In this document: positions 1-64,000 of the stretch, piece after piece
Numbering within the stretch: position 1 is the first letter of the stretch
Layout: every line of letters begins with the position of its first letter
Origin: Methanofollis liminatans DSM 4140
GTDB taxonomy: Archaea > Halobacteriota > Methanomicrobia > Methanomicrobiales > Methanofollaceae
Direction of reading: 5' to 3'
Assembly: GCF_000275865.1 (NCBI RefSeq)
Contig: NZ_CM001555.1
Span: forward strand, 1,261,706 to 1,325,705
DNA: 64,000 nt
Notes under the pieces: model-generated
The model's input: the letters and a program-made list of their open reading frames with translations, nothing else
The model's database searches: none
Told to the model about the DNA's origin: nothing
Position numbers and translations under genes: made by a program

Positions 1-252
1 CTCCAGGACAGCAGGACTCTCCCGCACTCTCTCGAGCACGTACTTCGCGAACCCTGGATCGCGCTTCAGTCTCACCAGCATCAGGTTATCCAGGGCATGA
101 TCGATGAACCGGTCGCGCTTCTCCTCATGCGAGAGATCCTGCACCGAACAGAGAAACTCCCTGTCCGCCCGGACAGCATACGACTCCCAGAGAAAATCAC
201 GGACCGGAGATATATTGATCGTCATATCTCCATCAACAACGTCTGTTCTCAT
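1..252 (-). CDS. Unrecognised protein, N-terminal 84 residues (runs off the window)
   Basis: An open frame reads leftward from an ATG at 252 to the window edge and begins MRTDVVDGDMTINISPVRDF. The visible part is mixed charged and hydrophobic with no membrane segment or motif I recognise. A second in-frame ATG at 225 could be the real start, because neither has a clear Shine-Dalgarno site. It lies downstream of the viperin gene on the same strand, with a hairpin and T-run between them, so it may be a separate transcript. Prokaryotic viperins often sit next to a nucleotide kinase; nothing visible here says this is one. Confidence 0.5.
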   Translation of the reverse strand, partial: MRTDVVDGDMTINISPVRDFLWESYAVRADREFLCSVQDLSHEEKRDRFIDHALDNLMLVRLKRDPGFAKYVLERVRESPAVLE

Positions 253-280
253 AAAGCAATCGAATAAACTTCCTGATACG

Positions 281-303
281 AAAAAAAGGATCTCATATCC
301 TTT
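281..303 (-). terminator. Hairpin plus oligo-T terminator after viperin
   Basis: On the minus strand, 28 bases past the viperin stop, AAAGGAT and ATCCTTT form a perfect 7-bp stem around a 5-base loop. The second arm runs into a T stretch (TTTTTTT reading leftward to 281). An oligo-T tract is the usual archaeal termination signal, and the hairpin adds weight. It would separate viperin from the gene starting at 252. Confidence 0.5.
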
Positions 304-330
304 AAAATCCCGGATCACTCAAAAAACGTA

Positions 331-1164
331 TCACCATGCATATACCCCTCCCCTCCTGAGGTACTGCCCCTCATCAACATATGCAAAAACCCCGGACCCC
401 AGCACCTCATCCAGGGAATATTTCCTGATCACCCGCCCTGTGTCGGTCTTCACGCGTCCCCCCGGCGTGACCATGAAATACGACCCCTCGATCATCGCCG
501 AGGACTCAAACACCGGCAGGACACCGCCGCGCAGGATGACACCCGCGTGACGGTCAGCAAAAGCCCGGAACTCCGCGTCGGTCACCGAGAGATCGGCCAC
601 CGCCCCATCATTCTCCCCCCTGATATGGAGCATCTGCAGCACCTTCCAGCGGTCGGGATCGGTCCTCCTGACGAACCCGGTCATATCCTCATCCCGGGAA
701 AGGGCGGTGACCGTCGTATTGATCTTCAATCTGATCCCGGTTTCCCTGATTGCATCGGAGAGACGGATACAGTGACCGACGTGCTGACCGTCTCCGCGGC
801 CCAGGCGCGCCTCAGTCTCCTCGGAGGCCGAATCCACCGAGAGGGCGATCCAGTCGATATACCCCCTGTGCGTCCTGACCAGTTCAGGTGTCAGCCGCGA
901 CCCGTTTGTCGTGATTGAGACAGTCATCCCCAGATCATGAGCAACCCGGCAGTATTCGAAGAGCTGCGGGTGGAGCAGGGGTTCCCCGCCGGCAAAATTG
1001 ATCTTCTCCATCCCTGCACCGACAAGACGGGTGAGGATCCTGCATCCTTCAGAGAAAGAAACTGGAGTTTCCCCGAGGTTCCGTGCAAAACAGAACCTGC
1101 ACGAGTAGTTGCAGGCAGAGATCAGATGCCAGTTCACAGACCGGATCGTAGACGGTGTGGGCAT
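331..1164 (-). CDS. Prokaryotic viperin (radical SAM antiviral nucleotide synthase)
   Basis: Viperins are radical SAM enzymes that convert CTP, and in prokaryotes also UTP or GTP, into 3'-deoxy-3',4'-didehydro nucleotides that terminate viral transcripts. The 277-residue product has the radical SAM CxxxCxxC motif near its start (SACNYSCRFCF). It then follows vertebrate viperin closely: AGMEKINFAGGEP, the EDMT and RWKVLQ blocks, and the C-terminal block LRRGGVYAW that viperins use for substrate binding. I chose the ATG at 1164 because AGGATCAC lies just upstream; the frame also extends to an ATG at 1191. A CARF-type regulator is transcribed divergently, and the shared region holds an inverted repeat. 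No nucleotide kinase is visible beside it. The family call is firm; which nucleotide it uses cannot be told from the sequence. Confidence 0.93.
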   Translation of the reverse strand: MPTPSTIRSVNWHLISACNYSCRFCFARNLGETPVSFSEGCRILTRLVGAGMEKINFAGGEPLLHPQLFEYCRVAHDLGMTVSITTNGSRLTPELVRTHRGYIDWIALSVDSASEETEARLGRGDGQHVGHCIRLSDAIRETGIRLKINTTVTALSRDEDMTGFVRRTDPDRWKVLQMLHIRGENDGAVADLSVTDAEFRAFADRHAGVILRGGVLPVFESSAMIEGSYFMVTPGGRVKTDTGRVIRKYSLDEVLGSGVFAYVDEGQYLRRGGVYAW

Positions 1165-1202
1165 ATACAGTGATCCTATCGGGAAAACCATCAGATTAAT
1201 CC

Positions 1203-1232
1203 GAAATTGTTTCAAAAATCGGAAACAATTTA
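1203..1232. promoter_or_regulatory. Inverted repeat between viperin and CARF regulator
   Basis: GAAATTGTTTC at 1203-1213 and GAAACAATTTA at 1222-1232 form an inverted repeat with an 8-base spacer. Each half is itself nearly palindromic. It lies 39 bases from the viperin ATG and 26 bases from the regulator ATG, where a divergent operator would be expected. The same half-site recurs at 2050-2060. Binding by the neighbouring winged-helix protein is an inference. Confidence 0.6.
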
Positions 1233-1257
1233 TCTCTGCCCGTGCCTTGTTCAGGAT

Positions 1258-2037
1258 ATGCCCGAACCGCACCTCCTCTTCATCAGCGCAGGGGAGCACG
1301 TCCACGAGACCCTCCCTGCCTGCATCAAAAACCTCAAAGAGATCACCCACGCCATCGTCGTTGTGGAGGAAAGCGTCTATCATGACCTCCCCGTGGACGC
1401 AGTGCAGATGAAGACGGTAAAACCCCTTATCAGGGAGGCGATCCAGGGCGTAAAGGCGATCTGCGACTCGATGAACATCGCCTTCAGCGAGATCAGGACA
1501 GAAGACACCCGGATCAACGCGATCCGTGACGCCGTCCTCGCCGTCACCCGCCAGCACCCCGCGGCGCGCATCTCCTTCAACCTGAGCGGCGGGACAAAGA
1601 TGCTCTCCCTCTCCCTCTTCATCATGGCGCTCTGGCTCGATGCAGAGGTCTACCTGACACCGAAGAACGACCAGATCGAACAGATCCTCATTCCCCAGAT
1701 GCATCTCGACGATATCAGGAGAAACCCCAACTATCCAAAGGCCCTTGAAATCATCTCCACCGCTTCAGGGAGGTGGGTGACCCGCCAGGATTTTGCCATA
1801 GAGATGGAAAAAAACTACAAACCTTCCCGCTTCCCCGGCGATGAAAAAACAAAAAGGATACCGAACCGCGGGACCATCACAAGGATCCTCCAGCAACTGA
1901 TCGACTGGGATCTTGTCGAGGAGTCGTTCTGTGACAGGAGCAAAAAGGCGAAACAGTACTGCCTGACGCCCCACGGCGAATTTGCACAGAAGATACTCAG
2001 GTTCGAAGGCGGAACCGATGCGCCCGAGCACAAATAG
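1258..2037 (+). CDS. CARF-domain winged-helix transcriptional regulator
   Basis: The 259-residue product resembles Csa3-like and DUF6293-type archaeal regulators. The N-terminal half (residues 1-150) is a Rossmann-like CARF fold: LLFISAGEH forms the first strand and NLSGGTKMLSLSLFIMAL near residue 110 is the ligand-binding loop typical of CARF proteins. The C-terminal half (from about residue 165) looks like a winged helix, with RGTITRILQQLIDWDLVEE as the recognition region. CARF domains bind cyclic oligoadenylates or related nucleotides; the ligand here is unknown. The open frame extends to a TTG at 1207, but that lies inside the inverted repeat, so I use the ATG at 1258. No CRISPR genes are in view, so this may be a CARF protein serving viperin rather than CRISPR. 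Confidence 0.75.
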   Translation: MPEPHLLFISAGEHVHETLPACIKNLKEITHAIVVVEESVYHDLPVDAVQMKTVKPLIREAIQGVKAICDSMNIAFSEIRTEDTRINAIRDAVLAVTRQHPAARISFNLSGGTKMLSLSLFIMALWLDAEVYLTPKNDQIEQILIPQMHLDDIRRNPNYPKALEIISTASGRWVTRQDFAIEMEKNYKPSRFPGDEKTKRIPNRGTITRILQQLIDWDLVEESFCDRSKKAKQYCLTPHGEFAQKILRFEGGTDAPEHK

Positions 2038-2047
2038 TTGCAGAGTT

Positions 2048-2062
2048 TGGAAACAATTTCCA
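2048..2062. promoter_or_regulatory. Second copy of the viperin/CARF palindrome
   Basis: TGGAAACAATTTCCA is a 15-base palindrome around a 3-base centre and contains GAAACAATTTC, the half-site found in the viperin/CARF region. It starts 10 bases after the regulator stop and lies 50 bases upstream of the small gene at 2113, so that gene could be under the same control. This is a sequence match only. Confidence 0.5.
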
Positions 2063-2112
2063 GATACCTTCACCAGAAACCCCTTCCAATCCTCAATAAA
2101 GGAGGTGAACAG

Positions 2113-2241
2113 ATGGGAAAGAAAGGTTCCATGCCCCTCGGTGCGGCAAGCCGGATCCAGGCCGCGGCCGACCGGAGCGGCACCAACCAGGGCTTCAAGT
2201 CCCGGGCGATGTCGTCGGCTGCAAAGAACAGCAAGAAATAA
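2113..2241 (+). CDS. 42-residue SMP-like small protein
   Basis: The gene starts eight bases after a near-perfect Shine-Dalgarno site (GGAGGTGA at 2101-2108), so it is very likely translated. The product is basic, alanine-rich and serine-rich. AASRIQAAADRSG followed by GFKSRAMSSAAKN matches the SMP (seed maturation protein-like) repeat seen in many short prokaryotic stress-related proteins. Function is unknown; such proteins are small and probably disordered. A T-run follows directly (2244-2251) and may end the transcript. It sits behind a copy of the viperin/CARF palindrome. Confidence 0.75.
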   Translation: MGKKGSMPLGAASRIQAAADRSGTNQGFKSRAMSSAAKNSKK

Positions 2242-2808
2242 CTCTTTTTTTGGAAGGATTGATCCAAATTTATGTTTCTCAATTTTTCAAGTGTTTTTTG
2301 TGGAAATACAATCTTTAGCTCTCTCATCATCCTCAATTTGGAGAAGCGGGACATCGTGAAGTCAGTACTCAACAAGTGTGAAACTTCGATAAGCAGAGGG
2401 CCAATCGAAATTTCCCTCTCTGTCTTTTCTAATATCAGATCCGAATCAAAACCCACTATTTATCCTCCCTCAATTTATCTGCACCCCCCCAGCCAAACAC
2501 CAATCAATGGAGCTCCAATAATGCCTTCATCTGGCTTGAACCCCAAGCAAATGGAGGAGGTGACCTGATAGGGCAGGTGACTCGTATTCGCAGGCATTGA
2601 CTCAAGAAATACCGGGGTGATCACCGAGGCAGGATGAGACGTTTGTGATTTGGATTTTTTCTCTCAAGGATATCACGGAAAAAGCGTTTGTGTCAATTAG
2701 AACCACTATGAAGGTAACAAATACACAGGTTCCAGCAGTATGGAAAAGGCATCGGATCGGCTTTCACTCGCGCGATCAAGGAGGATACCTCGAGCTGGGC
2801 ATGATGGG

Positions 2809-2820
2809 TTCAACAAAGCC
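2809..2820. repeat. Solo terminal repeat TTCAACAAAGCC
   Basis: This 12-mer is identical to the right end of the small element at 7513-7815 and differs by one base from the right end of the element at 30607-30702. No matching left end or target duplication was found nearby, so it may be what remains of an element after deletion. Confidence 0.5.
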
Positions 2821-3023
2821 CTATATTTTATAATCCTGAGCCTATTCCCAAAACAGGAGATAAATCCTTTTTTATTTCCTGCCAACCTCGATTTAATCTC
2901 AACTAGAAAAATGTGGTCTCCGACCTAGAATCAGTTCCCTTCCTCCTTCTGATGATCCGATTTCCATTGGGATCCATGCCTTCAAAAAGATCCTTATCGC
3001 TACTCTTCGTCCGTTACAGAAAT

Positions 3024-3035
3024 AAAAACGTTTTT
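3024..3035. promoter_or_regulatory. Palindrome AAAAACGTTTTT upstream of yhaO-like gene
   Basis: A perfect 12-base palindrome lies 50 bases before the start of the yhaO-like gene. Its A/T-rich arms could hold a TATA element or a dimer-binding site. There is no further support. Confidence 0.3.
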
Positions 3036-3085
3036 CATGCCTTACGCCAAGCATCCACCTACGAACAGCGAATTTGAGGCATAAC

Positions 3086-4381
3086 ATGACACAACCCCCG
3101 AAAAAAACCCGAAAAATATCTCCAGACACCCTAACCTTCATCCACACTGCAGATCTCCACCTCGGCAGCCCCCTCACCGGCATCAGGGCGATGGACGAGA
3201 GCATGGCCGAAAAACTCATCCAGGCATCGTACTGTGCCTTCGACCGGATCGTTGACCTGGCGATCAGGGACGAGGTCGATTTCGTCCTGATCGCAGGCGA
3301 CCTCTACGACAGCCAGAGGCAGCAGATCTACGAACAGCTCAAACTCCTCCACGCCCTTGAGAGACTCAATGGCCACGGCATCATGGTCTACATCGTCTGC
3401 GGCAACCATGATCCACACAGCGCCTGGTCACGGTCCATTCGGTGGCCGGGAAACGTCCATATTATGGCAGATGACAGGCCCGAGGTCGTCTTCTTCGAAA
3501 AAGATGGAGAAAAAAAGGCGGCCATTGTGGGGGTGAGTTATCCGCGCTCTTCTGTCCTTGAGAATCTCGCCACAACATTCCCGGAGAAAGAATCAGGCTG
3601 GCCCTTCACGATCGGCCTCCTCCACGCCACTCTCGGCAGCACCAGCGAGCATGTTTCCTACGCCCCCTGCTCAGAGGAAAACCTGACTGCCACTGGCTAT
3701 GACTACTGGGCCCTCGGCCACATCCACAAACCTGCGATCGTCCGCCAGGCTGATCCGACCATAGTCTACCCGGGTATCCCGCAGGGACGCGACATTGGCG
3801 AGTCCGGTCCGAGGGGGTGCTACCATGTTGCGGTCAGGTCAGACGGCACCATCGAGCCTACCTTTGTTGAAACCGCGGAGATCTGCTGGGAAACTGCAAC
3901 CCTCTCTATCGACGGTATCGACACCCTCAGTGATCTTGACGTTGCAATCCTGGACACTCTCGACGATATACAGGAGACGAGAACTGGCAGTCAGGTTTGC
4001 TGCCGCCTCACCCTCACTGGACGGGGGGAGGTCCACCGTGATCTCAGCAGGGTGAAGGGAGCGATTGACGACCTTGCTGACCATCTCAGGGAGGTCGGAT
4101 CAGAGGTGTACATCGACCGGATCATCGACCAGACGGCCCTCCCTATCGACCGGGAAGCGCTTGTCCGGCGGGAGGATCTTATTGGCGACATTCTCCGGAT
4201 CTCTGACAATCTCCAGCAGGACCCGAAGGCCGCGGAGACTTTCGTGCCTCTCTTCAAGGATCTGTTCTCTGATAAGAGGGGGAAGAAATGCGATCCTATC
4301 AGTCCAGAGGAGATCCCTGACCTGATCAGGGAGGCCGAAACCTATCTCCTCGACCTGCTGCAGCCGGAGGAGAGGGTATGA
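3086..4381 (+). CDS. Mre11/SbcD-like metallophosphoesterase (YhaO family)
   Basis: A predicted Mn-dependent DNA exo/endonuclease of 431 residues. The calcineurin-type metal sites are all present: HTADLHLG, AGDLYDS, GNHDPH, LLHATLG and GHIHKP. The extended N-terminal form and the partner gene resemble YhaO of Firmicutes rather than classic archaeal Mre11. I chose the ATG at 3086 because GAGG lies eight bases upstream; the frame extends to a TTG at 3074. The stop overlaps the next start (ATGA at 4378), so the two are translationally coupled and likely form an SbcCD-like complex acting on DNA ends. Confidence 0.88.
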   Translation: MTQPPKKTRKISPDTLTFIHTADLHLGSPLTGIRAMDESMAEKLIQASYCAFDRIVDLAIRDEVDFVLIAGDLYDSQRQQIYEQLKLLHALERLNGHGIMVYIVCGNHDPHSAWSRSIRWPGNVHIMADDRPEVVFFEKDGEKKAAIVGVSYPRSSVLENLATTFPEKESGWPFTIGLLHATLGSTSEHVSYAPCSEENLTATGYDYWALGHIHKPAIVRQADPTIVYPGIPQGRDIGESGPRGCYHVAVRSDGTIEPTFVETAEICWETATLSIDGIDTLSDLDVAILDTLDDIQETRTGSQVCCRLTLTGRGEVHRDLSRVKGAIDDLADHLREVGSEVYIDRIIDQTALPIDREALVRREDLIGDILRISDNLQQDPKAAETFVPLFKDLFSDKRGKKCDPISPEEIPDLIREAETYLLDLLQPEERV

Positions 4382-7300
4382 AGATCGAGGAGATTTACAT
4401 CGACGGCTTCGGCCACTTTCACAATGCGAAGATAGAATCGCTGTCCCCTCACCTGACTGTCATTACAGGGCCCAACGAGGCGGGTAAATCAACTCTGCTT
4501 GAGTTCATCCGCAGGATGTTCTTCGGGTTTAAAAAACAGGGTCCGAACACCTACCCGCCTCTGAACGGGGGTGATATGGGAGGGAGGCTGCGACTGACCA
4601 CGCCTGACGAGGAGGCTGTGCTCCTTGAACGATCTGAAAAGCGTGCCGAACCCTCGCTCTTCTCAGTCGACGGAGGCCCTGCCGGCTGTACCCTGCCCGA
4701 CCTCATTGGCACGGCCGACCGGCAGTTCTTCGAGAATGTCTATGCCTTCGGCCTCGGTGAACTGAGTGACTTCAAGAGTCTCTCTGCTGGATCGATCCAG
4801 AGCAGGGTGATGAGTGCCGGGATCGGGATCACCAGAGGCTCTATCGCCGACGTCCAGACCCAGGTCCAGAAGGACTGTGATGCACTCTTCAAACCTGGAA
4901 GGGCCTGGAAAGATATCAGGATCAAGGAGATCTTCTCAGAGATCACCGACCTGGAGAAGGACCTGCGCCAGTGCACCGGGACGCAGGAGGAATACGACCA
5001 TCTCCAGTTCGAGTTGAAAGAATTGGAAAGCACTCTTGCAGACCTGAAAGACGAGGAGAAGACGCTCAGGAAGAAGATGCAGGACGCCTCAAACCTGCTC
5101 TCTGTCTGGGACGAATGGGTTGCCTATACCGAGACGAAGAAACGTCTGTCCGATCTCCCTGAGGTCGTTCCTGTCCCTGATGACGGTGTCCAGACCCTCA
5201 GGGGTCTCACCGAGAAGGCCGGGGAACTGGAGGAGGAACTGAAAGCGTGCCGCCGTGACCTCCAGCAGGCTGCCCAGAGCCTCGCAGGGTGCACTGTCGA
5301 CGAGGTAGTCTGTGCTCACGCCGACAGGATCCATGACCTGGAGAACGGCCTGAAGAAGTATCTCGCCGATCTGGACGCTTACAACGAGGCCGTCCGGGAG
5401 ACGGAGAAACTCACACAGGAGGTTGACGCCCTCGCCAGCCAGGTCGGCCTGCAGGGTGAGGGCCTCGCTTCTTTCGATGTTTCTGCCCGGACCCGTCAGC
5501 AGGTCGAAGATTTCCGGACCCATTTCTCCGACCTCAACGAGGAGGCCAGAACCCAGACGTCTGAGGGAATTCGCCTTGACGGGGAGAAGAGAGGGGTGCA
5601 GGCCAAGATACAGACAGACGAGGCGGCTCTCTCCGCCCTCTCCGTCACCGGAACCCTGGAGGAGGTACAGAAGAAAAGAGCGGCCCTCGACGATCTGAGT
5701 GTCGAGGTTCCGGCCTGGTCGAAGGCGAAGGATGAACTCGACCGTCTCATCGAGAAGGAGGCCGAGATCGGGACACGGCTGAAACAGGACGCGGCAGCCC
5801 GCGGGGTCTCTCTTCCCCGCTGGCCGGCCCTGGTGATCATGGCGGCAGGTGTGGTTGCTCTTGCCGGCGGGGTGATGATGGACTCCCTCATCATCGGCAG
5901 CGGCCTCTTCCTCCTGATGCTGGTGATTGCCGGGATTTATCTTCGGGGTGTCACACGAGAAACACCTGTCGACATTCCAGCAGGCGATGAAGTTCTGGAC
6001 ATGGCCAGAGTACGGCAGGTAAAGGAGACGGATCTTGCCGAACGGGAGTTGGCGCTCAGGAATAAGGCAAAAGAATGCGGATTCTCTACCATTCCCGATC
6101 TCTCCGCGATCAATACCATGCGATCCAAGCTGGACGGCGAGGTGCACACCCTCCAGGAGAGGGAGAGGCTGGAGAAGGCCCTGCAGGTTTCTCGCAAGAC
6201 GTGCACCGGTCTTGCCGCAGACCTCGAACGCGTACAGACCGCCCTTGCCGCGAATGCGCAAGAGAAAAAGAAGGTTGGGGAGGAGTGGCAGGCATGGCTG
6301 CATGCCGTCTCTCTCGACATCTCGCTCACACCTGAAGTCGTCCTTGATATCATTCCCAAAATCGAGAAGGCGCAGGACAGGATCAGGGCGCGGGATGAGG
6401 CCGGGATCAGGTGTGCCAACCTGAAGGAGACGATTGCAGCGTATGATACGGCGGCGGCGGGGGTTGCTGTCGCAATCGGGGCAGACCCTGCCCCCTCGGT
6501 CGAGGTGCAGGTGCAAAACGCGGTGGCATTCCTCAAGGAGCAGAGTGAGCGCAAGATGCAGTATGAGAACCTGGTAAGGGAGCACACCAGGATCCAGAAG
6601 GAAGAGGCGGCGATCGTTGGAAGACAGGGTGAAATAGCCAGAAAACGGGCTGATCTCTTTTCCCAGGCATCTGTGATCGACGAGGAGATGTTCCGGAAAC
6701 ATGCCCAGATACAGGAGGAGAGGATCAGACTCGCAAAAGAGGAGGCAGAGGCCGAACTCCGCCTGAAGAAGGCGGCGGGAGGAGACCGGGCTTTCCCTGC
6801 CTTTGTCACGCACCTGGAGAGCAACGAACGCGCCGACCTTGTAGAAACGGTAGAAGAGTGCAGGCAGCGCTTGGATGAGATCGCACCTGAAGGGGAGGGG
6901 AAGAGGGAAAGGCGCGGCCGTCTCCTGAAAGAGATAGAAGAACTCGAAGGCGACAACCATACTGCCGCCTACGAAGCGAGATTGCGGTTTCTCCACGAAG
7001 ACCTCACCGAAACCTCCCGTGCCTGGGCAGTCAGGGTGATCGCGGGCCACCTCCTCCACCAGGCGATCGAGAAGTACGAGAAGGAACGCCAGCCGGCGGT
7101 CATCCTGGAGGCGACCAGGTATTTCAGCGGGATCACCGGTGGGCGCTACCAGAAGATCTACCGGCCGATCGATGCCGATGCTGTCGTCGTTGAAGAGGGG
7201 AGTGGAAAAAGGAAGGAGATCACCGACCTGAGTCTTGGGACTGCGCAGCAGCTCTACCTCGCACTGCGGTTCGGTTATATCACCGAGTTCGGCAAGCACG

Positions 7301-7503
7301 ATGCTACTCTCCCTGCCGTCTTCGACGACGTGCTGGTGAATTTCGACCCAGCGAGGAAGAAGATGGGGTGCCAGGCGATCGCCGACCTGGCCGGGAAGAC
7401 GCAGGTTCTCTACTTTACCTGTCACCCGGAGACGGTCGCCCTTCTCACGGAGGCGCGGCCTGATGCACGGGTCATCGACCTTGGCGAGGTCGGCGGGAAT
7501 TGA
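4378..7503 (+). CDS. SbcC/Rad50-like AAA ATPase with central membrane segment (YhaN family)
   Basis: The 1041-residue product has Walker A GPNEAGKSTL at residues 31-40, long coiled coils, and the ABC signature (LSLGTAQQL) and Walker B (FDDVLVNFDP) in the last 100 residues. Unlike Rad50 it has no zinc hook. In its place, at about residues 483-525, two hydrophobic stretches (WPALVIMAAGVVALAGGV and GSGLFLLMLVIAGIYL) predict a membrane hairpin, as in YhaN. With the nuclease it overlaps it should form a membrane-tethered DNA-end-processing complex. The family role is DNA repair or control of recombination; a defence role is suggested only by context. Confidence 0.88.
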   Translation: MKIEEIYIDGFGHFHNAKIESLSPHLTVITGPNEAGKSTLLEFIRRMFFGFKKQGPNTYPPLNGGDMGGRLRLTTPDEEAVLLERSEKRAEPSLFSVDGGPAGCTLPDLIGTADRQFFENVYAFGLGELSDFKSLSAGSIQSRVMSAGIGITRGSIADVQTQVQKDCDALFKPGRAWKDIRIKEIFSEITDLEKDLRQCTGTQEEYDHLQFELKELESTLADLKDEEKTLRKKMQDASNLLSVWDEWVAYTETKKRLSDLPEVVPVPDDGVQTLRGLTEKAGELEEELKACRRDLQQAAQSLAGCTVDEVVCAHADRIHDLENGLKKYLADLDAYNEAVRETEKLTQEVDALASQVGLQGEGLASFDVSARTRQQVEDFRTHFSDLNEEARTQTSEGIRLDGEKRGVQAKIQTDEAALSALSVTGTLEEVQKKRAALDDLSVEVPAWSKAKDELDRLIEKEAEIGTRLKQDAAARGVSLPRWPALVIMAAGVVALAGGVMMDSLIIGSGLFLLMLVIAGIYLRGVTRETPVDIPAGDEVLDMARVRQVKETDLAERELALRNKAKECGFSTIPDLSAINTMRSKLDGEVHTLQERERLEKALQVSRKTCTGLAADLERVQTALAANAQEKKKVGEEWQAWLHAVSLDISLTPEVVLDIIPKIEKAQDRIRARDEAGIRCANLKETIAAYDTAAAGVAVAIGADPAPSVEVQVQNAVAFLKEQSERKMQYENLVREHTRIQKEEAAIVGRQGEIARKRADLFSQASVIDEEMFRKHAQIQEERIRLAKEEAEAELRLKKAAGGDRAFPAFVTHLESNERADLVETVEECRQRLDEIAPEGEGKRERRGRLLKEIEELEGDNHTAAYEARLRFLHEDLTETSRAWAVRVIAGHLLHQAIEKYEKERQPAVILEATRYFSGITGGRYQKIYRPIDADAVVVEEGSGKRKEITDLSLGTAQQLYLALRFGYITEFGKHDATLPAVFDDVLVNFDPARKKMGCQAIADLAGKTQVLYFTCHPETVALLTEARPDARVIDLGEVGGN

Positions 7504-7512
7504 GAGGCCATC

Positions 7513-7815
7513 GGCTTTGTTGAATCGCACATGAGTCTAGGAAGTGGGCGCACGCATACCCCATGAAATGTTTTTCATGGTAACCCTCATGCCGAGTTTG
7601 ATGTCTCTCCTGTAATCGCAGGGAGGGAGTGCGGATCCCCCGCCTTCCCTATACTGCCTGCCGGGGGTTTCACCCCATTGGAGCGGATGGGCCCCGGGAA
7701 GAGCGAACAGGACGTCCGGGGGGGGAGCGTGCCGTATCCCCACCTATCCTGACGGGGGTCCGGGGGGCAGCAGTCCCCCGGCTCAAGCACCCCAGAATCG
7801 GATTTCAACAAAGCC
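7513..7815. mobile_element. Small non-autonomous element with terminal inverted repeats
   Basis: The 303-bp segment begins GGCTTTGTTGAA and ends TTCAACAAAGCC, a perfect 12-bp terminal inverted repeat. The flanks AGGCCATC (7505-7512) and GGGCCATC (7816-7823) match at seven of eight bases, as a target duplication would. It codes for nothing convincing. It carries an internal hairpin at 7561-7580 (CCATGAAA and TTTCATGG around TGTT) and C/G-rich runs. A second, shorter element at 30607 has nearly the same ends and perfect 8-bp duplications. The ends and 8-bp duplication resemble the IS6 family, but no transposase lies in the window. Confidence 0.7.
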
Positions 7816-7979
7816 GGGCCATCTTCTTTTTTGCAGGGGAGATTGAACACACCGCCCCCGTCGACCTCACTGACCCAACTCAGACGATAGATCCAGACCA
7901 CCCGTCAAGCAGAGACATACAAAGGACAGTAATTCCAAAAATTTGGCTTCAGAGTAATGACGAAAATGATAAGGTATCT

Positions 7980-7995
7980 ATATTACGAGTAATAT
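7980..7995. promoter_or_regulatory. Inverted repeat upstream of TerB-domain gene
   Basis: ATATTAC and GTAATAT flank a 2-base centre, a perfect 7-bp inverted repeat ending 18 bases before the ATG at 8014. It is A/T-rich and could contain the promoter or overlap a repressor site for the five-gene array that follows. Confidence 0.4.
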
Positions 7996-8013
7996 TATGT
8001 ACTGTGTTGACGT

Positions 8014-10380
8014 ATGTCAGGCATATTTGGTGTTCTGTTAATTCTTATTTTTATATTCGGGTTGTTCGTTCTCGTTGTTCTCCGTGCTTTAAAGACAAAA
8101 ACTGAAAACTTACCTCCTTCCCCGGACAATACAAAAAAATCTGAAAAAAGCCTGGATCAGGAGACTCGAAACGTCCAGAAAGCTACGAACAATGTCATAC
8201 CTCATCCTCCCTCATCCACTCATAGAACGACGTCTGCTGCTGTTCAGGATGCAAGGAGATCAGGTACACAGATCTCACAGAAAAACGTCCTTTTCTGGGC
8301 CGGGATGCACACCCCCATAACACTATGTGGGTACACCATCAACGATCCCCTCACCTACTGGTCCCACGGCAGTGTTTCCCCGGACGAAGCCTCCTGCTTG
8401 GACACAACGTTGCCATCAGGTCGATCATACGATCCTGATACTCCTCCTCTCCCCTACTGGCCGCGTTATTCCCAGATCACTCCCGATCAGAGGGCGAGAT
8501 ATCTCTCTTGGCTCTCGACCGGGAAGAATAAAGATCTCGACGAGATCGGATATGCCTTCCTGTACTTCTACGGACTTGAAAGACGGGTACTCATTGACGG
8601 GCAAGACCATGACCTGATCGTACCCGAAGTTCGGCGTCTTCTGGACAGATTCCGTACATCCAGTTCATTTAATTCCTATCTCGGCGGTTTTCTCGCGTAT
8701 CTGGCAGCAATACGACTGGAAATCCTGACCGAGAGAGAACTCAACGAATACTTCCCATATATGGCCGAACTTACCGAAGTCGGGACTATGGTTGCACTCG
8801 CATGGTATGCTCAAAAAGAGAAACCACTCCCCTGGCAGCTGGCCTACAGCGTCTCACACCACTTTTCCGGGACTGCCCTCCCATCTGTGGTTAAGAAAGA
8901 GATCTCCTATCTGGAAAGATTATTCCAAGCACGGTATCTCTCTCACCTCGAGGGCGGCCTTTGTGCTGTTCCTGCAAAATCTCCATATAAACTTGAGTAT
9001 CATCCAGCCAGCCCGAGCCTTCTCGCATCTCTCTCCAGTACAAGAGGGGTTGCCAATCTATCCTGTCTCATTCCCAACCCCCTCGGGCGCAAAAAGCAGT
9101 TCAGCACCCTGTTTACCCTCTGGGAGGGTTGTGTAATGGAGATCAAGCCATTTCTTACTCAAATATCAAAAAGTAGTGGGACAATGACCCGGCAGGCATA
9201 TGCCTGCCTGCCAGAAGAACTGAGATTGACGATATCCCACCCTGATCAGGATTCTTGGGACCGCCTCTTCAAGGAGCACAGAGAAGAAAATCCTTGGGCA
9301 CGTGTCCCAGTCTCAACCCTTGCCAGCGTCGTCGAGATCGAAAAGCGCGACCGTCTTACCCCCACACAGAGCCGGGACCTCTCCCAGACTGCGCATGACG
9401 GGGGGTATATGCTCCTCCCCGATCCCCGTCATGCAGGGAGCGGGTATCAGTGGGAGGAAAACCTCGTGCTCCTTCCCCTACCTGCCGATGACGCAGAGAC
9501 TTTGAGCCCATCATTCCCTTCATATGCCCTGATGCTTGAACTCGGGATCGGTATCGCCGCCTCAGACGGCCGTGTCGACACCGAGGAACGTGCACACCTC
9601 CACACATATTTTGGCGAGACTCTCACACTCACACCCTTCGAGCACCAGTGCCTTGAGGCACTGGAAGATCTCTATCTCCAGAATCCCCCCTCACTGACGC
9701 GGCTTGGCAAGAGACTGAAAGAAGGACTTGAGCCGGAAACCCGTCTTTCTGTCGCTCAGTACCTTGTCGCGATAGCCAGGGCAGATGGAGATGTTGATCC
9801 CAGAGAAAAAAAGAACCTCGACCGGATCTTCAAGGCGATGGAGGTCGAGGAGGGATATTTACAGTGGCTTCTGGCCCGTGCAGGAAGCATGGACCCTGCA
9901 AATGCTCCTGTTGTCGTTCGCAGCGGAACGATATCTACCGGCGGGGAACCCATCCCCATGCCTGCCGCAGAGGCCACTCCTTCCTTCGCCATCGACAAGG
10001 GGGCCGTTGCCCGGATCCTGGATGAGACCAGAGAAGTCTCACAGATCCTCGGTGATGTCTTTGCAAAGGAGGAAACAGAGTGCGGGGACTTCGTCCTCGA
10101 CAGGGAGGAGACACCGGAGGATATCAGCGTACAGGTGATGTCCTCCTCAGGTCATGGTATGGAGGGGCTTCAGCCCCGCTATGTACTGGTCCTAGAAGAA
10201 CTTCTCACCGCAGAGATATGGACAAAAGATGAGTTTGTTCATCTTGTCCAGTGTCACCACTGCATGCCTCAGGCGACGCTTGAAGCGATCAATGTCTGGG
10301 CTGAAACAGAACTGGGAGATTTTCTTCTTGAAGATGAGGATGAATCGATACGGGTCTACCGGAACCTGATCTCTTCATGA
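8014..10380 (+). CDS. Membrane-anchored TerB_N/TerB/TerB_C domain protein
   Basis: The 788-residue protein opens with a transmembrane helix (about residues 4-23, FGVLLILIFIFGLFVLVVL) and a charged low-complexity linker to about residue 85. A TerB_N domain follows, shown by the WPRYSQITPDQRARYLSWL block and the YAFLYFYGLERRVL block. Near residues 505-615 is a TerB-like helical domain with two acidic repeats (ASDGRVDTEERAHL and ARADGDVDPREKKNL), and the last 100 residues look like TerB_C. TerB proteins scaffold DNA-processing or metal-stress complexes at the membrane. The next two genes encode a BrxD-like ATPase and a BrxHI-like helicase, a known association for TerB_N/TerB_C proteins. There is no enzymatic motif here, so a scaffold role is inferred. 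Confidence 0.82.
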   Translation: MSGIFGVLLILIFIFGLFVLVVLRALKTKTENLPPSPDNTKKSEKSLDQETRNVQKATNNVIPHPPSSTHRTTSAAVQDARRSGTQISQKNVLFWAGMHTPITLCGYTINDPLTYWSHGSVSPDEASCLDTTLPSGRSYDPDTPPLPYWPRYSQITPDQRARYLSWLSTGKNKDLDEIGYAFLYFYGLERRVLIDGQDHDLIVPEVRRLLDRFRTSSSFNSYLGGFLAYLAAIRLEILTERELNEYFPYMAELTEVGTMVALAWYAQKEKPLPWQLAYSVSHHFSGTALPSVVKKEISYLERLFQARYLSHLEGGLCAVPAKSPYKLEYHPASPSLLASLSSTRGVANLSCLIPNPLGRKKQFSTLFTLWEGCVMEIKPFLTQISKSSGTMTRQAYACLPEELRLTISHPDQDSWDRLFKEHREENPWARVPVSTLASVVEIEKRDRLTPTQSRDLSQTAHDGGYMLLPDPRHAGSGYQWEENLVLLPLPADDAETLSPSFPSYALMLELGIGIAASDGRVDTEERAHLHTYFGETLTLTPFEHQCLEALEDLYLQNPPSLTRLGKRLKEGLEPETRLSVAQYLVAIARADGDVDPREKKNLDRIFKAMEVEEGYLQWLLARAGSMDPANAPVVVRSGTISTGGEPIPMPAAEATPSFAIDKGAVARILDETREVSQILGDVFAKEETECGDFVLDREETPEDISVQVMSSSGHGMEGLQPRYVLVLEELLTAEIWTKDEFVHLVQCHHCMPQATLEAINVWAETELGDFLLEDEDESIRVYRNLISS

Positions 10381-10396
10381 AAGGGTGAATGAAATT

Positions 10397-11707
10397 ATGG
10401 TTCAGATAAAATCACGTGAACGGAATGCAATTATCCAGTCTTTGCAGGCGGGCGTCGTTCCCAGGATCGGCCTCCAGCACATTCAGGTCGGGAGAAAAGA
10501 TGAGATCAACGCGATCATAACGGATCTTGACCGCATTACCGATGACGGGGCCACGATCCGTTTTGTTATTGGTCGTTACGGTTCAGGAAAGAGTTTTTTC
10601 CTGAATCTTTCCCGCCTCGTTGCACTGGAAAAACAGTTTGTGGTCGTCCAGGCAGACATCACGCCCGACCGCCGCCTCCATGCCACGGGAGGGCAGGCCA
10701 GGGCATTGTATACCGAACTGATGCATTCCATAGCCACCCGTGCAAAGCCAGAAGGCAGCGCTCTCGCAAGTGTGATCGAGCGCTGGGTTTCAGACCTTGA
10801 CTACCGTCTCAAGCAGGAAGGAAAAGGGGACGCGGAGGTTGTCCATGCAATCCATCAGGAACTGCTGCCCCTCCAGGACCTTGTCAGCGGCTACGACTTT
10901 GCCAGTGTTATCGGGCGTTACTATGAGGGGTTCCAGCGAGGCGACGACATTCTCATGTCCTCCGCTCTCAGATGGCTGTCCGGTGAGTATGAAACAAAGA
11001 CCGAGGCACGCAACGACCTTGGCGTCAGGACGATCGTCCGGGACCAGAACATCTACGACTACCTCAAACTCTGGGCGGCTTTTGTCAGGATGGCCGGATA
11101 CGCAGGGCTCATTGTCAATCTCGACGAGATGGGAGTGCTCTCCCATCGTCTCAACAGCACACAGGCACGGAACGCAAATTATGAGATGATCCTGCGTATC
11201 GTAAATGACTGTCTGCAGGGAAGTGTCTCGGGTATCGGGTTTATCTTCGCAGGGACAGACGAATTTTTTGCCGATCCACGCCGCGGGATCGCAAGTTACG
11301 AGGCTCTTGCCTCCCGCCTCAATGAAAACGAATTCGCCGTCAATGGTTTAAAAGATATCTCCGGCCCGGTGATCAGGCTGGATAACCTCACCCCCGAGGA
11401 TCTCTTTGTCCTTTTCCACAATATCAGGAATGTATTCTCCAGAGGGGACCCCTCTGTGTATCTGATCCCTGACGATGGCATCACACGATTCATGGGTCAC
11501 TGTTCAGGCGTAATGGGAGCGGAGTTCTATCAGACCCCCCGAGAAGCCGTAAAAAAGTTTGTGGGGTTTCTTTCCGTGCTTGAGCAGAACCCAGGAACAC
11601 GCTGGGAAGACCTCCTTTCCGGACCGTCGACGACGCCTTCTGGAGACATACCGGAGAGCGAGGGAATCCGCGGGAATGACGACGACCTCGTGACCTTCAG
11701 GTTGTAG
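10397..11707 (+). CDS. brxD: BrxD-like P-loop ATPase (DUF2791)
   Basis: The 436-residue product matches the DUF2791 ATPases called BrxD in type 2 BREX. It has VPRIGLQHIQVGR near the start, Walker A GRYGSGKSFF (residues 57-66), NLDEMGVL as Walker B, and a sensor region FAGTDEFF. I chose the ATG at 10397, which has GGGTGA eight bases upstream; the frame extends to a GTG at 10385. It follows the TerB gene by 16 bases and precedes the helicase. No type 2 BREX core (pglW, pglY) lies nearby, so this is the stand-alone TerB-BrxD-BrxHI arrangement. Its exact role, probably loading the helicase, is not established. Confidence 0.8.
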   Translation: MVQIKSRERNAIIQSLQAGVVPRIGLQHIQVGRKDEINAIITDLDRITDDGATIRFVIGRYGSGKSFFLNLSRLVALEKQFVVVQADITPDRRLHATGGQARALYTELMHSIATRAKPEGSALASVIERWVSDLDYRLKQEGKGDAEVVHAIHQELLPLQDLVSGYDFASVIGRYYEGFQRGDDILMSSALRWLSGEYETKTEARNDLGVRTIVRDQNIYDYLKLWAAFVRMAGYAGLIVNLDEMGVLSHRLNSTQARNANYEMILRIVNDCLQGSVSGIGFIFAGTDEFFADPRRGIASYEALASRLNENEFAVNGLKDISGPVIRLDNLTPEDLFVLFHNIRNVFSRGDPSVYLIPDDGITRFMGHCSGVMGAEFYQTPREAVKKFVGFLSVLEQNPGTRWEDLLSGPSTTPSGDIPESEGIRGNDDDLVTFRL

Positions 11708-11784
11708 GTGAGCAGGAGGAGAGATATCTGGCACGAGACGCCTTTTCCCTGCTCCATCCGACAATACAGAGGGAACTGTACAGG

Positions 11785-13905
11785 ATGCGCTGGAGCGAAC
11801 TGCGCCAGATCCAGGTCGAAACCATCTTTGCAGTCAAAGATGGCACAGAGCACCTGATCATCTCTGCAGAGACGGCATCGGGCAAGACCGAGGCGGCCTT
11901 CCTCCCGATACTTTCCGAAATTATTGGGCGGCGAGAGGGAGGGATCGGCGCACTCTATGTCGGTCCGCTTAAGGCTCTCATCAATGATCAGTTCAGGCGT
12001 CTTGAGGATCTCTGCGAGGCGTCAGAGATCCCGGTCTTCAAATGGCACGGAGACGTCGGGAGTGCACAGAAAAAACGGTTTCTCTCAGAACCGTCAGGGG
12101 TGCTCCTGATCACGCCCGAGTCGATCGAGTCCCTCTTCATCAACCACTCTTCGGAGGTACATCTCCTCTTTCGATCCCTGCCATTCATTGTCATCGACGA
12201 GATCCATGCCTTCATCGGAGCTGAGCGGGGCATGCACCTGAAGAGTCTCATCGCAAGGATCGCTCAGATCAGTGCGGTAAGACCCCGCATCATTGGTCTT
12301 TCCGCAACACTGGGAGATCTTCCCACAACACAGAGGTGGTTGTCGCCCGGAGAACCGGAGAGCGTCCGGATCATCGCCGGCCAGGGAGGAGAGAAGGAGA
12401 TCTCCTTCCTGATCAAAGGGTATCTCTTCGATACAGTCTCATATGATGACGGAGATGATGACCCGACCCTCATAAAACTCTCTGAAGACGTCATCAAGCA
12501 TTTCTACGGAAAAAACAGTTTGATCTTCATTAACAGCCGGTCGAAGCTGGAACTCTATACTGACCAGGTGAAAAGATCCCTCGAAGAGGCACGGTTGCCC
12601 AACCTCTTCAGGATCCACCATGGTTCTCTCTCCCGAGTCGAGCGGGAGGAGACGGAGACGGCCTTGAAGTCCGGGCGCCCGACAGCGACGTTCTGTTCGA
12701 GCACTCTTGAACTTGGCATTGATGTCGGAGACGTCTCCCGGATCGGACAGATCGGGGTTCCATGGTCGGTGCACTCTCTCTGCCAGCGCCTTGGAAGAAG
12801 CGGGCGACGGGAGGGAACACCTTCGGTCATGATTATGTTTGTGCCGGAGTCGCAGAAAGCTGAGATGGACCTTGTCGATCGTCTCTCTCCCTCTCTTCTC
12901 CGTGCGCTTGCCCTCTCCAATCTCATGCTCCGTAGGTGGTGCGAACCGCCAGAGACCAGTCTACTGCATTACTCGACCCTCATCCAGCAGATCCTGAGCG
13001 TGATCACTGAACGGGGCGGGGCCGGGGCGGTCACCCTCTATAATGTACTCGTGGAGAGAGGGGCTTTTTCGTGGGTGACACAATCCGAGTTCACCGGCAT
13101 CCTGCGGAGCATGTCCGAGTCCGATCTGATCGAACAAGATCCTGAAGGGCTGTTGATTTTAGGATTAAAGGGGGAGCGGCTTGTTCATCGTATGGACTTC
13201 TATGCCTGTTTCCCGACAGAACCAGAGATGAAGGTGCTCTGGAAGAGCAAACAGATCGGGAGCATCGCACCGACCTATGGTATAGAGACGCTGGAGTACC
13301 TGATCCTTGCAGGACGGCGCTGGGAAGTCCTCAGTGTCGACCTTGATAGGAAAGAGGTTCTTGTTCAGCCGTCGCACGGCGGTAAGGTACCGTATTTCGC
13401 AGGGGGAGGAACAGTTGATATTCATCCGGTTGTCCACCAGACAGTGCGGGACCTGCTCCTCTCAGACACTGTCCCCGCATATCTCGATACGCCAGGAAAA
13501 GCACTCCTCGCTTCGGCCCGATCTGTCGCCAGGTCCACCGGCGTCGCTGAGTTTGATCTGGTGCCGGTCCCGAATGGTACATACTGGTTTCCCTGGGCTG
13601 GGTCAGCCGTCCTGCGTACACTCATGATCCTCGGGTCGTGCTGGGGAGGTTTCGATGTCCAGGAGAGGGGAATTGCTCTTTTCTTTCATGGAGCATCGCC
13701 CGACCGGGTCCTGAATTTTTACACAGATATTCTCGCGACGTGTCCGTCGAAGACCGAGATCGCACAGAAGTACGGCGATCTGATCCGGGAAAAATATGAT
13801 TCCTATGTGCCGGAGGCACTCCTTGTGAAAGGATTTGCAGAGAGATATATCGAGACGCGGGTTGTGCCTCCACGGACGGTTGCTCCTTCTGGCGAATGCC
13901 ATTGA
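11785..13905 (+). CDS. brxHI: BrxHI/Lhr-like DEAD/DEAH-box helicase
   Basis: A superfamily 2 helicase of 706 residues with Walker A (ETASGKTEAAF, residues 32-42), DEIHAF (about 138), SATLGD, FCSSTLELGIDVGDV and QRLGRSGR. This is the Lhr-like pattern of BrxHI. The ATG at 11785 is the only ordinary start codon in the frame, yet the 25 codons before it also read like helicase sequence (ARDAFSLLHPTIQRELYR), where relatives normally begin. Translation may therefore start at a non-standard codon such as the CTG in that stretch, or a small change has removed the start. It follows brxD by 77 bases. Confidence 0.85.
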   Translation: MRWSELRQIQVETIFAVKDGTEHLIISAETASGKTEAAFLPILSEIIGRREGGIGALYVGPLKALINDQFRRLEDLCEASEIPVFKWHGDVGSAQKKRFLSEPSGVLLITPESIESLFINHSSEVHLLFRSLPFIVIDEIHAFIGAERGMHLKSLIARIAQISAVRPRIIGLSATLGDLPTTQRWLSPGEPESVRIIAGQGGEKEISFLIKGYLFDTVSYDDGDDDPTLIKLSEDVIKHFYGKNSLIFINSRSKLELYTDQVKRSLEEARLPNLFRIHHGSLSRVEREETETALKSGRPTATFCSSTLELGIDVGDVSRIGQIGVPWSVHSLCQRLGRSGRREGTPSVMIMFVPESQKAEMDLVDRLSPSLLRALALSNLMLRRWCEPPETSLLHYSTLIQQILSVITERGGAGAVTLYNVLVERGAFSWVTQSEFTGILRSMSESDLIEQDPEGLLILGLKGERLVHRMDFYACFPTEPEMKVLWKSKQIGSIAPTYGIETLEYLILAGRRWEVLSVDLDRKEVLVQPSHGGKVPYFAGGGTVDIHPVVHQTVRDLLLSDTVPAYLDTPGKALLASARSVARSTGVAEFDLVPVPNGTYWFPWAGSAVLRTLMILGSCWGGFDVQERGIALFFHGASPDRVLNFYTDILATCPSKTEIAQKYGDLIREKYDSYVPEALLVKGFAERYIETRVVPPRTVAPSGECH

Positions 13906-13978
13906 ATGATCGAGGCGATACATCTTCTCAAACAACAACCTTCATCCCCTCTCCTCTCCCATCCTCTCCCGAAAAGAC

Positions 13979-16900
13979 ATGCCCGTCACCCTCTACCCCA
14001 TCCTCCCCGGCGAGCGCCTCGAAGAGTTCATCGCCGCCTTCCATGCCGCTGCAGCCGCCGACCCCTTCGGTACCTGGCTCATCCTCCCCACCAGCAGACT
14101 TGTGCAGGACGTCCTCCACCGCCTCGACGAGGAGGGCGCCGCCGTCACCACGAGCAGGGTGACCACCCTCGCCGGCTTTGCCCGCACTCTCTTCGAGGAC
14201 CATGCCACGGACGAGACCCTCGTCGACGAGACCGCGGCGACCCTCATCCTCATGCACCTCCTCGCCGACAATGCCGACCGCCTCCCCCTCCTGACAGGGA
14301 CAGGGGGGCAGGGAGCGGTGCAGGACCTCAGGAGCCTCATCACGCAGATCGCCTACAGGCAGGTGGCCTACCCCGAGGCCCTCGGCGACCTGCAGGGGGA
14401 GAAGAGTGCGGAGATCGCGTGGGTGCGGGACGCCTACATGGAGTACCTTAGAGAGCACCGCCTCGTCAGCACCGCCCTGCTCCTCCTCCGGGCAGAGCGC
14501 TGGCTTCTCGACCACCGTGACGCAAACACCGGCACTGTCTGGGTTTACGGTGCTGTCGAACCCCTGCCCCTGGAAAAAGCGCTCGTCTGCGCCATCAGGG
14601 ACAGGGCGGCCCTGCTTCACTATGCCCTCCCCACCATCGGCGGCGACGACTGCGGGTGGCTCGGCGAGGTAGAACGTGTCCCGCCGCCCGCAGAGGCCGA
14701 CCTCTGGCGCCGCCACGTCGCCGACCTCTTCGCAGACAGAGAGTGGACCGCCGGCAGTCAGGTGAGGGTCGCCACATGGGACGACCCCCTCGCCGAGGTG
14801 CGGGGGATCGCCGGCGAGGTCAGGGCACGCATCGAGGAGGGCGTGAAGCCCGGCGAGATCACCATCGCCTTCCCCGACCTCACCCGCGGGGCAACCCTGG
14901 TCGCCGAGGTCTTCCCCGACTTCGGTATCCCGTACGCCCCCTCAAAAGGCGTTCCTCTCCTGCAATCCCCCCGTATCCAGGTCCTGACAACCGTGCTCGC
15001 AACCCCCGCCCGGGGCTACCGGCGCGAGGACGTCGTGACCCTCCTCACCTCGCCCTATATCGGCGGCCCTGCCGGCGAGATCGACGGCGAGAGAGTGGAC
15101 ACCCTGGCACGGCAGGCGAACATAGTCGACGGGGCCGGGACCTGGGAGAGGCGTCTCGCCGCACTCGCCGACGGAGATGAGGCCGAGATCACCGGGATCA
15201 GGGCAGGACTTGCCGCACTCTTTGCCGACCTAGCCGCACTCGACGGCACCCGCACCCTCCCCGAGCACGTCGCCGCCTACCTCTCCCTCCTCGACCGCTG
15301 GGGGTGCGGCCGCCTCCCGGCAGAGGGCGACCCCGACCTCTGCGCACGGGAAGGGCGCGACCTCGCCGCCTTCTCTCAGGTCCTCGACTCCCTCGCCACG
15401 GCAGCGCCCGGCGTCCCGCAGAAACCGGTGACCCTCGCCGGATTCTTTTCCACCCTGAACCTCCTCCTTGCCGGCGCCAGGACCACACCCCCCCGGAACC
15501 GCAATGCCGTGCAGGTGGTCGGCGTCAGGGAGCTCCAGCACCTCTCGGTCCCGTACCTCTTCATCAGCGGCCTTCTCGACGGCGAGATGCCCGACCTCTC
15601 CGCCCGCCTCCCCTTCACCAACGACCAGGAGGCACGGCACCTCGGTACCCAGACAGGCGCCGGGGCCCTCAGGGAGGAACAGGCCTCCTTCGTCGCCGCG
15701 CTCTGCGCCGGCCGGCACATCTTCCTGAGCGCCCCTCTCTCGGACGGCGACAGGCCCCTCCTGCCCTCCATCTTCCTCGACGCCGCAGGGAGGGGCGCCG
15801 GTACCTTGGGCGAGAGGGGCGACGGGTACTCCCGCCTCAGGGCCGCAACCGCGGCCGGCGCCGCCTTCGCCGCAGGAGATGTCGCCGCCGGCACCGCACT
15901 CCTCCCCTCCCCCATGCATGCCGGGGAGGTCGCCGCCAGGATCGCCGTCGAGACCCGCGCCCGGAGAGGGGCCTTCGCCTCCCCCTTCGACGCCGTCTTC
16001 ACCAGTGATGGGGAGATCTGCTCGGCACTCCGCGAGAGGTTCGGCCCTGCCGCTGTCTACTCCCCGACCGCCCTCGAAACCTATGCCCTCTGCCCCTTCA
16101 GGTTCTACCTCAAAAAAGTCCTCGGCCTCACGCCCCTCCCTGAGACCGAGAAATACCTCACCGCACAGAAGAGGGGCAGCCTCGTCCACCAGATCGCCTT
16201 CCGGTACTATGCCGGCCGGAACAGGTCAGGGACGGTCACCCCGGAGGACCAGGCCCGGATCCGTGCCATTGCCGCGGAAGAGCTCGAAGGTTTCACCTTC
16301 TCAAGCCCGGCCTGGACGGTCGAGCGCGAGGCCCTCCTCGGTTCAGAGGCAATGGGGCCGGGCGTCCTCGACGATTTCCTCGTCACCGAAGAGAAACGCT
16401 CGGCCTCGCCCTTTGTCCCGGCCCACTTCGAGTTCTCCTTCGGCATGCCGATCGAGGACGGCGACGCCGACCCCGCCTCTGTCCCCCACCCTGTCGCCAT
16501 CGACCTCGCCGGCGGAGAGCGCCTCCTCCTCCGCGGCAGGATCGACCGCGTGGACGTCGCACCCGACGGCCTCTTCCTCGTCACCGACTACAAGACAGGC
16601 AGCACCCACCCCGGCCCGCGGGAGATCCAGCAGGGCACCGCCCTCCAGATCCCCCTCTATCTCTGCGCCGTGAAGGCGCTCACCGGCCTGGAGGGGGCTG
16701 GCGGCACCTACTACAGGGTGCGGAAGGGCGCGACCCGAAACCAGGCCGTGCTCTGGGACACGCACCAGAAAGAGGGCCTCAAAGGGTTCTCAAAGGCGAA
16801 GAAGAGCGAGGTGGACGGGATCGAGACGATTGTCCAGGCCACCCTCGGCAAGGTGCAGGGCTACCTCCATGCCATCAGGGACGGATACTTCCCGCCGGCA

Positions 16901-16993
16901 CCGCAGGAGACCCCGTGCCGCTCTGACTGCGAGTTCAGGACGGTCTGCAGGTGCGACGAGTGGCGCTTTGCCGCTGTGCGGCAGGGGGAGTGA
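13979..16993 (+). CDS. AddB-like nuclease subunit (PD-(D/E)XK, Fe-S)
   Basis: The 1004-residue product resembles AddB/RexB-type proteins: a helicase-like N-terminal part without a clear Walker A, then a C-terminal RecB-family nuclease. The nuclease motifs are GRIDRVDV and LVTDYKTGS near residues 853-876, followed by a QIPLYLCAVK motif. The Fe-S cluster cysteines are visible: one before the domain (ALCPFRF, about residue 704) and a CRSDCEFRTVC cluster at the end. The gene is strikingly GC-rich. Its stop lies two bases before the AddA-like start, so the two are co-translated. Together they would resect double-strand breaks and could also degrade phage DNA. Confidence 0.83.
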   Translation: MPVTLYPILPGERLEEFIAAFHAAAAADPFGTWLILPTSRLVQDVLHRLDEEGAAVTTSRVTTLAGFARTLFEDHATDETLVDETAATLILMHLLADNADRLPLLTGTGGQGAVQDLRSLITQIAYRQVAYPEALGDLQGEKSAEIAWVRDAYMEYLREHRLVSTALLLLRAERWLLDHRDANTGTVWVYGAVEPLPLEKALVCAIRDRAALLHYALPTIGGDDCGWLGEVERVPPPAEADLWRRHVADLFADREWTAGSQVRVATWDDPLAEVRGIAGEVRARIEEGVKPGEITIAFPDLTRGATLVAEVFPDFGIPYAPSKGVPLLQSPRIQVLTTVLATPARGYRREDVVTLLTSPYIGGPAGEIDGERVDTLARQANIVDGAGTWERRLAALADGDEAEITGIRAGLAALFADLAALDGTRTLPEHVAAYLSLLDRWGCGRLPAEGDPDLCAREGRDLAAFSQVLDSLATAAPGVPQKPVTLAGFFSTLNLLLAGARTTPPRNRNAVQVVGVRELQHLSVPYLFISGLLDGEMPDLSARLPFTNDQEARHLGTQTGAGALREEQASFVAALCAGRHIFLSAPLSDGDRPLLPSIFLDAAGRGAGTLGERGDGYSRLRAATAAGAAFAAGDVAAGTALLPSPMHAGEVAARIAVETRARRGAFASPFDAVFTSDGEICSALRERFGPAAVYSPTALETYALCPFRFYLKKVLGLTPLPETEKYLTAQKRGSLVHQIAFRYYAGRNRSGTVTPEDQARIRAIAAEELEGFTFSSPAWTVEREALLGSEAMGPGVLDDFLVTEEKRSASPFVPAHFEFSFGMPIEDGDADPASVPHPVAIDLAGGERLLLRGRIDRVDVAPDGLFLVTDYKTGSTHPGPREIQQGTALQIPLYLCAVKALTGLEGAGGTYYRVRKGATRNQAVLWDTHQKEGLKGFSKAKKSEVDGIETIVQATLGKVQGYLHAIRDGYFPPAPQETPCRSDCEFRTVCRCDEWRFAAVRQGE

Positions 16994-16995
16994 CG

Positions 16996-19900
16996 ATGGC
17001 GCTCACACCGCGGCAGGCAGAGGCCGCACTCGCCCATGACCAGAGTATCTGCGTCACCGCCGGGGCCGGGACAGGCAAGACCCATGTTCTGGTCACGAAG
17101 TACGTCGACCTCCTGAGGAGGGGCGGGTGCGGCGTCGGGAACATCCTCGCTCTCACCTACACCGACAACGCGGCGACGCAGATGAAAAAGAGGATCGGCA
17201 ACGCCCTCAGGGAGGAGGAGGGCGAGACTTGGGAGAAGGTCAGGGACGACTTCCTCCGGGCGAACATCTCGACCTTCCACGCCTTCTGCACCGGGTGCCT
17301 CAGGGAGTTCCCCCTTGAAGCCGGCGTCGACCCCGGTTTCGCCGTCCTCGATGAGCGTGAGGCCGGGCGCATACGGGACGAGGCCGTCGAGGGCCTTGTC
17401 TATGGCGAACCGCCCGAAGCGTACAGGGAGGCGGTCGTCCGCACCCTCCGCGCCCTCGGGCCTGAGGGGTTGAAAGAGTGTCTCCTGCGGCTGTACGCGA
17501 AACGCGAGACCGCCGGCGCCCTCTTCGCTGCCCTCAGGGAGGACGAGGGAAAGGTTCTCGACGCATGGGACGCCAGGATCAGGGCGGGACAGGATGAGGC
17601 ATACCGCGAGTTTAGGGAAGACGCCCGCTGTCAGGCCCTCACCCGGACACTCCGCGACCTTGCGGCCCGCTATCCCGGCGACGCCGACTCGGCGATGGAG
17701 TACCTCCGTGCCGTCGGCCCTCTCCTGCCTGCCAGGGACACCGCCGGGGTCGTGGCGGTCGCGGAGGTGAACGCCCGGTTCAAGAGGGGCTTTGGCCGGA
17801 AAGAGAAGTGGCAGGCAGAGGACCTCGCCCTCGTCAGGGCGACCTTCGATGAGTTCAAGACGGTCATCGAGTCCTATGCGGCGACCTGCGCCCTCGCCCT
17901 CGACAGGGCCGACCCCTTCACCCGGACGACCCTCGCCTTCTTCTCCGACCTCGGCACCGTCTTCTCCGCCTTCCTGAAGAGGTGCACCGCCGAGAAAAGG
18001 CGGCGCCACGCCCTCGACTTCTCCGACCTCATCCACTTCACCCACCGCCTCTTCACCGACCACCCCGCCCTGGTGGCAGAGCACGTCAGGGGCCGCTACC
18101 GCTACGTCCTCGTCGACGAGTTCCAGGACACCGACCCGGTGCAGACGACGATCCTCAGGGAGATCCTCGGCGACCTGGTCGAGGAGGAGGAGCACCTCTT
18201 CATCGTCGGCGACCCGAAACAGTCCATCTACCTCTTCCGAGACGCCGACGTCACCCTCTTCAAGAGGGCGCGGGAGGAGATCGGGAATGAAGTCTCCCTC
18301 GACGTCAACTTCAGGAGCACGCCTCAGGTCGTCGGCTTTGTGAATGCCGTCTTCTCGGTGCTGATGGCAGGGGCGAGTCGGCCCTGGGAGTTCGGGTACG
18401 ACCCCCTGACGGCGCACAGAGAGGACGAAGGTTCGGTGGAACTCCTCCTCGCGCCGGCAGGGGAGGACGCGGCCGCGGCACGGAGGAACGAGGCGGCGAT
18501 GGTGGCGCGGAAGGTGAGGGAGGTCGTCGGCCGTCTCACCGTCTACCCCGAGGGGGAGAGGCCGCGGCCGGCAGAGTACGGCGACGTCATGATCCTCCTT
18601 GAGAGGCGGATCAACCTCCCCGCCTGCGAGAAGGCGCTCAGCGAGTGCGGTATCCCGTACCACGTCCATTCAGGCCTCGGCTTTTACGCCCGCCAGGAGG
18701 TCTACGACCTCTTCAACCTCCTCTCGTACCTCGACAACGGCCTCGACGACGTCGCCCTCTACGGCGTGCTCAGGTCGCCGTACTTCGGCATCCCGGACGC
18801 CGACCTCTTCAGGATGGCCGGGCCCCTGCCGTCGCCCCTCCCTCTCCGGGACCGCCTGCGGCGGTATGCGGGGGAGTACCCGGCCTCGGCCCTCGCAGCG
18901 GCCTCCTCCCTCCTGGAGACCTGGGCGGCCCTTGCCCGCCGGGTGCCTGTGCCCCTCCTCCTCAGGAGGGTCCTCGAAGATTCAGGGATCTATGCCGTCT
19001 ACGGCGGCATGCCCGACGGCAAGCAGTGCCTGGCCAATGTCGAGAAGTTCGTCGGCATGGCGCGGGCCGCAGGGAATGCCTCCCTCGCCGCCTTTGTTGC
19101 GGAGGTGAAGAGGGCCATCGAGGAGGAGGAGAGGGAGGGTGAGGCCCACCTGGACCCGGCCGCCACAGACGCAGTCGGCATCATGACAGTCCACGCCGCT
19201 AAGGGTCTGGAGTTCCCGGTGGTCGTCGTGCCCGGCCTTGCCGAGAAGCCGAAGGCAGAGACGGCGAAGATCGCCATCGGCGACGGTCTCTTGATGGGCG
19301 TGAAGATCCCTGACCCGGCACGGGGTTTCGAGGCCTGCGAGACCCCTGTCTTCACCCTCCTGAAAGAGGAGCAGGCCAGGAAACTCCGGGCCGAGAGGCT
19401 GCGCCTCTTCTATGTGGCGGCGACACGGGCGCGGGACCACCTGGTCCTCGCGGGTGTGCGGCCCGAGGAGTTCGGAACACCCCTCCCCGACGCGCCGACC
19501 CGCATGGACTGGCTCTGCCAGGCTGTCGGCCTCTCGGAGGAGGCGGTCGGGGCAGGCGGGGTGGAGGTGGGAGGGGTCGCCCTCAGGGTCGCCACCGCTA
19601 TCCCGGAGGTCGAGGCCGCAGAGGAGAGGGCCTGCCCGCCTCCGGAGACGCTCCCCGTCTCCACCCCCGCAGCGGTCGCCGTTGCGGAGGAGGAGCGTCC
19701 CCTTTCGGTGAGCGAGATTGAGCGGTATCTCGCCTGCCCAAAGGAATATGAACGAGTGTACAGGCTTGGCCAGCGGGAGCAGGCTCTACGGCCCATGGAA
19801 AAAGCGACGAATTGGGGCTTGCTCCTCCATGAGGTTCTCCGTGGCCGGGAGCCTGTGGCAGTCTGTGCTCGGTACGGCGTCGGAGATCCAGGGGTTATTG

Positions 19901-20382
19901 CAGAGTGTGCCCGGGTCTATGGGCGCTTCATCACTTCGCCTATCATGAAAGGGGCTCTGTGCGATAGGTGTGAGGTTCCGTTCAGGGCGAGAGTCGGTGG
20001 CGTGACCTTCAAGGGGGCGATCGATCGGCTGGTCAGGACGGCGGATGGAACCTGGGTGCTCATCGATTACAAGACCGGACGGGTGAGGGGGGACGCAGTC
20101 TTGGCAAAGGTGGCCGAGTATGCGATGCAGATGGTCGTGTACAGGCAGGCTGCCGAGCAGATCCTCGGCCAGCCGGTTAGGGCCTATCTCTATTTCACGG
20201 CCCTCGATCGATTCGTGCCGGTGGAGGTCGATGAGGGGATGGTGCTTTCCCGGACAGTGAGGGCGGTGGAGTGGATCAGGGAGGGGTGTTTCTCCTTCCC
20301 TGCCTGTGAGGGGTGTGGTAGAGAGGGGGAGTGCCCGGCTCTCTCCGAAGTCATGGGGTCTGGACACAATCCTTATTACTAA
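16996..20382 (+). CDS. AddA-like UvrD-family helicase-nuclease
   Basis: The 1128-residue product is a superfamily 1 helicase with Walker A (TAGAGTGKTHVLV, about residue 20), LTYTDNAATQMKKR, Walker B VLVDEFQDTDPVQ (about 373), GDPKQSIYLFRDAD, TVHAAKGLEFPVV and RLFYVAATRARD. A C-terminal RecB-type nuclease follows (AIDRLVR and VLIDYKTG, about residues 1005-1025). I chose the ATG at 16996, just after the AddB-like stop and behind AGGGGGAG. From about 19740 the base composition drops towards that of the neighbours, so the nuclease end may have a different history. With the upstream gene it forms an AddAB-type complex; a joint function with TerB/BrxD/BrxHI is inferred from gene order. Confidence 0.88.
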   Translation: MALTPRQAEAALAHDQSICVTAGAGTGKTHVLVTKYVDLLRRGGCGVGNILALTYTDNAATQMKKRIGNALREEEGETWEKVRDDFLRANISTFHAFCTGCLREFPLEAGVDPGFAVLDEREAGRIRDEAVEGLVYGEPPEAYREAVVRTLRALGPEGLKECLLRLYAKRETAGALFAALREDEGKVLDAWDARIRAGQDEAYREFREDARCQALTRTLRDLAARYPGDADSAMEYLRAVGPLLPARDTAGVVAVAEVNARFKRGFGRKEKWQAEDLALVRATFDEFKTVIESYAATCALALDRADPFTRTTLAFFSDLGTVFSAFLKRCTAEKRRRHALDFSDLIHFTHRLFTDHPALVAEHVRGRYRYVLVDEFQDTDPVQTTILREILGDLVEEEEHLFIVGDPKQSIYLFRDADVTLFKRAREEIGNEVSLDVNFRSTPQVVGFVNAVFSVLMAGASRPWEFGYDPLTAHREDEGSVELLLAPAGEDAAAARRNEAAMVARKVREVVGRLTVYPEGERPRPAEYGDVMILLERRINLPACEKALSECGIPYHVHSGLGFYARQEVYDLFNLLSYLDNGLDDVALYGVLRSPYFGIPDADLFRMAGPLPSPLPLRDRLRRYAGEYPASALAAASSLLETWAALARRVPVPLLLRRVLEDSGIYAVYGGMPDGKQCLANVEKFVGMARAAGNASLAAFVAEVKRAIEEEEREGEAHLDPAATDAVGIMTVHAAKGLEFPVVVVPGLAEKPKAETAKIAIGDGLLMGVKIPDPARGFEACETPVFTLLKEEQARKLRAERLRLFYVAATRARDHLVLAGVRPEEFGTPLPDAPTRMDWLCQAVGLSEEAVGAGGVEVGGVALRVATAIPEVEAAEERACPPPETLPVSTPAAVAVAEEERPLSVSEIERYLACPKEYERVYRLGQREQALRPMEKATNWGLLLHEVLRGREPVAVCARYGVGDPGVIAECARVYGRFITSPIMKGALCDRCEVPFRARVGGVTFKGAIDRLVRTADGTWVLIDYKTGRVRGDAVLAKVAEYAMQMVVYRQAAEQILGQPVRAYLYFTALDRFVPVEVDEGMVLSRTVRAVEWIREGCFSFPACEGCGREGECPALSEVMGSGHNPYY

Positions 20383-20408
20383 TCCAGATTAGTACTAATC
20401 ATGATTAG
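20380..20408. promoter_or_regulatory. Three overlapping palindromes spanning the DUF234 ATPase start
   Basis: TAATCCAGATTA (20380-20391), ATTAGTACTAAT (20388-20399) and CTAATCATGATTAG (20395-20408) are stacked end to end. The first overlaps the stop of the AddA-like gene, and the last contains the start codon of the next gene. No Shine-Dalgarno site is present, so the downstream transcript may be leaderless and shut off by a protein bound here. Confidence 0.6.
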
Positions 20409-21768
20409 GGCTTTCGTCGACCGGGAGGAGGAGCGGCGGATCCTCGACGAGGAGTGGCAGAAAGCGGGAGGACGGATGATCATCCTGTACGGTCGGCGCC
20501 GCATCGGGAAGACCCGGCTCCTCACCGAGTTCGTGCAGGGAAAACAGGGCATCCTCTCCTTTTCCGAAGATGTCTCTTCCTCAATTCAGATCCAACATTT
20601 CCAGGCAGCATGTGCAGCCTTCTTCAACGACGATCTCCTCGCCTCCCTCAGGATTGAGACCTGGGACCAGATCTTCACCTACCTCGCCCAGAAGCCTCTC
20701 CAGAAGCGGGCCTACCTGGTCATCGATGAGTTCACGTACCTGATCAAAAACGATCCCTCCATACTCTCTGCCCTTCAGAAAGCCTGGGACACTGCCCTTT
20801 CCGGCTCGAACTGGTGCATCCTCCTCTGCGGCTCGATGCTCGGCCTCATGAGCGACCTTGCCCTCTCGGCCACCTCACCACTCTATGGTCGGCGGACAAG
20901 GGACATGCTCCTTGAGGCCCTGCCCTTTGTCCATGCGAAAAAATTCCTCGACCAGCCCTTTCCCGATGCCCTGCGGACCCACCTCACCATCGGCGGCATC
21001 CCTGAATACCTGCTCAAGGCGGCGGACTATGCCTCATTTTCTGAATTTGTCGAGCGGGAGTTCTTCTCGCGCTTCGGTTACTTCTACCGTGAGCCCTACT
21101 TCATCCTCTCGCAGGAGTTTCGAGAACTCAAGACCTACCAGTCGATCCTCAATGCCATCGCGGAAGGCAACACCGCGCCGGGTGCCATCGCACAGTTCTG
21201 TGGCATGGACGCACGCCGCATCTATCCCTATCTTGAGGGCATGACCCGCCTCGGGATCGTGGAGCGCGAGCTGCCGATCCTGGTGGACACCAGGCACGGC
21301 GTCTACCAGGTCAAAGATACCGTCTTTGATTTCTGGTACTCCTTCGTATTCCCGAACAGGGAGGCGATCGAGACCGATGCCTTCCACCCCTCTGCCCCGG
21401 CTATGGACCGTTACTTCGGCAAGCGGTTTGAGGGTTTTGTGCGCCGGGAATTCGTGCCCCGGATCCTGCCGGGAAGCCGGGTCGGGCGGTGGTGGTGGAA
21501 GGGTGAGGAGATCGACGTTGTCGCTGTCGACGATCAGGGGGGCAGTATCGTCTTCGGGGAATGCAAATGGGGGGGTCTGAACCGGCGTGAGGCGAGAGGG
21601 GTGCTCGCCCGCCTGGAGGTGAAGGCGGAGATGGTCAGGCATGACCGATACCCGAGGGAGCGCTATCTCCTCGTCGGGGGCAGCGTGGAGGGGAAGGAAG
21701 ACCTGCGGGGCGAGGGCTATCTCGTGTACGACCTGGCCGACATCGAGGGTTTCGTGAAGGGCGAATGA
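20401..21768 (+). CDS. Archaeal P-loop ATPase with C-terminal nuclease-like domain (DUF234)
   Basis: A 455-residue member of the archaeal ATPase/DUF234 group. Walker A is [13 protein letters not shown] (residues 30-42) and Walker B is [10 protein letters not shown] (about 103). A winged-helix region (from about residue 245) carries [20 protein letters not shown]. The C-terminal part holds a PD-(D/E)XK pattern, EIDVVAVD then VFGECKW. These ATPases are abundant in archaea, and their roles are mostly unknown. The start codon sits inside a palindrome. The stop overlaps the start of an ADP-ribosylglycohydrolase gene (ATGA), so the two products are probably used together. Confidence 0.85.
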
Positions 21769-22682
21769 TGGATCTGAAAACGCGCTACCGCGGCTCTCTC
21801 CTCGGCCTGGCCGCCGGCGATGCCCTCGGCACCACGCTGGAGTTCAGGCGGCCCGGGACATTTGAGCCGGTCACCGATATAGTCGGCGGCGGCCCCTTCG
21901 GCCTGGAGGCCGGGGAGTGGACCGACGACACCTCCCTGGCCCTCTGCCTTGCCGAGAGCCTGGTCGAGAAGAGGGGGTTTGGCCCGGTCGACCAGCTGGA
22001 GAGGTACTGCCGCTGGTTTATGGAGGGGCATCTCTCCAGCACCGGGACCTGCTTTGATATCGGGACGACGACGCGAAAGGCGCTCCAGCGCTTCATGCTC
22101 TCCAGAAAGCCCTTCCCCGGTCTGACAGACGAGCGGTCGGCGGGCAACGGCTCTCTGATGCGCCTCGCCCCCGTCCCCCTCTTCTATGCCTCTGATCCCG
22201 CCGCTGCGATCCATCTCTCTGGCGAGAGTTCCCGGACGACCCACGGCGCCAGGGCCGCGGTGGACGCCTGCCGCTACTTTGGCGGCCTCATCGTCGGGGC
22301 GGTTCAGGGCGCATCAAAGGAGGAGCTCCTGGCCGATCGCTTCTCTCCGGTGCCGGGTTACTGGGATAACCACCCCCTCTGCCCTGAGGTGGAGGCGGTC
22401 GCCGCTGGTTCGTTCCGTGAGAAAGAGCCGCCTGCGATCCAGGGGCGCGGCTATGTGGTCTCCTGCCTTGAAGCCGCCCTCTGGGCCTTTGATCGGGGCA
22501 CGTCCTTTCGAGAGGGGTGCCTGCTGGCGGTGAACCTCGGTGACGATGCCGACACAACGGGGGCGGTGTTCGGCCAGCTCGCCGGCGCATATTATGGGGA
22601 GGAGGGGATCCCCCCTGAGTGGTTGGAGCGGATCGCGTTGAGGGGTGTGATCGAGGGGCTGGCTGAGGGGCTGATCTGTTGA
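21765..22682 (+). CDS. ADP-ribosylglycohydrolase (ARH/DraG family)
   Basis: A 305-residue hydrolase that would remove ADP-ribose from a protein or nucleic acid, or cleave a related ADP-ribose compound. The binuclear metal sites are present: [11 protein letters not shown] at the start, [11 protein letters not shown] near residue 45, and [21 protein letters not shown] near residue 255. Length fits the family. It overlaps the upstream ATPase gene by four bases. No ADP-ribosyltransferase partner is visible. Coupling to an ATPase-nuclease is unusual and suggests it either reverses a host modification or counters a phage one; this is inference. Confidence 0.9.
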
Positions 22683-22782
22683 AAAAGATGCGTGCATCCA
22701 GAAGAAGTTAAATTCCATCCTTTAATCTCAAAACAAAATCTTTTTCGAGAACTATTTGAATAGAGGTTCTAGGTGCTAAAAA

Positions 22783-25002
22783 ATGCCAGATAACCTCCAC
22801 AAAACTTTGCAACCCTACATCATCCGGTTTAAAAATGGTTTTGCCGAGCATGAAAAGGATAATAGCATAAATGGAAAAAGTGGATTGGAAGTAAGGGAAT
22901 ATCTGAAAGCGAAAGTTCAGAATTATTTTTCGGAAGAACAGATCGATCATCTGACGCGGGACGATTTCATCGACCTATACAACTATAGCCCTGCACTTTT
23001 AAGTTACGCGTTGGGCAGCCGTGGCCATCTACATGAAGAGGTGGAGCGGTTTATCGATACCGTCGGAACCGATGAATTCAGGAAAAAAATAAAATCTCTT
23101 CTGCACGGTAACGGAAATGTTGCAGAGCGGTATGCCGAGGTCATCACCTCGACAAAGAGCGTGAATCATGCTGTCACATCTGAAATTCTGAGTTATTACT
23201 CACCGTCTGAGTATGCCTGTCTGAACGGGACCGCGGAGAAAGCGCTCATTTTTCTGGGTCTGGCCACGCCAGAAGCCCCAAGAACAGGAAAACAGTGCGG
23301 CGAATATTATCTTCAATTCAATGCCATTGCCAGAGAGTTGCTTAATGAGATCAGAAAAGAAGACGAACCTGTTCTCCATAATGCTGATTTTACAACACTT
23401 GATTATTTCCTGAATCTGGTCGGGTGGATCAACATGTGGCAGATCGCCCCGGGGGAGGGAGCGAAGTTCTGGGTGGTTGATCCCATATGGAAAGAAAAAA
23501 AGATCGCAGCGGTTGGGTTCCACGAAATTGTTGACAGGATTGGTGAAAAAATCACCAGCCTCCACGATTATCAAGAGATCCTTGATGAGATGAAAAACAC
23601 ATATCCTGACTGGTCATCTCAAAAATTGAAAATTAACGCACGAATGGCCTACAATTTTATTAATGATATCAATTATGGCGATATCATCCTTGCAAACAAG
23701 GGAAAGGAGAAAATCCTCTCGATAGGAAGAGTTATTTCAGAGGCAAAAGTCGATCCATCATTAGAATATCCAATTTATCGGGATGTTGACTGGTTCCACC
23801 CTGAAGCCGACGTGAAGATCCCTGAAGAGATGAAGGGAATATTCGGGAAGACGATCACATCAATGAAACATAAAGATGCTCTTCCCCTGTTAAAATCTGC
23901 TAAAAAATCAAAACCTGCAGCCGACTCTGAACTCTTCCAGCAGGACGCAGATATCATGAACGATCCAGCATTCAGAAAAATGAACCGGTTGCTCACGGCC
24001 AAAAACCAGATCATCCTCTACGGTCCCCCCGGCACCGGCAAGACCCACGCGGCACAGCGATACATCGCCGCGCATAAGCCTGGAGACAGCGCTTTCGTCA
24101 CCTTCCACCCCTCCTTCGCATACGAGGACTTCATCGAGGGGCTCAGGCCGCAGACCGACGACGAAGGCCGGATCTGCTACGGCATCGAGGATGGGATCTT
24201 CAAGTCCTTCTGCATGAAGGCCTTCAATGCCCTGATGGAGACGGCAGGGCTTGAGCGCCGGTGGGAGGAGGGACATGACGTGCCGGCGCTCTCTGAGGCG
24301 GAGAAGGCGCAGGCCCTCAACGCGCGGGACCGCGTCCTCTTCTATCTGGTCATCGACGAGATCAACCGCGGCGACATCCCCAGGATCTTCGGCGAGCTGA
24401 TCACCCTCCTGGAGAAGGACAAGCGGCTCTGCACAGACCACGAACTGGTCACCACCCTTCCCTACTCGAAGACCCGGTTCGGCATCCCTCCGAACCTCTT
24501 CATCATCGGGACGATGAACACCGCCGACCGCTCGATCGCCCTGCTCGACATCGCCCTCCGCCGGCGTTTCGGCTTCATCGAGATGATGCCCGACTACGGG
24601 GTGCTGGAGGAGCACCTTGGGCATGACGATCCGTCGGTACAGGAGATACACGACCTCGCCATCGCGGCGCTCAGGCAGGTGAACGCCCGGGTCGCCGAGC
24701 AGTATGACCGTGACCACCAGATCGGCCACAGTTACCTGATGAAACTTGGAGGGAGCAATTCGCGGGATGAGGCGGTGGAAACGCTGCAATACATCTGGTA
24801 CTACGAAGTCCTCCCCCTCATGCAGGAATACTTCTATGACGCTCCTCAGAAACTGAAGGACTGCGTAGGGTCAGGTTTTGTCATACTGGGAGAGAAAGGC
24901 CGTTCGTTCACGCTTGCAGAGGAGCGTGATGGGGAGGAGTTCATCCAGATGATCCAGATGCTGGTCGGTGCCGCGATCCCCCAGGACGAGTATGAGGCAT
25001 GA
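22783..25002 (+). CDS. mcrB: McrB-like restriction NTPase with EVE-like N-terminal region
   Basis: The 739-residue product is the motor of a type IV, modification-dependent restriction system. The C-terminal AAA domain has Walker A (LYGPPGTGKTHA, about residue 413), FHPSFAYEDFIEG, Walker B (YLVIDEINRGDIPRIFGEL), the McrB signature IIGTMNTADRSIALLDIALRRRFGF, and QIGHSYL. Upstream, about residues 285-340 read like an EVE/PUA-type fold (GDIILANKGKEKILSIGRV), a likely reader of modified bases. The first 400 codons are AT-rich and the AAA part GC-rich, with a sharp change just before Walker A near 24005. This suggests that the recognition half was swapped. It overlaps mcrC by four bases. Confidence 0.9.
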   Translation: MPDNLHKTLQPYIIRFKNGFAEHEKDNSINGKSGLEVREYLKAKVQNYFSEEQIDHLTRDDFIDLYNYSPALLSYALGSRGHLHEEVERFIDTVGTDEFRKKIKSLLHGNGNVAERYAEVITSTKSVNHAVTSEILSYYSPSEYACLNGTAEKALIFLGLATPEAPRTGKQCGEYYLQFNAIARELLNEIRKEDEPVLHNADFTTLDYFLNLVGWINMWQIAPGEGAKFWVVDPIWKEKKIAAVGFHEIVDRIGEKITSLHDYQEILDEMKNTYPDWSSQKLKINARMAYNFINDINYGDIILANKGKEKILSIGRVISEAKVDPSLEYPIYRDVDWFHPEADVKIPEEMKGIFGKTITSMKHKDALPLLKSAKKSKPAADSELFQQDADIMNDPAFRKMNRLLTAKNQIILYGPPGTGKTHAAQRYIAAHKPGDSAFVTFHPSFAYEDFIEGLRPQTDDEGRICYGIEDGIFKSFCMKAFNALMETAGLERRWEEGHDVPALSEAEKAQALNARDRVLFYLVIDEINRGDIPRIFGELITLLEKDKRLCTDHELVTTLPYSKTRFGIPPNLFIIGTMNTADRSIALLDIALRRRFGFIEMMPDYGVLEEHLGHDDPSVQEIHDLAIAALRQVNARVAEQYDRDHQIGHSYLMKLGGSNSRDEAVETLQYIWYYEVLPLMQEYFYDAPQKLKDCVGSGFVILGEKGRSFTLAEERDGEEFIQMIQMLVGAAIPQDEYEA

Positions 25003-26363
25003 CCTCCACGGCAACACTCTTTGAGTACGTGGCCTATCCGTATGAGGTCGCCGGACGTGACTCCTTCTCGGAGGGTCGCCTGCACCTTACCGAGGAAACG
25101 CTGGATCGCCTCGACACCCTCAATGAAACAAAAAGATTCCTGGACATCGGCCGGCACACCCTACGGCCCCTGAACTATGTCGGCGTGGTGAAGGCTGGCG
25201 GGATCACCCTCCAGATCCTCCCGAAGCTCTACCGGGGGGACGCCTATGAGAGGCACCGGGCCACGATCGCCGGCAACCTGCTCACCATGCTCTCGTGCAC
25301 CGAGCGGCTTTCCATCAGGGAGATGGATCTCGCGGGTCTGGATGTCGAGAATACCGATCTTTTTGAGGTGTTCATGGCGCTCTTCGCCCAGAATCTCTCA
25401 AGGCTGCTGAACTCCACCCAGAAAAAGGCATACACACGGGAGGAGCGGGAACTCCGGGTGGTGCGGGAGCGGATCGATGTCCGGGCCTACACGAACCCGG
25501 CCCGGCTCCATATCATCCCCTGTACATTCCATGAATACACGGTCGACAACCTCCTCAACCGGACCCTGAAGTACACCTGCCACCTGATGGCCAGAACGGC
25601 CCGCCGGTTCGAGACCGTGAAGACGCTGCGCTCCATCATCGCCCTGCTCGATGCCGTCACCCTCACGCCGGTGACAGTGGCAGAGGTGGACACCATCACC
25701 TTCGACCGCCTGAACCGGCGGTTCGAGCCTTTTGTCAGGATCTGCCGGATCTTCCTCGCCAGCTCCACCCTCACCCTGCAGGCCTCGGATGTCGAGACCT
25801 TCTCCCTCCTCATCCCGATGGAGAAACTCTTTGAGGAGTTTATCGCCGCGGTGCTCATTGACGATCCGGCCTATTTCTTTGGACGGGGGGTGAACGTATC
25901 GGCACAAGGGCGGATTGGTCATCTGGTGCAGAAACGCAGTGGAGGTCGATTATTTTCCCTCATCCCCGACCTCCTCGCCGAGGGGCCGGGCGGTGCACTG
26001 GTCATCGACACCAAATACAAACTGCTCGATGAGGCTGAGAACGCCTACGATGTTTCCCAGGCCGATGCGTACCAGATGTTTGCGTACGTGGTCAAGATCC
26101 GGGCAAAGGCCGGGATGCTCCTCTATCCTGATACTGAACTGAAATCGTCTCTGGACGTTTCTTATGAGGTGAAGGACGAGGGGAAGAGTCGAAAGATTCC
26201 CTTGCTGATCCGGTCAGTGCGGCTCTCCCACGCTCTGACGACGAAAGAAGGTTGGGAGGCGTTTCGGGCGGAACTGGCAGGGGTTATACAGGAGATGGTT
26301 GATCAGGCCGCGGATTATTCTCCTGAGGAAATGTGCGAAGGGAAGACGCCGGTGTTTTCATGA
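24999..26363 (+). CDS. mcrC: McrC-like nuclease subunit
   Basis: The 454-residue product is the cleavage subunit paired with McrB. The N-terminal part (YVGVVKAGGITLQILPKLY) is the McrC McrB-binding region. The PD-(D/E)XK nuclease lies near residues 325-350: LIPDLLAEGPGG, then LVIDTKYKLLD, followed by the conserved QADAYQMFAYV helix. Start and stop of the pair overlap (ATGA at 24999), the usual McrBC arrangement. Length is normal. Substrate modification cannot be read from McrC. Confidence 0.9.
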   Translation: MTSTATLFEYVAYPYEVAGRDSFSEGRLHLTEETLDRLDTLNETKRFLDIGRHTLRPLNYVGVVKAGGITLQILPKLYRGDAYERHRATIAGNLLTMLSCTERLSIREMDLAGLDVENTDLFEVFMALFAQNLSRLLNSTQKKAYTREERELRVVRERIDVRAYTNPARLHIIPCTFHEYTVDNLLNRTLKYTCHLMARTARRFETVKTLRSIIALLDAVTLTPVTVAEVDTITFDRLNRRFEPFVRICRIFLASSTLTLQASDVETFSLLIPMEKLFEEFIAAVLIDDPAYFFGRGVNVSAQGRIGHLVQKRSGGRLFSLIPDLLAEGPGGALVIDTKYKLLDEAENAYDVSQADAYQMFAYVVKIRAKAGMLLYPDTELKSSLDVSYEVKDEGKSRKIPLLIRSVRLSHALTTKEGWEAFRAELAGVIQEMVDQAADYSPEEMCEGKTPVFS

Positions 26364-26771
26364 AGAGTCAGGTTCTCAGTCCCTTCGAGGGCATGCTTCC
26401 TCCAAGTCATTGCAGGTGAGATGGACACTGTATCTTCCGACCTCCTGTGCGTTGAGCAATATAACCCTGGATTAGCACGGTCTCACAACAGTACCCGGAT
26501 GCGATCCAAACTGAATGAGATCTGTTCCGGAGGGAGACCTAACGGTTCGATACTGGAGAGAGTGAAACACTGTAGTGGTTGGCACATTGACCGGACCACT
26601 TATGCCTTTGATACTGTAGGGGGAAGACCAAAGATCCTCTTTTTGGTGTTCGCCTCCTCGTTCATCCTTCTTTTATCTCTGAAAAGGCTAAGCATTTTTT
26701 AAGAGAAATAGCCTATCTAGAAATAACTAGATAATTCTTGAAATAATTGCAGGTCAGGAAGTTGGTGAACG
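26364..26771. other. Gene-free stretch between mcrC and zinc-finger gene
   Basis: No credible gene was seen; the longest frame (26421-26702) lacks a ribosome site and ends in a hydrophobic tail with no domain. The last 60 bases are A/T-rich and carry the inverted repeat at 26714-26733. Confidence 0.45.
26714..26733. promoter_or_regulatory. Inverted repeat TATCTAG-N6-CTAGATA
   Basis: A perfect 7-bp inverted repeat with a 6-base spacer, 38 bases before the ATG at 26772. The position suits a regulator-binding site over the promoter; the downstream protein, with its zinc-finger-like N-terminus, might bind it itself. Confidence 0.45.
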
Positions 26772-27290
26772 ATGGAGAAGTGTTTGTGTGGCAGGTGGTT
26801 CAAATCTCGGCGGGCGATGTTCGGGCATGTGGGGAGCTGCAAGGAGTATGCGGCGTTCAAGGAGTGGATGGATGGCTATAAGGCTACGAACTCCGCTGAG
26901 GAACTTCGGCGATGGAGTGAGCGGGCCGGGAAAATGGTTCCATGGGGCTGGAAGGACTATTACAACAAGTATGTCGAGATATACGGGTATAATCGGCTGG
27001 AGAAGGAAAAGAGCCGGTCGCGGGTGAAGGCCGTGCATGAGTCACACGATGCAAAAAATAGAATCAAAGATCTTGAAGCCGAAAATAATGCCCTCTACGA
27101 GGATATCAACTTCCTCTTACAGCAGATCCATGAGGAAGCTGCTGAAGTACTCCAGATGAAGCAAGAGTTGTTGCAGTCCCTCCAGCCAATACTGATCCAA
27201 CCCTATATGCAGAACGTTGCACAGATTCTTCTGCGGCATGGAGAGCGATCGAGCAGGAGAGAGGCGGAATGGAAGAAGAGAGTTTTGTGA
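26772..27290 (+). CDS. Zinc-finger-like, coiled-coil protein of unknown function
   Basis: A 172-residue product preceded by TTGGTGAACG, a usable ribosome site. The N-terminus holds a possible metal site: Cys4, Cys6, His18 and Cys23 (CLCGRWF then MFGHVGSCKEY), close to a C2HC finger. A Trp-rich stretch follows (WKDYYNKYVEIYGYN). Residues 80-150 look like a coiled coil (KNRIKDLEAENNALYED, then a Gln/Glu/Leu-rich helix). I do not recognise the family. DNA binding followed by dimerisation is plausible. It stands alone behind a perfect inverted repeat, next to an integrase remnant, so it may be a leftover of a mobile element. Confidence 0.65.
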   Translation: MEKCLCGRWFKSRRAMFGHVGSCKEYAAFKEWMDGYKATNSAEELRRWSERAGKMVPWGWKDYYNKYVEIYGYNRLEKEKSRSRVKAVHESHDAKNRIKDLEAENNALYEDINFLLQQIHEEAAEVLQMKQELLQSLQPILIQPYMQNVAQILLRHGERSSRREAEWKKRVL

Positions 27291-27388
27291 CATATGGACA
27301 ATATCAGGGAAAATTGATGATTGATGTCTAGATCCTGATCTCTTGGTTCTTACGCCATACACATTCACCTGACGCTGTTTTCCTTTAA

Positions 27389-27775
27389 GCCCATCGTCTG
27401 TGGAGGTGTATCAGGGAACCAGATCTTGAAGAAATAGCTCGCCGGACCGGCATCACCAAATGGGTCACCCCGCACCTCCTCTGCTACTCCCGGATCACCC
27501 ACCTCACCGGCCTTGACATCGACCGCGAGATCCTCGGCCACTACAGCGTCACCATCACCGCGGCCGACAGTGGACTCGAACCCAGGGCGTGCCTCAGGTG
27601 CCACACCATCAACGCGCCGACCGCCCGCTACTGCACCACCTGCCACCGCGCCCTCACCGGCGAGAGCATCGCCACCATCGAGGAGATCGAGGCCGATCTC
27701 ACCGCCCACCCGCAGATCTTCTGGGCGATGGTCGAGGAGATGAACAACGAGAAGAAACGGAAAGGTGAGATTTAA
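27389..27775 (+). pseudogene. Integrase (tyrosine recombinase) C-terminal remnant with zinc ribbon
   Basis: The frame from 27389 to the stop at 27775 has no start codon near its beginning and reads as the end of an archaeal phage-type integrase. VTPHLLCYSRITHLTGLD corresponds to the catalytic His-x-x-Arg region, degraded here, and LGHYSVTIT to the box before the active Tyr. The last part is a zinc ribbon, CLRCHTINAPTARYCTTCHRAL, common in archaeal integrases. The N-terminal half of the enzyme is missing. It marks an old integration event beside the PARIS-like genes. Confidence 0.75.
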
Positions 27776-27873
27776 ACTCTTTTTTAGTCAACCAATGGAA
27801 TACTAGGCCATTATTTTTTAAATTATGGCATAAAATTAGATACATTTAATATTCCTGGAATGAATTATGAGAT

Positions 27874-29466
27874 ATGGACCCCTTGACCCTGGACCAGATC
27901 GATGTTTACGGACTCTTCACGCCTGATACAAATTATACAGAAATCAAATTGAACGATCCGGAACGGACCACAATCATCCACGGCATCAATGGGTGTGGCA
28001 AGACCACTCTTATGAAAATGCTCTATGGATTTTTTACAGGGGATTACAATATTTTCAAAAAAACAAGATTTAACAGTTTCCACTTGCAATTTAGTGATGG
28101 AACCACCATTCGGATTTATTCTCACTTTTTTTATCTGATACGGCAATCACTTGAGGATAATTCCTATGATAAGTTCTTAAATTCCTTTGAAGAATACATG
28201 GATAATAATAGTGCCATTTTTTTAGAATATATAAACAACATGAATCTTAAAAACTACGAAATATTCGTAATAACTCCTGAGGGTATCAAGATTCTTATAC
28301 CGGATTATGTAAATTCATCAAATAATGAAGAGATCAAATCAAAAATCAGAGAATATGAAGATGCACTCTTCGAGAGATCCAAACATGATACAGATCCAAT
28401 GAACATGTCCGAGGCATTTAGCTCATTAAATATTAAATTAACATATGATAAATACTTAAAAAAGAACAAATTAAACCCAAATCCGTTTGAACCTGATATT
28501 TACCCACATTCTTTCTCTGATGAACCTGATCCTCTGAAAAACATTCGGGATAAAATAACTGTATTTTTTATTCAAACACAACGGTTAGTTCATTTTGGTG
28601 ATGATCCGTCGGAAGGAAAATCAGCAATTGATGAATGCGTCGATGATTATAACTCGATATTGGACAATGCCACAAACATAACACAAAAAATGGCAGAATA
28701 TAGTGCATTAAGTTTCCCTGATCGATTGATTACAAAGTTTAATGCCCTAGAACGAAGTGAATATCCAACCATACTCGAATTAGAGGAAAAAATCAATTTA
28801 TTAAACGAAGAAGTGGATGAACTCTCCTCCCATGGGATTGTACTTGACTTAAAACTCGATAAAAGGTTTGAAAATACAATCGAAGAGCCCGACACAGAAA
28901 TGGACTATTATGGAGAGTCATATTTGCTTTGTTCGGACAGATTGATAAATCCAATTTCAAGACCTATAATAGATCTTGCACTGGACGATGCATTAGACAA
29001 TGTGCGTTACTTTGTTCCGTTGTTGTACAGTAAGAACTATCTTGATTACCTAATTGAAGAATTTAAGACATCCAATATTTTTTTACAAAAGAACATGGGT
29101 CCAAAGGTATTCAATGAGAGAACAAGGTTAGAGTCAAACACCTTCAAGGTGCTGTCATCTGGAGAACAGAATTTACTTAAGATATTTTTTGAACTACTGT
29201 TTAAACCACTTACTGTCTTTTATGGGAAATTATTAGAAGGATCATTCGAACACATTAGTTGTAAGCTAAATTTACTTTTTCTTATTGATGAACCAGAATT
29301 ATCTCTTCACATCACATGGCAAAATAAATTGTTGGAGGAGATGCTGAAAGTTCAAAAAAATAGCGTATTGACAACAAATTCAATATTGATCGCAACACAC
29401 TCTCCCGACTTCATCAACGACCGATGGGATCTGACCTACTCAATGAACCCTTCAGGTCGTGATTAA
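27874..29466 (+). CDS. ariA: AriA-like ABC-type ATPase of a PARIS system
   Basis: A 530-residue ATPase with Walker A (GINGCGKTTLMKML, about residues 45-58), an ABC signature (LSSGEQNLLKIFFELL, about 427), Walker B (FLIDEPELSLHITWQ, about 470) and an H-loop (IATHSPDF). In PARIS, AriA assembles a hexameric scaffold that holds the AriB nuclease until a phage anti-restriction protein is sensed. The call rests on the downstream DUF4435 gene, which overlaps or abuts it; other ATPase-TOPRIM systems such as Septu- or OLD-like ones are the alternatives. The gene is clearly more AT-rich than its neighbours, a sign of transfer. No Shine-Dalgarno site is obvious. Confidence 0.72.
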   Translation: MDPLTLDQIDVYGLFTPDTNYTEIKLNDPERTTIIHGINGCGKTTLMKMLYGFFTGDYNIFKKTRFNSFHLQFSDGTTIRIYSHFFYLIRQSLEDNSYDKFLNSFEEYMDNNSAIFLEYINNMNLKNYEIFVITPEGIKILIPDYVNSSNNEEIKSKIREYEDALFERSKHDTDPMNMSEAFSSLNIKLTYDKYLKKNKLNPNPFEPDIYPHSFSDEPDPLKNIRDKITVFFIQTQRLVHFGDDPSEGKSAIDECVDDYNSILDNATNITQKMAEYSALSFPDRLITKFNALERSEYPTILELEEKINLLNEEVDELSSHGIVLDLKLDKRFENTIEEPDTEMDYYGESYLLCSDRLINPISRPIIDLALDDALDNVRYFVPLLYSKNYLDYLIEEFKTSNIFLQKNMGPKVFNERTRLESNTFKVLSSGEQNLLKIFFELLFKPLTVFYGKLLEGSFEHISCKLNLLFLIDEPELSLHITWQNKLLEEMLKVQKNSVLTTNSILIATHSPDFINDRWDLTYSMNPSGRD

Positions 29467-29467
29467 T

Positions 29468-30391
29468 GTGGCGGAAGACCAGATGAGAGAGCATATCACA
29501 CCCAAAAGAATTTGTAACAAGGTCAGAATGTTCGACGCCGCAAAAAAGTCCAGATGGTCGTACTTGCTGCTGGAAGGGGATAGCGACACCATTCTCTTCA
29601 ATAAGATCGTTGAAGAGAACTCCTGTGAAATCATCGTCGCGCATGGAAAATCGAAAATCATTGAGTCAATAAATGAACTGAATGGCGATCAGCATTATAG
29701 ATCCCGGGTCGTGGGAATTGTCGACAAGGATTTCGACCCGCTTGTGGATAACCCAAAGTATGATAAAAACATTATATTGCTCGATACACACGACATTGAA
29801 ACACTGGTAATAACTTCCCCGTCTTTTTATTCATTTGTCGAAAAATATGTTGACAGAGAAAAATTAGCCCAGTTTGAGAGAAAAACAGGCATGGGTTTGT
29901 TAGAGACTCTGCTCAGGTCTGCATACCTTATCGGGACAGTGCGTTGTTATAATGAACGAAAGAGATGGGCATTGAATTTTAAAGACTTGGTGTTTTCTCC
30001 ATTTACCGACAAAAAATCATTAGTCCTTGATTTTTCAGGACTGCTTGAGATTATCGAAGCTGTTACAGACCAGGACGAAGACGTTCTGGAATATAAACTG
30101 GAGACGATCAGAGAAAGGAAAGATCGGTTTATCGAGATCTGCGATAAATTCACATGCCCCAGTATAATGTGTAACGGACATGATATAGTAAAGATATTAA
30201 AGATCGGTCTCGACGAAATTTTTGGATCTGAGGAATCCAAAAAGCTCCGTAAGGGAAATAGCATCGAAAGGGCAATTATCGAGATGTACGACCCCAAATT
30301 GTTCTGCGATACAAATGTCTATAGATCTGTGAGAGAATGGGAGAAAAATACAGAACAACAGATATTCAAAGATCCTATCTCTTCAACATAA
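29468..30391 (+). CDS. ariB: AriB-like DUF4435 TOPRIM nuclease of a PARIS system
   Basis: A product of about 307 residues with the DUF4435/TOPRIM pattern: the catalytic glutamate in YLLLEGDSDTILF (about residue 36) and the DxD pair in VGIVDKDFDPL (about 83), then a DTHDIETLV block. In PARIS, released AriB cleaves host tRNA and halts growth. The start is uncertain: GTG at 29459, GTG at 29468 (AGGT ten bases upstream, chosen) or ATG at 29483. AriA ends at 29466. A palindrome and T-run follow the stop. Confidence 0.72.
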   Translation: MAEDQMREHITPKRICNKVRMFDAAKKSRWSYLLLEGDSDTILFNKIVEENSCEIIVAHGKSKIIESINELNGDQHYRSRVVGIVDKDFDPLVDNPKYDKNIILLDTHDIETLVITSPSFYSFVEKYVDREKLAQFERKTGMGLLETLLRSAYLIGTVRCYNERKRWALNFKDLVFSPFTDKKSLVLDFSGLLEIIEAVTDQDEDVLEYKLETIRERKDRFIEICDKFTCPSIMCNGHDIVKILKIGLDEIFGSEESKKLRKGNSIERAIIEMYDPKLFCDTNVYRSVREWEKNTEQQIFKDPISST

Positions 30392-30395
30392 GCAC

Positions 30396-30411
30396 ATTGA
30401 TCAATTTTTTT
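30396..30411 (+). terminator. Palindrome plus T-run after ariB
   Basis: ATTGATCAAT at 30396-30405 runs straight into a T tract ending at 30411, just after the ariB stop. An oligo-T tract suits archaeal termination. Confidence 0.45.
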
Positions 30412-30606
30412 AAATCACATAAGCACGAAAGGCCATCTCTCATTGCCTGATGCCATTAATATTCTCCGCATTCACGCCCTCCATTCTCCATAATATTAGA
30501 GAGATTGTTGTACAAATAGAGGTAAGATCTCAACGAAAAGAAAAGGAAAGGTGAAATCTGAAAAAACACATTCAAAACACCAACTTTTCATTTATAACCC
30601 CAAACC

Positions 30607-30702
30607 GGCTCTGTAGAAATGCTTCCCACAACCCCCAGATATTGCCTGATCATCGATGGAGGAAAGTGGCATGAACCCTAAAAGGAGGTTTTCAACAGAG
30701 CC
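30607..30702. mobile_element. 96-bp miniature inverted-repeat element with perfect 8-bp duplication
   Basis: The segment begins GGCTCTGTAGAA and ends TTCAACAGAGCC, an inverted repeat with one mismatch. It is flanked on both sides by the direct repeat CCCAAACC (30599-30606 and 30703-30710), an exact 8-bp target duplication. It codes for nothing. The ends match those of the 303-bp element at 7513 apart from two bases. The 8-bp duplication and end sequence resemble the IS6 family; the mobilising transposase is not in the window. Confidence 0.82.
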
Positions 30703-30814
30703 CCCAAACCATTCATCTCTTTTTCGAGGGCTGCCAGGCCGTCACCCCCCCACCACCCGCTGCCATGGACGGCAGCATTTGTTTTCAGCGAACCCAGTCG
30801 GGCACCCTCACTGC

Positions 30815-30828
30815 GGAGGCAGACCTCC
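30815..30828 (+). promoter_or_regulatory. Hairpin sequestering a Shine-Dalgarno site
   Basis: GGAGG (30815-30819) and CCTCC (30824-30828) form a perfect 5-bp stem with a 4-base loop, ending on the base before the ATG at 30829. The stem covers the ribosome site of the tiny gene, so translation could be gated by its opening. Confidence 0.5.
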
Positions 30829-30972
30829 ATGAAAAACGGACCACGAAAAGTCAGACCGGAAGACATCGACGCCTTTGAGGAACGGTCGCCGTTCTACCGG
30901 GGCATCGGGAAACGAATGGTTGAACACGGCATCTGGGAAATCGTCGCGGAGGAGAAGAGATGCAGGGCATAG
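30829..30972 (+). CDS. 47-residue basic protein of unknown function
   Basis: A short gene with a strong Shine-Dalgarno site (GGAGG, nine bases before the ATG) that is hidden in a hairpin. The product is charged and starts MKNGPRKVRPEDIDAFEER, with YRGIGKRMVEHGIWEIV in the middle. It overlaps the next gene by 13 bases, so the pair is probably co-translated. I recognise no family. The size and coupling fit a toxin-antitoxin-like or phage-derived pair, but nothing shows that directly. Confidence 0.5.
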   Translation: MKNGPRKVRPEDIDAFEERSPFYRGIGKRMVEHGIWEIVAEEKRCRA

Positions 30973-31187
30973 ATGGCAGCCAGGACGAACATGGTTACCG
31001 CACCAACCGCTGGAACTCCATATCTTCAACCCTGATTATGACTCTTCTCAATTTCTCCCGGCGGGATGGCTTTAGGGACAGTGTCCGGGCGGAGCGGTCG
31101 GACGTTGCGACCGAGGCCGGGATCTATATGGCGATCAGGGGGTTCAATGTCCTCCTGTGCGTGTATGACGGGGCAGTCCACAGTTAA
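30960..31187 (+). CDS. 75-residue protein of unknown function
   Basis: It starts within the previous gene behind GGAGGAGA, a good ribosome site. The product is mixed hydrophilic, with MTLLNFSRRDGFRDSVRAER in the middle and AGIYMAIRGFNVLLCVYDGA near the end, possibly a short beta-hairpin. No domain is recognised. It pairs with the 47-residue protein; no third member is visible. Confidence 0.5.
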   Translation: MQGIDGSQDEHGYRTNRWNSISSTLIMTLLNFSRRDGFRDSVRAERSDVATEAGIYMAIRGFNVLLCVYDGAVHS

Positions 31188-31500
31188 ACTGCTGTGTCAA
31201 AAGAAAGAATCACAAGCATCTACATAAAAAAAGCGACGACACAAAAATAGTACGAAAGGGTTCAGTCTCACTGGACAATTATATCACTTTTTACTGACCG
31301 TGATGCAGCCATCGTAGCACAAACCTTGTAAGGGGGATTCTGCTCCAAGTTGAGCGTGAGCCTGATGTCTTAGATGCCGTTTTGCCGTGCAGACATGGAT
31401 GGAGTGCTGCTCCTCCAGGGAATCCTCGTCCCTGAATTCTTGGAAATATAGAGCCCTTAGTCATCAAAATATTCAGGTGGGATTATTTTCAAACTGGCTC
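31188..31500. other. Gene-free convergent region
   Basis: Between the plus-strand tiny genes and the minus-strand gene at 31501. I see no gene, repeat or RNA here. Confidence 0.4.
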
Positions 31501-31905
31501 CTAATGATATTCAGAAGGTAAGATCTTCTTTGAATATTGTATTCCGCCGTCTGTGAGTTCCCATATTCCTTTAGGTGAATTCGTGCTTAACAGGTCTTTA
31601 TCCACCATGTGTTTTCTGGACCAATCGATGTGGTGCACCATTCTGGGAATTCCCCGCCCATCTTTATTGGTATTTACCCGTGTGTAATCTTCTGGAACAG
31701 TTGAATTACTTAATTCCATTAAATCAGTAATTCGAGTTATTGCAGTTTCCCGTTTTAATTTTCTGTGGTTTTCTCCAAATATATATATCGTAATTGCTAT
31801 TAGTTTAACGTATTCCTTCTGTTTTATCCCTCCAAATTCTCCTTTTTCAAATGTCTCACATAGATCTCCATATAGTTTTTTCATTTCTTCAATTTTTTTA
31901 TCCAT
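31501..31905 (-). CDS. Small protein with Mrr N-terminal-like winged helix
   Basis: The 134-residue product has a helical N-terminus (MDKKIEEMKKLYGDLCETF). Its C-terminal half (MVHHIDWSRKHMVDKDLL then NSPKGIWELTDGG) closely resembles the winged-helix Mrr_N domain that precedes the nuclease in Mrr-type restriction enzymes. There is no nuclease domain, so it could be a DNA-binding regulator or half of a split system. GAGG lies seven bases before the start. The gene is AT-rich and stands 320 bases beyond the TBP gene, with its own A/T-rich upstream region. Confidence 0.65.
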   Translation of the reverse strand: MDKKIEEMKKLYGDLCETFEKGEFGGIKQKEYVKLIAITIYIFGENHRKLKRETAITRITDLMELSNSTVPEDYTRVNTNKDGRGIPRMVHHIDWSRKHMVDKDLLSTNSPKGIWELTDGGIQYSKKILPSEYH

Positions 31906-32224
31906 CTCTGTCCTCTGTCGTCAGCAGTTCAAAGACCATACTGGGGTTCTAGATATCAAATCTACTTATATGGTGGTTTTTTTACTATTAATAGACATTT
32001 AAATTGATATATCGACATAATTTTGGTATATATTGGTTTTATCTGTATAACGTTGCCATACAACTGTCGATATCTCCTTCTTGATTTCATAGGGATGGGC
32101 GGAACCGGGGACGGGTGCTGGACTTGATGGGGTTTGTGGTGTCCGGTTCCTCGAGGACGCAAATAATTGATACCAACGGCGAGTGCGGGGAAGAAAAGAG
32201 AGATGCAATGACACCCTTCCGGTG
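31906..32224. other. A/T-rich promoter region
   Basis: Very A/T-rich with several TATA-like stretches and a short palindrome CTATTAATAG at 31985-31994. It probably holds the promoter of the winged-helix gene and the end of the BREX transcript. No gene was seen. Confidence 0.4.
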
Positions 32225-32743
32225 CTATGCGATCGCCCTGATAGTCTCCCTCAGTCTGGACGCGAACACCTCCATCGAATCCAGATCTTTGAACCCGGCA
32301 AGGACCACCTTCCCCGAAGAGAAAATCAGGGCGGTCCCCTTCTCCCCACGATAGATCACGCCCGGGAACTGCTCTGGCTCGTACTCCACGTGCTCCATCT
32401 GGAGGGCGACGACGAGGTGGGTCAGGGGAACCTTCATCCCTATATCGTCCATGCCGACGATGTTCTGAACCCGAGGCGGCGAGACGTGGGTGGGGTCGAT
32501 GATTGGGGAGAGGAGGGCGAGGAACTTCTGATAGGAATGATCGACATCATCAAGGGACTTCAGGCCGTAGATGATATATTTCCCACTCCGGTAGACCGTA
32601 GCCTTGCCGGTGGAGAGGAGGATGTAGGCACCGTGGTAGATCTCAGGATCGTACCTGTAGGTCTCCGGCCCGAGTTCTGGCAACCTCTGGAAGGGGACAG
32701 GCTGGCGGAGGTCGCCTGAACAGACGATATTGACGATCTTCAT
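32225..32743 (-). CDS. Divergent TATA-binding protein paralogue
   Basis: The 172-residue product is a full two-repeat TBP saddle. Repeat 2 (from about residue 90) is canonical: VQNIVGMDDIG, then EYEPEQFPGVIYRGEKGTAL, then IFSSGKVVLAGFKDLD. Repeat 1 has the same frame (IVNIVCSGDL, YDPEIYHGAYILLSTGKATV, YRSGKYIIYGLKSLD), but the two phenylalanines that kink DNA (EQF and LIF in ordinary TBPs) are tyrosines here (EIY and TVY). The acidic tail common in archaeal TBPs is absent. A housekeeping TBP would not be expected inside a defence operon, 20 bases behind a DUF365 gene, so this is likely an accessory TBP. It may drive transcription of the island or displace the host TBP; both are inference. Confidence 0.85.
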   Translation of the reverse strand: MKIVNIVCSGDLRQPVPFQRLPELGPETYRYDPEIYHGAYILLSTGKATVYRSGKYIIYGLKSLDDVDHSYQKFLALLSPIIDPTHVSPPRVQNIVGMDDIGMKVPLTHLVVALQMEHVEYEPEQFPGVIYRGEKGTALIFSSGKVVLAGFKDLDSMEVFASRLRETIRAIA

Positions 32744-32763
32744 TTGAGGAGAAAGAGTGGGTG

Positions 32764-33192
32764 CTATTCCCTCAGATACTTTCCGCCGACCGGAACAAAC
32801 CGGTCAGGTTTCTGTATTGTTTTATAGTGGCGGATCGCTTCGAGTTCTAGGGCAATCCAGGCTTTCTTTTTACCATCCCCCTTCCTGACCCGAACGCCCT
32901 GCCAGCGCTCTTGGTTTTGGACGTAGGCCTTCACCTCCTCCTGCGTCAGGAAGATCGCGTCGCCAAAGGTTTCAAAGAAGGTGAGAGGATCGTCGGTGAT
33001 GATGACCCCCTTTATCCTTGCCTCGCCGACATAGCCGGTGTCCTCGTGGGACTGGTAGAAGACCAACTTCATGCCGGGTTTGAGTTCCTTGAAGACGGTG
33101 GCCGGTTTGATGAAGACGGTCTTGCCCTCGTCGAAGAAGCGGGTCATGTAGGTTTTTGGTATGGGGAAGGTGACGCCAGTGATCGCTGTCAT
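32764..33192 (-). CDS. DUF365 (PUA/EVE-like) protein
   Basis: The 142-residue product matches archaeal DUF365: FPIPKTYMTRFFDEGKTVFI at the start, then LKPGMKLVFYQSHEDTGYVG, a GEARI strand and RYKTIQKP-like end (HYKTIQKPDRFVPVGGKY). The family has a PUA/ASCH-like fold and may bind modified nucleic acid. It lies in the tail of the BREX operon, 65 bases behind the DUF91 gene. The ribosome site is weak (GAGAGAG). Confidence 0.7.
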   Translation of the reverse strand: MTAITGVTFPIPKTYMTRFFDEGKTVFIKPATVFKELKPGMKLVFYQSHEDTGYVGEARIKGVIITDDPLTFFETFGDAIFLTQEEVKAYVQNQERWQGVRVRKGDGKKKAWIALELEAIRHYKTIQKPDRFVPVGGKYLRE

Positions 33193-33257
33193 ATGCTCTC
33201 TCTTTTCCTGCTTATTGAGATAAATGTGGTGTTTGTCGGGGCGGGATGTTCCAGCCC

Positions 33258-34172
33258 TCAGTTTTCCTCATAACTCCGCAAGATGAGGGGCCTGGCCCTC
33301 TCCAGGTCGTCATCAGACCGGATCACAATCTCCAGGTCGCCGGTTCCCCAGTGACCGATCTTCCTCACGTCGCGGGTGAATCCTTCTTCGAGGGCAACCG
33401 TGTCGGGGTCGAGGCGGAGGTAGAGGAGCATGAGGCCGGACTGTGGGCGTATCTCGACACTGGTGAAGTTTTTGATCCGCCGAAAGGCCGCATACAGTTT
33501 GGTGACCTTCACCTGGACGTCGTCGCCAAGGGCGAGGCAGAACGCCTTGAGGGCTTCGTAGCGGTCGTGCAGATCGGTGTCTGAGAAGGCAAGCGATTCG
33601 CTGAAGGTCTTCGCCGCCGATTTTTTGCCGGGAGAGGAGGGTGCAGGGGCGGCGGTGTCGCCGTTTTGGGACGTTACGTTCACCAGGTCGAGAAGGAGGA
33701 GGGAACGGTCGAACTGTCGGTAGCGGATCAACTCTACGTTCCGGTTGATCTGCTGGACGGCGTAGATGTCATATTTCGTGAAGTCGCCAGCGATGCAGAG
33801 GAGCCTTGGCCCAGACCAGTCGATAATCTCGTCGGCCCTCGTGCCAATTTTTTTGAGGTAGAGGAGTTCGAACTCGGCCTTGTGGTCGAGGAGCCAGTCG
33901 AGGTAGTAGAGCCCCTGGTTGATGACGTTCTCGTTGAGCGCCCGCTTGTATTCGATGATGACCGGGAAACCGTTCTCGTCGATGCCGAGTGTGTCGATCC
34001 GGCCGCCGTGGGTTTTGCCGGTGACGTATTCGCTGGCCAGGAAGGTGACGCCCAGGAGGGGTTCGAGGTTCTGCTCCATGTAGGTCTGGAGGGATTTTTC
34101 CAGGGCGACGGAGGTTCCTTTGAGTTCTTCTGCCTGCGGGCCATCGATGCGGAAGATGCGGATGTCGCCCAT
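33258..34172 (-). CDS. DUF91/NucS-like nuclease domain fused to DUF5655
   Basis: The 304-residue protein has a PD-(D/E)XK core near residues 56-76, GRIDTLGIDENGFPVIIEYK, the D...ExK pattern of the DUF91/NucS group. From about residue 205 it carries a DUF5655 domain (AFRRIKNFTSVEIRPQSGL and LYLRLDPD). A Ser/Ala/Pro linker separates the two. Proteins of this pattern are common in archaeal and bacterial defence islands; whether the nuclease cuts DNA is not known. It starts four bases after the EVE stop. Confidence 0.75.
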   Translation of the reverse strand: MGDIRIFRIDGPQAEELKGTSVALEKSLQTYMEQNLEPLLGVTFLASEYVTGKTHGGRIDTLGIDENGFPVIIEYKRALNENVINQGLYYLDWLLDHKAEFELLYLKKIGTRADEIIDWSGPRLLCIAGDFTKYDIYAVQQINRNVELIRYRQFDRSLLLLDLVNVTSQNGDTAAPAPSSPGKKSAAKTFSESLAFSDTDLHDRYEALKAFCLALGDDVQVKVTKLYAAFRRIKNFTSVEIRPQSGLMLLYLRLDPDTVALEEGFTRDVRKIGHWGTGDLEIVIRSDDDLERARPLILRSYEEN

Positions 34173-34176
34173 CTGA

Positions 34177-34629
34177 TCAGTCCCTGTGGGTCTCTGCTGC
34201 CTTCATAATATATTCATAATCCTCTTTTGGGATCTCCCGCATCGCAACCCTGATGTGACCGGTCCACATGGTCTTATTTTTGATAAACATCAGTCTGGGT
34301 ATCAGGGGCTTGAATTCGACGGGCTCGGTGAAGATTTTGATGGGCTGGAGTTTGACTCGGTAGGGGAAGATCTCGTCGCCCATGCTTTCTGGCGTGATAA
34401 AGACGGGCTTGTGGTCTTCGTACCCCTCCGAGACGATCTCATAGGCTCCCACAACTGCTGAGGGAAGGACCGTATCCCCCTCCTTTTTCTGAGCGACATA
34501 GATGACGATCGCATCGCCGATCTTTACGCGCTGGATGATCGCTTTGTTCCGTTTTGGTATCCCCCAGATGTTCTTTTTCCGGATTATCTCCCAGTTGTCG
34601 CGGTTGGAAGAGGCGAACCAGTAGGTCAT
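34177..34629 (-). CDS. EVE-domain protein
   Basis: The 150-residue product matches the EVE fold: YWFASSNRDNWEIIRKKNIW, KRVKIGD-like (RVKIGDAIVIYVAQ), AVVGAYEIVSEGY, IPRLMFIKNKTMWTGHIR. EVE domains read modified cytosine or other altered bases. It is encoded between brxL and the DUF91 nuclease, so it could direct that nuclease to modified phage DNA. No Shine-Dalgarno site was seen before its ATG. Confidence 0.82.
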   Translation of the reverse strand: MTYWFASSNRDNWEIIRKKNIWGIPKRNKAIIQRVKIGDAIVIYVAQKKEGDTVLPSAVVGAYEIVSEGYEDHKPVFITPESMGDEIFPYRVKLQPIKIFTEPVEFKPLIPRLMFIKNKTMWTGHIRVAMREIPKEDYEYIMKAAETHRD

Positions 34630-34668
34630 GATTGATTCATATGCAGAACATGAAGAAAAATAGTGGTG

Positions 34669-36750
34669 TTATGTTTCGCTGATCGCCTTGAATGCCGCCT
34701 GCATCGGATCGGAATAGAACTCCACCCGAATTTTATCCAGCAGTTCCGGAGGTATGTTCCCGAAGTCGGCGGCATTGATCGTCGGGATGACGACCCTCTT
34801 TGCCCCGGCATCCATGGCGACTCTCATCCTATCGCCGAGATACTCGACTCTGGCAAGTATGCCATGGAGCGTCATCTCCCCGAGGATGATCAGTCCGCCT
34901 CCCAGGGGTTTGTTTACGATGGCCGAGAGGATGGCCACATAGAATGCAACCCCCATGTCTTCTGCTTCTTTTGCATGTCCCGGGCTCATGACTTGAATGT
35001 TCAGATCATAGCTGCCGATATCCTGTTCAAGCCCCAGTTTCTTACAGTTGAGTCTGAGATAGTTGTACGCCATCTGTACGGACTCTTTCAGTGCCTTGGA
35101 GGTCAACCCGACCACCCGGAGTCGTCCTGATCCAGGGATGGCTGCGACCTGTATTCTAAAGAGCATCACCCTCCCGAGGGTCGGGTCCCACCCGATGCTG
35201 AAGACGTCTCCTGGAGCGAGGGGGCCATCGGGTATCAGTTTTGTCACCCCCATCTCGGAGCACTCGGCGATATACTCTTCCCCGGTTTCTTTGTCCAGAT
35301 ACGAGAGGTTCACCCGCGAAAACTCGATCGGGTTCATCCGCTTCAACTGTTCTTTGACTCTCCTCCTCATTTCAAGGCCGGTGCTCACGTACTCAGCCAT
35401 CTCTTCCTTTGAGCAGGTGCCGTCCGGGTGGAGGAGTTTCATGAGGCCGGATACGGTCCGGACAACTGCCTTTCTGTCGCGCTGGCCGACATGGTTCCCG
35501 AATGAGAAGAATTCGTCATAGGTATCGGTATAGTTCAGGGGGCGGAGGCCGTTGTGGAAGATCTCGGCCATATAGTCGGCGACAAAACCCATGTGCTGGG
35601 TGAAATGGTCGGGTTTGAGTTTCAACATCTCCCACCCGGGAAGATAGGCGTGCCATCGGTCATGGAACGCCGTGTCGTTCCTGATCGTCTCTGGCAGGGG
35701 GGAGAAGAGGTGCGATGTCCTGGCAATCGATTCGACGTCCCCGTCGATGTTGCCATTGAAGACGATGCCTGCTTCGGCGGAGAGGGTTCCTTTGTCGTCG
35801 CCGCGTGAGAATGAACCCTGTTCCATGTAGCCCTTGAACATCTGCTTGTTTGTCTCGTTCTTGAAGTGCGATCCTGCCACTTCGTCGAATGCCACCAGAT
35901 CGTTCTTGAGCACCAGGCCGGGTTTGTCTTTCCGGTTTTTCCATCCGAAGAGGTCAGGCACCGAGCCCTGGCCTCCGGATAATAGAATGGCATAGGGGGA
36001 GATTTCACGATATACAAAGGATTTTCCTGTTTCACGGGGTCCCAGTTCGATGAGGTTGTAATTTTTCTCGACCATGGGGATGAGCCTGAGAAGGATGAGC
36101 AGTTTCACCCGCCATGTAAGGTCGGGATGCGTTGGTTCGTATCCTATCGACCTCAGCAGGATGTCCACCCATTCCTCCCGCGTGAACTGGCGGCGGGCCT
36201 CGATCCATTCGTCCATTCTGGCGCTGGCGATCTGGATGGGTTTCATGTTGGCGATGACGAAGGGACGGGTGACATTGCCGTGCACGATGTTTTCGTCATA
36301 GACGAGTTCGATGTTGGACCAGACGCCGCCGGTCAGCACACGCTCATATTTCTCGACGAAATCTTCTTCGATGTGTACCTTGTCAAGACCCGAGGTCGCA
36401 AGGTGTGCCCAGTACTTCCCTCCCTGGTCTTTTTCATCGAATGTGACCGTCACCAGGTCGATGATCTTCATCGATCCCGATCTCTTCAGCCGCGCCTTGA
36501 TCAGTTCTCCCTGGTCGGCCCTGACGACCCGTTCAGCAATGGCGCCTTTGACGAGCTGGAGACCTTCGTTGACTCCTTTCTCATCTGTTGTGGAACAGTA
36601 TTTTCCCAGGAGGTACTCCAGGACGTACACGGGGATGGAAAAGCCCACTTTTAATTTGTGGACGAGATCCTTTCTGACGACCCTGCCGGGGAATGCGGCG
36701 ACGAGTTTCCTGTCGAGATCGTCGAGTTCGAAGTGTTCACCAGAATTCAT
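34669..36750 (-). CDS. brxL: BrxL, AAA+ Lon-like BREX protein
   Basis: The 693-residue product matches BrxL of type 1 BREX: FELDDLDRKLVAAFPGRVVR at the start, Walker A LGPRETGKSFVYREI (about residue 237), Walker B LVAFDEVAGSHF (about 285), and NGNIDGDVESI. The C-terminal domain (from about 570) has the Lon protease fold (GGGLIILGEMTLHGILARVE). The Lon catalytic serine and lysine are not seen: the serine region reads EDMGVAFYV, and the lysine position in YLGDRMRVAMDAG is not Lys. It should thus be a DNA-acting AAA+ ring rather than a protease. It starts 14 bases inside the pglZ end, behind AAGGTGG. Confidence 0.92.
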   Translation of the reverse strand: MNSGEHFELDDLDRKLVAAFPGRVVRKDLVHKLKVGFSIPVYVLEYLLGKYCSTTDEKGVNEGLQLVKGAIAERVVRADQGELIKARLKRSGSMKIIDLVTVTFDEKDQGGKYWAHLATSGLDKVHIEEDFVEKYERVLTGGVWSNIELVYDENIVHGNVTRPFVIANMKPIQIASARMDEWIEARRQFTREEWVDILLRSIGYEPTHPDLTWRVKLLILLRLIPMVEKNYNLIELGPRETGKSFVYREISPYAILLSGGQGSVPDLFGWKNRKDKPGLVLKNDLVAFDEVAGSHFKNETNKQMFKGYMEQGSFSRGDDKGTLSAEAGIVFNGNIDGDVESIARTSHLFSPLPETIRNDTAFHDRWHAYLPGWEMLKLKPDHFTQHMGFVADYMAEIFHNGLRPLNYTDTYDEFFSFGNHVGQRDRKAVVRTVSGLMKLLHPDGTCSKEEMAEYVSTGLEMRRRVKEQLKRMNPIEFSRVNLSYLDKETGEEYIAECSEMGVTKLIPDGPLAPGDVFSIGWDPTLGRVMLFRIQVAAIPGSGRLRVVGLTSKALKESVQMAYNYLRLNCKKLGLEQDIGSYDLNIQVMSPGHAKEAEDMGVAFYVAILSAIVNKPLGGGLIILGEMTLHGILARVEYLGDRMRVAMDAGAKRVVIPTINAADFGNIPPELLDKIRVEFYSDPMQAAFKAISET

Positions 36751-39232
36751 CTATTTCCACCTTGAGTTCAACCTCTTCTCTGGCCAGTATTTCTTCGTCG
36801 TCCGCATCCTGTACGACCACAACGAGTTTCGATCCAAAGGGGGGTGCAGATGAGGCATCTACCCGAGAGAGCGCGATTGTCTGGGCCCCGCCGGCGGGTT
36901 CGATGGTCACAGCGTTATCATGGCGGAAAATAACCTTTCCGGTTTGGAGGTCTTTGATTTTCACCAGCACTTTCCGCGATAGCAGATTGGAGTCGGCGCC
37001 GATGAGTTTCTGCTGGCCTCCTGCCCCTGGCTCGACCTGTACCCTCGGCATTTCGCTTGTGATCTGTCCGACCGGTTTGAGGACGGCGTTCACCTTCTTT
37101 GCCTTCTGGGGCCAGTGGACCAGGACGACGGGGATGATGAGTTCCTGCAGGGTTGCTCCGCCGTGGAAGAAGCCGAGGCCCCCGTATGTCTTGAAGGCGT
37201 TGATGCTTCTCGGGACCATGGCGTTCAGGTCGGAGGAGGGGACAGGGAGGGCGAGGGCGGTCTTATGGGAGAGGGCCCGGCCCACCACGGCGCGGCGTGA
37301 TGTCCAGAGGCGTTCTCCTTCTGGTTTGCTCTCTTCGATCTCGTCGGGTTCGGGTTGCCAGTGGAAGAATCCGTGGTCGGTGACGATGATGATCTGTGAG
37401 TAGCCGGCATCCCTGAGTTTTCGAAGGGCGGTTGTGTAGCGGTCGAGGCTGTCCCCGGCGCCGTCCAGTTTGAGGTTTCCGTCATGGCCGGCGGTGTCGA
37501 ACTCTGCGCCTTCGACGACAAGAAGCGGCGATGAGGAGGTTGCCTTCTTCATCTTCCTGCCGTCGATGATCTCTTCGATGGAGAGGAATGTGGTGACGCC
37601 CATGGCGTCCCTGAACCAGTTCCGCCATTGTTCGGCAATGGCGAGGTTGCCTGATTCTCCTGCGGTGACAGAGAAGGTTTTCTGGTCTGGAGAGAGGTCC
37701 ACGCGGAGCGTGCGGGAGTCGACCGGGAGGGCGAAGGGTTTTCCGATGGGGGTGATGCTGGGCACCGGCGCCCGTGCGATTGCGACCTCTGCCCGTTGTT
37801 CGGGTTCGCCTTCGTTGATCTTTTCGGCGAGCCGGTGGCCGAGATCGAGGCGGAAGGCGTCGAGGAAGATGTAGGCTGTTCTGGAGGGGTTGCCGTCCAG
37901 GATGGAGAGGGCACGTTCTCCTGCTGTCGGGAGGGCTGCAAGGGCGGTCTGGTCGATTTCGAGGAGGTCTGAGAACGTTCTGCCGATGCGGTCGATGGTT
38001 CTGAGGTAGTGGCGCCTGAGCGATCCCCTGACGGTCCTGAGCACCTCGGGGAGGGAGGGGGTTTCGGTGAAGAGGATTTCTCCGGCCACGTCCAGGGTCC
38101 AGCCGCCGCCGGCGTACCATGCGATGGCGTCGCCGGCGCGGGTCCAGGTCTTTTCGACGCCTGCGTGCATGACGAGGGGGTGGGCGACGCCGGCGAGTGA
38201 GGAGAGGTGCCGCCAGCCGACGCTGTCGGTGGCAATGCTCCCCCAGAAGCGGGCTTCGCGCTCCTGGAAGGTGGGGAGGGCGCTGTCAAGTTCTTTTGCG
38301 AGGGCCTCGACGTCGCCGATCGCGGTGAGGCGGTCCAGGTATTTTTTGAGGATGGCCTCTTCGACGGCCCGCGAACCTGCCGATGCAGGGGGCGTTGCGA
38401 GCCTTTCAGCCCAGGGGCCGAGGGAGGTGATGGCGTCCGCCTTCTTTACGGCACGCTCGAAGGAGGGGATATAGGTGATGTTCTCCTCCCACTGCCTGAG
38501 CAGGGCGAGGGCGTGTTCGCGCGGCAGGCCCGGCGGGATGATGCGGTTCTTTTCCGCCGGGGGTGAGTGGGGGGAGGCCTCGGCGGCCTCGGTGCAGAGG
38601 AGGACGGCGGTCGCCTCCCGTCGCCAGGTCTCCTCGTCCATCTGTTCGGGGTCGGGGAGGCCGAAGTCCTCTCTGGCGCGGCGGGCGAAGATCTCGAACC
38701 TGCTCTCTGACCTGAGCCGGTCGAATTCGCCGGTGCTGCCGGCGAGGACGTCCAGGATCTTCCGGTCGTTGACGAGTTCGCCTTTTGCCGAGCCGGCGGT
38801 GAAGTCTTTCCAGTCGGCCCGCGGGCTGTCGAACCGCTCGTTGACGTAGGCGGGGAGGAGGGGGATGAGTTCTTCCTCCCGGTCGCCGGGGATCTGCACC
38901 CCGTAGTCACGGAGGGCGGAGACCAGGCGGGTCTCCCAGACATGGTCGGCCTCGGGCTCGAAGACCCTGAACCAGGTGATCTCCTCCTCGGAGCGGGGAA
39001 GCCAGACGATCCGGCTCGTTCTCGGCCGGGTTGCGAAGCGGTTTCTGAGGGCGAGTTCGTGCTCGTCGGGGTCGGCCCAGAGTTCCAGGCCGTCGGCTTC
39101 GGCGGTCTTCTTCAGGAGGTCGAGCCATTCCCGGCGGGGGTCGCACCAGAGGATCCAGCCGTTGTGCTTCTGGAGGTGGGGGCGGATCCTGGAGGTGAGC
39201 CAGGCGTGGAAACTGGTGGGGGGTTCGGTCAT
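36737..39232 (-). CDS. pglZ: PglZ, BREX phosphatase-fold protein
   Basis: The 831-residue product is PglZ, the hallmark of all BREX systems. The alkaline-phosphatase-like core is visible: AYIFLDAFRLDLGHRL near residue 455, the SITPIGKPFALP block, and IIIVTDHGFFHW near residue 610. The N-terminal half is the long type 1 form. A strong ribosome site (AAGGAGGAG) precedes the ATG, 12 bases after the dGTPase stop. It is GC-rich like brxC and the flanks of pglX, unlike the AT-richer genes inserted just upstream. Confidence 0.92.
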   Translation of the reverse strand: MTEPPTSFHAWLTSRIRPHLQKHNGWILWCDPRREWLDLLKKTAEADGLELWADPDEHELALRNRFATRPRTSRIVWLPRSEEEITWFRVFEPEADHVWETRLVSALRDYGVQIPGDREEELIPLLPAYVNERFDSPRADWKDFTAGSAKGELVNDRKILDVLAGSTGEFDRLRSESRFEIFARRAREDFGLPDPEQMDEETWRREATAVLLCTEAAEASPHSPPAEKNRIIPPGLPREHALALLRQWEENITYIPSFERAVKKADAITSLGPWAERLATPPASAGSRAVEEAILKKYLDRLTAIGDVEALAKELDSALPTFQEREARFWGSIATDSVGWRHLSSLAGVAHPLVMHAGVEKTWTRAGDAIAWYAGGGWTLDVAGEILFTETPSLPEVLRTVRGSLRRHYLRTIDRIGRTFSDLLEIDQTALAALPTAGERALSILDGNPSRTAYIFLDAFRLDLGHRLAEKINEGEPEQRAEVAIARAPVPSITPIGKPFALPVDSRTLRVDLSPDQKTFSVTAGESGNLAIAEQWRNWFRDAMGVTTFLSIEEIIDGRKMKKATSSSPLLVVEGAEFDTAGHDGNLKLDGAGDSLDRYTTALRKLRDAGYSQIIIVTDHGFFHWQPEPDEIEESKPEGERLWTSRRAVVGRALSHKTALALPVPSSDLNAMVPRSINAFKTYGGLGFFHGGATLQELIIPVVLVHWPQKAKKVNAVLKPVGQITSEMPRVQVEPGAGGQQKLIGADSNLLSRKVLVKIKDLQTGKVIFRHDNAVTIEPAGGAQTIALSRVDASSAPPFGSKLVVVVQDADDEEILAREEVELKVEIDEFW

Positions 39233-39244
39233 TCTCTCTCCTCC

Positions 39245-40657
39245 TTAAGCACCTGTATCCTCTTCAAGGTACAGTTTCTTGTACTCGGTGAAGGCATAGA
39301 GATCGGTCATCGATGCGATATAGTCGCTTAATACACGCAAGAATTTCGGGTCTGATATTATTTTATGCCGGCATTCTTCGAATTCCCGGTCATTGAGATA
39401 TCTGATCGTTTCATGGTGGAGGTCCAGGTTTTTCAGATATTTTTTTACCTCCGGGACTTCACAGACCGCCGTGTACTTCTTCAAGACGCTGTCGGGCAGC
39501 TGTTTCGGGTTGGTCAGATATGCCTTGATGATCTGGCGCAGGATAAACTTGGCTTTCCCATTTTCACGGTGAATTTTGTAGTTGTTAATGATAAACCGTT
39601 CCTGCAGATCTTTGAGCCGTGCGAATAAAATATTCTTTTCAAGAATTGTTTCACTGGCGAGATCTTCTGTGATCGGATAATATTCTGGTTCTGGATATGG
39701 GAGTTTCGCTTTCCTTTTTAAATAATTCTCCATGTTTTGTTTTATTGTTTCGACGGACTCAATAACGATAAGACTAATAATCCAGCTGGTAAATTCTTTG
39801 AAATAGTGCGTGTCAATCCAGGGTTTGCAATGGTCTGATTTTTTGATGAAGGGTTGGTCTTCAATTCCTTTCAAGAGACCTTGATCAATTAACTCACCGA
39901 TGAGTTCCAGAATCAGTTTTTTGCTATTATAGTCTCCTTCAATCGCGTCCTCGATGTCATGGCAGACCTGCGCAATTTCATCGGACAGACTGATAATCTG
40001 CCCCTCTATCGAAGCGGAGAATGGTTGCTCGAAGTGCAGTTCCGGCAGGTTGGTAATCGTTTCATACTGGATAAAATCTGGTTCTTCCTTAAAGCACAAT
40101 TTTGAATGTTTTAAGATGCCCTCAAGGACGGGATAACTGATGTTCAATCCAGAAAATGAGCAATATCCGTTTTCAACATCCATCAGCACTCTGACGCTCT
40201 GGTAGTTGTGCTTGAACCCGATGCCAACCTTTTCGGGATCTATGTTGAATTTGTTCAGGACTTTGCGCTCGTCCTGCCCTGTTAAAAGTTCATGGATAAC
40301 ATATTCGCCAATATGGCCGAAGGGGGTATGGCCGACATCGTGCCCCAGTGCAATCGCCTCGGTGAGGTCTTCGTTCACACCGACCTGACGTGCGATTGTC
40401 CGGGCGATCTGCGTTACCTCAAGGGTGTGTGTCAGCCGTGTTCTGATGTGCTCATTCATCGTTCCGGTGAAGCAGACCTGCGTCTTGTGCATCAGTCTTC
40501 TGAAGGACTTGCAATAGAGGATCCTGTCTTTATCATGCTGGAACGGGCTCCGCTCATCCTGAGAATGGAGTGTAGGAAACTCTTTTTTCGGTTCTGTGAA
40601 CTTCCGTTTCACGCACTCAGAGTCGTTCCGGATGGCAAGGGGGTGGAGTTTTGCCAT
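39245..40657 (-). CDS. dGTPase-like deoxynucleotide triphosphohydrolase (HD domain)
   Basis: The 470-residue product has the HD-hydrolase metal sites of dNTP triphosphohydrolases: TRLTHTLEVTQIARTIARQV, then IALGHDVGHTPFGHIGE, and a distal Asp in ISLSDEIAQVCHDIEDA. DERSPFQHDKDRILYCKSFR at the start is typical of dGTPase. Such enzymes break dNTPs into nucleoside and triphosphate, and some stop phages by dNTP starvation. It sits between the RloC-like gene and pglZ and is AT-richer than pglZ, so it looks like cargo gained by the BREX locus. Several starts are possible; I use the ATG at 40657, which has GGATGGTGATG upstream, while the frame runs to a GTG at 40675. Confidence 0.88.
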   Translation of the reverse strand: MAKLHPLAIRNDSECVKRKFTEPKKEFPTLHSQDERSPFQHDKDRILYCKSFRRLMHKTQVCFTGTMNEHIRTRLTHTLEVTQIARTIARQVGVNEDLTEAIALGHDVGHTPFGHIGEYVIHELLTGQDERKVLNKFNIDPEKVGIGFKHNYQSVRVLMDVENGYCSFSGLNISYPVLEGILKHSKLCFKEEPDFIQYETITNLPELHFEQPFSASIEGQIISLSDEIAQVCHDIEDAIEGDYNSKKLILELIGELIDQGLLKGIEDQPFIKKSDHCKPWIDTHYFKEFTSWIISLIVIESVETIKQNMENYLKRKAKLPYPEPEYYPITEDLASETILEKNILFARLKDLQERFIINNYKIHRENGKAKFILRQIIKAYLTNPKQLPDSVLKKYTAVCEVPEVKKYLKNLDLHHETIRYLNDREFEECRHKIISDPKFLRVLSDYIASMTDLYAFTEYKKLYLEEDTGA

Positions 40658-40760
40658 CGTCATCACCATCCGCACGCAGACTGCTCTTTTTTCATGAATT
40701 TGCTGTTGTTCATTTGTGGTCTCTTCAGATTTTTGATATCGTAATAACTAGTGGCATCCA

Positions 40761-43160
40761 TCATTCACCCTTTTTATATCGGATTTTTTCGCATTTACAG
40801 GACCATAAATTGTCAATCTCACTAATTCTTCTAATAAATTCATTGCAATGTTCACAAAATACACCTTTCCGAAAACCAATTACTGCATCACAAAATTCCC
40901 GTGCTTCGCTTTCAGTCAAATTTGTTGCCCATGAGTTCCAGTGAGCACCTGCCCAGTTCCGCATGGTTCGTGTTTTTTCGATTGTATCAAGACATTTCTT
41001 GTTAGAGGAATAAAAACTGTTAAATTCTTTTGATTTTGAATAAAATGCATTCCAGAGGGGATCTATTGTATATTTACTTGAAAGACTAAATCGGACGCTA
41101 ACATTTAGATTGTTGCAGAGGTTCTGAAGAATTTCCTCCAGCACTCGACCTGCTTTTATCGCTTTATCCTGAGGGTTGGATTTTCCAGCGTTTTTTGATA
41201 TTAACCATTCATAATCATTCAGATGATCTCCGAATATCGGACCTGTATCAATATTCCAATCTGAAATTTTGTAATACTTTAACTTCTTACTCCTCATATG
41301 ACGTTTTGAAGCCTGTTTTAAATATTCAAACCATAGAAGATCATGTGTTGTAATTACAATTTGGTGATCGTTGAATTTTTCAAAGATCATTTCTGCTGTT
41401 TTTCGACGATGACCAGCATCTACACTTTGTAGTACATCATCCAACACAAGCAATGAAAGATTAGGATTTTGGTTATACTGGAACCTTCGAATCGCTAAAA
41501 ATATACAAAGCCCGAGTGAATCAACATGTCCCTCGCTATAGTGACCGCGGGGATCGTCTTCTGTCCCATAAAATTCGCTGATGATCTTTATACTTCCTGA
41601 TCCTCCATCTGGGAGCTCAAATGCTGGAGAGCCTATTGATTCGCCAGGGTGGATATACTGATAATATTCATTGGTCACTTTTCCTATCTCAGACATTAGA
41701 ATTTTAATTGCTTCTTTGCGGGCTTTCGTTGCATATTCAGATATTTGCGTTATTTGTTCGGAAACAACTTTAGTATTATTTTTTGTATTTATGGAGCCTT
41801 GAATAGTCGAATGATGAAGTAATACGGCTGCGATCGAATTTTTCAGGTCTATTAATTTTTTATATCGATCAATATCTGGTGATGAAGCGCATCTCTCATC
41901 AATCACTTCTTTCATTGAATGAATGATTGCATTTCCATCAAATTCGAGTAATCGAGCAAGTTCTTGTTCTATTTTTTCAGGCTCACTGATTTTACTATTA
42001 CTTGCTACTATCTCCTCAATTACCTTCTGAAAGGTATCATACCTGTCGATCAACGGTACTTTCAGCAGTTCATCCCAAGTTCTACGAGTTTTCTCCAAAA
42101 ATTTAGCATAATTTGAAATCGCCTGAAAAAAAAGATTATATTTTGCATTACAAATATTTTTAGATGCAATGATGGACTTATGTTCGTTAATTTTTTGTTG
42201 AACAAATTTCTGAATCTCATCTGCGTTTATAGGGGAGTTGCAGAGGGGGCATTGTTCGAGAGCATCTTCTTTTATCCAACGAAGGCCGTCCTGAAGTACT
42301 TTCTCATATAATTGTCCTTTTAATGTCCCAGATTCAATTTTAAATTCCTTAGAAGCACTGTAATACTCTTCTTCGGATCTTATAACTTCTGAATACGAAG
42401 GAGCATTGGCGAGTTCTTTGGAAAAATCAATGATACCTTGCCATTGAGAAATATTTTGAAAAGATCTCAAATCTGCATCGATAATCCCTACACATACCTC
42501 AAACTCCTCGAAATCTGTGACTTCCCTTATTCCGGCGTCCTTCAAGCAGATATTAAATTGTTCAATCAAGCACTCCTTTGTTATTGGGATTTTGGGGTCA
42601 ATTTTAAGGATTTTTCGAATTTCTTGTTTATTTTGAGATATTTTATCGTCTAATTCCTTCACCCCTTTCTCTAAATCTTTTTTATGATCGATCAACTTTT
42701 GTTCAAACGCCACATATCGATCAACATTTAGAAAACCTTCAATCGCCTTGTATCGCTGCGCTGGTTTTGCTTCAATAAAATCGAGGAGTATTCGACGTCG
42801 AAGGATGAATTTACTTTCTTGAGAGGCTTTCAAGAATTTTTGAACATCTTTAGGGAAAGACTCGGTACTTTTTCCAAGAGAGACCGTTTCATCCTTATTG
42901 CCGTCAGTTAGAATCATTTGAATTTCAGGATTTGAATCAGAGCGAATATGAGTCCCCTGCTTTTTCCATGAGAGCTCCTGAGCACCGATGTCAAGGGATG
43001 AGCACTTCCCCGTTAGCACTTTTTCAAGAGCATCGATATATGAACTCTTACCTGTGCCATTATCTCCACAGATTACTGCCCCACCTGTTCCAAATACTAC
43101 ATCCGGCCCATCAATGATCCCGCGACAATTCTTCACTTTCAGCCTCTTGAGTCGAAGCAT
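40761..43160 (-). CDS. RloC-like zinc-hook ATPase with C-terminal HEPN-like motif
   Basis: The 799-residue product is an SMC/RecF-type ATPase. Walker A is CGDNGTGKSSYIDAL (about residues 30-44), coiled coils follow, and a zinc hook CPLC sits near residue 303. The signature is YSEGHVDSLGLCIFLAIRR (about 543) and Walker B LSLLVLDDVLQSVD (about 568), with ITTHD after it. The last 130 residues carry RNWAGAH (about 735), the RxxxxxH pattern of HEPN RNases, then a zinc-ribbon-like end (CEHC and CKCEK). RloC joins a zinc-hook ATPase to a HEPN-type anticodon nuclease, so this may be an RloC relative; the RNase role is inferred. AGGAGGGT precedes the chosen ATG. It is AT-rich within a GC-rich BREX operon. 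Confidence 0.75.
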   Translation of the reverse strand: MLRLKRLKVKNCRGIIDGPDVVFGTGGAVICGDNGTGKSSYIDALEKVLTGKCSSLDIGAQELSWKKQGTHIRSDSNPEIQMILTDGNKDETVSLGKSTESFPKDVQKFLKASQESKFILRRRILLDFIEAKPAQRYKAIEGFLNVDRYVAFEQKLIDHKKDLEKGVKELDDKISQNKQEIRKILKIDPKIPITKECLIEQFNICLKDAGIREVTDFEEFEVCVGIIDADLRSFQNISQWQGIIDFSKELANAPSYSEVIRSEEEYYSASKEFKIESGTLKGQLYEKVLQDGLRWIKEDALEQCPLCNSPINADEIQKFVQQKINEHKSIIASKNICNAKYNLFFQAISNYAKFLEKTRRTWDELLKVPLIDRYDTFQKVIEEIVASNSKISEPEKIEQELARLLEFDGNAIIHSMKEVIDERCASSPDIDRYKKLIDLKNSIAAVLLHHSTIQGSINTKNNTKVVSEQITQISEYATKARKEAIKILMSEIGKVTNEYYQYIHPGESIGSPAFELPDGGSGSIKIISEFYGTEDDPRGHYSEGHVDSLGLCIFLAIRRFQYNQNPNLSLLVLDDVLQSVDAGHRRKTAEMIFEKFNDHQIVITTHDLLWFEYLKQASKRHMRSKKLKYYKISDWNIDTGPIFGDHLNDYEWLISKNAGKSNPQDKAIKAGRVLEEILQNLCNNLNVSVRFSLSSKYTIDPLWNAFYSKSKEFNSFYSSNKKCLDTIEKTRTMRNWAGAHWNSWATNLTESEAREFCDAVIGFRKGVFCEHCNEFIRRISEIDNLWSCKCEKIRYKKGE

Positions 43161-43374
43161 GGATACCCTCCTCAATCATCTTGGATAATGGTGTGATATC
43201 TTCCGGCACACCATCTTTGAGTAAATCAAGCATTTTATCCTTCCATTCTGGTGCAAGAGACTGATCCTGGTGAATAAGGCGAAGGAGTTCCTTCGCCGCG
43301 AGTGAATTGATATCTCTGAGATCTTCTATCGAGTATGACCTGCTCTCATCAGATGGGGTTTCATCATCACTCAT
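43111..43374 (-). CDS. 87-residue acidic partner of the RloC-like ATPase
   Basis: It starts at MSDDETPSDESRSYSIEDL behind GGAGGG, 17 bases after pglX, and ends 50 bases inside the ATPase gene, so the two are translated together. The N-terminus is acidic and probably disordered; the rest is helical (NSLAAKELLRLIHQD, PEWKDKMLDLLKDG). I do not recognise a family. Its coupling suggests that it binds or restrains the ATPase, perhaps as an antitoxin or sensor. A second ATG at 43380 is possible. Confidence 0.6.
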   Translation of the reverse strand: MSDDETPSDESRSYSIEDLRDINSLAAKELLRLIHQDQSLAPEWKDKMLDLLKDGVPEDITPLSKMIEEGIHASTQEAESEELSRDH

Positions 43375-43391
43375 TTTCATCCCTCCATTAT

Positions 43392-46300
43392 TCACCACCA
43401 CCCGCACTTCGGCAGTTTCCCTTCCCTGCACCACCGGCGCTCGTCCGACCGCCACTCGGCCCGGTCGGAGACGGCCTTCTCCAGGTCCTTCTTTGCGATC
43501 ACGTCGGCCGCGAGCAGCCCGGCCTTCTGGAGGGGGACGACGTTCACCCGCACGCCGTCGTTGATGTCAGGGATGTAGCTCCGCTCCTGCCGCAGGAAGG
43601 CCTCCCTGTCGGCCGGGGCCGGGCGCGTGCCGTCGATGGAGCACCAGGAGTCGAGGGGCTCGCTCTTTGCGATCTTCTCCAGGGTCTTGCTCGAAAACCC
43701 GTTCTCCGCAACGTCGGAGAGGGTCGCCCCGAAGGTCTTCAGTTCGGCGATCAGCCCGTCGAGTTCGCGGAAGCGCCGCTCCTGCACCTCGGTTCGTGAG
43801 GCAGGGGGGATGCCCTCGATGCCCCGCATCTCGGTCTCGTAGCGCTGCCGCAGGGGGCCGACATACTGGTTCTTGATCTTGTGGAGGGTGTCCTCGTCGA
43901 GTTTGTGGTAGTAGGCCAGGCAGGCGAACGCCGGCTGCCGCTTCTTCGTGAACTTGCCGCTCTGCACCTGCCAGGCGATGGGGCGCTTCTTGAACTGCTG
44001 GGTGTGGTGCTTGAAGAACTCGGTGTGGAGCCAGTCTTCGAGACTCTTGCCCATCACCTCCTCGAACTCCCGCTCGATGGCGGCAGCCGAACCGCCGGGG
44101 AACTCCGCGGCGATCCGCCCCCTGACCCGCTCCAGCAGGGTCGCCTCCCCGGAACCCGGGGTGAGCGGGATGATCCCGTCGGCATCGGCCCAATCCGGAA
44201 CCGCTTCGCCGGCCTCGATCTGCTTCGGCCACCTATGGCCGAGCATGCGGAGGACCATCACGGTGAAGCGGTCCTCGGTGATCCGCCGCTCCTCCGGGAT
44301 GCACCGCCAGCACTCCTCCTCGATCCCCTCCTTCAGGAGCCAGTAGACGGAGATGGGGTGGACCTGTAACTTCTGGGAGAGCTCTTCAAGGAAGGTCTCG
44401 GCCGGGATCGGGATGTAGGCCCCGGCGACCGCCTCCTCCTCGCCGTCGCCAGAGGTGCTGTCGTCCTCGATCTCGATCTTCGCCCCCGGCCCGCCCTCGT
44501 AGAGGGTGCGGAGGTTCGCCTTCAGGGTGGCGAGGTCGTTGGGGGAGAGGTTCCGGCGCTCGTGTTCGGTGAGATCGTCGAGGACTTCCTGCGGGATCTC
44601 GGGGAGGCCGTCCGGGAGCGGGGGGAGGGCGTCGTAGGCGGCGATGAGGGGGTGCCACCCTGAAGGCAAACCTGTTTCTGTATAGATTTGATCTTTAATG
44701 TTCTGAAGATCTAGCACTCCTAATAACTTGGTCTCATTGAAGCCCTCAATGGTATGTAGTATAGCATCTAGATGATAATAGGCCCAATAGGAATTTAATG
44801 TGCTACTAGGATTAAATTTGACATCTCTAAGATCTTGTTCAACGTCTTCTGATTTACAGTAACAGATTAATTTAGATAACTTGTTGTCTAATGCGGTTTC
44901 GTTTGGGCAGATAGGGAGCTGCTTGACGTATCCTGTCTTAAAATGTAAATTAGGGCTTATTGCACGAAGCAATATTGTTACCAGATAGGTATTAAAATAT
45001 ATACCTAATGTATTTAGCTGCGTTCGCGTAATAAACACGCCAGGTCCTGTATCCGAAAAGATTGAATTTTTTAGCAAATACCGCGCACTAAAAGCACCAT
45101 TTGAAATATCGGAATACGTTAAGCCATCAGCGAAATATAACTCTTCATTCCTTACAAGCCAATCGGTATTTCCTTTCAGGTAGGGATATTTTTCAGAGAT
45201 TTGGGACTTAATCTTAGTACCTTTGTAATTATAGTCAACAATCCAATAATTGAATCCCATCCAGCGGGAGTATCCTCCACCTTTTGAATACATGAACCAA
45301 CGATTATTGTCAATCACTGCTTCCCATTGATATCGTACAAACCTAGAGTCATTTCTTGTTCCAAGCCCTTCGCTAGTAGTAATTTGATGACTTAATCGAT
45401 TGCTTGTGGATAAATGCAATAACAAAGGTTCGGGGAGCCAATAGATAAGTGAATAAAAGGGGATGTGAAGAAATAATTTTTGAAGTATGCGATAGGTCTG
45501 ATTATTGCCTCTATTTCGCAGTAATTCTGCTTTCTTTTCTGAGCAGCCTCCTGCAATAGCCCTAGTTGCTGTTAGATGGTGGTTCTCTTTTGGTCCACTG
45601 TTAGTTAAAGTAAAAAGAACGACACTTACAACCTCGCCTCCGATTTCTCCAAAAGCTTTCGGTCCAAGTTGGGCGATTGTTTCGATACTGGTCTGTCTAA
45701 TTAGGCCTGAAAATTCTTCCTTTTGCGCACTTTCCGTCCTTTTTTCAGTAATTGCTCGAAGGTTTTCATAACTTTGCAAAAATAACCAGGATTGTTGTGT
45801 GACCATAGCCACTTTGCCACTAAGTTTTGAAAGTTTCAGATTTCGGAGTATAAATGCTGCAAAAAGATCGCGTTTTCCTTTGTCATAATTGGTATCTAGG
45901 TATTTTTTCACCACCAATGACATGGTTCCTGATCCCATATACGGCGGATTCGCCGCCACTACATCGTATCGCTTCGACAGCAACTCAAACAGCCGAACAC
46001 CCTTCCCGGCGTTCTGCGAAAAGAAGGCGTTTACGAGATCCGCCACCTCCGCCTCTGCGGTGAAGTGGTCGGCGAGGCGCTCGACCACGCCGTCCTTCCA
46101 GGTCTCCCACTCCTCGTCGGTCGTCGGGGCGGCGAACTCTCCGGTGGAGAGCGTCGTCTGCCCGCCGAGACGGGTGCGGAGGCTGCGGAGTGCCCGCTCC
46201 ACCGGCTCCTCGATCTGGAGGAGGGAGCCGAGTTCGTCGGCATGGGCGAGGCCCTCGAAGATCGATTCGAGGGCCGGGGCGAGGGGGGCGTCTTCGGGGT

Positions 46301-47513
46301 GCTTGGCGAGGAAGGCCTGGAGGTGGTCCTTTCCCTTCGGCAGGCGGATGTTAGTGGCGATGATATTCTTCGGCGTGCCCGAGAAGTCGAAGACCCGCTC
46401 GGCCGCCTTCATCCAGAGGGCCGCACGGGCGATCTGCACCGCCCGCTCGTCGATATCGATCCCGTAGAGGTTGCGGGCGAGGATCTTCTTGCAGATCGTC
46501 TCCGGGTCGGTGTACTTCCCCTCGGCCTCGTACATCTGGTAGAAGAGGTCGAAGGCCTCGATCAGGAAGTGCCCCGAGCCGCAGGCCGGGTCCAGGAAGG
46601 TGATATTCTCCACGTTCTTCCTGCGCACCGGCGCCCGATCGGCGTCCTTCACGTAGTACTCCCAGCCCCCGGAGAGATCCGAGTCCGGGTACATCCCCAT
46701 CCAGGTCGCGCCCAGCGAGTTCTGGACCAGGAACTTCACCATATAGGGCTCGGTGTAGAGCTGCGTCGCCGGGATGATATCGGCACCCGCGATCTTCGCC
46801 TTCTTCGTCCTGACCTTCTCGAAGACCCGGTCCTTCTCCTCGGTGTTCCAGTACTGATACGCCCACCCGAGGGCATCCGGTGCCGCAAACACCTCGTCCG
46901 TCGCGGTGCCGGAGTTGTTCACCGCCTCCGTCCCCGAGAGGAGGGCGATGCACCGCTTCAGCGCCGCCACCGACGGCCGCAGCGCAACCCCGGCCGCCTT
47001 CGGGTCGAAGAGCAGCGGCAGGTGCTTTGCATGGAACGAAAACGCATCCTGGAGCATCGCAAAAAGCCCCCCGTCCTCGCCGGTGCAGACCTCCGGGTGG
47101 CGCTGCGCCAGCCGGTGGTGGGCAAGCGACCGCCCGCCATAGACCTCCTTCGTCGCCACCACACCATCGATGAGATCGCGGGCCTCCATGCACCTGAGCA
47201 CCAGCAGGCGGTTCGCCCAGGTGTACGCCGTCTCCCGCACAAACTCCTCGATCGCATCCCGCCGCGCGATCCCCGCCTCCTCCCGCAGGGCAAGATAGGC
47301 ATCGATCACCGCGCGGGCGTGCCGGTCCTCAGGGGAGCGGAACGGCACCTCACCGGCCGGAACCGGCTCCCGGTCCCACCAGACCCCCAGCGCATTCATC
47401 CGCTCTTCGAGATCGCCGCCATGCCAGTTCCCGTGCTCGTCGTACCTCCCCTCCAGCAGGTGCCTGAACTCGAGGACAAGCGGCTTGAGGATCTTCTTCT
47501 GCTCTGCCTCCAT
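43392..47513 (-). CDS. pglX: PglX, BREX adenine-specific DNA methyltransferase
   Basis: The 1373-residue product is the BREX type 1 methyltransferase. Motif I (FLDPACGSGHFLIEAF) lies near residue 305, NLYGIDIDERAVQIARAAL follows, and the catalytic NPPY (VVAANPPYMGSG) is near residue 518. It methylates one adenine of a short asymmetric site to mark host DNA. I chose the ATG at 47513, two bases after the brxC stop; the open frame extends much further but overlaps brxC. From about 45940 down to 44665 (residues about 525-950) the DNA is strikingly AT-rich, while both flanks are GC-rich. That part holds the target-recognition region, so recognition has probably been replaced by recombination. Confidence 0.93.
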   Translation of the reverse strand: MEAEQKKILKPLVLEFRHLLEGRYDEHGNWHGGDLEERMNALGVWWDREPVPAGEVPFRSPEDRHARAVIDAYLALREEAGIARRDAIEEFVRETAYTWANRLLVLRCMEARDLIDGVVATKEVYGGRSLAHHRLAQRHPEVCTGEDGGLFAMLQDAFSFHAKHLPLLFDPKAAGVALRPSVAALKRCIALLSGTEAVNNSGTATDEVFAAPDALGWAYQYWNTEEKDRVFEKVRTKKAKIAGADIIPATQLYTEPYMVKFLVQNSLGATWMGMYPDSDLSGGWEYYVKDADRAPVRRKNVENITFLDPACGSGHFLIEAFDLFYQMYEAEGKYTDPETICKKILARNLYGIDIDERAVQIARAALWMKAAERVFDFSGTPKNIIATNIRLPKGKDHLQAFLAKHPEDAPLAPALESIFEGLAHADELGSLLQIEEPVERALRSLRTRLGGQTTLSTGEFAAPTTDEEWETWKDGVVERLADHFTAEAEVADLVNAFFSQNAGKGVRLFELLSKRYDVVAANPPYMGSGTMSLVVKKYLDTNYDKGKRDLFAAFILRNLKLSKLSGKVAMVTQQSWLFLQSYENLRAITEKRTESAQKEEFSGLIRQTSIETIAQLGPKAFGEIGGEVVSVVLFTLTNSGPKENHHLTATRAIAGGCSEKKAELLRNRGNNQTYRILQKLFLHIPFYSLIYWLPEPLLLHLSTSNRLSHQITTSEGLGTRNDSRFVRYQWEAVIDNNRWFMYSKGGGYSRWMGFNYWIVDYNYKGTKIKSQISEKYPYLKGNTDWLVRNEELYFADGLTYSDISNGAFSARYLLKNSIFSDTGPGVFITRTQLNTLGIYFNTYLVTILLRAISPNLHFKTGYVKQLPICPNETALDNKLSKLICYCKSEDVEQDLRDVKFNPSSTLNSYWAYYHLDAILHTIEGFNETKLLGVLDLQNIKDQIYTETGLPSGWHPLIAAYDALPPLPDGLPEIPQEVLDDLTEHERRNLSPNDLATLKANLRTLYEGGPGAKIEIEDDSTSGDGEEEAVAGAYIPIPAETFLEELSQKLQVHPISVYWLLKEGIEEECWRCIPEERRITEDRFTVMVLRMLGHRWPKQIEAGEAVPDWADADGIIPLTPGSGEATLLERVRGRIAAEFPGGSAAAIEREFEEVMGKSLEDWLHTEFFKHHTQQFKKRPIAWQVQSGKFTKKRQPAFACLAYYHKLDEDTLHKIKNQYVGPLRQRYETEMRGIEGIPPASRTEVQERRFRELDGLIAELKTFGATLSDVAENGFSSKTLEKIAKSEPLDSWCSIDGTRPAPADREAFLRQERSYIPDINDGVRVNVVPLQKAGLLAADVIAKKDLEKAVSDRAEWRSDERRWCREGKLPKCGWW

Positions 47514-47515
47514 GG

Positions 47516-50500
47516 TTACTCGAACTCCACCATATCGTAGCCTTCGTTGATCTTCGCCCGCACACGGGCATCGATATCGTCCCTGAGGCGCTCCCACTCG
47601 GCAATGCTCCTGACGCGCTTCCCTGACACCAGGGACGTCAGGGAGAGGCGCACCTTCTGGCTGGGGACACTCACTCCTCCCTTCTCTATCGCCTTCTCCC
47701 GCTCGATCCTGGCGACCTCGGCATCGATCTTCATCTGCAGATCCGCCACCGCCTTCCCTGCACGCGACGGCAGGGTCGCCACCTGCGCCGGGATCGAACA
47801 CTCCTCGATCTCAGAGCGCAAATGCTCCAGAGGCGGCCTCCACTTCTCTGCAAGCCCGGCGTCCAGATCCCTCTCCGCAAGGTTCGTCGGCAGGGCGGCC
47901 AGACCCTCCTCCAGGACCTCCCGCGCCGACTCCTTCCAGCCGGCCACCAGCTCCTTCACCTCCAGCTCAGCCTGCTTCTGGGTGGCGAGCAGGCGTTTCC
48001 AGGCCTCCGGGTCGGTGAACGACGCCTTCTCCACCGCCGCATTCCAGGCCGACACCATCTCCCTGACACTGCTGCTCTCATCCGTATGGTAGGATACCGC
48101 TTCCATCTGCCCCTTCAGCGCCCGAAGACGCGTAAACGCATCCCCATTTTTCTCAACAAACGCGTCGGCAGCGCATATCGCGTCATGCCCGGCGGCAAAC
48201 CCCTCGCGGTTACCTGCAATCTCACGGACCCGGTGCACCGGGTTTGTCATCCCGGAAAGCGCCGTCCACGCCTCCTTCCCCTTCGTAAACGCAGCAGAAA
48301 GGGGCATCCCCGACCCCCTCGCCCAGAGTTCGACACGGTGCGCCCTCTCAATCAGCGCATCCGCAAGAGACCCCGCCGCTTCGGCAAGAGCCGCCGGCGT
48401 CTCCTCGATCCGGCGGCTCTTCGCAAGATTGATCAGCACGGACCTCACCTCGGTCAGCATCTCCGGCGGGATCGTCGTCTCCTCCAGCTCCAGCTCCGAC
48501 TTTTTGAAGTGCGACGACACCCGCATGGCATCCTGGAGATCCTGGTCGTCAGGGTTCGTGTACACCTTCTTGTTCAGGACCACCTTCACGCTGCCCGCCC
48601 TGGCCATCGCCGCGACACCCACGCGGACGGCATTGGGATCCCAGCCGAAAGGCGGCTCTTCAAAATAATCCAGCATCTCCTTCCCCAACGCCCTGCGGCC
48701 CTGCGTCTGCTCTCCGGCAAGGTACGTCCTGATCGCATCGATCAGAGGGCTCTGCGGATTGAGCGTCCCGGTCTGGTCATACAGTGCGAGCGCCTTCACA
48801 TCCGCCGAAACGCCCGTCTTCCCTGCCAGCACATCCCGGATCGCCTGCTGGTCATTGGAGATTCTCACCGGCACGCGGTCAAAGTTCGTATAAATCTTCG
48901 GCCAGAACTCGGCCATCACCGAGAGCAGGCCATCTCCCGCACTCTGGCTCGACGGCAGATCCAGCGTCCGTGAAGCGCCCCTGAAGACCACCGTACCCGA
49001 CCGGATCCCGGCCCTCAACCCATCGACAACCCTCTTCTGCAACTTCGGCAGATCGATGCCTTCCCGGTCCCTGGCCAGTTTCCGGGCGTCCTCGGATTTA
49101 TGGGGGTCCTGCTTCCACCGGTCGATCACATCCTTCATCGCAATATACCGGGTCAGGTCCTGCTCGAACTCGGGCACACGCCCCGAAAGGAAAAAGATCG
49201 TGTTCCGCTCATCAGAATGGAGGCTGTCAGACTGCAGATCCTGAACCGTCGCGCCCCCCACCCGCTCCAGAGGGGTGATCATCTTCAGCGTTACCGCACC
49301 CGACGTCCCGCCGACCCTCTTATGATCCACCTCCAGGGAAAACGAGAACTCCTGGCTCTTGAAACTCACCGTATTGGACCCGAGCCACTTCCGCCAGTTT
49401 GATTCGCTGATAAACAAACGGCCGAACTGCTCCTCGCGAATCCCCTGCCCCATCTGGGCCTCGACCGTGGTCACCTCATCCTCAAACGTCCGGCGCTCAC
49501 CGGTCAGGAACTCATACTCCTCACCGATCCTGGCGACAAGCCCGGCCTTCATCAACCGTTCAAGCTCAGGCCTGACACGCGCAATCGCATCAGAGAGGTC
49601 ATCATCCACGTCCCGAATGGTCAGGCGGGCGACATTATCGATCGTCCTCGGGATATACTCCAGTTCCCTGACAAGGAAAAGCACCTCTGCAACCGACGCC
49701 GTAAACCCGTTTGCATCAGGCACCACCTTCGAGATCCGTGAAATATCGGTCCGCACATCCGGGCTGACCTCGCCCTCCCCTGAGAGATTATGATAGATCT
49801 CATCGAAACGCACGAGCACACCGGGCTCCATCTCCAGGTACCTGACCCGGCCCGCACGCAGGACATCCTGCGTGATCGCCAGCAGCGTCCTGGTGGACCC
49901 GCTCATCTGCTCGCCCCGTCCACCCCGCGAACGGAGCGACTTCACAATATCAGGGATCAGGTGCACCTGATAGGGCAGGAAGGGATAATACGTGACAAAA
50001 GAATCCTCCGAACAATCCGGCAACACCTGGAGGGCGTTGGAGAGTTCGCCGATACCCTTCAGGTTTCCGCTCCCGCACCTCTCGTACAGGCTCTGCAAAA
50101 CCCGCCTACCCTCCGTTCGCTTCCTGAGCAGCCGGTTCTCAAGGACCTGCTCGATATTCTCCGTTGTGAGAGCCGGCTTGAACCTGAACCGCCCCTCGAT
50201 CTTTTTCATATCGCCGTCAAGGGCGCGGGCTTCCTTGTAAATCGCCCCCATATCCCCGTGCGTCGTGACAGCAACCCAGATCCGGCCCTGCCCCTTGAGC
50301 GCCGCCTCCTCGACAAACGCCTGCAGCCGCGCAAGACGGCCATTATTGTTCTCGATCCACTGCCCGGTCTCATCCATTACCCACATGAACCGTTGCGGCT
50401 TCCCTCTCTCCCTTTCCAGGCGCTCCAGGTCATCAAGGACGGTATCGACAAGGGTGGACACATTGATGATCGCACCGGCCTCGGCCTCGCTCAGCGCCTC

Positions 50501-51184
50501 CTTCACATCCTCCGGCCTGGGAAACATATCCGGGGCGACCTCGCTCGCGGCGGCAAAAAGGTGCTTCCTGAAAAAGGTCGGGTTATCGCGGATCTCGGCC
50601 CACTTTTTATGGGACAGGCGCTCAAATGCCGCGTGCAGGTCATCGATCTTTCCCTGTCGGTCCATCTCGGCCTCGATCACCCTGGCATAGGTGAGGTTGT
50701 TGCAGTAACCCCGGGAGAGATAGTACTGCGAGAGGAGGAGTTCGGGAAGTTCCCGCGTCTTGCTCGCAGAGAGAGTATTGAGATTGAAGGCCAGCACCGA
50801 GGCCTCGCACTGGTCCATCCTCTTCAGGCTCCTCAGGATCGAGGTGGTGCGGGGCCCGTCGGGCGGCAGGCGCGATTCAAAACGCTCGCATGCAGAAACA
50901 TTCTCAATGACCCTGTTCTCCGCGAGCAACGCCATGATCTTTGCAAGATGGGACTTACCCGAGCCAAAGTACCCGGAGATCCAGATCCCGATCTCTGTCG
51001 TCTTCGTCAGAAACGTATCAGTATAATGCTCAAGAAAATCGTCCAGGAATTTCTCGATCATCGGGGTGACGACATAACTGCCAATCTCAACAGCGAGTTT
51101 ATGTTCGTCCTCTCTCTCGGCAACCTTAATAACGGGCTCAATTTTATCTTCAACGCGTGTTTCGAATAGATCAGCGATTATCAT
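47516..51184 (-). CDS. brxC: BrxC, large BREX P-loop ATPase
   Basis: The 1222-residue product is BrxC, the large ATPase of type 1 BREX. ADLFETRVEDKIEPVIKV opens the protein, and Walker A is ISGYFGSGKSHLAKIM (about residues 69-84). FMWVMDETGQWIENNN (about 270) is the Walker B region. The C-terminal quarter is helical and probably coiled. Length matches bacterial BrxC. Start and stop overlap with brxB and pglX spacing is two bases, so translation is tightly coupled. Confidence 0.93.
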   Translation of the reverse strand: MIIADLFETRVEDKIEPVIKVAEREDEHKLAVEIGSYVVTPMIEKFLDDFLEHYTDTFLTKTTEIGIWISGYFGSGKSHLAKIMALLAENRVIENVSACERFESRLPPDGPRTTSILRSLKRMDQCEASVLAFNLNTLSASKTRELPELLLSQYYLSRGYCNNLTYARVIEAEMDRQGKIDDLHAAFERLSHKKWAEIRDNPTFFRKHLFAAASEVAPDMFPRPEDVKEALSEAEAGAIINVSTLVDTVLDDLERLERERGKPQRFMWVMDETGQWIENNNGRLARLQAFVEEAALKGQGRIWVAVTTHGDMGAIYKEARALDGDMKKIEGRFRFKPALTTENIEQVLENRLLRKRTEGRRVLQSLYERCGSGNLKGIGELSNALQVLPDCSEDSFVTYYPFLPYQVHLIPDIVKSLRSRGGRGEQMSGSTRTLLAITQDVLRAGRVRYLEMEPGVLVRFDEIYHNLSGEGEVSPDVRTDISRISKVVPDANGFTASVAEVLFLVRELEYIPRTIDNVARLTIRDVDDDLSDAIARVRPELERLMKAGLVARIGEEYEFLTGERRTFEDEVTTVEAQMGQGIREEQFGRLFISESNWRKWLGSNTVSFKSQEFSFSLEVDHKRVGGTSGAVTLKMITPLERVGGATVQDLQSDSLHSDERNTIFFLSGRVPEFEQDLTRYIAMKDVIDRWKQDPHKSEDARKLARDREGIDLPKLQKRVVDGLRAGIRSGTVVFRGASRTLDLPSSQSAGDGLLSVMAEFWPKIYTNFDRVPVRISNDQQAIRDVLAGKTGVSADVKALALYDQTGTLNPQSPLIDAIRTYLAGEQTQGRRALGKEMLDYFEEPPFGWDPNAVRVGVAAMARAGSVKVVLNKKVYTNPDDQDLQDAMRVSSHFKKSELELEETTIPPEMLTEVRSVLINLAKSRRIEETPAALAEAAGSLADALIERAHRVELWARGSGMPLSAAFTKGKEAWTALSGMTNPVHRVREIAGNREGFAAGHDAICAADAFVEKNGDAFTRLRALKGQMEAVSYHTDESSSVREMVSAWNAAVEKASFTDPEAWKRLLATQKQAELEVKELVAGWKESAREVLEEGLAALPTNLAERDLDAGLAEKWRPPLEHLRSEIEECSIPAQVATLPSRAGKAVADLQMKIDAEVARIEREKAIEKGGVSVPSQKVRLSLTSLVSGKRVRSIAEWERLRDDIDARVRAKINEGYDMVEFE

Positions 51185-51750
51185 AAGAGATCTCCCCGGT
51201 ACATGAACTCGTCTCTCCGGTCAAGGAAACGATAATGTCTCGGCCCGGTGAGCGCCCCGGGAATCAGGACAATAACCGGACAATCGAGTGATAGTTCTGC
51301 ATCATTCCACAGGCTCTGCATGACATCCCATGGACCCGACGCAGGATAAAGAGCAGAAATATGTTCAATACTCAGAACTGGTTTTCCAGAACTCTCTTCC
51401 GTCATCCTGAGCCTGACTTCATCGGCAATTGCGCTCACCCAGAGCCGGCTCAGGTCCTCCTGTGCGCTGACCCCCCACTCCCTGTCAGTCAGGGATTCGA
51501 CAACATTATCGACGCCGATATCGGAGAGGACAGACTGTGTGACAGTAAGCACATCGACCGTTTTCACATCGATATCAGGCTGCAACGCCCGCGCCTGCGT
51601 GTGCCACTCCCTGAGGACTGCCACCTCTGCAGAGACAGGATAGACAACCGCGAGAAAAGGAACGCCGGTCTTCCTCCCGATGAAATCGTAACGCGTCTGG
51701 ATACGGGTGATCGCCTCCCCGATTTTCCATTTCCAATCGTTATGCGTCAT
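51181..51750 (-). CDS. brxB: BrxB (DUF1788)
   Basis: The 189-residue product matches BrxB: RYDFIGRKTGVPFLAVVYPV near the start and CPVIVLIPGAL then YRFLDRRDEFMYRGDLL at the end. Its biochemical role in BREX is unresolved, but it is needed for defence in type 1 systems. I chose the ATG at 51750, which overlaps the brxA stop as ATGA; an upstream ATG is possible but lies inside brxA. It also overlaps brxC by four bases. Confidence 0.9.
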   Translation of the reverse strand: MTHNDWKWKIGEAITRIQTRYDFIGRKTGVPFLAVVYPVSAEVAVLREWHTQARALQPDIDVKTVDVLTVTQSVLSDIGVDNVVESLTDREWGVSAQEDLSRLWVSAIADEVRLRMTEESSGKPVLSIEHISALYPASGPWDVMQSLWNDAELSLDCPVIVLIPGALTGPRHYRFLDRRDEFMYRGDLL

Positions 51751-52571
51751 CTCAGGTCTCTCCACTCATCAGGCGTCTGTAACACAACCGTTCGTCCAGC
51801 CCGCTCAAAATGGATGATCCGTTTCAGGGCAAGATGCTGCAGATGGTGAGCGACCTCATCCTCGGTACAGAGAAACAGGCGCCAGGTCGGATCAGTCAGC
51901 ACGTCGTTTCCCCTGACCCCCTCTGCGGTAAGAATGCGGAGAATGTGCTCTGCGGTCTTCAAAGGCAATACCGGCTTGACCAGTCTTTTCTTCTGTTTCC
52001 CCTCAAGCACACCAAAATCTCTCAGAGAGGAGAGGATGATCCCGGCAAGTTTTACCCGTGTTGCTTCTGTCCAGGTCGTGACCTGAGGTTCGGCCTCTGC
52101 ACAGTCGTCGAGCATCTTCAGAATATCGTCATTCGCCACGTTGAACTGCTGAAGGCTCCACTTCTCCCAGAGAACCCGGGTTATGAAATCAAACGTAAAC
52201 CGATCGCAGAGTGCATAATGCACATACAGAAGCGATACGAACTCCCGACCGTGAGGGCCAGATCTATATGCTTCGATCACCTCATCCAGAGCCCATTTAG
52301 GGAGTTTGAAGTAGCGGCTCTGTAACATGGTCCAGAACCTCTTCCTGCTCAGGAGAGCCCTTTGTGTGAAGAGGGTGCCATGGAGCGCCATCTCACGGAT
52401 CTCCTCAAGAGAGCGCCCTGCCTCCAGACACCCAAAAACCCTTTCTGATTCTGGTAAGAGGGCCCCGATCATGTTTCTGGCGCGGTAGGGGCTTGTATCA
52501 TGATAGTGAGAGGATGGATCCTCTTCGGGATCGCTTTCAGTATTATCTAAATTGTCAAATGAATGGGCCAT
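51747..52571 (-). CDS. brxA: BrxA (DUF1819), first gene of the BREX operon
   Basis: The 274-residue product matches BrxA from about residue 30 on (ARNMIGALLPESERVFGCLE, then LSRKRFWTMLQSRYF and YVHYALCDRFTFDF). BrxA is a small DNA-binding helical protein. The first 30 residues are acidic and extra compared with the family, so the true start might be later. No Shine-Dalgarno site was seen; an A/T-rich stretch lies 20-30 bases upstream, which would suit a leaderless transcript. The 260-base gap to the helicase gene upstream should hold the BREX promoter. Confidence 0.88.
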   Translation of the reverse strand: MAHSFDNLDNTESDPEEDPSSHYHDTSPYRARNMIGALLPESERVFGCLEAGRSLEEIREMALHGTLFTQRALLSRKRFWTMLQSRYFKLPKWALDEVIEAYRSGPHGREFVSLLYVHYALCDRFTFDFITRVLWEKWSLQQFNVANDDILKMLDDCAEAEPQVTTWTEATRVKLAGIILSSLRDFGVLEGKQKKRLVKPVLPLKTAEHILRILTAEGVRGNDVLTDPTWRLFLCTEDEVAHHLQHLALKRIIHFERAGRTVVLQTPDEWRDLR

Positions 52572-52831
52572 TCTAGATGTTGATGGGGTTTTATTCCAAT
52601 AAGGGTTTTGTCTTTTGAATAAAACGATAGATTCAAATTAAAATCAGATATATTTCCAGATACGGTTTTTCTCTAAAATATCGGACACGGGCACACTTCT
52701 CCCGGATTACTTCTTCAATATCCCATCTTCCCTCAATACCCGCGCACCCCGCCACCACAACACCTCAACCTTGACGGGGGGTGTCTCCATCAACAACACC
52801 TATCGTTCATCAGCGGCCTTATAAAAACCTC

Positions 52832-55504
52832 TTAAATTCCCTCCAACATCTTCAACGCATTTTTTGCAGCGATTTTTACGCCCTTCGCATAATCCCCTTT
52901 GAGTTTCATAAGGGCGCGTTTTGAACCTGTATCGTTTAAATATCCGAGTGCCAGTGCGGCCTGCTGCCGCACACCCGGTTCTTGATCTTGAAGAAAGGGA
53001 CGTATGAAAGGTATAGCCTCGCGGGAACCGATCTGACCAAGGGCGATGATCGAATGTTCCCTGACGCGCTTATTACCGTCTTTGAGCACGGCGATCAATG
53101 GCTTGACCGCCGAATGTTTTTCCCTGACAAGGAGGTCCAACGCCCTGTTCTGTTCCTTTTGTGGTGCCTGATCATCTATCAAAATCGAAATGAAACGCTC
53201 AACTCTACTCTGACCCATCGACTTCGGCATCTCCCACTGAGCGGGCAGCTCGCGGGGAGGGGGACTGGCAGGTACGCTCTCCTTTCTCTCCTCGACAGCC
53301 ACCCCCCCATACCACAGGATCAACCCCCTGATCGCCGCCGGCTCCCTCCCGCCGATGACCAGCAGCCAGCGCTGGCTCGGCACCTCCACCATCTGCTCGT
53401 TTCGGTACGCCGACCTCAGCACCCGCGCCCACCCCTCATCGGTCAGGGGGCCGGTCATCCCCTCCAGCAGGCCGACCAGCCGCGCCCGCGCCTCGGGCAG
53501 GATCGATTCGACGATATTCCTCACCTTGATCACGCCGAAGTCATCGGTCGCCAGGCCTTCATGGCCGGCATAGTATGCCCTGACCGCCTCCTCGGACTCC
53601 CGCTCAAAGGCGGAGAAGACCCCTGCATCAGCAGAGACCTCCTCGGTGATCGGGATCCCCATCTTCAGGGCCACATCGGTGATCCATGCGAGATCGTTCT
53701 GGTAGGTAAACGAGTCCTCCGAGACGATGTAATTGCGGGGGACGGCCACAAAGTGGTGGAAGACCGGCCGTTTGCCGGGCCTATTCCGCAGGATCCTGCC
53801 CAGGCGCTGGATCAGCTGGAGTTTTGTCTTCGACGAGGCCACATTGATCCCGACCTCCGCATCCGGAATATCGATACCCTCGTCGAGCATCCTCGGGGCG
53901 ATCAGCACCCCGTTCCTCGCCGCCCTGAAGGCCTGGAGGGCGTGCTTCACCTCCGGGTCCTTCATCTTTGAATGGACGATGAACGCCGGCACCGCCCCTG
54001 ACAGACGCTCATAGACCCGCTCGCAGGTCGCTATATCCATCGCAAAGAGCACGCACTTCCTCGCCCCGGCCAGATCCCGCGCCAGCCTGATCGCCTCCTC
54101 GAGCTTCGGCGACGAGCGGTGGATCACCCACCGGCGTTTGTTGATCAGGCCGATCATCTGGAGCCACTCGTCCGGGATCTCCACGCTGCGGTACCTGAGA
54201 TCGGTCATCAGGCGGACAAAATCCGAAAGGCTCTCAAACCGTTCAAACCGGTTCCTCGACAACACCCTGATCCGTTCTCTCTGGCTGGCGTTGATGTAGT
54301 TCAGGAGTTTCCTGATGCTCTCGGTGATCGACGCAAACTCCTCCTCCTCCATGATATCCAGGAAGGTCTTGTGGACCACAAGGTTGAACTCTGGGATGAT
54401 CCCGTCCCGCCGTGCATCGGCCAGCGTATAGGTGTAGACCGTCCTCCCGAGGTAGCCGTCCAGGACATCGGTCCGCCCGCGCCCCTCCACTGTTGCCGAG
54501 AGCCCCATCTTCCATTTGCACGGGACGGAGAGGGCGTTCCGAAACTGCGGGCCGGCCCCGTGGTGGACCTCGTCGACGATGAGCAGGTCGGTGCCGTACT
54601 GCCCCGGATCCCTCATCACCATCTGGAGGGTGTTGAACGAGATCTCAAACCTCCCCTTATACGAGACCGGCACCGAATAGTCCTCGTCAGGGTCGCCCAG
54701 GAACCCCAGTCTCTCTATCGCCTCCCGCCGCCACTGGTTCAGGATCGCCCGCGAATGGCAGAGCACCAGCACCCGCAGGGAGCGGTGGACTCTGAAGAGA
54801 TGATAGGCCGTGGCAAGGCCGATCAGGGTCTTACCGGTCGCGGTGGCCATCTCCAGCACCCCTTTCCCGCCGGCACCGAGCCAGCGGTCGCGGGCCTGGA
54901 CCTGGTGCTTCCAGAGGGAGAGCAGGACCTCGGGCGTCTCGGCGATCTCGCGGAGGCCCTCGTCGGATGGGGGCCATGCGCCGAGGTAATCCCCCCACTT
55001 TTTTGCGTTCTTCAGGCCGAGATAGAACTCCATCGCAAAGAGCGAACTCCCTACAGAGAAGAGGCGGGCGCTCTCGTCGATCGGTGAGGGCGGCAACGCG
55101 ATCTTCACGGCGATCTTCTTGAGGATCTGGACCTTCTGGATCTCGGGGTAGGTGTGGAGGGCGGTGACCAGGTGTTTTCTGAACCCTGAAAATTCTCCCC
55201 AGGCATAGTCTGCGTCAGATCCCTCGGTGAACCGCTCGGAGAGCACGGCGGTAGACGTCTCTGCGACATAATCCTCCAGGAGCTGATAGGCAGGCCCGGT
55301 GGTGTCGAGCCTGGGAAAGAAGAGGGTGCGATGAAAGGTGCGGTGGTGGTATTCGTTATCGTAATGGTTGAGGAGCTCCTCATCGGCCAGGCTCAGGGCA
55401 ACCGGGAGGGGATGGGGGTTGAGAGACTGCTCTCTGAAATAGTCAAAGGTGAAACGCTCCGGGTGTTCGAGATATTCCAGTTCAAATGCCGAGAGATGTT
55501 TCAT
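52832..55504 (-). CDS. XPB-like superfamily 2 helicase with C-terminal HEAT repeats
   Basis: The 890-residue product has Walker A ATATGKTLIGLA (about 220), LIVDEVHHGAG (DEVH, about 308), GLSATVEG, LDEGIDIPDAEV and QRLGRILRNR, the pattern of XPB/Rad25-like DEAD helicases. About residues 770-890 form HEAT-like repeats (KPLIAVLKDGNKRVREHSII, then FIRPFLQDQEPGVRQQAALA), a protein-binding platform. The N-terminal 170 residues are unrecognised. It lies upstream of brxA on the same strand with a 260-base gap, so it may be a BREX-associated or an independent gene. Confidence 0.82.
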   Translation of the reverse strand: MKHLSAFELEYLEHPERFTFDYFREQSLNPHPLPVALSLADEELLNHYDNEYHHRTFHRTLFFPRLDTTGPAYQLLEDYVAETSTAVLSERFTEGSDADYAWGEFSGFRKHLVTALHTYPEIQKVQILKKIAVKIALPPSPIDESARLFSVGSSLFAMEFYLGLKNAKKWGDYLGAWPPSDEGLREIAETPEVLLSLWKHQVQARDRWLGAGGKGVLEMATATGKTLIGLATAYHLFRVHRSLRVLVLCHSRAILNQWRREAIERLGFLGDPDEDYSVPVSYKGRFEISFNTLQMVMRDPGQYGTDLLIVDEVHHGAGPQFRNALSVPCKWKMGLSATVEGRGRTDVLDGYLGRTVYTYTLADARRDGIIPEFNLVVHKTFLDIMEEEEFASITESIRKLLNYINASQRERIRVLSRNRFERFESLSDFVRLMTDLRYRSVEIPDEWLQMIGLINKRRWVIHRSSPKLEEAIRLARDLAGARKCVLFAMDIATCERVYERLSGAVPAFIVHSKMKDPEVKHALQAFRAARNGVLIAPRMLDEGIDIPDAEVGINVASSKTKLQLIQRLGRILRNRPGKRPVFHHFVAVPRNYIVSEDSFTYQNDLAWITDVALKMGIPITEEVSADAGVFSAFERESEEAVRAYYAGHEGLATDDFGVIKVRNIVESILPEARARLVGLLEGMTGPLTDEGWARVLRSAYRNEQMVEVPSQRWLLVIGGREPAAIRGLILWYGGVAVEERKESVPASPPPRELPAQWEMPKSMGQSRVERFISILIDDQAPQKEQNRALDLLVREKHSAVKPLIAVLKDGNKRVREHSIIALGQIGSREAIPFIRPFLQDQEPGVRQQAALALGYLNDTGSKRALMKLKGDYAKGVKIAAKNALKMLEGI

Positions 55505-56381
55505 GTGCGCTCTCCATGAAATCAGGGATCAGGACATGCTCTGTTATCTCTTCACGATTAATGCTGTTTTCGGTATTGTTCTCGCACATCTGAGATCAGG
55601 AAATGAGGACATAGAGGAGAAGAACCTCTCGCTCCATCAAACGAGTACGAAAAGAGCTCTGCCCGCCTCTTCACCGACATGGTGCACCGGAGGGAGGGGG
55701 AAGGTTCGGAGAAAGGTTTCCCAAAAAGTTCTAGATTGTGATATTATAATGCTGCAAACAGTGTCCAGAGTACGGAGCGTATCGAAACAATTTCAAATAA
55801 CACTGGAGTGAAAACGGCATATCTCGCAATATATTCTATTTTTTGCATTCTAAAGAATAAATGGGCTTCATTTCCATCATGTCGCCATATCGTTCCTCTC
55901 AGGCCCTCTCACGTTATTGAATCGAGAGAAACCCTCTATTGATGGCTGCTCTCTTTTTTGGCTGACGGGGATCTGTGGTGATGGAGAACACAGTCAGAAT
56001 CGGCGTATGAGCGGAGCGCCCAGAACAAGATAAGTACCATGCAGGTGACACCTATCAGGAAGACAAACCATCTGCTGTTCCGCAAGGCAGCCATTGCCAT
56101 CTACACCGCACAGACCGCCCAAATCTCTTCTTATCTGCCGGAGCTAGCCACAGATGCAGGATATCACATTTCTCAGAGTGGGATACTCACTATCCGACAT
56201 AGGAATCATGCCTTCTGGAGAAGCGGCATGAGTCTCACAAGAATTGTGGTACGCCGCCCCCGATTCTGGCCGGGAGTTCATATTCGCTACCTGAACGACT
56301 ACGAGCGAAACGATAGAGCCATTTCACCCAATCAAACCGAATAAATTATCAGAAGAGAGACGGATAGAACCAGATGATCTC
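55505..56381. other. Divergent gene-free region between helicase and Wadjet operon
   Basis: This 877-base gap holds no gene I can support. It carries GAAACAATTTC at 55783-55793, the same 11-mer as in the viperin/CARF operators, which is notable for an exact match this far away. A short frame at 56039 lacks a ribosome site. The promoters of both flanking genes should be here. Confidence 0.45.
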
Positions 56382-57476
56382 ATGCAGAACATCATCAGAG
56401 CGATCCTCCTCCGGCATAAAAATAAGAGGATCGCCCTCAGCTATATGAAAAGAATCCTCAAAGACGATGGGATCAACCTCCTTGCTGATACCGAGTGGCA
56501 GAAGCAGTTCATCTGCACGATCCGCTACCTCATCCAGAAGGGCGTGCTCGTCCCCCTCAAGAATGCACGACCGCTCACCGGGTACGGCGGGCTTCCCGAT
56601 AGATATACCATCCGGCGGGACCTGATCGCAGAAAAAGAAGCACCCCTCTCAGCGGAGCATAAAAACGAACTCTTCTCCCTCCCTGCCCCGATGTCCATTG
56701 ATTACTACGCACACCATGCAGACACCTATCGCCGGGACCGTGACGCCATCATCAGGATCAGGGACCTGATCGACGGGGACGACCACGAGGTGCTGACAGT
56801 CAACGAACGCTCCTACGAGATCTTCGGCGACGAGAAGGCGATCGATGAACCGCAGCACGCAGCAGTCGACGGCTCGGCGGTGCTCAGGAATCTCGGCCTG
56901 ATACTCGCAGACATCAGGGCAAAAAAGGTGTTTGAACCATTCTTCTACATTGAGAAGGGCTTCGGTGCAGAGCAGGGGAAAACGAAGAGAAACGTCCTGA
57001 TTGTCGAGAACAAGGACACCTTCTGGACCTTCCAGCGGGCGGTGATTGCAGGGGAGTTTGACGGCATCAACCTCATCATCTACGGGGAGGGAAATGCGAT
57101 CCAGAAAAAATTCGAGTACATCGAGACCGTGGGTGGGACACCGGACGACCTATATTTCTATTTCGGGGACATTGACAGGGAGGGCATTGCCATCTTCAAC
57201 CGTTTGCAGGCACGCTACCCCGACTATGGCATCAAGCCGGCCACCTCCTTCTACACCGCCGTTCTGAGGAAGGCAGGATACCGGAATGCTCGCCCTCTCA
57301 GGACAGAACAAAACAGAGGGCAGATTCCACTTTCCCCTTTTATCGACGGTTTCGACGAAGAGAGCAGGGCGGCGATCGAGTGGATCATCACGGAAGAGAG
57401 ATATCTCCCGCAGGAGGTCCTCACCGCTGTCGACCTCAGGAGGATGAAGGCCCTTGGACTATCAGAGACATTTTAA
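56382..57476 (+). CDS. jetD: JetD, TOPRIM nuclease subunit of Wadjet
   Basis: The 364-residue product is the DUF2220 nuclease that cuts plasmid DNA in Wadjet. The TOPRIM residues are the Glu in VLIVENKDTFWTFQRAV (about 210) and the DxD in YFYFGDIDREGIAIFNRL (about 265), very like topoisomerase VI subunit A. The N-terminal part (LSYMKRILKDDGI) looks like a winged helix. Here jetD comes first, before jetA, B and C. Its last codons overlap the jetA start by 23 bases. Confidence 0.87.
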   Translation: MQNIIRAILLRHKNKRIALSYMKRILKDDGINLLADTEWQKQFICTIRYLIQKGVLVPLKNARPLTGYGGLPDRYTIRRDLIAEKEAPLSAEHKNELFSLPAPMSIDYYAHHADTYRRDRDAIIRIRDLIDGDDHEVLTVNERSYEIFGDEKAIDEPQHAAVDGSAVLRNLGLILADIRAKKVFEPFFYIEKGFGAEQGKTKRNVLIVENKDTFWTFQRAVIAGEFDGINLIIYGEGNAIQKKFEYIETVGGTPDDLYFYFGDIDREGIAIFNRLQARYPDYGIKPATSFYTAVLRKAGYRNARPLRTEQNRGQIPLSPFIDGFDEESRAAIEWIITEERYLPQEVLTAVDLRRMKALGLSETF

Positions 57477-58980
57477 AGATATCAACGAACGCATGGAGCA
57501 CCTCGTGTGCTTCTACCCTTTTTTTAAGGCCTATGCCCAGAAGAGGGACTATGATGCCCCCTCCCTCGCCCTCGGCGTGCTGACATTTCTCATCGAAAAA
57601 GGCCGTCTCCAGGGCCGCACCGTGAGGCCCGACGAGATCCGGGGATACATCGAAGGAATGATGAAAGAGATGTACCCTGGGCAGACATTTGACTACCAGG
57701 AGGTGACACGGACCGTGCTTGGCGATCTCGAGACCACACCCGGTGGCGAACTCTACCACTTTCAGTACCTCGACACGGTCAGGAAGCAGCAGGTCGACCG
57801 CTATGTCCACCTTGTCGAGTACAACGTGAGCGAGGGCGCCTACCAGATCACCGACGCCGGTCTTGAGTTCATGATCACCATCAAGGAGCTCCCCGAAGAG
57901 TCCAGGGTCACGGTCGCTCTCATCCTCTTTAAAAAGCAGATCGAGAGCGGGTCCTTCAGAAACGCCCTGGAGACGGTGAGGAGCCTCAACCTCGAAGTCC
58001 ACCGGAAAAAAGGGAAAAGACAGGCCCTGATTGACAGCATGATCTACGGAGACCCCGACGTCGTGGAGAAATTCACCGCCTACACCAGGGACATCATCTC
58101 CCAGCTTGAGCAGGAAGAGGAACTCTTTCGTCAGGTCCAGAATACCCTCCAGGAGATCTCAGAGGATAAAAAGCGGATCACCGATCATTCCCGTTCACTG
58201 GGTGACGAAGAGGACTTCATCACCATCAAAGAACTCGCAGACGAACTGGACCGCGGCTACAGGCTCCATAACAAACTCCTCGAAGACTACACCACGATCC
58301 CCTCGGAGTATGAACGGATCAAGAATGTCAGGTTGCACTCGCTCTTTGAACGCCGCTACCAGTTCCAGAAAACGCTCGAAAACCACATCCTGGCCAACCT
58401 TCCCAATGACGTGCATGTGGTGGAGATGCTCCCCCTCCTCCTCCCCGGCCCCAGGAAAACGTTCAGTATCTGCAAACTCTTCGAGCCGCAGAATATCATC
58501 GGGAAAAAGGCAGAGGTTGCAGAGAGTCGGGTGAAAGAAGAGTGGGGCGATGCAAAGCCACCCGATGAGATCGTGCACGAACGGCAGGTGAAGACCTTCA
58601 CCGCCTATGCGTCCGTTCTGCTTGAAGCCCTCAGCGAGGGAGGGCACCTTGACCTGCCCGCATTCTTGGACCTGGTCCTGGCGAGGTACGGGGACGGGGG
58701 AATGGACCACATCGACCTGATCCCCTTCCTGATCGAGTTGAACAAAGGCGCGCGGCAGGAGGAGAAAGAAGCGTACGAGACGGTCTTCGACCTCCACACA
58801 CCAGAAGAACGGCAGGGCGCGATCGAGAAGGTTCTGGTCTCTGTTGCGACTGAAAAGGAGGTCGGGATCGACACGATCAGAGTCAGGTCCATGCCCGAGA
58901 TCCGGGTGCCGCTCACCGATGAGAGAGACGTGTACGTCTCGTACCTTGACTTTATGGGAGAACGACAGAATGAAGTTTGA
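57454..58980 (+). CDS. jetA: JetA, kleisin-like Wadjet subunit
   Basis: The 508-residue product reads like the JetA family of type II Wadjet (DUF5716), the kleisin that bridges the SMC heads. It is helical, with long charged segments (residues 200-310, QLEQEEELFRQVQNTLQEIS). The TTG at 57454 is chosen because GGAGG lies ten bases before it; the first ATG, at 57493, has no ribosome site. It overlaps jetB by 11 bases. The subtype is judged from gene type and order, not from a search. Confidence 0.75.
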   Translation: MDYQRHFKDINERMEHLVCFYPFFKAYAQKRDYDAPSLALGVLTFLIEKGRLQGRTVRPDEIRGYIEGMMKEMYPGQTFDYQEVTRTVLGDLETTPGGELYHFQYLDTVRKQQVDRYVHLVEYNVSEGAYQITDAGLEFMITIKELPEESRVTVALILFKKQIESGSFRNALETVRSLNLEVHRKKGKRQALIDSMIYGDPDVVEKFTAYTRDIISQLEQEEELFRQVQNTLQEISEDKKRITDHSRSLGDEEDFITIKELADELDRGYRLHNKLLEDYTTIPSEYERIKNVRLHSLFERRYQFQKTLENHILANLPNDVHVVEMLPLLLPGPRKTFSICKLFEPQNIIGKKAEVAESRVKEEWGDAKPPDEIVHERQVKTFTAYASVLLEALSEGGHLDLPAFLDLVLARYGDGGMDHIDLIPFLIELNKGARQEEKEAYETVFDLHTPEERQGAIEKVLVSVATEKEVGIDTIRVRSMPEIRVPLTDERDVYVSYLDFMGERQNEV

Positions 58981-59719
58981 CGAAGAAAACCTCGGAGTCG
59001 CCCTGGAGATCTTCTATTCCATCCTGAAGAACGGGTCGATCACACGCACCGACAATCCCCGCGAATTTTTACGGTATGACCAGGAGACCGAGGTGAGGGA
59101 GGCACTGGAGGTCTGCGCAAGAAAGCAGGGATTGGTCCTCTGCAGGTACCACGACGTCTTCTACCTCAGCCCCGGCATAAACAACCCGGTCTTCGGCCTC
59201 TCAAACACCGAGATCAAAAACGGTCTGGGGTACGGCTTCAAAAACCCCGAGATGTACACGGCATTTTTTATCATGCACATCCTCATCGCCGAGTTTTACC
59301 GGGACTCAACCCGCGAGCCCTACCTGGAGAAGGTGCACAAAACCCGTCTCCTTGAGGTGGTCGAGCAAAAGATGAAGGCAATGGAAGCACTCGAAGACCT
59401 GGAGACGACCAGCGAAGGCCACCAGTTCAACTTCAAAGTGATCGCCGAAACCTGGAACAAACTCCCTTCGGCCGAACTCAGACCAGACGAGTGCGATGAG
59501 ATCAAACAGCGCGGTATCAGTTCGAAGAACGCCCTGGTCAACAGCACCATCGCCTTTATGGAGAAAAACCAGCTTGTCAGGGAGCACGACGGGGCGGTCT
59601 ACCTCACCCCAAGGTGCAAGGCGATCATCGCCGGGACGTACAGCAACGAGGAGGTCCAGGCCGACCTGAGAGCCTTCATCGAGGGGCTTGGCGATGCCGC
59701 GGAGGAAGACGATGCCTAA
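58970..59719 (+). CDS. jetB: JetB, kite-like Wadjet subunit
   Basis: The 249-residue product resembles JetB of type II Wadjet (DUF6063), a dimeric winged-helix kite protein that binds JetA. The visible wing is LVNSTIAFMEKNQLVREH then GAVYLTPRCKAIIAGTYS near the end. The ATG at 58970 overlaps the jetA stop by 11 bases, and its own stop overlaps jetC by eight. A longer frame from 58844 lies inside jetA and is not used. Confidence 0.75.
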   Translation: MKFDEENLGVALEIFYSILKNGSITRTDNPREFLRYDQETEVREALEVCARKQGLVLCRYHDVFYLSPGINNPVFGLSNTEIKNGLGYGFKNPEMYTAFFIMHILIAEFYRDSTREPYLEKVHKTRLLEVVEQKMKAMEALEDLETTSEGHQFNFKVIAETWNKLPSAELRPDECDEIKQRGISSKNALVNSTIAFMEKNQLVREHDGAVYLTPRCKAIIAGTYSNEEVQADLRAFIEGLGDAAEEDDA

Positions 59720-62700
59720 ACTCCAGCGTGTACGGGTTGTGAACGCCCAGTTCGACGACGGGAGGGGTATATACGAAGACTTTACGATGCCCTTCTATAG
59801 CCGGAACGCCACCTACGAACTGAGAAACGGCGGCGGGAAGTCTGTCCTGCTGATGCTCATGCTTCAGTGCATCCTCCCCAACACCTCGCTTGATCCAAAC
59901 CACCCGTTCAAGGATATGTTCCGCGGTGGAGACCAGAACCGCACCACTCACATCCTTGCCGAATGGGAACTGGAAGAGGGCATTGCAGAGAAAAAATATC
60001 TTCTGACAGGTTTTTGTGCGAAGAGAAGGTCGGACCAGGACGAGGGAGAAAAAAATGACGGGATCAAGTACTTCTCCTATATCCACCTCTATGACAGGCA
60101 AAACGATCTCGACCTCAAAAATATCCCCCTCTGCTGGAGGGAGAGGGGTGACTTTGTGGTCAGGGACTATGCCGACAGCCAGAGAATGCTCAGGGAAAAG
60201 GCAAAGGCAGGCTACGACATCTGGGCCACGGACGTCCGAAAGGAGTACCTGGAAAAGATCCAGACTTACTGTCTTCTCGAACCCGAATGGGAGTTCATCA
60301 AACAGATCAACAGACAGGAAAATTTTCTGAAGTCATATTTCCGGGAGTTCAGGTCCTCACGGACGCTTGTGGAAAAACTCCTGATAAAGACGATCGAGAG
60401 GTGCCTCCAGCACAAACAGTCTCTCAGGACCGGGGAAGAGACAGGCGGGTCGAACGAGAAGTCTCTTGCGGACGCACTCTATCAGTGCCAGGAGGAACTC
60501 AAAAGGTTGCAGGAAGAGCAGAAATGCCTGCACGACTACGAACACCTTCTGGACGGAATCACCACTCTGCAGGAGGCAAACCAGGAGATGATCGGGTCAT
60601 TCCAGGCATTCGAGGAGTCCAAACAGAGGGCTGCATCGCAGTACGCCGCACACCGGGAAGCGCTCGCCCGCAAGGAGGAAGAGATCCGTGACCTCCAGGA
60701 GAGGGCCGCCGGGAAAGAGGCGGCACTCCACTCCATAGAAACCGATATCGAGATGACCGGACTCATCGTGCAGAACGTCCGCGTCAATCTCCTCAGGCAG
60801 AGCCTTGAAAAGGTCGGAGGGGAGAAGACGCACCTCGAAGAAGCGGTGGAGGCACAGGAACACGAGGTGAAATGTGCATGGGCGGTGAACAAATATCTCA
60901 GGTACAGAGAGGCGCTGGCAGAGGTCAGGAAAAACGAGGAGTACATAGAGAATACAACACGCGATCACCTGGAGATCTTCACCCGGCTCCAGAGACTGGG
61001 AAAGACGCTCCTCGCCCATTCTCTGCGGGAGAAGCAGAGGGTCACCGACGACCTCCAGAGAGGAGAGGATGAAGCGGAAGCCCTCAAAGAGGCAAACACA
61101 AAATTAGAGCGGGCTCTCGGTGGCATCACGACGCGGATAGAGGAAAACAGACTTGCAATTGATAATTTAGAGCGACAGATCGCGGAGCTGGACGAGGAGG
61201 AGGCAGACCTCCACCAGAAACACAAACAATGTCCCCGCGTCGATACAGGGCTCTCGGATCAGATCCCCACACTCATCGAGGCGACGGAGAGGCGTATCAC
61301 ACGCGAAAATGATGCCTGTGCTCTTCTCTCTGCAGAGATCGATGAAAGAAAGAGGCGGCTCGACAGAAACGAGGTGTCAGAAAAGGGACTGAGAGAGCAG
61401 ATTGATTTAAGGAACCGGGACATCGATCGGGTGAAGAGGGAGGTGGAGGCCTATACTGCCGAAGAGCAGGCGGCACACCAGATCGCCGGCCTCTACGGGA
61501 CGGACGAGGTCGAGACCTGCCGTGCACATCTCAACGACCGTATCGGTGAGCTGCAGGAATCTCTGAGAGACCTGAAAGATCGTCGCACCTCCCTGGAGAA
61601 GGAGTTGGAGGGGGTACTGCACTACGGCGTCGCCCTGAACAGGGACACTCTGGACGCCCTCGACACCCTGCGCGAGAAATATGCAGAAGTCATGAGCGGG
61701 GCCGAATACCTGAAAGACCTCCCTCCTGATGAAAGAGAGGAGAGCCTGGCCAACGCTCCCTGGCTTTCAAAAGCTATCCTCCTCCTTCCCCAGGACTACG
61801 AGACAATTGTCCACAGTCCCTCCGTCCTCCCGGCCCTCGTCCAGGACGCATCAGTCGTCATCACCAGTTATGGTTATCTCAGGGAGAAGAGGGTCCTCAC
61901 CCTCGGCGACGTATATATCCCGTCCAGGCCGCCGAAACACACTCTCCGCGTCCTCGACAGTGACCGAGAGGCGGAACGCCTCAGGAAGGAGATCTCAAGA
62001 ATCAACGATGAAAGTATCCGGACCGGGGAGGAACTAGAAGGCGCCCGGAAGAACGAAGAGGCCCTCAGGTCATTTGTCCTGCGCTTTCCCCCCGGATACC
62101 AGGAGCAGAAAGAAGCCGAGATCAGGGGATATGCAGAGGCACGGGATGAAAAGGTCGCCCTGCATGCCGCCGTGCAGAAAGAGATCGAGGACGACCGGGA
62201 CGCCCTTCCCGAAATAGAGGCACGCCTGGAGAAAAAAAGAGAAGAGGTCAACCTGTTCGAGAGAAAGCGTCTCCTGCTCCTAAATATCCAGGAGATATCA
62301 GGGAAGAAGAAAGAGGCCTCCAAAGGTCTGCAGCAGAAAATCCAGTATGGGAAGGAGTACGAGGCGGCGCTGGAGCAGACCGAGGCCGGGATCGCCCGGG
62401 GCACGCTAGACCTGAAGAACAAAGAGCAGTCGAACAGACAGCTGAATGCCCATCTCCGGACGGTAACGGGGGCATGTGCGGAGTACCGGGAATATGAAAA
62501 GGATGAGGTCGACCTTCTCCCTGACACCGACATCTCACGACTCACGACCGACTACCACGCCGCAAAGGATGCAGTCGACGGGGTCAACAAAAATATTGGC
62601 CATGTCCGGGAAATGATCACCAGAGACAGACGGGAGGCGGAGGAGGCACTGGCCGACATAAAGAATTTACAGGTCTCCATCGCCGAGATCGAAGCCCGAA

Positions 62701-64000
62701 AACCCCACGAACCCGTCCCCGAAGAGGCCATCGAGGTGCTGAAAGAGGGGGTGCAGACCCTCCGCGGTCCCCTTAAGAGGGCAACAGAACGGTATAATGC
62801 TGTGGAGAAGGAACACCACTTCGAGTCCCTTGGCCTGGAGAAGGCGGAGGGGGCCTTCAACAGCCACGCACCAGAGCCCTATCTCCGGAACCCGGCACTC
62901 CTCGACGCCTCGCCATTTGAAGCGGACCTGGAGGGGCTGGAGGACGTACGTGTGCGTACCCGTAGCGAGATCGCGGCCCTGCACGGTGCACACACAGAGG
63001 CGGATGACGAACGGAGAGACTTGGATGCCCAGTACCGGAACTATGAGGTGCTCGACGGTGTCTATCATTTTGCGGGGAAGACACCTCTTCCAGCCAGAGA
63101 CCTGGTCCCCTATGCTGATCTCCGGCAGGAACTTGCTTCAAACGATGCACGGGTGAAAAAAAGCAGGAAAAATTTTGAGGGCAGAAAAAATATGGTCATC
63201 GAAGACCTCAGCAGGGTCACCGTCGCAGTCGAGTTCGTAAACGAGATCAGGACAAAACTCAGGGCGGCGGAAAACCTGGACGAGGCATACTCCACCCGCC
63301 AGAGCCTGGACGAATCTGCCGGGATGATCAGGTCGGACATCGCCATAACCAGGGAGATGGTGGACGGGCTGCGCGAAGCCGAGACAAAGATCGTCGCTCA
63401 GGCTCTTGGTATAGCACGGCAATACAGGGACTACCTGAAAAAGTTCCCGACAGCCTCGAAGATCGAGATCGACGGGCGGACGTATGAGATGGTGCATATC
63501 AACTTCGAGACATGCGAGTATTCCAGCGAGGTGGCGGAGGGGACGATGCACCAGTACATTCAGGACCTCACCCACCAGATCCAGACTGGCGAGATCGGGC
63601 GGAAAGAACTGGAAAAAGCGCTCATGCCCGACCAGCTGGTGGGCAGGGTGCTGGACATGGAGCAGATCATCGTCAAAATACGCAAGATCGACATAGCCTC
63701 TCACCCCCTCCAGGAGTGGGAGAAGATCAAGGCCTCAGATGGTCAGGAGAATACGATGTATATCATCTTCCTCGTGGTCATCATGTCCGCGATCCGGGAG
63801 GTCGTCGTCGACCGGTATGATATGAAGACCGCAAAGGTGCTTATTGTCGACAATCCCTTCGGTTCGACGGGGGCACACTATCTCTGGGAGAAGATCGGGT
63901 CGATCCTTGAGCGCAACAACGTCCAGATCATCTGCTCGGGGCATAATATCGGTGCAGATGTGAGAGAGTTCTTCCCGGTCAACCATATTCTAACCGAGGA
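59712..64000 (+). CDS. jetC: JetC, SMC-like ATPase of Wadjet (3' end beyond the window)
   Basis: The frame starts with ATGCCTAAACTCCAG, overlapping the jetB stop by eight bases, and stays open to the window edge, about 1429 codons, close to the full length of JetC. Walker A is LRNGGGKSVLLMLML (about residue 37) and Walker B VLIVDNPFGSTGAHYLWE (about residue 1380), followed by IICSGHNIGADVREF. Between them are two long coiled coils with a hinge. JetC extrudes DNA loops and presents small circular DNA to JetD for cutting. Confidence 0.9.
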   Translation, partial: MPKLQRVRVVNAQFDDGRGIYEDFTMPFYSRNATYELRNGGGKSVLLMLMLQCILPNTSLDPNHPFKDMFRGGDQNRTTHILAEWELEEGIAEKKYLLTGFCAKRRSDQDEGEKNDGIKYFSYIHLYDRQNDLDLKNIPLCWRERGDFVVRDYADSQRMLREKAKAGYDIWATDVRKEYLEKIQTYCLLEPEWEFIKQINRQENFLKSYFREFRSSRTLVEKLLIKTIERCLQHKQSLRTGEETGGSNEKSLADALYQCQEELKRLQEEQKCLHDYEHLLDGITTLQEANQEMIGSFQAFEESKQRAASQYAAHREALARKEEEIRDLQERAAGKEAALHSIETDIEMTGLIVQNVRVNLLRQSLEKVGGEKTHLEEAVEAQEHEVKCAWAVNKYLRYREALAEVRKNEEYIENTTRDHLEIFTRLQRLGKTLLAHSLREKQRVTDDLQRGEDEAEALKEANTKLERALGGITTRIEENRLAIDNLERQIAELDEEEADLHQKHKQCPRVDTGLSDQIPTLIEATERRITRENDACALLSAEIDERKRRLDRNEVSEKGLREQIDLRNRDIDRVKREVEAYTAEEQAAHQIAGLYGTDEVETCRAHLNDRIGELQESLRDLKDRRTSLEKELEGVLHYGVALNRDTLDALDTLREKYAEVMSGAEYLKDLPPDEREESLANAPWLSKAILLLPQDYETIVHSPSVLPALVQDASVVITSYGYLREKRVLTLGDVYIPSRPPKHTLRVLDSDREAERLRKEISRINDESIRTGEELEGARKNEEALRSFVLRFPPGYQEQKEAEIRGYAEARDEKVALHAAVQKEIEDDRDALPEIEARLEKKREEVNLFERKRLLLLNIQEISGKKKEASKGLQQKIQYGKEYEAALEQTEAGIARGTLDLKNKEQSNRQLNAHLRTVTGACAEYREYEKDEVDLLPDTDISRLTTDYHAAKDAVDGVNKNIGHVREMITRDRREAEEALADIKNLQVSIAEIEARKPHEPVPEEAIEVLKEGVQTLRGPLKRATERYNAVEKEHHFESLGLEKAEGAFNSHAPEPYLRNPALLDASPFEADLEGLEDVRVRTRSEIAALHGAHTEADDERRDLDAQYRNYEVLDGVYHFAGKTPLPARDLVPYADLRQELASNDARVKKSRKNFEGRKNMVIEDLSRVTVAVEFVNEIRTKLRAAENLDEAYSTRQSLDESAGMIRSDIAITREMVDGLREAETKIVAQALGIARQYRDYLKKFPTASKIEIDGRTYEMVHINFETCEYSSEVAEGTMHQYIQDLTHQIQTGEIGRKELEKALMPDQLVGRVLDMEQIIVKIRKIDIASHPLQEWEKIKASDGQENTMYIIFLVVIMSAIREVVVDRYDMKTAKVLIVDNPFGSTGAHYLWEKIGSILERNNVQIICSGHNIGADVREFFPVNHILTE

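Follow-up and report, generated by a model that had tools for sequence, protein, structure and literature searches.

A viperin locus of Methanofollis liminatans with a divergent CARF-winged-helix gene, a conserved palindromic operator and an associated small gene

Background

To our knowledge, the switching-on of prokaryotic viperins has been little studied. In Methanofollis liminatans DSM 4140, a viperin gene lies back to back with a gene encoding a CARF domain and a winged helix (CARF-wHTH), and an earlier note, made from the DNA letters alone, had proposed that the latter protein senses a signalling nucleotide and controls the former gene through an inverted repeat between them. The locus raises the question whether an archaeal viperin has its own regulator and, if so, which sites it reads, in which direction it acts and which ligand it senses.

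Gene content of the viperin locus

The window, i.e., the whole stretch of 64,000 nucleotides analysed, contains the viperin gene on its minus strand (331..1164). Its stop is at 331 and its frame is open up to 1191, the true start likely being the internal ATG at 1164, as judged by comparison with relatives. With the start set there, the divergent arrangement with the CARF-wHTH gene (plus strand; ATG at 1258, stop ending at 2037) and the gap of 93 bases between the two start codons (1165-1257), both described before, were borne out. The identity of the viperin gene is firm, its product matching the NCBIfam model NF038283 (253.4 bits; cut-off 180), the PADLOC model pVip (247 bits; 4e-74) and solved viperins (1.6e-39), and containing the radical SAM CxxxCxxC motif as CNYSCRFC. 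Directly after viperin comes a gene for a TPR protein (PADLOC PDLC02907, 695 bits, 4e-209; Pfam TPR repeats), of which the 5' part is in the window (1..225, minus strand) and which runs leftwards from 225, mostly outside the window, to genome position 1258994. On the other side, the CARF-wHTH gene is followed by a gene of 42 codons (2113..2241, plus strand).

The CARF-wHTH protein matched the PADLOC 'Csa3' model PDLC02909 (335.8 bits; 4.1e-101), while its Pfam CARF scores were weak. In its AlphaFold2 model (pLDDT 86.8), the CARF domain precedes a winged helix of the MarR type, and the nearest solved structure was Csa3 of Saccharolobus solfataricus (2wte, Z 15.2 over 203 residues; a further structure is 6wxq), with which it shares this architecture over the full length. 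In contrast with Csa3, to which it is 14% identical, the protein is not encoded next to cas genes and falls far under the cut-off of the NCBIfam Csa3 model (TIGR01884; 18.3 bits versus 60.2). In one relative (G095; L088:6627-7604), the CARF frame continues without a stop into the 42-amino-acid frame, so that both may be made as a single protein.

Conservation of the viperin-CARF pair

The CARF family was present in 55 of 232 genomes of the order. As the earlier reading would have it, the pair is conserved in relatives, the CARF gene adjoining viperin at 21 of the 26 viperin loci of the order. Conversely, all 17 CARF loci scoring above 200 bits in these genomes adjoin viperin. The same holds for the loci of G118:C3 and G113, which score about 180 bits, and for the two short divergent variants of G118:C1 and G067. 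No CARF-family match was found near the remaining 5 of 26 viperin loci (G049, G057, G085 and two in G098). In the four of these that were read (L056, L057, L060 and L061), viperin is divergent to a gene of more than 440 codons without a family match; one such gene was scanned and gave no Pfam or PADLOC match. In a second family, consisting of Methanosarcina and Methanolobus relatives, viperin adjoins seven of eight CARF matches. Among the loci recovered are some from Methanoculleus, Methanocorpusculum, Methanosarcina and Methanolobus. The two genes are divergent throughout, save in G102 and in one locus of G120, where they are on the same strand. Furthermore, pairwise identities of the CARF proteins correlate with those of the viperins (r 0.76; Mantel 0/2000), a correlation to which shared ancestry contributes.

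It is conceivable that these genes owe their proximity to a common defence island alone, having drifted together in the absence of functional coupling, as other defence genes are indeed present in the window, for example a Shango system. However, the pair, its orientation, the operator described below and the 42-amino-acid gene recur across several families and in two major methanogen lineages, and the recurring pair is surrounded by different genes, which makes this explanation extremely improbable.

Other arrangements of the family were encountered as well. In one variant (L102 and L104), viperin is divergent to a gene for a short CARF-like protein, after which come a gene of 172-176 codons, whose product may itself be Rossmann-like, and a longer gene. 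In one genus (L026-L033, L035 and L037-L039), CARF relatives, of which a genome may have several, are arranged tail to tail with a gene of 266 codons that had no Pfam match over the cut-off; neither viperin nor the palindrome was found at these loci. Carriage of the family by viruses or plasmids was rejected, as no relative was found in viral contigs or plasmids.

A conserved operator and its candidate reader

The inverted repeat announced by the earlier note is present in the intergenic region and consists of GAAATTGTTTC (1203-1213; unit 1, on the viperin side) and GAAACAATTTA (1222-1232; unit 2), separated by eight bases. In relatives, the same region carries an operator with the consensus GAAAYWRTTTC-N8/9-GAAACWATT, which in most of the short regions begins at the near-fixed distance of 38-39 bases from the start of viperin. 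The two-unit operator was present in 17 of 26 intergenic regions, which scored above all 200 shuffles with a consensus of 20 positions derived from the same 26 regions. The other nine have no clear GAAAC operator, and five of them contain other palindromes. Since this consensus was drawn from the regions that it scored, the searches of whole genomes for the two-unit pattern and for a single unit weigh more. A strict two-unit pattern was searched in 40 whole genomes. Of the 20 with the pair, 14 had a match at the pair site; the site before the small gene was matched in G120 and G102, and six scattered matches lay elsewhere. Among 20 control genomes, picked for lacking the pair and including one with a CARF-less viperin (G085), a match was found in G139 alone. 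Counted by genome, a match occurred in 15 or 16 of 20 versus 1 of 20 (Fisher p ~1e-5, computed with 15). The 2.48-Mb genome of M. liminatans itself contains a single match to the two-unit pattern.

A single unit, GAAACWATTTC, occurs four times in this genome, two of which are in the viperin locus, and exactly twice in both G095 and G019, each time within that locus. Its count per genome ranges from 0 to 4, which outside the locus is the level expected by chance. The further single-unit sites of M. liminatans (genome position 991771 and window position 55784) have no clear conserved target, so that a wide regulon in this genome is disfavoured.

The repeat might instead represent nothing but the BRE/TATA core promoters of two divergent genes, read by no dedicated regulator: its units face outwards at promoter distance, and AATTTATC resembles a TATA box. 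This was rejected as very unlikely, since the unit occurs elsewhere in genomes at chance level only; moreover, unit 1 retains the palindrome GAAAC-N-GTTTC, which is not a TATA box, other palindromes substitute where the helix-turn-helix differs, and the promoters of unlinked copies of the 42-amino-acid gene and of viperin-less CARF genes are free of the palindrome, the latter displaying a TATA-like stretch.

Indeed, site and DNA-reading helix vary together. Proteins with GTxTK or a near variant in the recognition region go with GAAAC sites, as read by eye, a rule that also holds in two loci of the second family (L110 and L111; approximately 33-35% identity). Those with FNSL in this region, likewise read by eye, go with other perfect palindromes at the same intergenic place, namely TAATAAATAGATTTATTA in L105-L107 and TAGATWWATCTA in L108 and L109. 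This covariation, together with the lack of a palindrome at viperin-less CARF genes, suggests that the palindromic site is read by the CARF protein.

The 42-amino-acid gene as a further target

The half-site said to return ahead of a small gene was confirmed as GAAACAATTTC at 2050-2060, upstream of the ATG (2113) of the 42-amino-acid gene, and comparative genomics supports the idea that it marks this gene as a further target. The gene was found in 13 of 20 genomes with the pair versus 1 of 20 controls (p 1.4e-4), usually about 100 bases after the CARF gene (12 loci); in G025, it lies between the viperin and TPR genes, and in G120, about 4 kb from viperin. As read by eye, the palindrome stands upstream of all 14 linked copies, approximately 50-90 bases away and in some cases with one or two changes, versus none of five unlinked paralogues. 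As it accompanies linked copies wherever they are placed, the site tracks the gene, not the position. In G102, it is even retained ahead of a broken copy. Comparison thus shows that the 42-amino-acid gene belongs to the locus. Three tandem paralogues without the palindrome were seen away from the viperin loci of G120 (G120:C1:2175478-2175883; L171, L173 and L174).

Direction of control

Taken together, the pairing and the presence of the operator at the viperin, regulator and 42-amino-acid genes suggest a self-contained, switchable antiviral unit, in which the CARF-wHTH protein would be the dedicated transcription factor of a self-regulated defence locus. A dimer of this protein would bind the palindromic unit GAAAC-W-RTTTC, of which two copies separate viperin from the divergent CARF gene and a third precedes the 42-amino-acid gene. 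Such a dimer, of the CARF-MarR type, is probably a repressor of the viperin-TPR genes, the 42-amino-acid gene and the CARF gene itself, relieved by a ligand. By binding a small molecule, probably nucleotide-like, that arises on infection, the CARF domain would lift this repression. Viperin, once derepressed, would make ddh-nucleotides that terminate chains, and a candidate for a second effector is the TPR protein, whose C-terminus carries a HEPN-like motif. The nine intergenic regions lacking a clear GAAAC operator and the five CARF-less viperin loci of the order speak against this reading.

Repression is favoured because the units sit near the expected core promoters. The likely TATA box of the CARF gene is covered by unit 2, and in front of the small gene the unit occupies roughly the place at which one unlinked copy of that gene has its TATA box; these positions argue for repression and autoregulation. 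Alternatively, the protein may be an activator, with dimers on the GAAAC units, perhaps in the ligand-bound state, recruiting the basal machinery at TATA-poor promoters. MM_0565, a CARF transcription regulator of Methanosarcina mazei, is described as mainly activating (PMC7465815), and some units of the 42-amino-acid gene, such as GGAAACAGTTCCCGG, lack a TATA-like stretch, which keeps activation a live rival. In view of the TATA boxes that coincide with units, which fit a repressor, activation is possible rather than probable. Unlike the protein described here, MM_0565 adjoins a type I-B CRISPR locus, and no distinct binding motif was found for it (PMC7465815). As the conserved operator, the candidate regulator and the genes of the small regulon are now defined to the base, the control of viperin becomes directly testable.

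The ligand of the CARF domain

If repression is relieved by a ligand, one candidate is cA4 or another cyclic oligoadenylate made by type III CRISPR, with viperin as a further arm of CRISPR signalling. This is in line with the CARF fold and with an SGGTK motif like that of CARF proteins binding cyclic oligoadenylates, and Cas10 was found in 3 of 25 genomes with the pair. However, the Cas10 palm domain was not found in the other 22 of 25, that of M. liminatans included, and this genome contained neither mCpol nor a CD-NTase (SMODS) match above the cut-off; three Cas1 matches are present elsewhere in it. SMODS matches in 16 genomes were rejected as CD-NTases, as only two were above the cut-off; frames of about 460 amino acids, present in most, suggest CCA-adding enzymes. 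Furthermore, binding of cA4 by Csa3 requires Phe10, Phe14, Gly96 and Arg98 (PMC8844856). When 26 CARF relatives were aligned on the conserved glycine, the positions of the stacking phenylalanines of motif 1 were never aromatic (E, A or Q at Phe10; N, E, K, Q, S or D at Phe14), and in motif 2 the glycine was present in 26 of 26, with lysine (21) or alanine (5) for Arg98. A phenylalanine or tyrosine two residues further on could stand in for a missing motif 1 phenylalanine. In this genome, the lack of Cas10, of mCpol and of a CD-NTase above the cut-off, along with the missing cA4-stacking residues of the protein, renders cA4 from type III CRISPR unlikely as the ligand, and the ligand of these proteins is likely other than cA4.

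Occurring mostly in Cas10-less genomes, this CARF protein is a candidate for a CARF domain with a ligand that is not a CRISPR cyclic oligoadenylate. More specifically, the domain might have left CRISPR signalling and respond to a nucleotide that infection alters or that viperin itself produces (a ddh-nucleotide or derivative), so that the output of viperin would act back on its own operon, on the TPR-HEPN-like effector and on the 42-amino-acid protein. This proposal is speculative and rather unlikely.

The TPR protein and related systems

A TPR protein of about 1000 amino acids follows viperin in many loci. This protein, with its HEPN-like motif, and the 42-amino-acid protein form a set of candidate partners for archaeal viperin. 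At the TPR C-terminus, an RNxxxH motif (RNGAAH) is invariant in nine diverse relatives. RNxxxH is a signature of HEPN RNases, and the motif conforms to the HEPN pattern Rx4-6H. The model of the C-terminus is all-helical (pLDDT 83); the RnlA ribonuclease scored Z 7.6, which is within the background of helical bundles, no HEPN family was prominent in the fold comparison and no Foldseek match was below 0.001. In Methanolobus loci and in Methanosarcina sp. KYL-1, a kinase-like gene and a gene for a second viperin-like enzyme lie between the viperin and TPR genes (L148:3482-4948 in KYL-1); the one kinase-like gene that was scanned matched VakA of PADLOC.

A viperin-TPR system with the same order, viperin then TPR, is known from PADLOC and has been named as archaea-only (PMC12988326). 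The viperin systems of PADLOC-DB 2.0.0 comprise the same proteins as these loci, i.e., pVip (PDLC02903-02905), TPR (PDLC02907), 'Csa3' (PDLC02909) and VakA (PDLC02911), and the neighbouring numbers of these models indicate that their makers were apparently aware that these genes go together. The earlier claim of a new link between CARF and viperin was therefore partly anticipated, the gene set being in models of 2023, whereas its pairing, conserved operator and small-gene target held up in comparative genomics. The operator, the regulon and the HEPN-like motif appear to be new: a search for viperin with CARF or Csa3 returned no paper with a title or abstract that concerned this pairing, TPR, CARF and Csa3 are absent from the text of Leao 2024, and the literature found, within a reach that left out Bernheim 2021 and the PADLOC system definition, contained no operator, regulon, 42-amino-acid member, HEPN-like motif or lack of Cas10.

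Lastly, two further gene groups were noticed in the window. PADLOC matches to SngA, SngB and SngC (8014-13905) correspond to the Shango defence system, a few kb from the viperin locus. A metallophosphatase and an AAA protein of 1041 amino acids (3086-7503) are SbcD/SbcC-like and gave only weak PADLOC matches, such as LmuB.

Follow-up and report, generated by a model that had tools for sequence, protein, structure and literature searches.

The DNA analysed here, referred to as the window, is a stretch of 64,000 nucleotides from Methanofollis liminatans DSM 4140. It contains a BREX locus that is followed by a small cassette, the last gene of which encodes a paralogue of the TATA-box-binding protein (TBP), termed TBPd. 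The genes concerned are the following.

32225..32743, minus strand: TBPd, a TBP paralogue of 172 aa with a recoded repeat-1 DNA face (Y36, T49, Y51, I57), assigned by ORF, Pfam, alignment and fold model
32764..33192, minus strand: DUF365 gene, cassette partner 20 bp upstream of TBPd (Pfam PF04033, 1.6e-34); adjoins TBPd in most methanogen loci
33258..34172, minus strand: NucS_C-like nuclease domain (weak match) plus DUF5655, optional cassette member, also in L041, L042, L043 and L072
34177..34629, minus strand: EVE-domain protein (predicted modified-base reader), first cassette gene (Pfam EVE, 3.2e-27); recurs in relatives
34669..36750, minus strand: BrxL (PADLOC, 3.6e-247)
36737..39232, minus strand: PglZ (BrxZ; PADLOC, 2.6e-28)
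39245..40675, minus strand: HD-domain dGTPase-like protein (PADLOC dGTPase, 7.6e-71); syntenic in L070 of the Methanospirillum group
40761..43175, minus strand: AAA/SMC-like ATPase (domain matches)
43392..47801, minus strand: PglX (BrxX), predicted adenine-specific DNA methyltransferase with an NPPY motif (PADLOC, 2.9e-164)
47516..51184, minus strand: BrxC-like ATPase (Pfam BREX_BrxC domains)
51181..51765, minus strand: BrxB position, assigned by its location between BrxA and BrxC
51747..52571, minus strand: BrxA (Pfam, 4.6e-26; PADLOC, 7e-21)
52832..55504, minus strand: helicase with C-terminal HEAT repeats, PbeA/BrxH-like (PADLOC, Pfam)

All of these genes lie on the minus strand, in the order helicase, BrxA, BrxB position, BrxC-like ATPase, PglX, AAA/SMC ATPase, HD dGTPase-like protein, PglZ, BrxL, EVE, nuclease, DUF365 and TBPd. 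The complete TBP co-directional with BREX that a preliminary description had reported was thus borne out, as an ORF located 20 bp behind the DUF365 gene. The annotated start of PglX is probably over-extended, and the ORF at the BrxB position has no family match in Pfam or PADLOC. The combination of an SNF2-type helicase with HEAT repeats (52832-55504) recalls the TBP remover Mot1, albeit with a different domain order. The greater part of the window forms a dense defence island. An AAA ATPase and DUF4435 pair (27874-30391), located upstream of the BREX region, matches AriA/AriB and represents a PARIS-like system, and homologues of SngA, SngB and SngC (8014-13905; PADLOC 5e-55, 2e-163 and 3e-221) are flanked by LmuB-like and UvrD/GajB-like genes.

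A separate TBP lineage with a recoded first repeat

The TBPd reading frame is intact and matches the Pfam TBP family at 3.1e-31 across two repeats. When an AlphaFold2 model of moderate quality (pLDDT 76.6, pTM 0.70) was compared with the PDB, the only significant fold matches were TBPs, with TM values up to 0.83. According to both the Pfam match and the fold matches, two TBP repeats and the saddle fold are present. The protein scores under every NCBIfam TBP cut-off. Between relatives, dN/dS values of 0.13-0.25 indicate purifying selection.

Repeat 2 is canonical, as had been described before (VEYEPEQFPGVIYR...LIFSSGK), and retains the pair of DNA-kinking phenylalanines. This pair is absent from repeat 1, where the phenylalanines of FPG and LIF are replaced by Tyr36 and Tyr51. 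Both exchanges had been noticed previously, but they are merely part of a four-residue change. Over 63 TBPd sequences (yeast numbering) we found F99Y in 53, L114T in 56, F116Y in 58 and V122I in 56, and the Tyr/Tyr combination occurs in 11 of 11 methanogen rows and in most haloarchaeal members. Canonical TBPs are invariant at these positions wherever the column can be read (F99 in 13 of 24 rows, the other 11 being short; L114 and F116 in 23/24; V122 in 24/24). Nearly all 63 TBPd retain F190, L205, F207 and the stirrup residues E186 and E188 in repeat 2; the TFB-contacting stirrup EPEQFPG, likewise kept in nearly all of them, is invariant in 14 of 14 aligned methanogen sequences. Since the four residues of repeat 1 have changed jointly and repeat 2 is kept, it becomes clear that one half of the saddle has been recoded in a fixed way, the other half remaining untouched. 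We take F99, L114, F116 and V122 to be minor-groove residues, adopting numbering and roles from established TBP-TATA-TFIIB structures; L114 is the repeat-1 counterpart of L205, a position altered in the classical altered-specificity yeast TBP mutant. The arginine of YRSGK was dropped as a signature residue, as it is frequent in ordinary haloarchaeal TBPs. An acidic tail is absent, as reported earlier, but this is uninformative because the two canonical TBPs of the same genome lack one too.

The canonical TBPs cluster together in a phylogenetic tree (100/100), and so do the methanogen TBPd (100/100), which stand beside a haloarchaeal YHG group (95/87); the placement of long-branched second TBPd copies is uncertain. 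TBPd is a separate TBP lineage. The genome (2.48 Mb, one contig) encodes four TBPs, i.e. the window copy and three others.

C1:1927833 and C1:992375: canonical TBP genes
C1:2050928: sister TBPd, 76% identical to the window copy, in an EVE-nuclease-TBP cassette adjoining a divergent type I R-M operon

The window TBPd is therefore not the sole TBP of the organism, and the further canonical TBP that a defence-specific paralogue would call for is present twice. The genome has one TFB gene, so that any of its TBPs must share that TFB.

Linkage to adenine-methyltransferase defence systems

Among 232 genomes of the class, TBPd is found in 16, with a patchy distribution within Methanomicrobiales. Five weaker matches in distant families (L074-L078, E about 1e-24) are not TBPd, being orthologues of the canonical TBP2. 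The recurrent gene order in methanogens is EVE, (nuclease), DUF365 and TBPd, with TBPd in last position, and this cassette is the mobile unit. Some methanogen loci lie on short contigs; in the remaining ones, TBPd neighbours BREX (the window, L044, L064, L066, L070, L073), type I R-M (L041, L071), type III R-M (L042), Hma plus a type I methyltransferase (L043) or a type IIG-like methyltransferase with a helicase (L063). It is inside or contiguous with BREX in the window, L070, L073 and the Haloarcula halophila plasmid L197; in L070 it is located within the operon, ahead of PglZ and BrxL. L041 and L043 have no DUF365 gene, and about 25 nt of its 3' end (GGKYLRE-stop) remain just upstream of TBPd, which is a sign of modular deletion. 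Between DUF365 and TBPd, an AAA ATPase and DUF4276 pair is inserted in L064 (6944-8771; HEC-01 by PADLOC) and in L067.

A tblastn search against plasmids revealed haloarchaeal operons in which the genes for a methyltransferase, a helicase and a TBP overlap; their helicase matches BrxHII (5e-171) and their methyltransferase DrmMI (4e-109). The TBPs of these operons share the repeat-1 signature of the methanogen TBPd. A repeat-1 profile search of 394 haloarchaeal genomes gave two-peaked scores: the TBPd peak comprises about 80 matches at 77-130 bits in about 60 genomes (about 15% of Halobacteria), and ordinary haloarchaeal TBPs score at most about 66 bits. The linkage test set 40 haloarchaeal TBPd loci, with score as the sole criterion of choice, against 20 loci of ordinary TBPs. 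An adenine-type methyltransferase lies within 4 kb of 35 of the 40 TBPd, against 2 of the 20 controls (Fisher p=5e-9). When the helicase partner of the operon is counted as well, 37 of the 40 loci are covered; two of the remaining three have a methyltransferase at 4.3-4.9 kb and the third lies on a 3-kb contig. These controls rule out a chance neighbourhood. In Haloarcula halophila, the annotated operon reads brxE, brxA, brxB, an unnamed gene, brxC, PglX (two ORFs), TATA-box-binding protein, PglZ and brxL.

TBPd thus accompanies BREX, type I, IIG and III R-M, Hma and the DrmMI/BrxHII-like operon, and its common partner is an adenine-methyltransferase defence system of several types, not BREX as such. 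Since most TBPd adjoin other methyltransferase systems, a BREX-specific component is ruled out. The proposal of a defence-specific TBP is well supported, because the genome also has canonical TBPs and the paralogue stays in defence loci in relatives; only the tie to BREX has to be given up. Near methyltransferase operons TBPd is the last gene or a divergent neighbour, and the divergent arrangement, seen in a subset of type I and IIG loci, is the usual layout of a regulator. In L158 and L159 a different TBPd subfamily occupies the same slot of the same methyltransferase-helicase operon, which argues against a tightly fitted subunit.

Several loci hold additional TBP-like genes. A second, more divergent TBP lies between methyltransferase and helicase in L142 (10178-10729), L238 (1174-1719) and L236 (4962-5492); those of L142 and L238 are devoid of the TFB-facing FPG/EPEQ stirrup of repeat 2. 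L164 (5777-6601) encodes, next to a type I R-M locus, a 274-aa protein with an N-terminal winged-helix-like region and a TBP domain, convergent with TBPd. Apparent decayed TBP-like frames between HsdM and TBPd in L150 and L155 suggest a repeated turnover of TBP copies. A scan of viral contigs for a viral origin of TBPd found no relative.

Promoter elements and possible functions

The haloarchaeal methyltransferase-helicase-TBPd operons share a block, (AGTCT)AAGTAAAGACTATA, which is conserved in otherwise diverged DNA and lies about 46 nt ahead of the first start codon. The 14-mer AAGTAAAGACTATA occurs 19 times in the 394 genomes, 19/19 at the start of this one methyltransferase-helicase operon (upstream of the L120-L122 and L198-L232 operons), compared with 4 occurrences of the reversed control. 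Its core-promoter position and its G/C-containing, non-standard TATA-like sequence are as expected if one half-site has been recoded. The element cannot be attributed to TBPd, because the operons L233, L234 and L235 retain it after losing TBPd or most of it, the L159/L208 operon class has the same element with a different TBPd subfamily, and the 63-aa first ORF of the operon could be an alternative reader. Given this survival and the variable palindromic left arm of the block, we did not accept the 14-mer as proof of a TBPd site. The AbrB-like appearance of the 63-aa ORF was a by-eye impression and was discarded, as neither Pfam nor NCBIfam gave a match. Upstream of the methanogen cassettes no shared promoter motif rose above shuffles; a sigma-70-type promoter scan was set aside as irrelevant to archaea. 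Of the functions suggested in the preliminary description, recognition of its own promoters is plausible for TBPd, whereas nothing was found in support of a blocking of viral promoters in particular.

Going beyond sequence, linkage and selection, we infer a dedicated initiation factor that, together with the host TFB, governs the linked system from promoters in which one half of the TATA element is non-standard, and would be an archaeal counterpart to the C proteins of R-M systems; we give this reading an even chance. TBPd would still grip and bend DNA, its second repeat contacting the TFB-proximal TATA half and its recoded first repeat the non-standard half. Once bound, it would recruit the single host TFB and thereby serve the linked system as a private initiation factor, taking the place of the bacterial C proteins or BrxR. 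With such a factor, the system could be expressed in whichever archaeal host it enters, with a delay after entry and without reliance on the canonical TBP. The EVE and DUF365 partners of the methanogen cassettes might feed the DNA-modification state into this control, which is the weakest step. This scenario is favoured by the joint recoding of a single half-site, the preserved TFB stirrup, a gene position that is either terminal or divergent, the diversity of the systems and the swapping of subfamilies, and the operon-specific 14-mer, the winged-helix-TBP fusion of L164 and the single TFB lend it further support. The gene layout is compatible with TBPd regulating a linked R-M system, and as the partner systems are mechanistically different, their common need would be regulated expression, not one enzyme complex. 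Against it stand the persistence of the 14-mer without TBPd, the alternative reader, the lack of a motif at the methanogen cassettes and the loss of the stirrup in the second copies of L142 and L238. On balance, the data suggest that TBPd-linked systems bring their own transcription factor. If so, binding should depend on TFB, the TATA half should be changed, and GAAGTAAAGACTATA should be preferred over a consensus TATA.

Parts of the gene layout would fit a structural role as well. The stop and start codons of TBPd overlap those of the SNF2/BrxHII-like helicase or the methyltransferase in some operons, TBPd is embedded in BREX core operons between PglX or the dGTPase and PglZ, two TBPd flank the helicase in some operons, the second without the TFB stirrup, and some methanogen cassettes include a nuclease. 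It is conceivable, though we consider it rather unlikely, that TBPd is the DNA-recognition or bending subunit of a defence machine, which kinks or marks the target for methyltransferase, helicase or nuclease and has no part in transcription. A basal factor would then have become the recognition subunit for one of these enzymes or for PglZ, possibly with EVE and DUF365 reading base modification at its side, a variant that we regard with the same reserve. Against such a subunit speak the very different enzyme systems with which TBPd occurs, its exchange between subfamilies, its sometimes divergent or hundreds of bp distant position, and its nearly invariant TFB-facing stirrup. An intact stirrup next to an altered DNA face could also be read as the mark of an inhibitor that titrates TFB or poisons initiation upon infection and stops both host and viral transcription. 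Sulfolobus TFS4, a virus-induced paralogue of a basal factor that inhibits RNAP (PMC5715097), provides a precedent, and the degraded or truncated state of some island TBPd is as expected of costly genes. The DNA-facing substitutions, however, are fixed and conserved rather than decayed, the constant methyltransferase linkage would be left unexplained, and there is no toxin-antitoxin-like layout, which makes an inhibitor improbable.

The adenine-type methyltransferase common to all TBPd contexts, together with the EVE/PUA-like modified-base readers of the methanogen cassettes, brings to mind a compatibility factor that permits transcription from promoters with m6A in or near their TATA elements. 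We doubt this strongly: m6A carries its methyl group in the major groove whereas the minor groove is what TBP reads, methyltransferase sites mostly fall outside TATA boxes, and the sites of type IIG, type I and BREX enzymes differ. That TBPd is a mere passenger, hitch-hiking in mobile islands without any defence role, is very hard to believe. Ordinary haloarchaeal TBP paralogues are indeed common on plasmids, but the excess of neighbouring methyltransferases over the ordinary-TBP controls, the occurrence of this linkage in two archaeal classes, the conserved repeat-1 signature and the purifying selection all speak against it. The dedicated initiation factor is hence the reading that we favour.

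Significance and relation to known systems

No literature joining a TATA-box-binding protein with BREX was found, a survey of BREX diversity does not mention TBP, and PADLOC has no TBP model that matches TBPd. The haloarchaeal members are annotated by NCBI as plain TATA-box-binding proteins. It is well known that haloarchaea possess several TBPs. A TBP lineage that is linked to methyltransferase defence and has a recoded half-site thus appears to be undescribed in the searchable literature. Among the components of archaeal and eukaryotic transcription, TBP is counted with the most conserved. A lineage with the same substitutions in one half of its DNA grip that, in two archaeal classes, is retained almost exclusively next to antiviral systems which methylate DNA would represent a novel means of regulating or building immunity. 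Should TBPd act at promoters, then mobile defence systems bring a private initiation factor with them, and there is a second TATA code that can be read out directly. TBPd also gives a starting point for explaining why multiple TBPs are maintained in many archaea, and as a marker gene it can point to new archaeal defence loci.

Eukaryotic TBP-related factors (TRF2/TLP and others) have altered DNA-contact residues, keep the TFIIB contact and serve different promoters. TBPd is likewise a TBP paralogue with changed DNA contacts that coexists with a canonical TBP in one cell, and is classed here as a TBP-related factor; it differs in its separate origin and its archaeal defence loci. With the canonical archaeal TBP (PF00352; Pyrococcus woesei 1AIS, M. 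jannaschii 2Z8U) it shares the two-repeat saddle, the Asn and Val DNA contacts, repeat 2 and the TFB stirrup. Unlike that protein, it has Tyr, Tyr and Thr in place of the Phe pair and Leu of repeat 1, and it is accessory, mobile and defence-linked.

The EVE census of Bell, Wolf and Koonin 2020 (PMC7641849) placed stand-alone EVE proteins beside archaeal methyltransferase-helicase restriction systems, as in the TBPd cassette; a search of its text retrieved no TBP gene partner, NucS or DUF5655, TBP being mentioned only as a fold comparison for DUF1831. A TBP-like N-terminal fold has been described in the antiphage protein RnlA (RNase LS; PMC3710099), but this is a distant nucleic-acid-binding domain of the RNase-HIII type and not a factor of the TBP family. 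Since the BREX-specific linkage failed, TBPd is not a BREX component either. BrxR, the small regulator encoded with BREX, is of the HTH/WYL type, whereas TBPd is a paralogue of a basal factor. The C proteins of R-M systems (PMC3874152) are, like TBPd, small regulators encoded together with their system, but they are HTH-type proteins. As TBPd has a TBP fold and no HTH, it is not a C protein, yet it may work like one.
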